Origin: a virus
Reading direction: 5' to 3' (one strand)
DNA: 33,027 nt
IMG/VR virus record: IMGVR_UViG_3300031227_007781
Coordinates: 1-33,027 of that record
The notes under the pieces: model-generated
What the model was told of the DNA's origin: nothing
Seen by the model: only the letters and a program-made list of their open reading frames with translations
Databases searched by the model: none
In this document: positions 1-33,027 of the stretch, piece after piece
Layout of the letters: each line of letters opens with the position of its first letter
How positions within the stretch are numbered: position 1 is the first letter of the stretch
Translations under genes and position numbers: made by a program

Positions 1-29
1 TGGACTCGGCTGTAAGCGACTCTACCCCA

Positions 30-96
30 GATTTGCTTATGCAAATCCTCTTCAGTCATCTTACGTTCACATTACACCGCTAAAGCGGGTGTAATG
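30..96. other. Two stem-loops in the gene-free left edge (1-332)
   Basis: Bases 30-36 and 41-47 form a perfect 7-bp hairpin with a TTAT loop. Bases 70-80 pair with 85-96 (11 bp, one bulged G, TAAA loop). Neither is followed by a T run on either strand, so they do not look like intrinsic terminators. A minus-strand ATG at 59-57 opens a frame that leaves the window after 19 codons; this is too short to call. The rest of 1-332 is an AT-rich leader with the repeats and promoter listed next, and I see no other gene in it. Confidence 0.5.
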
Positions 97-215
97 CTAC
101 TACCCCCGATCAAAACCCTTCTTTTCTTCTCTCTGGAAAAGGAAAATATAAGAGTTGTAGAATAGTACTTCTTTCTTCCATTTTGGCATTCCTATTTCCA
201 TTTTAATATTTCTTT

Positions 216-288
216 TCTCTAATATCAATATAGACTATCCTATCTCTAATTATTAGGGGATAAAAACACCCACTTGACTTTCTCTAAT
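216..288 (+). repeat. Three direct TCTCTAAT boxes, possible operator sites
   Basis: TCTCTAAT occurs at 216-223, 243-250 and 281-288. The third copy lies in the spacer of the promoter at 274-301, and the first and third share the longer core TTTCTCTAATA. Direct repeats upstream of and inside a promoter are a common arrangement for regulator binding. No regulator is identified, and the region is AT-rich enough that chance repetition is possible. Confidence 0.35.
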
Positions 289-301
289 AATTTGTTACAA
301 T
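274..301 (+). promoter_or_regulatory. Sigma70-type promoter for the leftward gene block
   Basis: TTGACT (274-279) and TACAAT (296-301) are separated by 16 bp, close to the bacterial housekeeping consensus TTGACA-N17-TATAAT. The first gene starts 31 bases downstream at 333. The promoter likely drives the run of co-directional genes beginning there. The spacer contains a TCTCTAAT repeat, so repression or activation at this site is plausible. Confidence 0.65.
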
Positions 302-332
302 ATAGATAGCGATAAAGGAGGAGATTGAGACA

Positions 333-674
333 ATGACTAAAAAAGAAAACAGTTCTGTTTCTAGTGCGATAGACAGATTATCTATTATTAGAGCTACTCA
401 ACTATCTAAGAAGCATAATTTATCTTTTCAGAAAGCTATGATTATGGGAAGAAATTCAGTCAATAATGCTATTCTATTAAATAAGTTTCTTTGTCAGAAT
501 AGAGAGTATCTTACTTCTCTTGGAGATAAGACTTCAGTTGGATCTTCATCTTTTGAGATAATTCTATCTGCAGTATGCGGTATAGAAGATGGTTGGGGAT
601 ATTGGAAATTTCCTCATGATACAATAGTTGCACCTTCTTTAAAAACTAATTCTGCATTACCTGGTATGGTTTAG
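333..674 (+). CDS. Hypothetical protein, first gene after the promoter
   Basis: A 113-residue protein that I do not recognise. The ATG is preceded by AAAGGAGG (315-322), a strong ribosome binding site, and by the promoter at 274-301. The N-terminal half is basic and looks helical (Lys/Ser-rich, with a SKKHNLSFQKAM segment that could be a small helical or DNA-binding-like region). The C-terminal half contains an aromatic GWGYWKFP stretch. No signal peptide, membrane segment or metal site is visible. It is followed without a gap by the next gene. As the promoter-proximal gene it could be regulatory, but nothing in the sequence shows this. Confidence 0.75.
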   Translation: MTKKENSSVSSAIDRLSIIRATQLSKKHNLSFQKAMIMGRNSVNNAILLNKFLCQNREYLTSLGDKTSVGSSSFEIILSAVCGIEDGWGYWKFPHDTIVAPSLKTNSALPGMV

Positions 675-956
675 ATGTCAGAAATAAATGATCAAGATGC
701 TGATTTCAATAGACTAAACTTTGAGTCATATTGGAATCTAATAAATGCTATTCGGGAATTATGCGAAGATGCTATAGATAGTGAATATCTTTTTGCAGAT
801 GATATTTATTCGGCTTTAGATAGAGCAAAGTTTTATATTCTGTCAGAACATACTGAATTTAGAATGGAAAATAGACTGGCAGATGCAGGAATTTTAATGC
901 GAGATTATGAAGAAGTAGTAAGAGATGATAAGTTGCCTGAGAAAAAGGAGAACTGA
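675..956 (+). CDS. Hypothetical acidic helical protein
   Basis: A 93-residue, strongly acidic, mostly helical-looking protein of unknown function. The ATG directly abuts the stop codon of the preceding gene (TAGATG) and has no clear ribosome binding site of its own, so it is probably translated by coupling. Its last codons contain the AAGGAG that serves the next gene. No Cys or His metal cluster and no membrane segment are visible. Confidence 0.72.
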   Translation: MSEINDQDADFNRLNFESYWNLINAIRELCEDAIDSEYLFADDIYSALDRAKFYILSEHTEFRMENRLADAGILMRDYEEVVRDDKLPEKKEN

Positions 957-957
957 C

Positions 958-1707
958 TTGCGATATGACGAGCAGATTCTTAATTTGGTTAAGAAGAGAT
1001 GCCCATATGAGGTATCATATCTATGTTATCGAGGTTCAATCCCAGCAGGAATGGAGAGGGAAGGAATATCTGATGTAGATTTCATAGGATTCTTCTTCCC
1101 TTCTCTTTCTTCTTTATTTGGTATGGATAGAGTTGAACAGTATGAGATAATAGAAGATAATTATGACGGCATACTTTACGATATTAGGAAATTTTTCCAA
1201 TTATGTCTCAAGGCTAATCCTAGTATTCTGGAATCTTTATGGGTATCCGATGAGTATATTATCTTTACTGATTATGTTGGATTACAATTTAGGGAGTTAA
1301 GGAAAGATTTTCTCAGTAAGAAATGTTTTCATACTTATCGAGGATATAGTATATCACAGCTCAGGAGATTACGTTCTATTGGATGTAAAGGGGAAAAGAA
1401 AAAGAAAGAGATAGATACCTACGGCTATTCGACATCATTCTCATATCATCTACTGAGATTAATTAATTCTGGGATAAGAGTATTGAATGAAGAGAAACTT
1501 TTGGTCAAGGATAGAAATTTGACGCCCTTCTATAAGAGAGTAAGAAATGGAGAGTTTGAAGTATCTGATATTGAAGAAATAGCTCGAAGGAATCTAAAGT
1601 TATTAAGAGAAGCATACAATAAATCAGATCTTCAGGAAGAGCTGGATGTGGATTATTTAAAAAAGACTATGCTTAAAATTCTGTGGGATCACTATTCTTA
1701 TTTATGA
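958..1707 (+). CDS. RlaP-like (COG3541-type) nucleotidyltransferase
   Basis: A pol-beta-superfamily nucleotidyltransferase of 249 residues. The start is taken as TTG at 958 because AAGGAG at 945-950 sits 7 bases upstream; an in-frame ATG at 925 lies inside the previous gene. The signature G26-S27 followed by the acidic pair D39 and D41 (SDVDFIGFFFP) is the family's nucleotide and metal site. It is followed by the characteristic DIRKFFQLCLKANPSILESL region (about residues 75-95), which matches the RlaP/COG3541 pattern of a Tyr/Arg-Lys-Phe helix and an NP..LE.L motif. This family was linked to RNA repair by gene neighbourhood, and here it lies upstream of Ro60. The substrate is unknown; transfer of a nucleotide to an RNA end is an inference. 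Confidence 0.8.
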   Translation: MRYDEQILNLVKKRCPYEVSYLCYRGSIPAGMEREGISDVDFIGFFFPSLSSLFGMDRVEQYEIIEDNYDGILYDIRKFFQLCLKANPSILESLWVSDEYIIFTDYVGLQFRELRKDFLSKKCFHTYRGYSISQLRRLRSIGCKGEKKKKEIDTYGYSTSFSYHLLRLINSGIRVLNEEKLLVKDRNLTPFYKRVRNGEFEVSDIEEIARRNLKLLREAYNKSDLQEELDVDYLKKTMLKILWDHYSYL

Positions 1708-1718
1708 AGGAGTTTATG

Positions 1719-1961
1719 ATGGAACTTAAAAAAGAATATGATTTATATCTGAAATGTAAGAAAATTTGGCTTGATAATTATGAATGGAGTTTTGTTCTTA
1801 TTAAAGATGATATTGTTGCTGGATTCTTTGGGTCTGAAATAGATGCTTATGAATTTGGTTTAGGTCGTTTTGGGGATGTTCCAATGTTAATCCAATGGAT
1901 AGTTAAGGAAGAACCTGTTGTTAGAATATTTAGAGAAGATGAGAAATTTACTTATGTTTAG
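1719..1961 (+). CDS. Hypothetical 80-residue protein
   Basis: A small protein of unknown function. The start is placed at the second of two adjacent ATGs (1716 and 1719) because AAGGAG at 1707-1712 is 6 bases before 1719. That ribosome binding site overlaps the stop of the nucleotidyltransferase gene, so the two are likely co-translated. The sequence alternates charged and aromatic residues (IWLDNYEWSFVLIKDD) and looks like a compact alpha/beta fold. It is the last protein gene before the 0.6-kb noncoding tract upstream of Ro60. Confidence 0.7.
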   Translation: MELKKEYDLYLKCKKIWLDNYEWSFVLIKDDIVAGFFGSEIDAYEFGLGRFGDVPMLIQWIVKEEPVVRIFREDEKFTYV

Positions 1962-2030
1962 GGTTTCTTAATAGATAATGCTTACGTAGATAGTTATCAA
2001 TGACACCACCTTCCAGATCTCTGAGATCTC

Positions 2031-2120
2031 GGGAGAGATATATAAAGTTATTATCAAGGGAAGTGTCTGAGAGAGGCTACTTCTATTTGGAGAAAACTAT
2101 CCTCTTTCGTCTGTTCTCCC
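2031..2120 (+). ncRNA. Candidate structured RNA unit 1 upstream of Ro60
   Basis: GGGAGAG (2031-2037) can pair with TTCTCCC (2114-2120; 7 bp with one G-U), enclosing the first copy of the repeated hairpin box (2058-2083). Just upstream is a 6-bp AGATCT hairpin (2015-2029). Its 3' part (CTCTTTCGTCTGTTCTCCC) is nearly repeated at 2513-2532 next to unit 4, so the units appear related. The boundaries are guesses and no promoter is evident. It is not tRNA-like in the way units 2 and 3 are. Confidence 0.35.
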
Positions 2121-2132
2121 TTTGCTATTTTA

Positions 2133-2270
2133 CAATGGTGAGGGTAGCTCAAATAGTAGAGCACATATGTACCTTACTCGCCTGTTCTCCTTTAGGGGAT
2201 GTAATAGAGTATGGTTACTTCCTATGCTAAAGGTGTGATGTGGGTGAAAATCCCACCCCTCTCCACCTTG
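2133..2270 (+). ncRNA. Candidate tRNA-like Y RNA (unit 2)
   Basis: A tRNA-like element. GGTGAGG (2137-2143) resembles a tRNA acceptor 5' strand and is followed by a D-arm (stem 2147-2150/2159-2162 with an 8-base loop AAATAGTA). A T-arm follows (GTGGG, loop TGAAAAT, CCCAC; 2240-2256), then CCTCTCC plus ACC. Between the arms are about 76 bases instead of an anticodon arm; GTACC (2169-2173) can pair with GGTGT (2232-2236) to close that extra domain. Compared with tRNA, the loop bases corresponding to G18 and T55-C56 are changed. The ends can also pair as a bulged helix, CAA-GGTG with CACC-TTG. Bacterial Y RNAs (YrlA class) have a tRNA-like module and often lie beside the Ro60 gene. A decayed tRNA gene is the main alternative. 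Confidence 0.55.
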
Positions 2271-2278
2271 ATATTATT

Positions 2279-2425
2279 ATGGCAGGGGATCAAAGACTTT
2301 ATTTGCTTGTTCTTCCTTTGGGAAAGTAATAGATAAAGATACTTCAACTATCTATGGACTGGTGACATCCCTACAGTCACCTTTTTACAAGAACCATCAT
2401 TTATTTGATGGCTATTCCCTGCCAT
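2279..2425 (+). ncRNA. Candidate Y-RNA-like cloverleaf (unit 3)
   Basis: The 5' end ATGGCAGGGGAT (2279-2290) pairs with the 3' end ATTCCCTGCCAT (2414-2425), 12 bp with one G-U. Inside, in order, are a D-arm-like hairpin (2291-2294/2302-2305, 7-base loop), a middle stem CTTGT/ACAAG (2306-2310/2387-2391) and a T-arm-like hairpin CCATCA/TGATGG (2394-2399/2406-2411). The middle arm contains a TTCC-TTTG-GGAA hairpin, the repeated box hairpin (2320-2345) and a GC hairpin (2361-2381). Pairing of the two RNA ends is the hallmark of Y RNAs, whose terminal helix binds Ro60. An alternative hairpin GATGGC/GCCATC (2408-2425) competes with the terminal helix. The call rests on manual pairing and position next to Ro60. 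Confidence 0.55.
2361..2386 (+). terminator. Possible intrinsic terminator or structural hairpin inside unit 3
   Basis: GGTGAC (2361-2366) pairs with GTCACC (2376-2381) across a 9-base loop, followed immediately by TTTTT. This fits a short rho-independent terminator. It also forms one arm inside the unit 3 fold, so it may be structural rather than terminating. If it terminates, RNAs from units 1-2 would end here and Ro60 would need a downstream promoter, which I do not see. Confidence 0.35.
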
Positions 2426-2531
2426 CTGCAATTATAGAAATAGGGAAGTGATAGGATAGAGATACTTCATGCCAAGAAGGGGTAGTTTTCGCCCCCCCTC
2501 CACCAAAAAGAACTCTTTCCGATTGTTCTCC
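2426..2531 (+). ncRNA. Candidate structured RNA unit 4 next to Ro60
   Basis: This unit contains the fourth box hairpin (2443-2468), a GC hairpin GGGG-TAGTTTTCG-CCCC (2478-2494 region) and a CCTCCACCA segment ending at 2504 that resembles a tRNA 3' end. It ends with AAAAAGAACTCTTTCC and TGTTCTCCC (2524-2532 region). TTCCCT of unit 3 (2415-2420) could alternatively pair with AGGGAA here (2442-2447). No complete cloverleaf or clear closing helix could be drawn, so it may be a degenerate or differently folded member. It could also serve as the 5' leader of the Ro60 mRNA. Confidence 0.3.
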
Positions 2532-2567
2532 CTTAAAAAATTTCCTTCAAAATAATAGGAGGTATTA

Positions 2568-4058
2568 ATGAAGCTAAATGCCCAAAGAAGCTCAAGTAAG
2601 ACTATCAATTACGAAGGTGCTACAAGTTACAAAACAGATGCAAAAACAGAGTTAATTTCCAGAGTGTTATGTAGCTTAGTAGGGGAAAAGAAGTTTTATG
2701 TTTCAGGTGAAGATAGTAATAAGGAGCTCATATCCTTATTGAGAAAGGTAGCTGATACTGATATAGAATTCTGTCTAAAATTAGCTGCTTATGCCAGAAA
2801 TGAATTCCATCTACGATCCATCCCTCAGTTAATCCTAATTGAGATGAATAACCACCCCAAGATAAAAGGTACAGGATTTATCACTAAGTATGCACCTTAT
2901 ATTATCAAAAGAGCAGATGAAATTACTGAATGTATGGCATATCATCTGGATAATTTTGGTAAGCCTATTCCTACCAGACTTAAAAAAGCTATTGCATCCT
3001 CATTTAATCGTTTTAGTAAATATCAAATTTCCAAGTATAATCGTCCAGGGAAAGTAGAAATGAGGGATGCTATGTTCCTTTGCCATCCCAAGCCTATTGA
3101 TGATGTTCATACTGATATATTCAAGAAGTTAGCTGATAAGAATTTGGAGTCACCTGATACTTGGGAAGTGATTATTTCTGGTAAGGGTAGTACCAAAGAG
3201 AATTGGGAATCAGTTGTAGATTTGTGGTTGGAAAGTGAAAGGTTTGGAAACTATTTTGCTGGTATCAGAAACCTACGTAATGTTTTGAAAGTTGGGATAA
3301 ATGATGAGCTATTGGATAGGTTGCTTAAAGCTTTGAGAGATCCAGAGAATGTGAAACGAAGTAAATTATTACCTTTCCGTTTTCTGTCAGCATATAAGCA
3401 GATACAGCAGATTGCGTCTCCAAGAACAAATAAAGTTCTTCGTACTATAAGTAGTGCTATGAATCAAAGTTTGGTCAATTTGCCTGAATTGTCAGGATAT
3501 ACTTGCATCGCAGTTGATCTTTCTGGTTCAATGGATTCTGTTTTATCAGATAGAAGTACTGTTGCATATGCGGATGTAGCTTGTGTTCTTGGTGCCGCTT
3601 TGAATAAAGTTACTAATGCGGTAGTGATTGGATTCGGTGAGAAGGTGGGAATGGCTACCTTAGACCCAGAAGCAAGTGTTCTGTCAAGTGCTCAAACTAT
3701 TAGAGGTATGCCAGTTGGTCATTCTACTAATGCTTATTTAGCACCTATGTTATTATCAAGTAGGAAAGTTAAGATAGATAGATTCATTCTACTATCTGAT
3801 ATGCAGTGTTGGGATTCTACTTGGTATAGTAGTAGAGAATTTACACCTGATTTTCGTAAATATAAGAATGAATTTTCTCCTAATTGTTATTTATATTCAA
3901 TAGATTTAGCTGGATATGGTAAGGGGATTCAAGTACCACAAGGTGAGAAAAATACTGTGCTATTGGCTGGTTGGTCAGATAGGATTTTTAATTTTATAGC
4001 GAATTGGGAAAATGAAAGAGTATCTCAAGTTAAGATGATTAGTAGCTATTTGAGTTGA
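2568..4058 (+). CDS. rsr: Ro60-family RNA-binding protein (TROVE plus vWA)
   Basis: A full-length bacterial-type Ro60 orthologue (Rsr) of 496 residues. Residues from about 10 to 310 form the TROVE helical-repeat ring that binds misfolded RNA ends in its cavity and Y RNA on its outer surface. The C-terminal third is a von Willebrand factor A domain with an intact MIDAS: DLSGS at 317-321, a Thr near 387 (GHSTNAYLAP) and LLSD near 411. The length agrees with characterised bacterial Ro proteins, and no frameshift or missing element is seen. TAGGAGGT lies just upstream of the ATG. The gene follows the structured RNA tract and overlaps the DHHA1 gene by 4 bases. Known bacterial Ro proteins work with Y RNA and exoribonucleases in RNA decay and rRNA maturation; the role in this phage is inferred. 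Confidence 0.95.
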   Translation: MKLNAQRSSSKTINYEGATSYKTDAKTELISRVLCSLVGEKKFYVSGEDSNKELISLLRKVADTDIEFCLKLAAYARNEFHLRSIPQLILIEMNNHPKIKGTGFITKYAPYIIKRADEITECMAYHLDNFGKPIPTRLKKAIASSFNRFSKYQISKYNRPGKVEMRDAMFLCHPKPIDDVHTDIFKKLADKNLESPDTWEVIISGKGSTKENWESVVDLWLESERFGNYFAGIRNLRNVLKVGINDELLDRLLKALRDPENVKRSKLLPFRFLSAYKQIQQIASPRTNKVLRTISSAMNQSLVNLPELSGYTCIAVDLSGSMDSVLSDRSTVAYADVACVLGAALNKVTNAVVIGFGEKVGMATLDPEASVLSSAQTIRGMPVGHSTNAYLAPMLLSSRKVKIDRFILLSDMQCWDSTWYSSREFTPDFRKYKNEFSPNCYLYSIDLAGYGKGIQVPQGEKNTVLLAGWSDRIFNFIANWENERVSQVKMISSYLS

Positions 4059-4393
4059 AGAGTGAGCAAAGAATAATTGTAGCACTTGCTTCTGTTGGTT
4101 CTGATAAAGCAAATTATGTAATCGCTTCAAGTCATAAACATTTGCCGTCCAATGTGATAGTTAAGGTGATTTCTCTCATTTGTAAAGGTGGTGGTGGAGG
4201 AAGATGGGATTTTGCTCAAGGTGGTACTTCTCATCCTGAGTTGCTTAAGCCTATCTTCAGTAAGGGTTCTTATATTATCCCGATGATATTAGTTAGAGTG
4301 TCTGACGAAATGAATAAATTGGAGTGTTGGGAAGAAGAAAAAGGAGATAAAAAATGTACAAATTTGGTTGGCAACCTGATCTGCCAGATATAA
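4055..4393 (+). CDS. Stand-alone DHHA1 (C-Ala-like) domain protein
   Basis: A 112-residue protein consisting of one DHHA1-type domain. Residues 8-58 read as a beta-strand (IIVALAS), a helix and loop, then the glycine signature G45-G49 followed by RWDFAQGG. This matches the AlaRS C-terminal DHHA1 pattern GGxGGG...AQxGG. In alanyl-tRNA synthetase this domain contacts the tRNA elbow; in DHH phosphoesterases it helps hold single-stranded nucleic acid. No DHH catalytic half or synthetase domain is attached. The TTG start overlaps the Ro60 stop (TTGA), implying translational coupling. The C-terminal 13 residues overlap the next gene. I infer an RNA-binding partner, possibly of the tRNA-like RNAs. 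Confidence 0.75.
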   Translation: MKSEQRIIVALASVGSDKANYVIASSHKHLPSNVIVKVISLICKGGGGGRWDFAQGGTSHPELLKPIFSKGSYIIPMILVRVSDEMNKLECWEEEKGDKKCTNLVGNLICQI

Positions 4394-5223
4394 GAGATTA
4401 TGGTATTGCAAAAGGAAAAGGAATGTTGACTCTTTTGAAAAAGAGCCAAGTGTATCCTTATGGGGATTATACACCAGAGAAAATTGATTTAAGAGAATGG
4501 TTTTCCCCAGTTGAAACGCAGGGAAATCTCGGATCGTGTACATCAAATGCTGGTGTAGCTCTATTGGAATATTTTGAGAATAGAGCGATGGGGCATCATA
4601 TAGATGCTTCTCGGTTATTCTTATATAAGACTACAAGAAATTTATTGAATTGGGTAGGGGATACTGGTGCCTATATTAGAAGCACAGTTGGTGCTATGGC
4701 TATGTTTGGAGTTCCCCCTGAAAAATATTGGCCATATACTGATAGTAAGAATAAATTTGACAAAGAGCCATCATCTTTTGTATATGCACTTGCACAAAGA
4801 TGGCGTCCTACTGTTTATTTTAGAATGGATTTTCCTGGTGTTGGTAAGGATATATTGTTGAATAATATAAAGGCGTTTCTGCGATGTGGATGGCCAATGA
4901 TATTTGGTTTTACAGTGTATGACTCAATTAAGTATGCCAGAACTACTGGAGAAATTCCCTATCCTTCTGATAAGGATAAAGTTGATGGAGGTCATGCCAT
5001 CGTGAGTTGTGGTTTTGATGATGATAAGGTTATTGTTCATCCTGAGACTGGAGAAAGTACCAAAGGAGCATTGCTCATAAGAAATAGTTGGGGTGATATG
5101 TGGAGTCCTCGGTTAGGGGGTTATGCATGGTTTCCATATCAATATGTTTTATCTGGATTAGCGATTGATTGGTGGACAATTTTATCTGCTGATTACATTG
5201 ATTCAGGAAAGTTCGGAGTCTAA
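4354..5223 (+). CDS. Papain-like (C1A) cysteine peptidase
   Basis: A 289-residue C1-family peptidase. The oxyanion-hole Gln56 and nucleophile Cys62 lie in TQGNLGSCTSNA, the catalytic His214 in GGHAIVSCGFDDD, and the Asn244 in LIRNSWGDMW, so the full triad is present. The N-terminal segment with DLPDIRDY resembles the short region preceding the mature domain in bacterial C1 peptidases. There is no signal peptide, so it acts in the cytoplasm or in the virion. AAAGGAG precedes the ATG, and the start overlaps the DHHA1 gene by 40 bases. The target is unknown; cleavage of a host factor or a phage protein are both possible. Confidence 0.9.
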   Translation: MYKFGWQPDLPDIRDYGIAKGKGMLTLLKKSQVYPYGDYTPEKIDLREWFSPVETQGNLGSCTSNAGVALLEYFENRAMGHHIDASRLFLYKTTRNLLNWVGDTGAYIRSTVGAMAMFGVPPEKYWPYTDSKNKFDKEPSSFVYALAQRWRPTVYFRMDFPGVGKDILLNNIKAFLRCGWPMIFGFTVYDSIKYARTTGEIPYPSDKDKVDGGHAIVSCGFDDDKVIVHPETGESTKGALLIRNSWGDMWSPRLGGYAWFPYQYVLSGLAIDWWTILSADYIDSGKFGV

Positions 5224-5225
5224 GT

Positions 5226-5690
5226 ATGAGAATATTTTTAGCTGGACGTATAGATGGACTCACTGATAGGGAAGCAAATGGATGGAGAAAGAAGTTTACA
5301 AAGGAAATTTTACCTCTTCCTTATGTGAAAGTTTATAATCCGGCACTTGATGTATCTGGTTTTGTGAAAGGAAAAGTTGCTGATTTATGTAATAATAGGA
5401 GTAAGGCACCAGAGATATTGGATAGGAATGATAGAGAGTTAAAGAAAGCAAATCTTATTGTAGTCAAAATAGATGATGTTTATGGTATTGGAACGCTTAT
5501 GGATTTAGGAGCTGCTCATATACTTAAGATTCCAATATACGGATTTGGTGGTATTGATGCATTAAGAGCGTCATTTGCGTTAGAGTATTATGTTGATGAG
5601 TTCTTCCCAGATGTAGAAACTTTAATCAAGAAACTAAAGCAAGAAATTCAAGATAAGGAGTATACAATTGCCAAGAGAAGAAAAGTATAG
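5226..5690 (+). CDS. Nucleoside 2-deoxyribosyltransferase-like protein
   Basis: A 154-residue Rossmann-like protein of the nucleoside deoxyribosyltransferase / blasticidin-MoCo-carrier group. Visible motifs are the N-terminal FLAGRIDG, DRNDRELKKANLIVVKIDD (acidic pocket and strand) and YGIGTLMDLGAA near residues 80-95. In canonical enzymes the nucleophile is Glu within GTxxE; here that position is Asp, so classic base exchange is uncertain. The gene starts 2 bases after the protease stop and overlaps the next gene. With the DUF1599 protein that follows, it suggests a role in nucleotide metabolism or DNA base modification. Confidence 0.75.
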   Translation: MRIFLAGRIDGLTDREANGWRKKFTKEILPLPYVKVYNPALDVSGFVKGKVADLCNNRSKAPEILDRNDRELKKANLIVVKIDDVYGIGTLMDLGAAHILKIPIYGFGGIDALRASFALEYYVDEFFPDVETLIKKLKQEIQDKEYTIAKRRKV

Positions 5691-6069
5691 TATCTCTCTT
5701 AGAGAAGAAAATCTAAATGGTTTTAATGTCGACGGCTTTCTGTGCAAGATAGAAGAAGCTTTGAATCTAGGAGTGAGAAAGAATAATGGTTACGGAAAAG
5801 ATAATATCGGTGGCTTAGGAATAAAAGGGGTTTTTGTTCGTGGATGGGATAAGATGAATAGAATTAGGAATATTCTATGGGATAGGAAAGGAAGAGATGA
5901 TGTTAATGAATCTGTTAGACAAGACTATATAGACCTATTGAACTATTCTGCTTTTGCTCTTATGGTTATTGATGGTATATGGTATGATAAACCTAAGAAA
6001 TTTCTTGATGAGCAATTTGAAGAATTAAAAGAGAAAGGTTATCCAGTGGTTGAAGGTCCACCGGATTAA
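5668..6069 (+). CDS. DUF1599 / nucleotide-modification-associated domain protein
   Basis: A 133-residue protein matching the DUF1599 pattern found in phages: KNNGYGKDN, a Gly-rich GGLGIKGVFVRGWDKMNRI segment and a C-terminal helical ESVRQDYIDLLNYSAFALMVI segment. The family has been grouped with phage nucleotide-modification genes, but its biochemistry is not established. The start is TTG at 5668 with AAGGAG at 5655-5660, inside the end of the deoxyribosyltransferase-like gene. The adjacency and overlap suggest the two act together. Confidence 0.75.
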   Translation: MPREEKYSISLREENLNGFNVDGFLCKIEEALNLGVRKNNGYGKDNIGGLGIKGVFVRGWDKMNRIRNILWDRKGRDDVNESVRQDYIDLLNYSAFALMVIDGIWYDKPKKFLDEQFEELKEKGYPVVEGPPD

Positions 6070-6082
6070 ATAGGAGACGAGA

Positions 6083-6223
6083 ATGTTTAAAGATAATGAT
6101 GATAGGATATGTATCGTGTGTGGTAAAAAGTTTTATCCGTTTTACCGTAATGTTAGTTTAGAGCATAAGTGTTGGGAGTGTTCTATGAAGGAAGAGACTG
6201 AGAAGGAGGTTATAATTATATGA
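6083..6223 (+). CDS. 46-residue zinc-ribbon protein
   Basis: A small gene with an ATG 7 bases after AGGAGA. The product has two CxxC pairs (C10/C13 and C30/C33) separated by 16 residues, a typical short zinc ribbon or treble-clef finger. It ends in an acidic tail. Its stop overlaps the start of the next gene as ATGA, which supports it being real. The role is unknown; such small fingers often bind nucleic acid or a partner protein. Confidence 0.7.
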   Translation: MFKDNDDRICIVCGKKFYPFYRNVSLEHKCWECSMKEETEKEVIII

Positions 6224-7449
6224 ACGATGAATTATTTAAACATTTAGTATGTCCGACTTGCAGTTCTGATAAGGTGGTGAAGAATGGAATTGGTGAGAAT
6301 GAAGTGCAGAGATTTCGTTGTAAGGAATGTGGGCGACGATTCAGAGAGACCACTGTTGATCCTGACATCCTGAAAGAGAATGTGCGTCTCAGTAAGCGTG
6401 CTCAAAGATTTATGGACAGCAATAGAATTGAACGTAAGTCATTTAGGGAATACGCTAGAATTGACAATGCTGTTACAGAGTTTAATAGAGAGCTTGTTGA
6501 ATTGTTAAAGGAATATAATTTAGCTGATAAGACAGAATTACATAATTCAGATAATGGGAGAAAGGAAGCGGCAGCTGTTGTGCATTTTACCGATTCTCAT
6601 TTTAATGAGTTAGTAGCTTTGGATGTTAATAGTTATGATTTCTCTATTGCTTCTAAGAGATGTAAGAAATTCATTAGTAGAGTCAAGGAGTATCTTAGTG
6701 TCTTTAATGTGAAGAATGTTTTGTTTGCTATGACTGGAGATTTATTGAATTCAGATAGAAGGCTTGACGAATTGTTGGCTCAGGCTACAAATCGTAGTAA
6801 AGCTGTGTTTTTATCGGTAGAAATTTTACAGCAAATGTTACTTGATTTGAATAAGGATTTCAACGTTAGTGTAGCTTGTGTTACTGGTAATGAGAGTAGG
6901 ATATCGAAGGAAAGAGGTTGGATAGATTTAATAGCGACGGATAATTATGATTTTACAATCTTTAATATCTTGGATTATATCTTTCGTGGTAGTGTTGGGA
7001 TAACGTTTATTAAAAATACTGATCCAACAGAGCAAGTTGTTAATGTTGGTGGTCAGAATGTGCTTTTAATTCATGGTCATCAGATAAATACTGGTAAAGT
7101 AGAGACTAGCATTCAAACTATCATTGGTAAATATATGAGTAAAGGAGTAAGTTTAGACTTAGTGATATATGGTCATATGCATTCTTGCAGGATAGGAGAT
7201 ACATATGCTCGTGGTTCAAGTGTAGTAGGGGCTAATGCTTATTCTGAAAGAGGTCTACAATTAATTTCAAGAGCTAGTCAGAATGTGCATATTATATTTG
7301 ATAAGGATTGCAGAGATAGTATAAGGATTGACCTTCAGAATACAGATGGTATTTATGGTTATGATATCAATAAAGAACTTGAAGCTTACAACTGTAAATC
7401 GGCTGATAGATTGCATAAACCAGTTGTAATTTTCAAAGTTACAATATAG
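6220..7449 (+). CDS. Zinc ribbon fused to calcineurin-like metallophosphoesterase
   Basis: A 409-residue two-domain protein. Residues 1-45 are an InsA-like zinc ribbon (C11, C14, C34, C37, with QRFRCKECGRRF) similar to those that precede DNA-binding or transposase domains. Residues from about 118 onward form a metallophosphoesterase: D125 and H127 (TDSH), the GD motif near 174 (TGDLL), GNES near 225 in place of GNHE, and the histidine motifs HGHQ (about 285-288) and YGHMHS (about 318-323). Phage enzymes of this type may be DNA nucleases or phosphatases; the ribbon suggests DNA targeting. The Glu-Ser in place of His-Glu at the third motif could alter metal binding. It overlaps the preceding 46-residue gene. 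Confidence 0.85.
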   Translation: MNDELFKHLVCPTCSSDKVVKNGIGENEVQRFRCKECGRRFRETTVDPDILKENVRLSKRAQRFMDSNRIERKSFREYARIDNAVTEFNRELVELLKEYNLADKTELHNSDNGRKEAAAVVHFTDSHFNELVALDVNSYDFSIASKRCKKFISRVKEYLSVFNVKNVLFAMTGDLLNSDRRLDELLAQATNRSKAVFLSVEILQQMLLDLNKDFNVSVACVTGNESRISKERGWIDLIATDNYDFTIFNILDYIFRGSVGITFIKNTDPTEQVVNVGGQNVLLIHGHQINTGKVETSIQTIIGKYMSKGVSLDLVIYGHMHSCRIGDTYARGSSVVGANAYSERGLQLISRASQNVHIIFDKDCRDSIRIDLQNTDGIYGYDINKELEAYNCKSADRLHKPVVIFKVTI

Positions 7450-7465
7450 TATAGGAGTATTTATT

Positions 7466-7966
7466 ATGAATAGTTTAGATTTGTATGTGATGACGGTAGA
7501 TAACAAATGTCGTAATGATAATCTTGGGCGTAGATATTCTGATGATTGGAAGCTTATAGCTATTAGTACAAGTATTTCTGGGTTAAAATTGAAGGTAGCA
7601 AATAGGATGGTTCAACGTCCTATAGATATTGAATCGTGGAATTTATTTATTGTTTGTGGTTTTGCTGATGAGAATCGTTTTTTTCTACCTATACGAGATG
7701 AAGTATTAGTTGTTTATGATGGTAGATTTGTTAGTCCTGAAGAGTGGATATCTATCAAGGAGAAGTATCCTGATTTTCTGGACGATATTTTGATGAGTGA
7801 TCTATATGTGCGATTGCGTCGATTGGATGATTTGGATGATAGAAAGGGAATGTTAGATAGAAGAAAGCGGCGTTTGGTTGAGCAAATAGATTATTATAAA
7901 AAGGAAGTTATAACCTTGGAAAAGGAAATGAATAACGTATGTTTAGAGAAAGTTAATATGAGGTGA
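7466..7966 (+). CDS. Hypothetical protein with C-terminal coiled coil
   Basis: A 166-residue protein of unknown function with TAGGAG upstream of the ATG. The N-terminal two-thirds look alpha/beta. The last 50 residues are highly charged and helical with heptad-like spacing (LDDRKGMLDRRKRRLVEQID and following), suggesting oligomerisation. No catalytic motif is recognised. It sits at the end of the block before the terminase promoter. Confidence 0.7.
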   Translation: MNSLDLYVMTVDNKCRNDNLGRRYSDDWKLIAISTSISGLKLKVANRMVQRPIDIESWNLFIVCGFADENRFFLPIRDEVLVVYDGRFVSPEEWISIKEKYPDFLDDILMSDLYVRLRRLDDLDDRKGMLDRRKRRLVEQIDYYKKEVITLEKEMNNVCLEKVNMR

Positions 7967-7970
7967 GAAA

Positions 7971-8090
7971 ATGAAAGTAAAGTTATATAAGTTTCCTAAA
8001 AAGACTGGTTGGTTGGGATGGGTTGAGAGTTGTAGAGGTGATTGTATCGGATTTGTGCGTTTGAATGGAAGTGTAATTTTTGATTGGTAA
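7971..8090 (+). CDS. Hypothetical 39-residue protein
   Basis: A short gene with AGGTGAG, overlapping the previous stop, as ribosome binding site and an ATG 4 bases after that stop. The product is basic and Trp/Gly-rich (TGWLGWVESCRGDCIGF) with two Cys four residues apart. It has no recognisable homologue and could be a small folded beta protein. The following 8091-8223 holds no gene: it contains an AAATTTTCA direct repeat and the terminase promoter. Confidence 0.55.
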   Translation: MKVKLYKFPKKTGWLGWVESCRGDCIGFVRLNGSVIFDW

Positions 8091-8174
8091 CAGATTCCTA
8101 TTAAAATAATTCACAAATTTTCAAATTTTCACTTGCTATAAGTAGCTTCTGATGCTTATCTTAGAGCTTCCCCC

Positions 8175-8202
8175 TTGACAAGTGCTCTCAGTTTGTTATA
8201 AT
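8175..8202 (+). promoter_or_regulatory. Consensus sigma70 promoter before the head genes
   Basis: TTGACA (8175-8180) and TATAAT (8197-8202) match the consensus exactly, with a 16-bp spacer. The spacer end TTTGTTA is shared with the promoter at 274-301. It lies 22 bases upstream of the terminase start and probably drives the packaging and structural genes using host RNA polymerase. Confidence 0.8.
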
Positions 8203-8223
8203 AAGGATGGTGAATAACTAAAT

Positions 8224-9714
8224 TTGATCAATATTGATGATTTAATATTAGGTCTTGAGAAGGAAAAAGAATATTTAAGGGCTAGAAGTAACATTAATAA
8301 TTTGGCGTCATTTGTAATGAGAGATTCTATTACCAATGCTCCTTTTATCCAAGGGGATATTCATAAAAAAATTCAGGATTGGATTGATGAGTATCTTTTT
8401 ACTATTATTTGGGCATCTCGTAATCATGGTAAAACCGAACAAGTATCTATTCTCAGACCTTTATATTTTTTAGGTAATAATCATAATGAGCGTATAAAGA
8501 TTATTTGTGCCTCGGACGAACTCGCCATTAAGAGACTTGATAGGGTTAAAGACCTTATCGTCCACAGTGATGAAGTTCATCACATCTATCCAGATTTAAA
8601 ACCCGATTACAGATGGTGGAGAAAGAAATCCATCCGTATTCAACGGGAAATTTCCTCAACAAATCCTTCTATTGAAGCTTCTGGGATTATGTCTACTGGT
8701 ACTGGTGATAGATCTACTATTATTATTGCAGATGATTTATGCTCATGGAGAAATTCTATTCAGCAACCCAAGATGCGTGAAGCTGTAAAAGATAAGTTCT
8801 TCGATGTATTGACGAACACTCTTGAGCCAGGAGGTAGAGTCATCTATATTTCTACACCGTGGCATAGAGATGATTTATCTCATGATTTAATTAGGAATGA
8901 AAGTTATAAGTGGTTACATTTAGAAATAGATGAAGAGTTCAATCCTATTTGGCCAGAGAAGAGACCGAAATCTTGGTTAATAGAGAAATATAAACAGATT
9001 GGTTCAAGGAGATTTGATAGAGGTTATAGGAATAAGGCTCTATCAGACGATGAGATTGTATTCTCTCAAGATGTAGTTGATAGATTACCTAATTATAAGA
9101 TAGACCCGATTTCCAAAATGTTTGATGGTATGGAGAATTTCATCGGCGTTGATTTTGCTGGTGGTGCTACAAGTAAGGGATATACTGTATTTTTCGTTAT
9201 ATCTGTTAGTGAAGATAAGAAACGTTGGGTTAGAAATATAAAAAGAGGGCATTTCAGTGGTTCTCAAATGGCTAATATTATGACTGACCTTAATGATATT
9301 TATAATGAACCTACGTTTGTTGTTGAGAATAATGGTGTTCAACAGGTTATCATTGATCTCCTTGAAGTTGCTAATAAAGATACAGTTAAGATAATTCCAT
9401 TTCATACTGGAATGAAGAAGATGGACTTATCTGATGGTGTTCCTTCTCTTGCTTTGGAGATGGAACAAGGTATGTGGGAATTTTGTATGTTCCCAAGCAA
9501 ACATGAAGATAGTTGTATGTGTAGTTTTTGTGTTTGTATGAGAGAACTTAAGGATTTTCCTTTAGCCAGACACTCAGATACAGTAATGGCGATGTATTTT
9601 GCTCGTCAAGGTTTAAAGATTGAACATAAAGTTAATTTTAGTGGTTTTGAAGTGTTGAATTTAGGATTGAAGAGTGATGAAAAGGAGGTGCCGATAGAAA
9701 TCGTCAGAATGTAA
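8224..9714 (+). CDS. terL: Terminase large subunit
   Basis: The 496-residue DNA-packaging motor. The N-terminal ATPase has Walker A SRNHGKTEQ (R66, G69, K70, T71) and Walker B IIIADD with acidic residues 170-171. The C-terminal RNase H-like nuclease has D310 in GVDFAGG, a VVENNG motif near 370 and HSDTVMAM with D452. It cuts and pumps concatemeric DNA into proheads through the portal. The start is taken as TTG at 8224; AAGGATGG is about 12 bases upstream, so the exact start is moderately uncertain. The stop overlaps the portal ATG by one base. No small-terminase gene is recognised upstream. Confidence 0.93.
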   Translation: MINIDDLILGLEKEKEYLRARSNINNLASFVMRDSITNAPFIQGDIHKKIQDWIDEYLFTIIWASRNHGKTEQVSILRPLYFLGNNHNERIKIICASDELAIKRLDRVKDLIVHSDEVHHIYPDLKPDYRWWRKKSIRIQREISSTNPSIEASGIMSTGTGDRSTIIIADDLCSWRNSIQQPKMREAVKDKFFDVLTNTLEPGGRVIYISTPWHRDDLSHDLIRNESYKWLHLEIDEEFNPIWPEKRPKSWLIEKYKQIGSRRFDRGYRNKALSDDEIVFSQDVVDRLPNYKIDPISKMFDGMENFIGVDFAGGATSKGYTVFFVISVSEDKKRWVRNIKRGHFSGSQMANIMTDLNDIYNEPTFVVENNGVQQVIIDLLEVANKDTVKIIPFHTGMKKMDLSDGVPSLALEMEQGMWEFCMFPSKHEDSCMCSFCVCMRELKDFPLARHSDTVMAMYFARQGLKIEHKVNFSGFEVLNLGLKSDEKEVPIEIVRM

Positions 9715-11063
9715 TGAAATTCCCATTAGTAGTAGCTCGTAAAAATCGTCTGGATAAATTAGAAAATGAGATAGTAGAATTAAAGAAAGTACAAGCTAAA
9801 GGCTTTGAAACTATCCCTGTTTATAGTAAACAAATGTTTACTAGTAGAACTGGTAGACTTACTTGGTCAGAGTTATGGGAAATTTATGAGAAGTCATCTG
9901 CTGTTAGAAATTCTGTTGATTCATTGGCAAATGAGATTTCATCTCTTCCGTGGGAAGTATTACCCAAAAGAGGAAAGAAACTAAACAGAAGAATTGAAAG
10001 AGAAATTAGAGACGCTACTGATTTTTTCAGAGATCCAAATTCTAATCAGGAATCTTTATCTCAGATAATAAAGAAACTTTCTGTTGATATCCTTGTGTAT
10101 GCTGGGGGAGCTCTAGAAAAAGTTAAATCTGTATCTGGCAGGAAGATATTAGAGATTTATGCCAGAGATGCTCATACATTTAAGGTAGATGTAGACGGGC
10201 ATGGTTATCTTAAAGGTTATAGACAAGTTTATAATTACCAAGATCCAGTTAATTTTAAGCCGAATGAAATAGTTTATTTTATTTTTAATGCTACTACCCA
10301 TTCCGTTTACGGCTTTCCAATTATTGAATCCATCATTGATGAAATAGCCATCCTTTTAAGTTCCAATGCATATATTTCCGCTTATTTTACTGAAGATAAC
10401 ATCCCGCCTGGTGTTTTAAATATGGGAATGATTGGTCCGGTAGCTTATGATGCTGCTAAACAGGAATTTATGGCAGATAGAGGTCAGTTATCTAAAGAAC
10501 ATCTTAGGTTAATTTATGGAACTCCAGGAGTTGAATGGGTAGAATTCAGAAGAGGTAATCAAGAATCTCAGTTAGATGAGTTAAGACAATCTGTTGAGAG
10601 AGTTGTTTATAGGAATTTTGGCGTCCAGCCTATTGAATTTGGAGCCCTTCAAGGGAGCAACCGAGCAACGGCATTAGTTCAGTTCAAAGTTTCTAGAACC
10701 AAGACATTATATCCTATCGTTAATATGTTTAATGATTTCTTTACTAAAGAGTTACTAGAGGATGCTGGATATAGGGACTTAAAATTTAATATAATTAAGC
10801 CAAGATTTGAAGATGAAGAAGAGATTTCTAAGGCTGATTATCGTTATATTAATCAAGGAGTTATGAGTATTAATGATGTTAGAAGAAAGAAAGAAATACA
10901 TCCAGAAACTATTCCTGGTGGAGAAGTATATACAAGGAGTATTGGTGGACAATTAATCTATGTAAAGGATTTATCCAATCAGGGAAAAGTAGAGGAACTT
11001 TTGATGAAACCTGATATGAAAGGATCAAAGAATCCACCTCCTGGATTACAGGTAAATAGATAA
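9714..11063 (+). CDS. Portal protein
   Basis: A 449-residue portal that forms the dodecameric DNA channel at the prohead vertex. It follows the terminase with a TAATG overlap. Recognisable portal features are the N-terminal SSAVRNSVDSLANEISSLPW segment, the central DILVYAGGALEKV and NEIVYFIFNATTHSVYGFP wing/stem segments and the C-terminal helical region with FGVQPIEFGALQG. I cannot separate HK97-type from SPP1-type portals by eye. The nearest ribosome binding site (AAAGGAGG, about 25 bases upstream) is too far, so translation is likely coupled to the terminase. Confidence 0.88.
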   Translation: MKFPLVVARKNRLDKLENEIVELKKVQAKGFETIPVYSKQMFTSRTGRLTWSELWEIYEKSSAVRNSVDSLANEISSLPWEVLPKRGKKLNRRIEREIRDATDFFRDPNSNQESLSQIIKKLSVDILVYAGGALEKVKSVSGRKILEIYARDAHTFKVDVDGHGYLKGYRQVYNYQDPVNFKPNEIVYFIFNATTHSVYGFPIIESIIDEIAILLSSNAYISAYFTEDNIPPGVLNMGMIGPVAYDAAKQEFMADRGQLSKEHLRLIYGTPGVEWVEFRRGNQESQLDELRQSVERVVYRNFGVQPIEFGALQGSNRATALVQFKVSRTKTLYPIVNMFNDFFTKELLEDAGYRDLKFNIIKPRFEDEEEISKADYRYINQGVMSINDVRRKKEIHPETIPGGEVYTRSIGGQLIYVKDLSNQGKVEELLMKPDMKGSKNPPPGLQVNR

Positions 11064-11077
11064 TCATTGATGTGGTG

Positions 11078-11100
11078 TTACCTGAAATTATTTCAGGTAG
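11078..11100 (+). other. Perfect hairpin between portal and methyltransferase genes
   Basis: TACCTGAAA (11079-11087) and TTTCAGGTA (11091-11099) form a 9-bp perfect stem with a TTA loop, extended by a T-G wobble. The downstream sequence is AC-rich before CTTTTAAG, so it is a poor terminator. It may be an mRNA-processing or attenuation element in the only sizeable gap of the head module. Confidence 0.45.
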
Positions 11101-11145
11101 GGGAAATACACTTTTAAGTCATTGGAGGGCATTCGGTGTATATCG

Positions 11146-11790
11146 ATGAATGATAGAGAAGAAGAAAGATTCTGGGAACCTCAATATAAATGGGGTTTTG
11201 GATCTGGTGCTGGCAGTCGAGATAGAGTATTAGAATTTAAAGTAGATTTTGTTAATGGTATCATTAAGGATTATGGTGTCAGAACTATTTTTGATTTTGG
11301 ATGTGGAGATAGTCGTTTTATTAGTTTATTGTACATCAAAGATTATTTTGGTATTGATATTTCAAAGTCTGCTATTGAGATTAGTAGAAATAGAGTTAGG
11401 AATATGATGGGAAATTTTCGTTTCGAAATAGGTCATTTTTGGGAATATACTCCAGAGGTTATTAGAGATAAGTTTAGTTCGTCTTTAGATTGTGTTATGT
11501 GTATTGATGTTCTATATCATATTTTAGATAGGGAAGTTTTAGTCAAGACTCTAGAAAATATTTTTGATTCATTGGCTAAGGTTATTATCCTATATACTCA
11601 TCCTTTTGGTGCTATTAAAAAAGATAAAGATCTGACTCCCCAAGGGATGTATCCAAGAAATATTGTTCCTATTTTAAAGAATATAGTTGATGGATATAAG
11701 ATAATAAAAGAAACTAAGCCAGTTTTTGGTTCAGGAGCAGGATTCATTGTGTATCGTAAAGATAGTATCTATTCTATAGTGAGTAAGTAG
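11146..11790 (+). CDS. Class I SAM-dependent methyltransferase, copy 1
   Basis: A Rossmann-fold methyltransferase of about 214 residues with the AdoMet motif I FDFGCGD near residue 50, an acidic motif II (YFGIDIS) and a post-motif MCIDVLYHI near 120. An in-frame TTG at 11122 is possible, but ATG at 11146 aligns with the start of the adjacent paralogue and leaves GGAGGG upstream. It shares motifs and gene order with the next gene and so arose by tandem duplication. The sequence is of the small-molecule/sugar/protein methyltransferase type and lacks obvious DNA-methylase catalytic motifs (NPPY or PC). Position inside the head module suggests a virion target or modification of a glycan, but the substrate is unknown. 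Confidence 0.82.
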   Translation: MNDREEERFWEPQYKWGFGSGAGSRDRVLEFKVDFVNGIIKDYGVRTIFDFGCGDSRFISLLYIKDYFGIDISKSAIEISRNRVRNMMGNFRFEIGHFWEYTPEVIRDKFSSSLDCVMCIDVLYHILDREVLVKTLENIFDSLAKVIILYTHPFGAIKKDKDLTPQGMYPRNIVPILKNIVDGYKIIKETKPVFGSGAGFIVYRKDSIYSIVSK

Positions 11791-11791
11791 A

Positions 11792-12454
11792 ATGAATGAT
11801 GCTTATGAGAAACTTTACTGGGATAGAAGATATGCAAGAGGAGAAGATTCTGGAGTTGGTAGTAGAGGAAAGTCTTTAAGATATAAAGCAGATTTTCTAA
11901 ATTATATATTCAAGAAATATGAGATTGGTTCTGTATTTGATTTTGGTTGTGGGGATGGTCAATTAGCTTCTTTATTGAATGTTAAATTATATTTTGGTAT
12001 AGATGTTTCTGTTGAGGCTGTTAGAATATGTAGGCTAAGATTTATGGATAGGATTGGTTATTATTTTGAGTGTGCTCATTTTTTTGATTATACTCCAGAA
12101 GTTATAAGAGAGAAAATTGAGTCTTTAGATTGTATTATGTGTATTGATGTTTTATACCATATTATAGATAAAGATGTTTTAGTTAAGACTATAGAGAATA
12201 TTTTTGGTTCGAATGCCATAATTGTTATTTTATACACCTACCCTTTGGGTATCATTAAGAAAGATAGAGATATGAGAATTTATGGTATGTATGCGCGAGA
12301 CATTACTAATATTGTAGAAAGATTTATTGGTAATTATGAGTTAGTAGCAGAAGTAGAACCTGTATTAGGTTCTGCATCAGGATTTCTTATATATCGTAAA
12401 GGGGGTAGGGAAGTATCGAAAGGGAAGACATCTCATGTGGCAGGAGATTCATAG
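11792..12454 (+). CDS. Class I SAM-dependent methyltransferase, copy 2
   Basis: A paralogue of the preceding gene, 220 residues, starting one base after its stop. It conserves FDFGCGDGQL, YFGIDVS, MCIDVLYHIIDKDVLVKT and the C-terminal GSASGFLIYRK region, with divergence elsewhere. The AdoMet site looks intact, so both copies are probably active and may differ in acceptor. A C-terminal extension of about 12 residues relative to copy 1 overlaps the next small reading frame. Confidence 0.82.
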   Translation: MNDAYEKLYWDRRYARGEDSGVGSRGKSLRYKADFLNYIFKKYEIGSVFDFGCGDGQLASLLNVKLYFGIDVSVEAVRICRLRFMDRIGYYFECAHFFDYTPEVIREKIESLDCIMCIDVLYHIIDKDVLVKTIENIFGSNAIIVILYTYPLGIIKKDRDMRIYGMYARDITNIVERFIGNYELVAEVEPVLGSASGFLIYRKGGREVSKGKTSHVAGDS

Positions 12455-12603
12455 ATAGCCTATTAGTCAGTATTGAAGAGCTGACTAAAGATAATGGTAT
12501 GCTTAAAGATAATGTTATGGATTTACAAAGAGAGATTATTGTATTGAGGACTAAGTTAAATAAAGATGAATGGTATATGGCAACGAGAGGTGATGATAAA
12601 TGA
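12451..12603 (+). CDS. Possible 50-residue coiled-coil protein with ATA start
   Basis: A reading frame open from 12409 ends at 12603, overlapping the next ATG as ATGA, which is typical of coupled phage genes. It has no ATG, GTG or TTG before an internal ATG at 12499, yet the heptad-like helix (SLLVSIEELTKDNGMLKDNV) begins well upstream. AGGAG at 12442-12446 is 4 bases before an ATA at 12451. I place the start there tentatively; a 34-residue product from 12499 is the alternative. Function unknown. Confidence 0.4.
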   Translation: MDSLLVSIEELTKDNGMLKDNVMDLQREIIVLRTKLNKDEWYMATRGDDK

Positions 12604-13415
12604 GTGAAGGTTTAGCTTCTACAGATTCAAAATCTACTATTGGAATACTTGAGTATATTAGTAAGCCTTGGAGTAGCATGAAGGATGTGCCTAAATCCGT
12701 TAGGGGGGCTGGGCTATCACTCACACAAGCCAACACCTGGAGCAAGTTCTACGATGCGGGAAAATCATTTGCTGAGAACCCAGCTGGATATGCTTGGTAT
12801 AGATTCAAACAAGCTTATAAGAAAGTTGATGGTAAATGGAAGAAGAAAGTTAAGAAATCAGATGATTTTGTTACGTGGGAAAAGATTAGTGAAATGCTGA
12901 ATTCAGATGAAAGATATACTGAAGAACTTCAAGGTGTTGCTAAAGAGGAAATTATACGATTGGCTGCTGAATTTATAGAAGAGAAGGGAATTAAGAAAGA
13001 AGATACTACTGTTAGCAAAGCTAGATTTGGATTTGTTAAAGTCGATGCTAAAGAATATATAGTTGGCGGAGTTGTATATCCATCGAATGGTAGCTTTGAT
13101 TCTCAAGGTGATAGAACTACTCCTGATGAGAACTGGAAAGCAATGAAGAAGTATATGCTTAAGTATGCTAAAGATAATAAAATGATTAAAGTTAATCATA
13201 AAGGTGAGAAGAGGAATATACCAATTGTTGAAAGCTATTTCGCAGAAGATGATCACTTTAAGGGTGGCTTCTTGTCAGAGAATAGAGTTATGAAAGGTGA
13301 TTGGTATATGTCGCTATATCTTGGAGATCATAAGGATATATTTGAGTCTGTTGAGAAAGGTGAATTGACTGGATTTTCGATACATGGTGAAGCTTATGGT
13401 CAAGAGGTTGGTTAA
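12600..13415 (+). CDS. ChaB-like domain fused to XkdF-type prohead protease
   Basis: A 271-residue protein with two regions. Residues from about 24 to 85 match the ChaB fold (VPKSVRGAGLSLTQANTW ... YAWYRFKQAYKKVDGKWKKK). From about 145 on, the sequence matches XkdF-like putative phage serine proteases: IVGGVVYPSNGSFDSQGD, IVESYFAEDDHFKGG and VEKGELTGFSIHGEA. XkdF-family proteins sit between portal and capsid genes and are thought to mature the prohead. The ATG overlaps the preceding frame. ChaB-XkdF fusions occur in phages; the ChaB part may bind DNA or a partner. Confidence 0.8.
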   Translation: MSEGLASTDSKSTIGILEYISKPWSSMKDVPKSVRGAGLSLTQANTWSKFYDAGKSFAENPAGYAWYRFKQAYKKVDGKWKKKVKKSDDFVTWEKISEMLNSDERYTEELQGVAKEEIIRLAAEFIEEKGIKKEDTTVSKARFGFVKVDAKEYIVGGVVYPSNGSFDSQGDRTTPDENWKAMKKYMLKYAKDNKMIKVNHKGEKRNIPIVESYFAEDDHFKGGFLSENRVMKGDWYMSLYLGDHKDIFESVEKGELTGFSIHGEAYGQEVG

Positions 13416-13428
13416 GGGGGTGGTATAA

Positions 13429-14643
13429 ATAAAGAATTTATTTGATATTACAATTGACGAGATTTCCCTAGTCGACAAAGCAGCGAATTTAAAGAAATTT
13501 TTACTTGTTAAGGCTATAGGAGAAGGTGCTGGTGTTGGAGGTCCACGACAGGGAGTAGGAGGCACATCTTATTGTGTTTGTAGTAAGTGTGGCTATTCCC
13601 AGAAGCATAAAAAAAGTGGCTCTGGGGAGTCTACACCATGTGCTAAGATTAAATGTCCTAAGTGCGGTTCTCCTATGAAGGGTTCTAGTACAAAGAAATT
13701 AGGTAAGGAGGTGGAAGATTTGGCGAAGAAAAAGAGGCTAAAGATTTTGATAGATAGTGATATGACCGATGCAGGTACGAAGATATCGGTGGATGGAGCA
13801 GAATTGTCTGAATTGCGTAATTTCTATTTTTCCTATTATGGACCTTCTGTAGACTCATATGAGAGTTCAAGTGTAAATCCTATTTCGTGTGAATATACTA
13901 TGACGGTAGAATCTAAAGGTGATTTTAGCCGTACTGAAACATGTCGTTTATCAAAGTCTGATAGGGAGGTGATTAAACGTATGGAAAAGGATCTCAAAAA
14001 AGGATTGATTGGTGTCTTGGGTAAGGAGTATGATTTAGAGAAACTTGAGAAGGCTGAATTATCCGATGAGGTTACTGCTGCCTTGAAAGATGTAGTAGAG
14101 AAAGCTACTGTATTGGCTAAGGAAAAGGCTGATAGTGAGAAAGTTAAGAAGGATGCTAAGACTGAGAAAGAGAAAGTGGAGAAAGAAGAGAAGGAAAAAG
14201 CTGATAAAGAAGCTTTAGAAAAGACAGAATTGGAGAAGAAAGAAAAGACAGAATTGGATAAGAAAGAAAAAGAAGAGTTAGAGAAGAAAGCTACTGAGAA
14301 AGAAGTTCTTGAGAAGAAGGTTAAGGATGCTGAGATAGCTCTATATAAGGCCAAAGCAGAGAAAGAGAAATTGGAGAAAAAGACTGAGAAGGATAAATCT
14401 GAGATTGGCAAGCAATTTGAGAGTTTTGCTACTAAGATGGAAGAAGTATCCAAGGCTATAAAGGAATTGCAGGATAGAATTCCTATTAGGAAAGGTCTAG
14501 GAGTAGAAAGTGAAGAAAGGGATGAAGATGTAAAAGAAGGATTAGAGAAGATTAGAAATTCCAAAGAATACCAGGAAGCTTCTGGTACTCAGAAGTTAAG
14601 TTTGTTTTTAGCTAATAAGATAGATGGAGGTGAGAAAGAATAA
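13429..14643 (+). CDS. Zinc-ribbon/coiled-coil scaffold-like protein (probable ATA start)
   Basis: The frame is open from just after a TAA at 13426-13428. Its first codons encode KNLFDITIDEISLVDKAAN followed by KKFLLVK, a conserved phage-prohead-protein start. The next stretch is a zinc ribbon (CVCSKCGYS ... CAKIKCPKCGSPM). No ATG, GTG or TTG lies upstream of 13675, so calling from that ATG would discard the conserved 82-residue N-terminus. GGGGGTGG at 13416-13423 is 5 bases before ATA at 13429, the likely start. The C-terminal 200 residues are a Lys/Glu-rich coiled coil, as in internal scaffolds. The gene lies directly before the capsid gene and overlaps it by one base. Total 404 residues. 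Confidence 0.7.
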   Translation: MKNLFDITIDEISLVDKAANLKKFLLVKAIGEGAGVGGPRQGVGGTSYCVCSKCGYSQKHKKSGSGESTPCAKIKCPKCGSPMKGSSTKKLGKEVEDLAKKKRLKILIDSDMTDAGTKISVDGAELSELRNFYFSYYGPSVDSYESSSVNPISCEYTMTVESKGDFSRTETCRLSKSDREVIKRMEKDLKKGLIGVLGKEYDLEKLEKAELSDEVTAALKDVVEKATVLAKEKADSEKVKKDAKTEKEKVEKEEKEKADKEALEKTELEKKEKTELDKKEKEELEKKATEKEVLEKKVKDAEIALYKAKAEKEKLEKKTEKDKSEIGKQFESFATKMEEVSKAIKELQDRIPIRKGLGVESEERDEDVKEGLEKIRNSKEYQEASGTQKLSLFLANKIDGGEKE

Positions 14644-15668
14644 TGGACCAAAAAGATAGAATTCGTAAAGCATTGAGTTCAGGCGATTCTACTTCATATA
14701 TTGCTCTATTGGAGCAACCAGAAATAGATAAAGTTATCGCAGATCTGGTTGATTGGAAAAATCCATTAAGGCAGAATGTGCCCCGTATCCAAGGGGGTGG
14801 AAAAGCTTATAGATGTCTAAGGAGAACAGCAGTTGCAACTACGGCAGCTTATTGGGTTGCTGAGACTACAACCACAACCGCTACTTCCTATATGGCTGAT
14901 AGTTCATTCACTATGTTTGAATGGGTTTATAGAACTTTATGGGCAGCTGGTAGAGTGACTCGTAAGTATCAGGCTATTGGTCGTTCCTATAAGGATATTC
15001 TTGCAGAGGAAATTGCGGATAGATTGAAGGATTTTAAAAACGTGGAAGACCATTCTATGGTAGCTGGAAGTTCTACTGGTACTTCGCTTACTCCTAGTAC
15101 ATCTAGTTATGGTTTAGGTTTGAGTGGTCAGATACCATCTGGTTTGGGTGAGTGCATCAATATGTACAACTCGGCTTCTCAGCAAGTATATACTGAGAGT
15201 GCTAGTACTACTGGTGGAACGAGTTTGACTTTGACAAAATTGGATGAGATGATTGATAAGTGCAAAGGTGTTCCTGATGCTCTGATTATGACTAAGAAAT
15301 CCAGAAGGATTGTAAGAGCACTTTTACAGGTGACTCAAAGATTTGTCAATACGGTTGAAGTGAAGGGTGGATTCAAGCTGATGGCTTATGATGATATTCC
15401 TATTTTTGTCAGTAGTAATATGAGTGATGCGGAATATCTCCGAAGCGACAATACGGTGGAAACTTCTGCGCAGGATAGTGAAGCGGCATCTGGTTCGATA
15501 TATGCTGTTAACTTTGATGAGTTTTTCGTTGCAGAGTTGACTCCTGTTAAAATTGAGGCATTAGCCAAGACTAGTTCACAGTACGATGGATTTGAAATAT
15601 ACTCTGACGAAGTTTTCGTTTTGCGTGATCCTTTGACCTGTGCGCGATTACTCGGTTGTATGGAATAA
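14643..15668 (+). CDS. Major capsid protein
   Basis: A 341-residue HK97-fold-type capsid protein, called from position after portal, protease and scaffold and from its sequence. It has an N-terminal helical segment followed by PLRQNVPRIQGGGKAYRC, a Thr/Ala-rich region with WVAETTTTTATSYMADSSF, a helical segment AIGRSYKDILAEEIADRL (spine helix-like) and a C-terminal beta region with SIYAVNFDEFFVAELTPV. GGAGGTGAG precedes the ATG. It lacks an obvious long N-terminal delta domain, in line with a separate scaffold gene. Confidence 0.82.
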   Translation: MDQKDRIRKALSSGDSTSYIALLEQPEIDKVIADLVDWKNPLRQNVPRIQGGGKAYRCLRRTAVATTAAYWVAETTTTTATSYMADSSFTMFEWVYRTLWAAGRVTRKYQAIGRSYKDILAEEIADRLKDFKNVEDHSMVAGSSTGTSLTPSTSSYGLGLSGQIPSGLGECINMYNSASQQVYTESASTTGGTSLTLTKLDEMIDKCKGVPDALIMTKKSRRIVRALLQVTQRFVNTVEVKGGFKLMAYDDIPIFVSSNMSDAEYLRSDNTVETSAQDSEAASGSIYAVNFDEFFVAELTPVKIEALAKTSSQYDGFEIYSDEVFVLRDPLTCARLLGCME

Positions 15669-15728
15669 AAATTAAATAGAGGCACTATTGATGTCTTTAA
15701 GGTACTATTGGGTGATAGGAGGTATAAT

Positions 15729-15767
15729 ATGCCATTCAAAAAAGGTAATGTACCTTTAAAAAATTAG
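15729..15767 (+). pseudogene. Homing-endonuclease start remnant
   Basis: A 12-codon frame (MPFKKGNVPLKN, then stop) has a strong AGGAGG (15718-15723) before its ATG. The peptide resembles the start of NUMOD3/HNH homing endonucleases, for example FRKGDIPWNKGL in the intact gene at 19739. The surrounding 15669-15909 has no other gene; it holds ACTATTG direct repeats and a hairpin. I read it as a decayed endonuclease insertion, but a leader peptide is possible. Confidence 0.4.
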
Positions 15768-15838
15768 AGGAATAAGAAGTTTTAGCTATTTAAGATGTCC
15801 TTTGAGGTATAGTAATAATCAGTATATGGTAGATGTTT

Positions 15839-15855
15839 CTATCTCTATGAGATAG
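15839..15855 (+). other. CTATCTC/GAGATAG hairpin upstream of the next virion gene
   Basis: A perfect 7-bp inverted repeat with a TAT loop lies in the gap between the capsid gene and the gene at 15910. It is followed by GAAGTTTTG, too few T bases for a confident terminator. It could adjust expression between the capsid gene and the downstream genes. Confidence 0.35.
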
Positions 15856-15909
15856 GAAGTTTTGTATAGCTACTATATCAAGAAAATGATTAATGGAGGT
15901 GAATAACAA

Positions 15910-16707
15910 ATGGGGTTTCTTCTAAGTGTATCTGGAGCGAATAAGATCAACAGTATGAATCCCGCGGCTAACCAAACTAAGCTGGGGACTAAAATACGTC
16001 AGTTACAGGTAGTTCCAGATGATACATCTATCTATTTGGGTACTGACAAGGATACTTCCTACCAATTTGATTCCGACTTATGCCAGAATGGTGCCATACT
16101 TTTCGGTGGACCTTTTTGGTTAGGTACGGCTGCAACTTCAGATGGTGAAGTTGCGGTTGGTGCTTCTGCTGCTACTAATACTTGGGCAGTTGGAATCCAT
16201 GCCAAAACTGCGGCTACAGCTATTGCGGCAGATCAGAATTTTGCCGCTGTGTATGCCCGTGCATCTAATAGAACAGTTCAGACTGAGACGGCTAAAATTC
16301 AGGGAGTGTATTCTCACGTGTATGGTAGTGCGGCTGCTTATCAGTTCTCTGGTGCTGTAAACCGAGTTGAATTGGGAAGTAATGCTACTCTGTTGGCAAG
16401 TGGAGATATATATGCTACTGAGTCTAAGTTGTCTACAGCTGGTGCAACTATTCCTGATACTGCACATCTGGCAATGCAACATTCATATATGGATGTTACT
16501 GATACTGCCTTGAGTACGTATCTAGTTGGACATCACTATGAGCAAGCAAGTGGTAAGAAGGATATTGATTACTTGTTTGAGTTTGAAGGTGTTGGAGCTG
16601 GTGCTACTGCGTTGACTTGGACTGCTGCTGGTCAATCCGCTGATGCTTTTATCTCAGTGTTGTTGAATGGGACATCTTATATTATTGCTTTGTACGATAC
16701 TAGCTAA
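15910..16707 (+). CDS. Probable virion structural protein (decoration or fibre-like)
   Basis: A 265-residue Ala/Thr/Ser/Gly-rich, beta-looking protein with GGAGGTGA before the ATG. No enzyme motif, signal peptide or membrane segment is present. Its composition, strong ribosome binding site and position just after the capsid gene fit an abundant structural protein such as a head decoration or fibre protein. The N-terminus NPAANQTKLGTKIRQLQV could be a packing segment. Family not recognised. Confidence 0.65.
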   Translation: MGFLLSVSGANKINSMNPAANQTKLGTKIRQLQVVPDDTSIYLGTDKDTSYQFDSDLCQNGAILFGGPFWLGTAATSDGEVAVGASAATNTWAVGIHAKTAATAIAADQNFAAVYARASNRTVQTETAKIQGVYSHVYGSAAAYQFSGAVNRVELGSNATLLASGDIYATESKLSTAGATIPDTAHLAMQHSYMDVTDTALSTYLVGHHYEQASGKKDIDYLFEFEGVGAGATALTWTAAGQSADAFISVLLNGTSYIIALYDTS

Positions 16708-16751
16708 TAATTTTGATAAAAGAGGCAATGATGTCTTTAGGAGGTTTAAAT

Positions 16752-17060
16752 ATGAAACTAAGTGTCTTAGAAAGATTAATACTCTTAAATATACTTCCGT
16801 TGGAAGGTGACTACATTACGCTTAAGATTGTTAGAGATTTGCGTAATGGTCTGAGTTTTAGTGAAGATGAGCATAAAGAGTTTAAGTTTCAAACTCAGAA
16901 AGATGGTAGTGTAGAGTGGGATGATAAGATAGAGCAGGATAAGGATATCACAGTTGGTGAGAAAGCTCGACAGATGATTGTTGATATATTGAAGCGGATT
17001 GACAGCGAAAAGAAATTGACATTGAAGTATATGTCATTGTATGAGAAATTTATAATTTGA
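16752..17060 (+). CDS. Hypothetical 102-residue protein
   Basis: The start is placed at ATG 16752 because TAGGAGG lies 6-7 bases upstream; an upstream in-frame ATG at 16713 has no such site. The product has an N-terminal hydrophobic helix (LSVLERLILLNILPLEGDY), then a charged, partly helical region. It may be a small head or tail accessory protein. The leader AGAGGCA..GATGTCTTTA is nearly the same as the sequence at 15678-15699, so the two intergenic regions share an ancestral segment. Confidence 0.7.
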   Translation: MKLSVLERLILLNILPLEGDYITLKIVRDLRNGLSFSEDEHKEFKFQTQKDGSVEWDDKIEQDKDITVGEKARQMIVDILKRIDSEKKLTLKYMSLYEKFII

Positions 17061-17097
17061 GAAGTTATACTTCTATTGGACTGATTTAGGAGGGGAT

Positions 17098-17376
17098 ATG
17101 AATACTGGAAATCATAAGACTGTAACGATTTGGATAATGGGTTTAATAATCGTAGGTTTATTTACTTGTCTAATTGCTAGTTGGTCATATAGTTCAAATA
17201 GAAATTCTGCTCATGCTGTAAAGGTGGCTGAAGCAGCGGAAAAAAGAGCAATAGGGAATAGTGAGAGTATTAGAGCTATAACTACTAATGGTAAAAATAT
17301 GGATAATAGACTCTCTAGAATAGAATGTAAAGTAGATGATATCTATAAGATAGTATATGAGTTAAAAGATAATTAG
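17098..17376 (+). CDS. Small membrane-anchored coiled-coil protein
   Basis: A 92-residue protein with one transmembrane segment (about residues 10-29, IWIMGLIIVGLFTCLIASWS) followed by a helical coiled-coil tail ending RLSRIECKVDDIYKIVYEL. AGGAGGGG precedes the ATG. The architecture resembles phage holin- or hemolysin-associated (XhlA-like) small proteins, though XhlA usually has its membrane segment at the C-terminus. A spanin or membrane-tethered virion protein is also possible. No lysin gene is found next to it. Confidence 0.65.
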   Translation: MNTGNHKTVTIWIMGLIIVGLFTCLIASWSYSSNRNSAHAVKVAEAAEKRAIGNSESIRAITTNGKNMDNRLSRIECKVDDIYKIVYELKDN

Positions 17377-17387
17377 GAGGTATTAAA

Positions 17388-17690
17388 TTGTGGAAATTAA
17401 GAGCACCAGATTATGATAAGAGGAATCTTCCAGATTTTAGGAAGAAGTATAATATTCCATTTTATAATGAGGTAGCACATATTATAAATGGAGAGACGAT
17501 TGTTCATAGGAAGGTTACTGTAGATTGTTTAGTTGCGATGAGGTGGAAGATAGTTGAAGATAATGAAGAAGTTTTACATAGTGGTACATTAGAAGATACG
17601 AAAGATCCTATACTCAGCCATAGAGCTAAAAAGGCATGGGTCACTCGTAAGAAAAATCTTAAAGAGCGTGCTCAGAAAAGAGGCAAGTAA
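17388..17690 (+). CDS. Hypothetical basic protein
   Basis: A 100-residue basic protein with a TTG start at 17388 and AGGAGG 7 bases upstream. It contains an N-terminal Trp-Lys-Leu start and a C-terminus rich in Lys/Arg (RAKKAWVTRKKNLKERAQKR) that could bind nucleic acid or DNA in the capsid. Family not recognised. It sits in a run of small genes between the membrane protein and the methyltransferase-glycosyltransferase fusion. Confidence 0.65.
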   Translation: MWKLRAPDYDKRNLPDFRKKYNIPFYNEVAHIINGETIVHRKVTVDCLVAMRWKIVEDNEEVLHSGTLEDTKDPILSHRAKKAWVTRKKNLKERAQKRGK

Positions 17691-17723
17691 GTATCTAAAG
17701 GAGATAAATGAGAGGTGATTTTA

Positions 17724-18035
17724 TTGATAGAGAATTATTATGATTTAGAAAAAAAATGGGAATTGAATGGAGCACTAGCTACTTATATTACTGTTTCTCT
17801 TACGATTTCAACAATATCTGGAAGGGTGAATGATTTATGTCTTATGCATTCTGGCAGTTCCGATGGTTATATTCAAATAAGAGATGGTGGTGTTGCTGGT
17901 ACTGTATTATGGAGGATGAATATAGGCACTACTAATCTTATGGATACAATGAATTTTTATCCAGGTATAAGATTTGGGACTAATTTATATGCAGAGCTTT
18001 CTAACTGTACGCTTTCTTTATCATGGACACCATAA
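17724..18035 (+). CDS. Hypothetical beta-rich protein
   Basis: A 103-residue protein starting at TTG 17724 with AGAGGTGA 6 bases upstream; a GTG at 17715 is possible. It is beta-rich with Gly/Ser/Thr stretches (ITVSLTISTISGR, SGSSDGYIQIRDGGVAGTVLWRM), consistent with a small virion or receptor-binding jelly-roll type domain. A separate ATG at 17708 opens only 11 codons. Function not recognised. Confidence 0.6.
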   Translation: MIENYYDLEKKWELNGALATYITVSLTISTISGRVNDLCLMHSGSSDGYIQIRDGGVAGTVLWRMNIGTTNLMDTMNFYPGIRFGTNLYAELSNCTLSLSWTP

Positions 18036-18055
18036 AGAATAAAAGGAGGCATTAA

Positions 18056-19360
18056 ATGCCACAAATAAAGAACATTAATACAGCTGAATATTGGGATAAG
18101 AAATGGAGTGGAGTATTTTCTGTTGATCAAGTCCCATATCAGAATGAAGTAGATTATGTTATTGCTAATTGGGTAAGACCTAATCTAAGGGTATTAGAGA
18201 TTGGTTGTGGGGCAGGGACGTTGATGCTAAGACTTAGAGAGGCTATTCCAGATATTGATATTATCGGATTGGATATCTCTACTTATGCAGTAAAGATCAC
18301 TAAGGCTCATGGCTTCAATGCCGAAGTAGCTAAAGTCCCACCTATACCTTTTAAAGATAATTCTTTCGATTTGGTCATTGCTGAAGAGCTAATAGAGCAC
18401 ATTGATGAAGACGATGAATTATTAAAGGAAATGATTAGAGTAGGAAAAGAATGTATTATTTCCACTCCGAATGGTTTGATGAAAGATGAAAATGGTAATG
18501 TTATAGAAGAGCATGTAAATTATTATAATGAGATAGAATTAAGAAATAAGTTAAAAGAGTTAGGACAGAAATTTGAGTTTAAGAAGAGGCAAGGTAGATT
18601 ATTATTTAGATTTGCTAATGAAGATGAGTTTATAGAACCTTTGATTAAATCAGTTCATTTAGGTTTAGCTTGCTATAAAGGTTTTGAATCAGATTCGGTT
18701 ATATCTCTTCTGACACCATATGCAAAATTAGTAGGAAATTTACAGGAACAATTCGTTCAGAATGCAATGGGGAAATCGGGTAAGATTATTGTTCCTAATA
18801 TCATTTTCTATCTTCCACAGTATATCGGATATTTTTCGAGTTGTAATATGCCATTCACAAGGAATGATATTGTGAATAAGTTTCTTGAGATGGACGCGGA
18901 ATATCTATTTTTTTTCGATTCGGATATGGAGTACGATGTATCTAGAATTAAAGATTTAATAGATGCAGATAAAGATATGATTGGAGGGCTTTATAATAAG
19001 AGGATGCCTGGAGAAGTATCTACTATTGCGCGTCTTACAAAAGATTATGGTATGATAGCAGATTTGAATTGGCCTGTTAATCAATTATATGCTTGTGATG
19101 GGCTTGGGATGGGTGCTACAATTATTAAAAGGGAAGTCTTTTTGGCAATGGATTCCCCTTATTTTGAATATCTTTTTATAGGACAAGGTAAGATGTCAAG
19201 AGAGCCATTTAAAGGAGGTAGGATGACTGGGAGTGATTGGTCATTTTGCTGGAAGGCTAAACAGAAGTATGGATTCCAGATATATGTGGATACAAGTTTT
19301 GTATGTAGTCACATCGGGAAGTCTAAGTATCGGCCTACGATTAGAGGAGAAATATTATGA
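18056..19360 (+). CDS. Methyltransferase-glycosyltransferase fusion
   Basis: A 434-residue bifunctional-looking protein. The N-terminal 190 residues are a class I methyltransferase with VLEIGCGAGT near residue 50, the IGLDIS loop, FDLVIAEELIEHI and an IISTPNG strand. The C-terminal half resembles a GT-A glycosyltransferase of the GT2 type: FFFDSDMEYD near 285-293 (DXD-like), LGMGATIIKREVF and GSDWSFCWKAKQKYGFQI. AAAAGGAGG precedes the ATG. It is located within the virion gene run. I infer that it adds and methylates sugars on a phage or host surface molecule, with acceptor unknown. Confidence 0.82.
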   Translation: MPQIKNINTAEYWDKKWSGVFSVDQVPYQNEVDYVIANWVRPNLRVLEIGCGAGTLMLRLREAIPDIDIIGLDISTYAVKITKAHGFNAEVAKVPPIPFKDNSFDLVIAEELIEHIDEDDELLKEMIRVGKECIISTPNGLMKDENGNVIEEHVNYYNEIELRNKLKELGQKFEFKKRQGRLLFRFANEDEFIEPLIKSVHLGLACYKGFESDSVISLLTPYAKLVGNLQEQFVQNAMGKSGKIIVPNIIFYLPQYIGYFSSCNMPFTRNDIVNKFLEMDAEYLFFFDSDMEYDVSRIKDLIDADKDMIGGLYNKRMPGEVSTIARLTKDYGMIADLNWPVNQLYACDGLGMGATIIKREVFLAMDSPYFEYLFIGQGKMSREPFKGGRMTGSDWSFCWKAKQKYGFQIYVDTSFVCSHIGKSKYRPTIRGEIL

Positions 19361-19557
19361 AAACAAATTTACCGTTGCAAGTCACATTAGATATAGTGCA
19401 TAAGGATAAAAATGGTAAAGTAATAAATGTTCAAAAGCATACCCATAATACCGAAACAGATGATATTCAAAAATTGAAGGACTTTTATGATAATCTTTCA
19501 GACGGTGAGATAAAAAGTAATTTGGAAGTTCTTCTTAAAGAGATGGGAGTGATATAA
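19357..19557 (+). CDS. Small paralogous protein, copy 1
   Basis: A 66-residue protein with GAGGAG upstream and an ATG overlapping the stop of the fusion gene (ATGA). The start (PLQVTLDIVHKDKNGKVI) resembles that of the next gene (LSIGLDVTHRDNSGNII), and both end in short helical regions. This fits two small paralogues. The role is unknown; beta-strand start plus helix suggests a small structural protein. Confidence 0.6.
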   Translation: MKTNLPLQVTLDIVHKDKNGKVINVQKHTHNTETDDIQKLKDFYDNLSDGEIKSNLEVLLKEMGVI

Positions 19558-19739
19558 TGGGATTAGGAGAAAAGGCTGGGTTAAGTATAGGGCTAGATGT
19601 TACTCACAGAGATAATAGTGGGAATATAATTAAGGGAAAAAAGAAGAATTCAACTAATATAATAAGGAGATTACAGATAGTGGGAAAGATACTTAAGTTA
19701 TTGAAAGAATTAGAGGAATTAAAAGATGGAAGTGAATAG
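19557..19739 (+). CDS. Small paralogous protein, copy 2
   Basis: A 60-residue protein whose ATG overlaps the preceding stop (TAATG), with GGGAGTGA upstream. It shares the LDVTHRDNSGNII motif with its neighbour, followed by a basic stretch and a Leu-rich helix (ILKLLKELEELKDG). Its stop overlaps the GTG start of the HNH gene (TAGTG). Function not recognised. Confidence 0.6.
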   Translation: MGLGEKAGLSIGLDVTHRDNSGNIIKGKKKNSTNIIRRLQIVGKILKLLKELEELKDGSE

Positions 19740-20275
19740 TGTTCAGGAAAGGTGATATCCCTTGGAATAAAGGGCTGACTGCTGAATCTGATGTGAGAGT
19801 CAAGAAATATGTGGCGAGTAGAAAAGGCTATAGACATACAGAGGAATCTAAAGAGAAGAATAGACAGTCCCATTTAGGGAAGAAGGATTCAGATGAGACT
19901 AGGAGAAAACAGAGTGAAGTCAAAAGAGGTAAGAAGAATTCTTATTGGAAGGGAGGAGTTTCTTCTTTGGAGAATATGATCAGATCTCTGCCAGAGTATA
20001 ATAATTGGCGGATGACCATATTTAAAAGGGATAATTTTACTTGCCAAGATTGTGGAGAGAAAGGAATACGCTTGCATGCCCATCATTTTCCAGTTAGGTT
20101 CATTGAACTATTTAAACAATTTCTCCAAGAGTATAATCAATTTTCTCCTATTGAAGATAAGGAAATTTTAGTTGAATTGGCTAAAAAATATGAGTCATTC
20201 TGGGTAGCTAAGGGAATTACTTTGTGTAAAAAGTGTCATGATAAAAGGCATAAAAGGAAGATAGAAGAATTCTGA
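19739..20275 (+). CDS. HNH homing endonuclease with NUMOD3 repeats
   Basis: A 178-residue free-standing homing endonuclease. The N-terminal half has NUMOD3-type DNA-binding motifs (FRKGDIPWNKGLTAESD and a YRHTEESKEKNRQSHLGKK segment, then KGGVSSLEN). The HNH nuclease part has C-x2-C (CQDCGEKG), the catalytic His pair HAHH and a second C-x2-CH (CKKCHDKRH). It starts with GTG in the TAGTG overlap. Such genes spread by cutting uninvaded alleles; it has inserted between the small paralogue and the virion protein gene. Confidence 0.88.
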   Translation: MFRKGDIPWNKGLTAESDVRVKKYVASRKGYRHTEESKEKNRQSHLGKKDSDETRRKQSEVKRGKKNSYWKGGVSSLENMIRSLPEYNNWRMTIFKRDNFTCQDCGEKGIRLHAHHFPVRFIELFKQFLQEYNQFSPIEDKEILVELAKKYESFWVAKGITLCKKCHDKRHKRKIEEF

Positions 20276-20291
20276 ATGGAGGTGACGAAAA

Positions 20292-20690
20292 TTGGCTAAG
20301 GTGAGCTCAGCGATTTTGACCACGGGAATGGTCGAGGTTGCAAAGATATTAGCTGATAGTAGTCCTACTTATACTAAGTTTGTAGGTATGGGAGTAGGAA
20401 ATACTTCAGCAGCCGCGGCAGCGGGTAATACCGATTTGGGGGCAACTGGTACGAATGTTAAATATGTTAATAGTACACATGCTTATAGTGCATCTAATAA
20501 AGGTAAGTGGCAACATACCTGGACGTATTCTGATTTAAGTGGGCATATATTTAAAGAGGTAGTTGTATGTATGGGTGCTACTACTCACGCTAGTACCAGT
20601 CTATTGCGAGCTGTATATAATACAGAGACTTTGGGTAGCGGAGATACTTTGCAGTTGACTGTTACTTGTGAAGTCAAGCAGGGTAGCTAA
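20292..20690 (+). CDS. Virion-associated protein, tail-fibre-like
   Basis: A 132-residue protein with TTG start at 20292 and GGAGGTGA upstream. It resembles phage proteins of the form ILTTGMVEVAKILADSS ... YTKFVGMGVGNTSAA, which occur with tail fibre or virion genes, followed by beta strands ending GDTLQLTVTCEVKQ. No enzyme motif. It immediately precedes the large repeat protein region and may be a fibre-associated module. Confidence 0.6.
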   Translation: MAKVSSAILTTGMVEVAKILADSSPTYTKFVGMGVGNTSAAAAAGNTDLGATGTNVKYVNSTHAYSASNKGKWQHTWTYSDLSGHIFKEVVVCMGATTHASTSLLRAVYNTETLGSGDTLQLTVTCEVKQGS

Positions 20691-20750
20691 TGGATAATGT
20701 ATGAGGCAAACTATATGCCTAATCTAATTTTTTATAAGGGGAGGAAAATA

Positions 20751-21182
20751 ATGAAAGCATTGTTGATTGAGTTCGATTTGAGGACGGGGATAAGGGCTGG
20801 AAATGTTAGCCCTCGTGACCCAAATCTTCCTTGTCGTGGCTGGCAGGATTTAGAATCTGTTCCAGCGAGGGAGATTAGGGTGATAAAAGATGGCAGGGAC
20901 GTAAAGCAGTATCAGAATGTTCTTGGCATCACAATTCTGAGCGGAAAGATTGAGATAAATGCTGCGATTGATTCCTTGAACTTGGAGAGATATACAATTA
21001 AAGAGCCTGAACTGTTTAGGCTGCATATGGAGCAGAAAAACATCAACTTGGACGATTATGTTGGTTGGGAAGAGAAGGCGATTAAAAAAGATTTATTTGA
21101 GAAAAAAAAGATTTTGGGCATTAGAAAGCATACTCCAAGAAAGCTGACGAGCGAGGATGAGCTCAATGTCTCAAAGGTGTAA
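20751..21182 (+). CDS. Hypothetical protein of higher GC content
   Basis: A 143-residue protein whose start is set at ATG 20751 by GGGGAGG 6 bases upstream, not at the earlier ATG 20697. The DNA is visibly richer in G and C than its neighbours, suggesting a different origin. The product is alpha/beta with a basic C-terminus (EKKKILGIRKHTPRKL). No family recognised. It precedes the repeat protein by 3 bases and could be a chaperone or adaptor for it, an inference from position only. Confidence 0.6.
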   Translation: MKALLIEFDLRTGIRAGNVSPRDPNLPCRGWQDLESVPAREIRVIKDGRDVKQYQNVLGITILSGKIEINAAIDSLNLERYTIKEPELFRLHMEQKNINLDDYVGWEEKAIKKDLFEKKKILGIRKHTPRKLTSEDELNVSKV

Positions 21183-21185
21183 ATA

Positions 21186-24100
21186 ATGGCTTTTGGTGGC
21201 AGTTTAAGAAATGCTAATTCTCCATCAACAAATCCTACTGGTATAGGAGGAGATGCAAATACTATTTGGCATTGTGATGCTGAGACGAAGGATGTATATG
21301 AACTTTCCACCACAGACTTATCCACAGTAAGAAATGCTGATTCTCCATCAACAAATCCCTCGGGTATTGGCGGAGACGCTAATACTATTTGGCATTGTGA
21401 TAGTATTTCAGATGATGTTTATGAGCTAAGCACAACTGATTTCTCAACAGTAAGAAATGCTGATTCTCCTTCAACCTTTCCTTTTGGTATTGGAGGAGAT
21501 GCTAATACTATTTGGCATTGTGACCCCCGTCCTGATGATATATATGAGCTCTCTACGACAGATTTCTCCACAGTAAGAAATGCTAATTCTCCTTATTCTG
21601 CCCCAAATGGCATAGGTGGAGATGCTAATACTATTTGGCATTGTGATAGTATTTCAGATGATGTTTATGAGCTAAGCACAACTGATTTCTCAACAGTAAG
21701 AAATGCTGATTCTCCAGCAAGAAATCCCTTTGGTATTGGTGGAGATGCTAATACTATTTGGCATTGTGATGGTTATCCGGATGATGTTTATGAGCTGGAT
21801 GCAGCTTCTAATCCAAACGACCTTGAATGCGAAGGAGCGACTAATCCTACTGGCGTAACGGATTTAACTCCTGAATTTACTGCGAAACTATATTCGGATG
21901 ACCCAGGAGATAGTTTTGACCACGTAATGATAGAAGTAGGCACATCAAAAGGTGCTCATGATATGTGGCAATCTGCTTCTATTGCTATTACTGAAGTAGC
22001 TTTTAACATTAGGTGCGCCACAGTTAGTTATGCCGGCGATGCACTTGCCTTGGATGGTACGAAGTATTATTGGCGGATAAAAGCACAGAATTTGGATGAT
22101 GAATGGACTGACTGGTCAACGGAAGAAGCTACTTTTACGATGCAAGTTCCAAATCAAGCTCCTTCTGCTCCTACCTCTCTGGAATGCGAAGAAGCTACTA
22201 ATCCTACTGGTGTAACTGATTTAACTCCTGAGTTTACAGCAGTTCTTTCTGACCCTGATAGTGATGACTTAACCCACGTTCAAATCCTAGTTAATACGAC
22301 TGAGGCTTTTGATGGCGTTGAGATGTGGGATTCGGGTTCAGTCGATATTGCAGATTGCACGAGTGGCAATAGATGTGCGGCGGTAAGCTACGCGGGGACA
22401 GTCCTTGCTCAAGGTGGTACGAAATATTATTGGAAAATAAGAGCTTATGATGGAACAGTTTGGGGAGATTATTCAGCAGTTGCTAATTTTACGATGGCGA
22501 CGGCTAATACACTTAGTATTAGTGACATTGTTGGATTGTTAGATGATGTTCCTCAGATGCTAGATATTGTTCCTATTGCTGATAATATTGGATTATTAGA
22601 AACTCATATTTCGTTAGGTAGTTTTTCTGTATCTGATGATGTAGGATTGTTATCTGCCACTTCTCCTAATATATTAGAGAAGATAACTGAGTCTCTTGGT
22701 TTATTAGTAGATATTCCTCAGTTATTGGATATAATTTCTATTACAGAGAATTTAGGTTTGTTGGAATCACTTCCACAGATGTTAGATATAATTTCTATTA
22801 CTGAGAGTTTAGATTTATTATCTACTCTTTCTCCTGATGTAGTTGATAAGATAACTGAATCTCTTGGTTTATTGGAGGCTATTTCTCCTGATATTGTTGA
22901 AAAGATAACTGAATCTCTTGGCTTATTGTCTACTCTTTCTACTAAGATGATAGAGAGTATTACAGATATTCTTGGTTTATTAGAGGCACTTCCACAAATA
23001 TTAGATATAATCTCTATTACTGATTCCCTAGGATTACTTGAGACATTATCTCCTGATATAGTAGAGAAAATAACTGAGAGTTTAGGTTTACTATCTACTC
23101 TTTCTCCTGACGTAGTTGAGAGGATAACAGAGAAGTTAGGACTACTTGAGACATTATCTTCCGATATTGTTGGAAAGATAACTGAGAATCTTGGATTACT
23201 AGAATCTATTCCACAGATGTTAGATATAATTTCTATTACAGAGAATCTTGGATTACTATCTACTCTTTCTCCTAAGATGATAGAAAAGATAACTGAGAAG
23301 TTAGAATTACTTGAGACATTATCTCCTAAGATGATAGAGAAGATAACTGAATCTCTTGGTTTGTTATCTACTCTTTCTCCTAAGATGATAGAAAAGATAA
23401 TCGAATCTATTGGACTATTAGAGGCACTTCCTCAGTTATCGGATATAGTTTCCATTACTGAGAGTTTAGGTTTGTTATCTACTCTTTCTCCTGATATAGT
23501 AGAGAAGATAACTGAGTCTCTTGGCTTATTATCTACTTTATCTCCTGATATAGTAGAGAAAATAACTGAGAATTTTGGATTACTTGGGACATTATCTCCT
23601 GGCATAATAGAGAAGATAACTGATTCTCTTGGTTTATTAGCAGATATTCCACAAATATTAGATATAATTTCTATTACTGAGAGTTTAGAATTACTTGAGA
23701 CATTATCTCCTAAGATGGTAGGTAAGATAATCGAGAATTTAGGATTGCTTGAGACATTATCTCCTGATATAGTAGAGAAGATAGTTGATTCTCTTGGCTT
23801 ATTGTCTACTCTTTCTCCTGATATAGTAGAGAAAATAACTGAGAAGTTAGGATTACTAGAATCTATTCCACAGATGTTAGATATAATTTCTATTACCGAG
23901 AAGTTAGGATTATTAGCAGATATTCCACAAATATTAGATATAATTTCTATTACTGAAAAGTTAGGACTACTTGAGACTCTTTCCCCTGATATAGTAGAGA
24001 AGATAACTGAGTCTATTGGACTACTTGAGACATTATCTCCTAAGATGATAGAGAGTATTGATGATATTCTCGGTTTGTTAGTAGATATTCCGCAGATATT

Positions 24101-26171
24101 AGATATAATTTCTATTGTAGAGAATTTAGGATTATTATCTACTCTTTCTCCTAAGATGATAGAGAGTATTACTGAGAATATTGAGCTACTTGAGACTCTT
24201 TCCCCTGATATAGTAGAGAAGATAACTGAGTCTCTTGGCTTATTATCTACTTTATCTCCTGATATAGTAGAGAAGATAACCGAGTCTCTTGGATTGTTAG
24301 AGTCACTCCCACAAATATTAGATATAGTTTCTATTACAGAGAATTTAGGCTTGTTAGAATCACTTCCACAGATGTTAGACATAATTTCTATTACTGAGAG
24401 TTTAGGTTTATTATCTACTCTTTCTCCTAAGATGATAGAAAAGATAACCGAGTCTCTTGGTTTATTATCTACTCTTTCTCCTAAGATGATAGAAAAGATA
24501 ACCGAATCTATTGGTTTATTATCTACTCTTTCTCCTGATATAGTAGAGAAGATAACCGAATCTCTTGGATTACTTGAAGCATTATCTCCTAAGATGATAG
24601 AGAAGATAACTGATTCCCTTGGAGTGCTTGAAACACTTTCTCCTGATATGGTAGAAAAGATAACTGAATCTCTTGGCTTATTATCTACTCTTTCTCCTGA
24701 TATAGTAGAGAAGATAGTTGATTCTCTTGGCTTATTGTCTACTCTTTCTCCTGATATAGTAGAGAAGATAACCGAATCTATTGGCTTATTATCTACTCTT
24801 TCTCCTAAGATGATAGAGAAGATAACCGAGTCTCTTGGTTTATTAGAAGCACTTCCTCAGATAAAGGATATAGTTTCTATTACTGAGAGTTTAGAATTAC
24901 TTGGGACATTATCTCCTGATATAGTAGAGAAGATAATTGAATCTGTTGGATTATTAGAAGCACTTCCTCAGATAAAGGATATAGTTTCTATTACTGAGAG
25001 TTTAGAATTACTTGGGACATTATCTCCTGATATAGTAGAGAAGATAATTGAATCTGTTGGATTATTAGATGATTTAGTTATTTATGGTGGTATTGTGTTA
25101 GCTATTACTGAGTCTCTTGGATTATTAGAATCTATTCCACAGATGTTAGATATAATTTCTATTACAGAGAATCTTGGATTGTTAGAATCTATTCCACAGA
25201 TGTTAGATATAATTTCTATTACAGAGAATCTTGGATTATTGTCTACTCTTTCTCCTGATATTGTTGGAAAGATAACCGAGAAGTTAGGACTACTTGAGAC
25301 ATTATCTCCTAAGATGATAGAGAAGATAACTGAGTATCTTGGTTTATTATCTACTCTTTCTCCTAAGATGGTAGGTAAGATAACAGAGTATCTTGGTTTA
25401 TTAGAATCTATTCCACAGATGTTAGACATAATTTCTATTACTGATTCTCTTGGATTACTTGAGACTATTTCTCCTAAGATGATAGAGAAGATAACCGAGA
25501 AATTAGGATTGCTTGAGATTCTTTCTCCTGATATTGTTGAGAAGATAATTGAGTCTGTTGGTTTGTTATCTACTCTTTCTCCTGATATAGTAGAAAAGAT
25601 AACCGAGAGGTTAGGATTACTTGAGACATTATCTCCTGATATAGTAGAGAAGATAACTGATTCTCTTGGTTTATTAGAATCTATTCCACAAATATTAGAT
25701 ATAATTTCTATTACTGATTCTCTTGGATTACTAGAATCTATTCCACAGATGTTAGATATAATTTCTATTACAGAGAATCTTGGATTATTGAGTGAGTTTC
25801 ACTTCACTTCGTTTACACAGATAGAGGATATTATAGGTAATTTAGAAAGACTATCTTATAGTGGGTCAACATCTATAGATGACTTATTAGGCTTGTTAGA
25901 GGATTGGCGTAGAGTTGGTACAGTTTATGTAAATGTTTCTGAGAAGATTGGACTATTAGAAAGTTTGACATTCAAGGTAGAGGAAACAATAGCTGAAGAG
26001 CTTGGACTTGAAGAAGCTGTAGTAGAAGCGATATATGAATTAATTATATATACAATTTTGAGTATTCTAAGATACTTGACTTCTACGGACGCTCTTAAGT
26101 ATCAAACTGAATCAAGTGTGTTAGGATATAAAACTAAGACAGAAGTTTGGAATAAGAAGGTGAGAGTATAA
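21186..26171 (+). CDS. 1661-residue repeat protein with propeller, Ig-like and helical repeats
   Basis: The largest gene of the window. Residues from about 5 to 205 hold five near-identical units of about 42 residues (GIGGDANTIWHCD ... YELSTTDFSTVRNADSPS), likely beta-propeller blades. Residues from about 205 to 440 are two Ig/FN3-like domains that both start with NPTGVTDLTPEFTA. From about 440 to 1535 come roughly 57 units of 18-19 residues, of two types: ITESLGLLSTLSPDIVEK and ITENLGLLESIPQMLDIIS. The C-terminal about 130 residues are non-repetitive and end STDALKYQTESSVLGYKT. No signal peptide or anchor is seen. I infer a long fibre, whisker or host-adhesion protein of the virion. The repeat run probably varies by recombination. 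Confidence 0.85.
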   Translation: MAFGGSLRNANSPSTNPTGIGGDANTIWHCDAETKDVYELSTTDLSTVRNADSPSTNPSGIGGDANTIWHCDSISDDVYELSTTDFSTVRNADSPSTFPFGIGGDANTIWHCDPRPDDIYELSTTDFSTVRNANSPYSAPNGIGGDANTIWHCDSISDDVYELSTTDFSTVRNADSPARNPFGIGGDANTIWHCDGYPDDVYELDAASNPNDLECEGATNPTGVTDLTPEFTAKLYSDDPGDSFDHVMIEVGTSKGAHDMWQSASIAITEVAFNIRCATVSYAGDALALDGTKYYWRIKAQNLDDEWTDWSTEEATFTMQVPNQAPSAPTSLECEEATNPTGVTDLTPEFTAVLSDPDSDDLTHVQILVNTTEAFDGVEMWDSGSVDIADCTSGNRCAAVSYAGTVLAQGGTKYYWKIRAYDGTVWGDYSAVANFTMATANTLSISDIVGLLDDVPQMLDIVPIADNIGLLETHISLGSFSVSDDVGLLSATSPNILEKITESLGLLVDIPQLLDIISITENLGLLESLPQMLDIISITESLDLLSTLSPDVVDKITESLGLLEAISPDIVEKITESLGLLSTLSTKMIESITDILGLLEALPQILDIISITDSLGLLETLSPDIVEKITESLGLLSTLSPDVVERITEKLGLLETLSSDIVGKITENLGLLESIPQMLDIISITENLGLLSTLSPKMIEKITEKLELLETLSPKMIEKITESLGLLSTLSPKMIEKIIESIGLLEALPQLSDIVSITESLGLLSTLSPDIVEKITESLGLLSTLSPDIVEKITENFGLLGTLSPGIIEKITDSLGLLADIPQILDIISITESLELLETLSPKMVGKIIENLGLLETLSPDIVEKIVDSLGLLSTLSPDIVEKITEKLGLLESIPQMLDIISITEKLGLLADIPQILDIISITEKLGLLETLSPDIVEKITESIGLLETLSPKMIESIDDILGLLVDIPQILDIISIVENLGLLSTLSPKMIESITENIELLETLSPDIVEKITESLGLLSTLSPDIVEKITESLGLLESLPQILDIVSITENLGLLESLPQMLDIISITESLGLLSTLSPKMIEKITESLGLLSTLSPKMIEKITESIGLLSTLSPDIVEKITESLGLLEALSPKMIEKITDSLGVLETLSPDMVEKITESLGLLSTLSPDIVEKIVDSLGLLSTLSPDIVEKITESIGLLSTLSPKMIEKITESLGLLEALPQIKDIVSITESLELLGTLSPDIVEKIIESVGLLEALPQIKDIVSITESLELLGTLSPDIVEKIIESVGLLDDLVIYGGIVLAITESLGLLESIPQMLDIISITENLGLLESIPQMLDIISITENLGLLSTLSPDIVGKITEKLGLLETLSPKMIEKITEYLGLLSTLSPKMVGKITEYLGLLESIPQMLDIISITDSLGLLETISPKMIEKITEKLGLLEILSPDIVEKIIESVGLLSTLSPDIVEKITERLGLLETLSPDIVEKITDSLGLLESIPQILDIISITDSLGLLESIPQMLDIISITENLGLLSEFHFTSFTQIEDIIGNLERLSYSGSTSIDDLLGLLEDWRRVGTVYVNVSEKIGLLESLTFKVEETIAEELGLEEAVVEAIYELIIYTILSILRYLTSTDALKYQTESSVLGYKTKTEVWNKKVRV
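21198..21795 (+). repeat. Five propeller-type blade repeats (about 126 bp)
   Basis: The 5' end of the giant gene contains five units of about 126 bp encoding GIGGDANTIWHCD-containing blades. The tract is more conserved at DNA level (ATGCTAATACTATTTGGCATT repeated) than expected from codon choice alone, so it expanded recently or is homogenised. Two units share the SISDDVYELS version, others vary (AETKDVYELS, RPDDIYELS). Confidence 0.75.
22510..25790 (+). repeat. About 57 tandem 54/57-bp coding repeats
   Basis: A 3.3-kb tandem array within the giant gene. Units are 54 bp (ending SPDIVEK or SPKMIEK) or 57 bp (ending IPQMLDIIS), interleaved irregularly. Sub-blocks LSTL, LETL, LEAL and LGTL combine freely with DIVEK or KMIEK endings, which implies repeated recombination and shuffling. 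The long minus-strand frames seen across the array are side effects of the repeat. Confidence 0.9.
24840..25069 (+). repeat. 111-bp tandem duplication within the repeat array
   Basis: Positions 24840-24958 and 24951-25069 are identical over 119 bases at an offset of 111 bp, covering two repeat units (one 57-bp, one 54-bp). Most other units differ at several positions, so this is probably the most recent duplication in the array and marks ongoing length change. Confidence 0.85.
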
Positions 26172-26470
26172 TGTCGTCGGAGACGTATGTCATAGGAGAT
26201 ACAATTAGATTAAAAGCAGAAGTTAGAAATTTTGGGAACGATTTGGCTACTCCTGCAGGTATTACTGTATCAGTAATAAATGATAGTGGTACTATAATTC
26301 TAGCAGAAGTTGCACCAACTAGAGAATCCGAAGGGATATACATATATGATTGGACTATATCAGGTATTACTGATAGAAGTTCTCTTATAGTTAAGTGGGA
26401 GTATACTGATAGCGACGACGTACATATTGATGTAATGAGAATAACTGTGATGCCAATTTATGGAGGATAA
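26171..26470 (+). CDS. Ig-like fold virion protein
   Basis: A 99-residue beta-sandwich protein starting with YVIGDTIRLKAEVRNF and a series of strands (GITVSVINDSGTIILAEV, GIYIYDWTISGI), typical of small Ig-like or macroglobulin-type domains in phage structural proteins. Its ATG overlaps the stop of the giant repeat gene (TAATG). It may associate with that fibre-like protein. Confidence 0.65.
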   Translation: MSSETYVIGDTIRLKAEVRNFGNDLATPAGITVSVINDSGTIILAEVAPTRESEGIYIYDWTISGITDRSSLIVKWEYTDSDDVHIDVMRITVMPIYGG

Positions 26471-26483
26471 TGGAGGTGTTTAG

Positions 26484-27035
26484 ATGAGTTTGCTGGTCAC
26501 GCTAGATGATATCAAATTATATATAGGGATTGATCTTGATGAGACTGCATATGATCCTCAGTTAAGGAAATTCAATTCTAGAGTATCTAATCTTGTTGAG
26601 ACTTCCTTAGACAGGACTATTGCTGCTACTACTTATACTGAATACTTTGATATTTATACTTATACTACAGATAGAGTAGTATTGAAGAATCTTCCTATTA
26701 TATCTGTAGCTGCTGTTACAGATTATGGTTCATTAGTTAGTTCTGATAAATATAAAGTAAAAGAGGAATCTGGAGCTATTGTTCTTTTAAGTCAAAGATA
26801 TTTTACTCCAGAAATTGAATCAGTTGAAGTTACATATTACGGAGGATACGAATCAGATGATGTTCCTGGAGGTATAAAAGGAATAGTCTACGCGATTATT
26901 GATGCTATAATATCGAGGCAGGGAAAAGAAGGATTGATTCAATATAGACTAGGCGATCTTTCAACTCGTTTAAACCCAAGTTTATTGGAACCTTTTAAGG
27001 AGGAACTTATATTGTATCGGGGAAAGATTACATAA
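26484..27035 (+). CDS. Head-tail connector (gp6-like) protein
   Basis: A 183-residue protein with GGAGGTG upstream. The N-terminus (VTLDDIKLYIGIDLDETAYD), the middle strand LPIISVAAVTDYGSL and C-terminal helix IKGIVYAIIDAIISRQGKEG match the gp6-like head-tail connector family. It forms a ring between the portal and the tail. The distance from the portal gene is unusual because capsid and other genes lie between. Confidence 0.7.
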   Translation: MSLLVTLDDIKLYIGIDLDETAYDPQLRKFNSRVSNLVETSLDRTIAATTYTEYFDIYTYTTDRVVLKNLPIISVAAVTDYGSLVSSDKYKVKEESGAIVLLSQRYFTPEIESVEVTYYGGYESDDVPGGIKGIVYAIIDAIISRQGKEGLIQYRLGDLSTRLNPSLLEPFKEELILYRGKIT

Positions 27036-27036
27036 A

Positions 27037-27642
27037 ATGAAGAATTTATCTCTATTAGCGTCTTTGAATACTTATGCAAAGATTTATACTTATACGAGTT
27101 TAATTCATGACGAAGATGATATAGTTTCAATTGTTACTATTGATAGACAGCCGTCTAGAGAAGCTGCTCTAAAGTTTACCTTTGATTCTCTCGTCGGTGG
27201 AGTTACGATTATGATTTATGGTTCTCTGTCAAGTTCAGCTGTGAATGATACTATTCTTGTAGCTACTGGAATAGCCGAAGCATATAGAATTACTTCGGAA
27301 ACTTTTGACACTGTAACTGCGATGACTGCATCTGGATTCACATCAGGTGAAGTTTCGGTAGAAGCTACTGAACCTGATGGTTCTCCTATTGAGAAGTGGT
27401 CTGAAGTTAAGGAGATTAGAGCTAGGTTGAGTCGTAAGGGTATTACCTCTGGCGTGGGTATTCCTGGAGCTGTCGAGACTACTGGATTTAGAATGTATGC
27501 TCTGGATGATATTGCAGAAGGAGACATAGCTTTTGTTTCTGGGATGAGTTATACTGTAAAGAGAAAAGTTCCACGTTTAGATGAATTTACAGGAAATATC
27601 TCATATTATGAATTTGATGTGGAGAATATAGAAGGTACTTAA
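27037..27642 (+). CDS. Probable neck or tail protein
   Basis: A 201-residue beta-rich protein starting one base after the connector stop. It ends with DIAFVSGMSYTVKRKVPRL and DEFTGNISYYEFDVE, reminiscent of head-closure or tail proteins with an OB-like fold. The position directly after the connector supports a neck role. No clear family recognised. Confidence 0.55.
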   Translation: MKNLSLLASLNTYAKIYTYTSLIHDEDDIVSIVTIDRQPSREAALKFTFDSLVGGVTIMIYGSLSSSAVNDTILVATGIAEAYRITSETFDTVTAMTASGFTSGEVSVEATEPDGSPIEKWSEVKEIRARLSRKGITSGVGIPGAVETTGFRMYALDDIAEGDIAFVSGMSYTVKRKVPRLDEFTGNISYYEFDVENIEGT

Positions 27643-27656
27643 AAAGGAGTCAAAAT

Positions 27657-28118
27657 ATGACCAAGTTTGAGAATCAACCTAAGAATATCGAAGAAGAGTT
27701 GGTGCTAATAGAAAGTAGTGTCAAATTGACTGGTTTTGGGATATTAATTTCTACTGAAATTGAGGATAAGGAAACATTAGTTCTCAATTTTGTTCCAGAT
27801 GTAGAGAAATTTGGAAAAGATTATAAGATGCTTACTCTTGCTATTTTCGATATGATGACTTTTACGGCTATGAGAGTTAAGCAATATAATATTAAAGAAA
27901 TTTCTTGTCGTTTTAGAATAGCTGGCGATAAGCATTCAATGGATACTAGAGTTGAGGATTTAGTAAGGTATCGTTCTCACACTATTCAAAATGCAAGGAA
28001 AAAGAATATAGATAGAAAGCAATTGTGGAAAGGTATTAGAAATACAGATTTGAAGAATTGGATAAAGTCTTCTACTTATGTTAGACTCCCAGTCAAAGAA
28101 GAAGCTGATGTTTCTTAG
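27657..28118 (+). CDS. Hypothetical protein, tail region
   Basis: A 153-residue alpha/beta protein with AAAAAGGAG upstream of its ATG. Central strand ETLVLNFVPDVEKFGKDY and a basic helical region (RKKNIDRKQLWKGIRN) are visible. It overlaps the glycosyltransferase start. Family unknown. Confidence 0.6.
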   Translation: MTKFENQPKNIEEELVLIESSVKLTGFGILISTEIEDKETLVLNFVPDVEKFGKDYKMLTLAIFDMMTFTAMRVKQYNIKEISCRFRIAGDKHSMDTRVEDLVRYRSHTIQNARKKNIDRKQLWKGIRNTDLKNWIKSSTYVRLPVKEEADVS

Positions 28119-28869
28119 CGTCATTATTCCAGTTAAATTTGAGGATAGAATTAAGAGAACTACAAAGAGATTACTTTCTTGTCTGAGAAGTTTAGATGTA
28201 GGTTATCAAAAAGATAACGATTATGAGATTATAGTTTCTGATTTAGATAGTGATTTAAAGTTTGTTCCAGAGATAAAAGATATTTGTTCTAAATTTTCTA
28301 ATTGTAAATTGATCAGACATACTGGAGAGAAATTCTGGTGTAGGTCGAGAGCGATTAATGAAGGAATAAAAGTTGCTTCTGGTAAGTATATTCTATCCAC
28401 AGATTTGGATATGATTTTTAGTTCTAATATGGTGAGAATAGTTAGGAATAATGTAGCTCAAAAAACGTTTCTTCAATGTCATTGTAAATATGTTGATAAA
28501 GATTTTGGAGATGATGTTTCTTTGAGTATGATTCCTGAATTAGAGAAGAATTATCATTTATCAAAAGATTTTACTGCTGGTGGATTTCAGTGTATTGACC
28601 ACCATAGATTAATAATTCATCCATTTGATGAAAGTTTTAAGGTTTGGGGAGCAGATGATTCTGTGATGAGAGATTGTTTAATAGAAGATGGTTATGCTCT
28701 CAGATGGATTGATGACCAAATTTCAATGTATCATTTATGGCATAAATCTTATTTGGATATTATTACTCAAGAAGAGATGAGTATTAAGGATATTAACCTA
28801 TCTATGTGGTTTTCAAAGGTATGGGCATATAAGGCTCAGAAAGTGCATTATAAGGAGCTTGAGATTTGA
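28108..28869 (+). CDS. GT2-type glycosyltransferase
   Basis: A glycosyltransferase of about 253 residues. The start is set at ATG 28108 (FLSVIIPVKFED is the first strand of the GT-A fold), overlapping the previous gene by 11 bases; an upstream in-frame ATG lies at 28078. The EIIVSDLDSDLKF and STDLDMIFSSNM segments give the DXD-like site, and the C-terminal KVWGADDSVMRDCLIEDGY matches the galactosyltransferase-type ED region. The acceptor is unknown. It overlaps the DUF115-like gene that follows and forms the start of a sugar cassette. Confidence 0.82.
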   Translation: MFLSVIIPVKFEDRIKRTTKRLLSCLRSLDVGYQKDNDYEIIVSDLDSDLKFVPEIKDICSKFSNCKLIRHTGEKFWCRSRAINEGIKVASGKYILSTDLDMIFSSNMVRIVRNNVAQKTFLQCHCKYVDKDFGDDVSLSMIPELEKNYHLSKDFTAGGFQCIDHHRLIIHPFDESFKVWGADDSVMRDCLIEDGYALRWIDDQISMYHLWHKSYLDIITQEEMSIKDINLSMWFSKVWAYKAQKVHYKELEI

Positions 28870-29600
28870 AGCCAATAGAAACAATAAGAGATAGACATAA
28901 GGGAGAAGAGATATGGGTTATTGGAATGGGGCCCAGCATAGATGATTTACCAGATAACTTCTTTAAAGATAAGATATCTATTGTAGTCTCTCATTATGAA
29001 GCATTTCCAGATTTTACTTATATACTATGTAAAGATGTAATTAAGGATATTGGGAATCAGCATCCAGAATTCCTTGATAGATGCATTGTAGAGGGAACAA
29101 AGTATAGGGGGCAAATTGGGGATAAAGCTAATAAGACATTGTATATGAGAGAGAATGATGATCGTTCTTCTTTGCAAGAAGATAAATGGGTGGAGTTTGC
29201 AAAGTGTATTATGGAGAAAAGGAATGATTGTCTCTATGGTGGAGCAGGGACTATTCTTCATTCTGCATTAATGGCAGCTATTGTTATGGGTGCAAAACGT
29301 GTTATCTTGGTTGGTGGGGAAGCTAGAACAACAAAAGATAGATTTTACTCCAAGAGAATATCGGAATCTTATGAAAAGACTGCTAGAGATTCTGAAAATT
29401 GGAATGGTGTTCAATGGTGCGAAGATGATCAGAAAGGACTTGTGGATAAGTTTCCCATTTATAGAAATGGGACTATCTTATTAGCTAGAGTATTTAGACC
29501 TTATGGTATTAAAATTTTAGAATATTATCACAAATCCAAGTATGAATTTCAGAATGGATTTAGGGAGTTGGCTGATGAAGTATTTAGAAAGTCTGCGTGA
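28866..29600 (+). CDS. DUF115/GT42-like protein, copy 1
   Basis: A 244-residue Rossmann-like protein starting TTG at 28866 with AAGGAG 8 bases upstream. The N-terminal EEIWVIGMGPSIDDLP and later GAKRVILVGGEA match DUF115 (Maf flagellin-glycosylation, MptE-like) and GT42 sialyltransferase signatures (GxGPSL). It is the first of three paralogues. Members of these groups transfer nonulosonic acids such as pseudaminate or sialate, or bind pterin diphosphate. Here the neighbouring cytidylyltransferase favours CMP-sugar use. Function inferred. Confidence 0.7.
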   Translation: MKPIETIRDRHKGEEIWVIGMGPSIDDLPDNFFKDKISIVVSHYEAFPDFTYILCKDVIKDIGNQHPEFLDRCIVEGTKYRGQIGDKANKTLYMRENDDRSSLQEDKWVEFAKCIMEKRNDCLYGGAGTILHSALMAAIVMGAKRVILVGGEARTTKDRFYSKRISESYEKTARDSENWNGVQWCEDDQKGLVDKFPIYRNGTILLARVFRPYGIKILEYYHKSKYEFQNGFRELADEVFRKSA

Positions 29601-30453
29601 TAAATTTGGTGGAAGAGAGATTTGGGTAGTTGGTTGTGGCCCTAGTTTAGATGATTTTCCAGAGGATTTCTTCAATGATAAGATTGTTATTACAGTTAAT
29701 GCTTCTTATATAAATATTCCAAGCTATACGTATAATGTTAGTCAGACTCATGGTAATATACATGAGTTTAATGAAGATATATCTTTGCTTAAGAAAAGTA
29801 TTATTGGTGCTATACCAAGAGCTATCCCACATATAGATGTGGAGAGATTCCCAGACTTTCAAAGTGGTTGGGATATTGAGGATATGGTTAGTGCTTGGAC
29901 TGGTCCTATATCAAGCGAGGTAGTAGCACTTGGTGTAAGAAGACAACTACCATCAATCGCACAGTTCAATACAGAGATTGATATTGTAGATTGGAAGTTA
30001 ATTAAAGAAGAGCAACTTCCTTATTTTATGAAATGGAACCCACTTTATTATTTTGTTCAGGAATCTTATGATGAAGTTGCTAAGAATATTATTGAAAAGA
30101 CATCTAAGATTTATGTACTTAATATTACTACATTGTCTTTTGCTATTCAAGTTGCTGCTGTCCTCGGTGCAAAAAAGATTTTTCTGGTTGGATGTGGAGC
30201 GGAAAGAATTGGTATAGTTCATCATTCTCAGAGTGAAGCAGAGTATTTTGATAGAGTACTTGATGATCGTAAGAAGTTGGGGATTGACCATACTCAAGAA
30301 TGGTGGAATATTATGTGGGATACAATGTTCGTTGCATACAAAAAAGAAGTTGGGTTTCTTGCTATAGCATTTGATAAATATGATATAGAGATAGTTAGAT
30401 ACTTCTTTAAGTCTTATGGAAGTTATAGTATAGGAGAAAATAAAATAGTATGA
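29575..30453 (+). CDS. DUF115/GT42-like protein, copy 2
   Basis: A 292-residue paralogue. The start is set at ATG 29575 because AGGGAG lies 7 bases upstream and the protein then aligns with the starts of the other two copies. It has EIWVVGCGPSLDDFP, a larger middle region with many aromatic residues (NPLYYFVQESYDEVAKN) and GAKKIFLVGCGAE. The middle insert may set acceptor specificity. It overlaps copy 1 by 26 bases and copy 3 by 4. Confidence 0.7.
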   Translation: MKYLESLRDKFGGREIWVVGCGPSLDDFPEDFFNDKIVITVNASYINIPSYTYNVSQTHGNIHEFNEDISLLKKSIIGAIPRAIPHIDVERFPDFQSGWDIEDMVSAWTGPISSEVVALGVRRQLPSIAQFNTEIDIVDWKLIKEEQLPYFMKWNPLYYFVQESYDEVAKNIIEKTSKIYVLNITTLSFAIQVAAVLGAKKIFLVGCGAERIGIVHHSQSEAEYFDRVLDDRKKLGIDHTQEWWNIMWDTMFVAYKKEVGFLAIAFDKYDIEIVRYFFKSYGSYSIGENKIV

Positions 30454-31232
30454 GACATATTGAAGACTTAAGAGACATCTATTCTGGAGAGGAGATTTGG
30501 GTAGTAGGATGTGGTCCAAGTATAGGTGACTTCCCAAAAGGGTTTTTTGATGATAAAATATTCATAGGTCTAAACGAAGCTTATCTATTATTTCCTAATT
30601 GTACTTTTAATTGCTCGATTCATGGACATATTTGGGATGATGTTAAACAGAATCATCCTGCATTATTGGAGAAGCTAATACTATGTTATCCTCAATTTAC
30701 AGATGAACTTGCAAAGACTCATAAAGCATGGCAAGGAAGTAATGAGAAGTATGCTCATGATTGGAGACTTAATTGGATAGAAGATTGTGGAGATAAGCCT
30801 ATTTATATGAAATGGTATGATAGTCATCCATTTCCACCTATTGATGAGATAAAGAAAAGATTGAAAATTGTAGTTGAATCTATTGTGAATAAGGTACCTA
30901 CTATTTATCCATCATTAAATACAGTATCGCATGCTGGCATCCAAGCGGCTATGATATTGGGTGCTAGAAAGATAACTCTAGCTGGTTGTGATGAAGCTAG
31001 TTCCAAAGATGGAACCCATACTTATGTAGAAATATTTAATTCTTTTCCTCCAGAATGGAATGCAAAGAATGAAGTAGCTGCTGGGCTACTCGCTAGTGAA
31101 CGCCAAGGCAATATGGGAAGTTGGTATATTAGAGCTAGATATGGAACCAGATGTTTGGTAGAAGTATTTGGTAGTTATGGGTTTGATATCCAGAAATATT
31201 TCATTGGAGAAGGTTATAGGAGGATAGTATGA
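30450..31232 (+). CDS. DUF115/GT42-like protein, copy 3
   Basis: A 260-residue third paralogue in the set, with EIWVVGCGPSIGDFP at the start and GARKITLAGCDEASSKDGTH in the C-terminal part. That segment matches the DUF115 pattern LGxxxIxLxGxDxxxxxGxxHx best of the three. The start overlaps copy 2 as ATGA; AGGAG is about 14 bases upstream. Three divergent copies in a row suggest that they act on different linkages or substrates. Confidence 0.72.
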   Translation: MRHIEDLRDIYSGEEIWVVGCGPSIGDFPKGFFDDKIFIGLNEAYLLFPNCTFNCSIHGHIWDDVKQNHPALLEKLILCYPQFTDELAKTHKAWQGSNEKYAHDWRLNWIEDCGDKPIYMKWYDSHPFPPIDEIKKRLKIVVESIVNKVPTIYPSLNTVSHAGIQAAMILGARKITLAGCDEASSKDGTHTYVEIFNSFPPEWNAKNEVAAGLLASERQGNMGSWYIRARYGTRCLVEVFGSYGFDIQKYFIGEGYRRIV

Positions 31233-32065
31233 GAGCATTAGAAAAAGAGATTAGAAAGTATAATATTCTAGGATTTTGCCAAGTAAGAAAAGAAGGTAGT
31301 ATTCATGGAGAACATCCAAATAGAGCACTCTGGGATATATGTGGAAAACCTTGTTTTCAGTGGGTACTTGAGGCAGTTAAAGGTTGCCACTATATAAACA
31401 AGATTGCGGTAGTTACTGATTCAAGAGAGATTAAGGAACTATTATATAAGATAGGTGGTGTTGTAGTAGTTGATCGCCCTTTAGCTTCATCCCTTAATAT
31501 GCCACGTGATTATACCAAAGGGATGTTTAAAAGGACGAAGCCACGTTCGTTATTGTGTAGGGATAGTTTAGTCTATTCTGGTACTATGGGATTAGCTGAT
31601 TTCCATCTGGAACAAGAAGAAGGTTATATTGCAGATATTTGGGTAAATATAGGTGCGAATGAGCCTATGGTTACTACTGAAATATTCAACCGTTTAATCG
31701 AGAAGTTCTTTGAAGATGAGGAAGCTGGTAGAGTGATAACAGTACATAGGTTCCATGAATATCTCCATATTATAAATCCTACGACTGGTAGAATATATCC
31801 AGTGATGAATCTTGGTGGGATGGATAGACAAGAATGGCCTGAAATGTTTAGTGAAGGAGCACCTACTATTACGGGGATGCCATCTATATGTACTACACAA
31901 CCACTTACTGGAAAAACTGCGTATATTGAGGCTCTTCCAGAAGAGATGGTTGATATGCATAATGGAGATGATTTATTCTTAGCTAGAGTATATATGGCGA
32001 GAAGATTGGAAAGAGAGAAAATTAGTAAGGGAGGTAGAGGAATACAAATTTCTAAAAAAGCATAG
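31229..32065 (+). CDS. CMP-nonulosonate cytidylyltransferase-like enzyme
   Basis: A 278-residue nucleotidyltransferase-fold enzyme resembling CMP-sialate synthetases (NeuA). Strand CQVRKEGSIHGEHPNRALW corresponds to the nucleotide-binding region, CGKPCFQWVLEAVKGCHYIN to the helix after it and IAVVTDSREIKELL to the next strand and helix; IWVNIGANEPMVT carries a loop typical of the family. The usual ARxGSK start is changed here, so substrate and activity need care. It would supply CMP-activated sugar to the adjacent transferases. The ATG overlaps the preceding stop and AGGAGG is present. Confidence 0.72.
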   Translation: MRALEKEIRKYNILGFCQVRKEGSIHGEHPNRALWDICGKPCFQWVLEAVKGCHYINKIAVVTDSREIKELLYKIGGVVVVDRPLASSLNMPRDYTKGMFKRTKPRSLLCRDSLVYSGTMGLADFHLEQEEGYIADIWVNIGANEPMVTTEIFNRLIEKFFEDEEAGRVITVHRFHEYLHIINPTTGRIYPVMNLGGMDRQEWPEMFSEGAPTITGMPSICTTQPLTGKTAYIEALPEEMVDMHNGDDLFLARVYMARRLEREKISKGGRGIQISKKA

Positions 32066-32086
32066 ATAAACCTAGGAGGTTTGATA

Positions 32087-33027
32087 ATGCGAAAAAAGAT
32101 TTTAGTAGGAATTTTAGCGGTGAGTTTGATACTTGGTTTGATGAATTTTGTGGCAATTGGTAAAAGGACAATTACGTATTGGAGTGAGGAAGCTCCTACT
32201 CTTGGTAATGATTTAGCAAATGTTCTAAAATTTGAAGCTCTTAATCCAGATGTTGATATAGTTAGAGAGTATATTCCAGCTGGTAATATGGCTGAGAAGA
32301 TGATGATGGCTATTGTGGGGAATAGTACTCCAGATGTTGTGAAAGGTTATCAGGGAAGAGCTGGCTCTTATTGGTATCAAGGAGCACTTGAGTCTCTGAC
32401 TGGTACTTTGCCTCAAGTAGATTTGGATGACTATATTCCTAGTGTATTAGAACTTTGTTCAATAGATGGAAATCTAATTGGTTATCCTTTCCCTTATGGT
32501 GCTAGAAATTGGGGAGTAAATCCTGTTATGTTGGAAAGGGCAGGAGTATCCAGTCTTGTGCCTATTACTGGAGATAATCGAGAATGGTATATGGATGATT
32601 TTATGACAGTAGCGGAAGCGATTGGTGAATTGGATGGAGTATACCCCATCGCATTTTTTGCAAAGGGTGGTTCTGGTGATTATTATACTCTTGTAAACTT
32701 CCAAATGTTTGGAGCAAATTTATATGAAGATGGAGACCATACTAAGACTACTCTGAACAGTGATGCTGGTGTCGAAGCTCTTGAGTGGATGATTGAAATG
32801 GTGGAAATGGGGTTGGCCCCTGATGGTGCTGCTGCTCTATGTGATGATGATTTCGTTGCTATGAAAGCGGCTGGAAAGGTAGCTTTTGGTGGATGGCCTC
32901 GTACGAAAGCACAATGGCAGAAGAACTTTGATAATGGATTGATTGGTTATGTAACTGAAGATATACTTATAGAGCCGCCTCATAAGAAGGGTACTCCAGC
33001 ACCTACTTTGTTTATTGGTCCAGACCT
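32087..33027 (+). CDS. ABC-type sugar-binding protein, cut by the window end
   Basis: An extracellular solute-binding protein (family 1, carbohydrate-binding type), 313 codons to the window edge without a stop. CTAGGAGGT precedes the ATG. The N-terminus (MRKKILVGILAVSLILGLMN) is a Sec-type signal peptide without a lipobox Cys. Mature residues include RTITYWSEEAP, ALNPDVDIVREYIPAG, STPDVVKGYQ and a WMIEMVEMGLAPDGAAALC helix, the usual pattern of sugar-binding proteins. Such genes normally lie in bacterial ABC operons; here it follows phage genes and a sugar cassette. It may be a virion sugar-binding module, a metabolic gene or a host gene at a junction. Confidence 0.88.
   Translation, partial: MRKKILVGILAVSLILGLMNFVAIGKRTITYWSEEAPTLGNDLANVLKFEALNPDVDIVREYIPAGNMAEKMMMAIVGNSTPDVVKGYQGRAGSYWYQGALESLTGTLPQVDLDDYIPSVLELCSIDGNLIGYPFPYGARNWGVNPVMLERAGVSSLVPITGDNREWYMDDFMTVAEAIGELDGVYPIAFFAKGGSGDYYTLVNFQMFGANLYEDGDHTKTTLNSDAGVEALEWMIEMVEMGLAPDGAAALCDDDFVAMKAAGKVAFGGWPRTKAQWQKNFDNGLIGYVTEDILIEPPHKKGTPAPTLFIGPD

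Follow-up and report, generated by a model that had tools for sequence, protein, structure and literature searches.

A putative phage cassette for activation and transfer of a sialic-acid-like sugar, with an adjoining gene of a sugar importer

A stretch of 33,027 nucleotides from an uncultivated bacterial virus (hereafter the window) contains at 28108-32065 a tight same-strand operon of a tailed phage, in which genes for a GT2-type glycosyltransferase, three DUF115/MptE-like proteins and a cytidylyltransferase follow one another, and a gene for an extracellular sugar-binding protein of a CUT1-type ABC importer directly adjoins them. We regard the chances as about even that this cassette is a phage-borne module for scavenging, activating and transferring a nonulosonic acid, i.e., a sialic-acid-like sugar. 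The identity of the sugar, its transport and its acceptor are what we infer for such a module, and an earlier interpretation of the locus as a nonulosonic-acid glycosylation cassette is partly supported.

Organisation of the locus

All five ORFs were recovered at the positions given in a preliminary description of this DNA, which had listed a GT2 transferase, three DUF115/GT42-like paralogues and a CMP-sialate-synthetase-like enzyme with overlapping starts; they lie on the same strand and hit the corresponding Pfam families, the three paralogues with scores below the cut-off. The GT2-type gene (28108..28869, +, alternative start at 28078; PF00535, 5.1e-11, 43.2 bits against a cut-off of 23.3) likely builds or primes an acceptor glycan. 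It overlaps by 4 nt with the gene of DUF115/MptE-like protein a (28866..29600, +), which has a TTG start preceded by AAGGAG. The overlap between a and protein b (29575..30453, +) is 26-59 nt: the ORF of b opens at 29542, and the start at 29575, with GGGAG upstream, is favoured by alignment. Protein c (30450..31232, +) and the cytidylyltransferase (31229..32065, +) each overlap their predecessor by 4 nt. The binding-protein gene (32087..33025, +) begins 21 nt downstream of the cytidylyltransferase and runs off the contig end, and good Shine-Dalgarno sequences stand ahead of this gene, the cytidylyltransferase and the genes of a and c. Thus the gene set first described stands, but its end at 32065 cut the operon one gene early.

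Elsewhere in the window, a Ser/Thr-rich repeat fibre is encoded at 21186-26171. A contig with 99.8% identity overlaps the window at 2-20750, extends it upstream only and contains nothing of the downstream part.

The cytidylyltransferase

The enzyme at 31229-32065 matches PF02348 (1.2e-8, 35.5 bits against a cut-off of 22.6). A profile of three phage members placed CMP-NeuNAc and CMP-Kdo synthetases on top of the PDB matches (CMP-NeuNAc synthetase at 1.3e-9), and the best PDB folds, obtained with a model of pLDDT only 58, are CMP-NeuNAc, CMP-Kdn, CMP-Kdo and CMP-Pse synthetases (E 3e-10 to 2e-7). The RQ of the RRQD/W motif is kept in all three phage enzymes, which differ from NeuA enzymes in the C-terminal metal site (DxH in 3/3, versus DxD). 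From its family, the protein is predicted to be a CMP-sialate/CMP-Kdo-type synthetase, in agreement with the preliminary call; an enzyme specific for some other sugar and devoid of a link to DUF115, which had been named as an alternative outcome, was not what profile, fold and neighbourhood revealed.

The DUF115/MptE-like proteins

Proteins a, b and c are about 34% identical to one another and share the motif GxGPS(I/L)xDFPxxFFxDK, by which we take them to be true paralogues. PF01973 is the sole Pfam family that recurs in all three, with scores (19.2, 23.8 and 21.8 bits for a, b and c; E-values of 1.1e-3, 4.3e-5 and 1.8e-4) below the cut-off of 34.6; a scatter of the three over unrelated families, which would have spoken against the initial reading, was not observed. 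They are conserved in four further phage contigs. An alignment of eight DUF115 sequences was too diverse for use in scanning. With 244-303 aa, the paralogues comprise approximately the core domain alone, and the extra N- and C-terminal domains of the full Maf architecture are absent.

The AlphaFold model of protein c (pLDDT 74) has the GT42 sialyltransferase CstII (1ro8) as its top PDB fold match, with a probability of 0.99, an E-value of 3.4e-3 (just above 1e-3) and a low TM score of 0.33, and human ST8SiaIII is also among the matches. Protein c is predicted to be a GT42-like transferase of a CMP-activated sugar, as the preliminary description had proposed for the paralogues. Against PHROG, protein b yields a weak alpha-2,3-sialyltransferase match (E 0.026), and a homologue from the contig G003 matches the same annotation at 2.3e-5. 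This contig encodes two DUF115 proteins, 31-33% identical to those of the window, together with a cytidylyltransferase, PseB and PseC (both above NCBIfam cut-offs) and, at the contig edge, the 41 N-terminal residues of a NeuB-type synthase. Because of this gene company, the DUF115 group can be tied to nonulosonic acids.

The binding protein and its transporter

Despite its incomplete gene, the binding protein matches SBP_bac_1 (PF01547, 2.2e-15, 57.9 bits against a cut-off of 26). It is 39% identical to a protein of the phage contig G002, in which it is followed by two permeases: the order there is GT2, DUF115, cytidylyltransferase, binding protein, permease, permease, radical SAM, TerL, portal. 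In G005, which also carries a tail tape-measure gene, the order is GT2, DUF115, binding protein, permease, permease, cytidylyltransferase, DUF115. The EAA-like loops of the permeases are intact in both relatives. Since the window ends within the binding-protein gene, the permeases of its own phage would lie off the contig. The homologues in G002 and G005 lie among cytidylyltransferase, permease and TerL/portal or tail genes, and for this reason we rejected the possibility that the binding-protein gene is host DNA at a prophage edge.

The sequence does not discriminate among ligands of the binding protein, which would presumably serve nonulosonic-acid uptake. No ABC_tran ATPase scored above the cut-off in the ten contigs, all of which are fragments; the ATPase may be supplied by the host. 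The permeases are 50-58% identical among phages, i.e., more than to cellular ones, of which the closest reach at most 44% on plasmids and at most 48% over the full length in sampled genomes (50% over a partial match). In cellular genomes the binding-protein profile recovered only proteins with 21-26% identity.

Proposed mechanism and alternative explanations

Sugars of the nonulosonic-acid class are activated in a single step as free acids, and therefore import and one enzyme would suffice and a synthase would be unnecessary. Import of the free sugar acid would rely on the secreted binding protein (32087), a shared host ATPase and two permeases expected just past the contig end; the cytidylyltransferase would couple the acid to CTP, yielding a CMP-sugar, a step assigned by strong family inference; and the three paralogues would then plausibly move the sugar onto acceptors, possibly a glycan or primer begun by the GT2 enzyme. 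The target could be the virion (e.g. the fibre) or the host envelope, where the modification might block other phages.

The preliminary description had noted the lack of a synthase and surmised that the sugar might come from the host. A profile search of the window and the ten contigs indeed found no NeuB/PseI synthase (PF03102), the N-terminal fragment in G003 being the only trace; as all contigs are fragments, little weight attaches to the absence of synthase or ATPase genes. With regard to the source, however, the adjoining binding-protein gene and the layout in the relatives suggest import by a phage-encoded system. It is unlikely, in our estimation, that the sugar stems from host biosynthesis or from a phage synthase encoded elsewhere and that the transporter serves a separate nutrient uptake, adjacent by chance. 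The pseudaminic-type genes beside the same type of DUF115 in G003 and the incompleteness of the window contig are compatible with such a source, and the best-named relatives of the binding protein are of maltose and glycerol-phosphate type (MalE/UgpB in NCBIfam, all far below cut-off). Yet the transporter adjoins the cytidylyltransferase in the window, G002 and G005 with differing gene orders, and a second, unrelated phage lineage, found via the permease alone, also has binding protein, permease and permease in this order, with distinct PF02348 enzymes coming within 0.6-1.4 kb after them.

Rather doubtful is the variant in which the cytidylyltransferase activates Kdo or a different 3-deoxy-ulosonic acid instead of a nine-carbon nonulosonic acid, which would leave the mechanism otherwise unchanged. 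Kdo is common in Gram-negative bacteria, which may serve as hosts, and the best NCBIfam models for the cytidylyltransferase are 3-deoxy-manno-octulosonate cytidylyltransferase subfamilies (8.7e-10), although all curated cut-offs were missed (38 bits against 193 for the best, 18 against 205.7 for PseF). Moreover, a Clostridium botulinum Maf accepts CMP-Kdo as well as CMP-Neu5Ac (PMC11339370). In contrast, profile alignments to NeuA-type enzymes reach through the C-terminal RRQD/W motif while those to KdsB-type enzymes end earlier, and the relative G003 has pseudaminic-type genes. We see a small chance of a teichoic-acid style decoration with a CDP-polyol or phospho-sugar, in which UgpB-like import of glycerol phosphate or a similar compound would feed a CDP-alditol: UgpA/UgpE are the models that the permeases fit best (127-138 bits, against cut-offs of about 300), IspD/TarI folds appear in the fold list of the cytidylyltransferase and G003 encodes a LicD protein. 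However, those folds rank lower, CMP-ulosonate synthetases come clearly first by profile and fold, no CDP-alditol transferase accompanies the genes, and the DUF115 proteins link to nonulosonic acids. The chance is very slight that the three paralogues are MptE-like pterin kinases or other Rossmann-fold enzymes and not glycosyltransferases. Pfam now calls their model MptE-like, and their top, not significant, PDB sequence match is a 6-hydroxymethyl-7,8-dihydropterin pyrophosphokinase (E 0.2), but the best fold match is CstII, and the genes that accompany them encode a GT2 enzyme, a cytidylyltransferase and Pse enzymes; pterin genes were not seen in this company.

Comparison with known systems

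Bacteria that scavenge sialic acid import it by TRAP, SatABC-type CUT1 or SSS systems, followed by NeuA/SiaB and a sialyltransferase. The proposed scavenging module would comprise the same three steps, namely uptake of the free acid, its conversion to the CMP-sugar by one reaction, and transfer; it differs in being one linked unit in a phage, with importer sequences distant from cellular ones and a substrate deduced from context. In Streptococcus pneumoniae, the CUT1 NeuNAc importers pair two permeases with a binding protein, have no ATPase gene of their own and use a shared ATPase (PMC3302838), whereas here the genes are virus-encoded and supply by a host ATPase is presumed. The Maf/DUF115 (PF01973) flagellin glycosyltransferases, such as those of C. 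botulinum and Magnetospirillum, have the same MAF/MptE-like core and a CMP-nonulosonate synthetase alongside, and their GT42-like fold is suggested for the phage proteins by the CstII match of protein c; in contrast, the phage proteins possess the core only, score below the Pfam cut-off and are encoded in a late-gene region, not beside flagellin. Phage genes that alter nonulosonic-acid decoration are also known from Acinetobacter prophages, where EpaAB, encoded by epaA-epaB, act as epimerases on capsular pseudaminic acid made by the host (PMC12053666), in contrast to activation, transfer and probably uptake by phage-encoded proteins here.

DUF115/MptE-like proteins of the same fold family occur in tailed phages among uncultured Caudovirales (BFVD entries), and we found no description that links them to a transporter or a CMP-sugar synthetase. 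Phage DUF115 proteins as such are already known, and it is the linked importer that appears to be new. Modification of host glycans by phages is established, as is the presence of transport-related genes in some of them; we found no published account of a phage module in which an importer is linked to the activation and transfer of a sugar. We tentatively entertain the broader idea that unrelated tailed phages independently built such a module, with their own importer on a host ATPase, a phage CMP-synthetase and phage transferases, and that the surface chemistry of virion or host thereby depends on external sugars scavenged during infection. The permease tree, with two supported phage clades, is compatible with either one or two origins. 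If the scavenging module is real, a phage would equip its host to take up a specific sugar for surface modification, environmental sugars would shape phage-host recognition, and novel small transferases and transporters would become accessible to assay. Phage DUF115 proteins, of which many still await characterisation, also gain a function that can be tested.

Named phage records yielded no match to the cytidylyltransferase or to DUF115. Their transporter matches were set aside: they are weak and for the most part fall into 'Listeria phage' and faecal records without annotation, which resemble bacterial contigs, and the one in Microcystis phage MaAM05 is surrounded by bacterial housekeeping genes. 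Among 694 genomes of two phyla, the cytidylyltransferase profile produced one weak match.

The cassette and its continuation

On its sequence matches, the window, a linear fragment of 33,027 bases from an IMG/VR virus, carries genes of a tailed phage: TerL (8224-9714), portal (9714-11063), XkdF-type protease (12600-13415), capsid (14643-15668) and head-tail adaptor (26484-27035). A second contig, G001 (40.6 kb), matches it at 99.8% identity across 2-20750 and adds sequence upstream only.

The five genes that the preliminary description placed at 28108-32065 encode a GT2 transferase (PF00535, 5e-11), three DUF115/MptE-like paralogues and a cytidylyltransferase of family PF02348; they stand in series on the plus strand with overlapping ends. 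The end assigned to the cassette did not hold: the operon goes on into a gene missed at that stage (32087-33025), which lies 21 nt past the cytidylyltransferase, is preceded by a GGAGG ribosome-binding site and is open at the contig end. It encodes a sugar-ABC solute-binding protein (SBP; SBP_bac_1, 2e-15), whose N-terminal hydrophobic stretch, without a lipobox, reads by eye as a signal sequence.

The three paralogues are about 34% identical to one another, and PF01973 (MptE-like, formerly MAF_flag10/DUF115) is the sole Pfam match common to them, below the cut-off in all three. A DUF115 model (pLDDT 74, built from eight sequences) has its best PDB match in the GT42 sialyltransferase CstII (probability 0.99, E 3.4e-3, TM 0.33), with human ST8SiaIII also among the matches; its counterparts in a viral structure library are MptE-like proteins from uncultured Caudovirales. 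A model of the cytidylyltransferase, built from three sequences (pLDDT 58), resembles the synthetases of CMP-NeuNAc, CMP-Kdn, CMP-Kdo and CMP-Pse, in agreement with the sequence profile. Its RRQ motif is covered by alignments to NeuA-type enzymes and not by those to KdsB-type ones, and DxH occupies the DxD site.

Transporter genes in other phages

Scanning viral contigs with a DUF115 alignment yielded four loci. One relative, G002 (18.6 kb; TerL 37% and portal 43% identical to the window's), has the order GT2, DUF115, cytidylyltransferase (44% identity to the window's), SBP (39%), permease, permease, radical SAM/SPASM, TerL, portal. Another, G005 (98.9 kb), which also has genes for tail tape measure and tail chaperone proteins, runs in the order methyltransferase, GT2-radical SAM fusion (the radical SAM half called by eye from its cysteine motif), GT2, DUF115, SBP, permease, permease, cytidylyltransferase, DUF115. 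Radical SAM/SPASM proteins go with the module (L011 8352-10019 and L007 7735-8793), and the one in G005 is apparently fused to a GT2 domain. The permeases of G002 and G005 are 50-55% identical; the nearest plasmid-borne cellular permeases reach at most 44%, and those of 249 sampled genomes at most 48% over the full length, or 50% for a partial match.

A second scan used the permease alone, and thus did not select for cytidylyltransferases; it also recovered contigs with TerL and portal of other types. In this second phage lineage, an SBP and two permeases are followed in L021 by a PF02348 enzyme and a pair of sodium:solute symporters, and in L022 by two PF02348 enzymes, which, like that of L021, show only remote similarity to the window's. 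In another contig, L017, which is cut directly ahead of its permease, the 4.7 kb that follow contain no cytidylyltransferase. That two lineages combine one type of transporter with distinct enzymes of a single class argues, in this small sample, for a functional link between transporter and enzyme. The permease tree fits one transporter origin as well as two.

The L021 symporters (PF00474) form a tandem pair at 12837-15691, adjoining the cytidylyltransferase and ABC importer genes. At 12620-15229 of L022, an intein that contains a LAGLIDADG domain splits an 869-aa terminase-like gene.

A proposed import-activation-transfer scheme

Sialic acid, legionaminic acid, pseudaminic acid and Kdo are activated as free acids directly by CTP. 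One enzyme therefore suffices to turn an imported acid into a donor, which is why we propose a scheme of import, activation and transfer. The observed gene content, gene order and families suggest that phage-encoded SBP and permeases, the latter predicted for the window's own phage, may work with a host ATPase to import a sugar acid; this would then be CMP-activated and transferred by the DUF115 proteins to an acceptor. CUT1 NeuNAc importers of S. pneumoniae likewise comprise a binding protein and two permeases with no ATPase gene of their own, and their driving ATPase is debated (PMC3302838). Maf enzymes accept several CMP-acids (PMC11339370), and the CMP-legionaminic acid pathway includes SpsF-type enzymes (PMC7439481).

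A nonulosonic acid, as first suggested for the cassette, is indicated by the relative G003 (also L009; 38.8 kb, TerL 30% identical to the window's). At 1-5112, beside two DUF115 genes whose products are 31-33% identical to the window's, it carries PseB and PseC, both scoring over the NCBIfam equivalog cut-offs, a PF02348 cytidylyltransferase and, at the contig edge, a 41-residue stretch that matches NeuB/SpsE synthases at their N-terminus. Together these look like a phage-borne pathway of the pseudaminic-acid type. One phage with the same DUF115 type thus appears to make its sugar, whereas no synthase was found in the contigs with the transporter.

Nonulosonic-acid modification encoded by phage is already known from epaA-epaB (PMC12053666), and DUF115 proteins of phages are present in databases. 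Our search, which covered open-access full text as distinct from subscription papers and preprints, found no account of a sugar importer coupled with CMP-sugar activation in a phage.

Other features of the window's phage

A 1661-aa protein (21186-26171) has N-terminal repeats, a Rha78A-like Ig domain, some 48 copies of a repeat of the 'KITESLGLLSTLSPDIV' type and 20% Ser+Thr; it is possibly a fibre and glycosylation target. At 18056-19360 a methyltransferase domain is joined to a C-terminal one that matches phrog_1574 and has a weak match to the Anp1 glycosyltransferase family. Near a TROVE/Ro60 protein (PF05731, 2e-26; 2568-4058) lies an RlaP-type RNA-repair nucleotidyltransferase (PF10127, 2e-13; 925-1707), and the two make up a predicted phage-borne Ro60-type RNA-repair neighbourhood. 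The window also encodes a papain-like cysteine protease (PF00112; 4354-5223) and, at 6220-7449, a metallophosphoesterase-like protein that has a zinc ribbon at its N-terminus. On contig L006, in the upstream part of the same phage, two small genes (2538-2969 and 10241-10678) encode the motif 'TNPCNC.GIMGKGL', in which, judged by eye, there is a likeness to macrodomain proteins.
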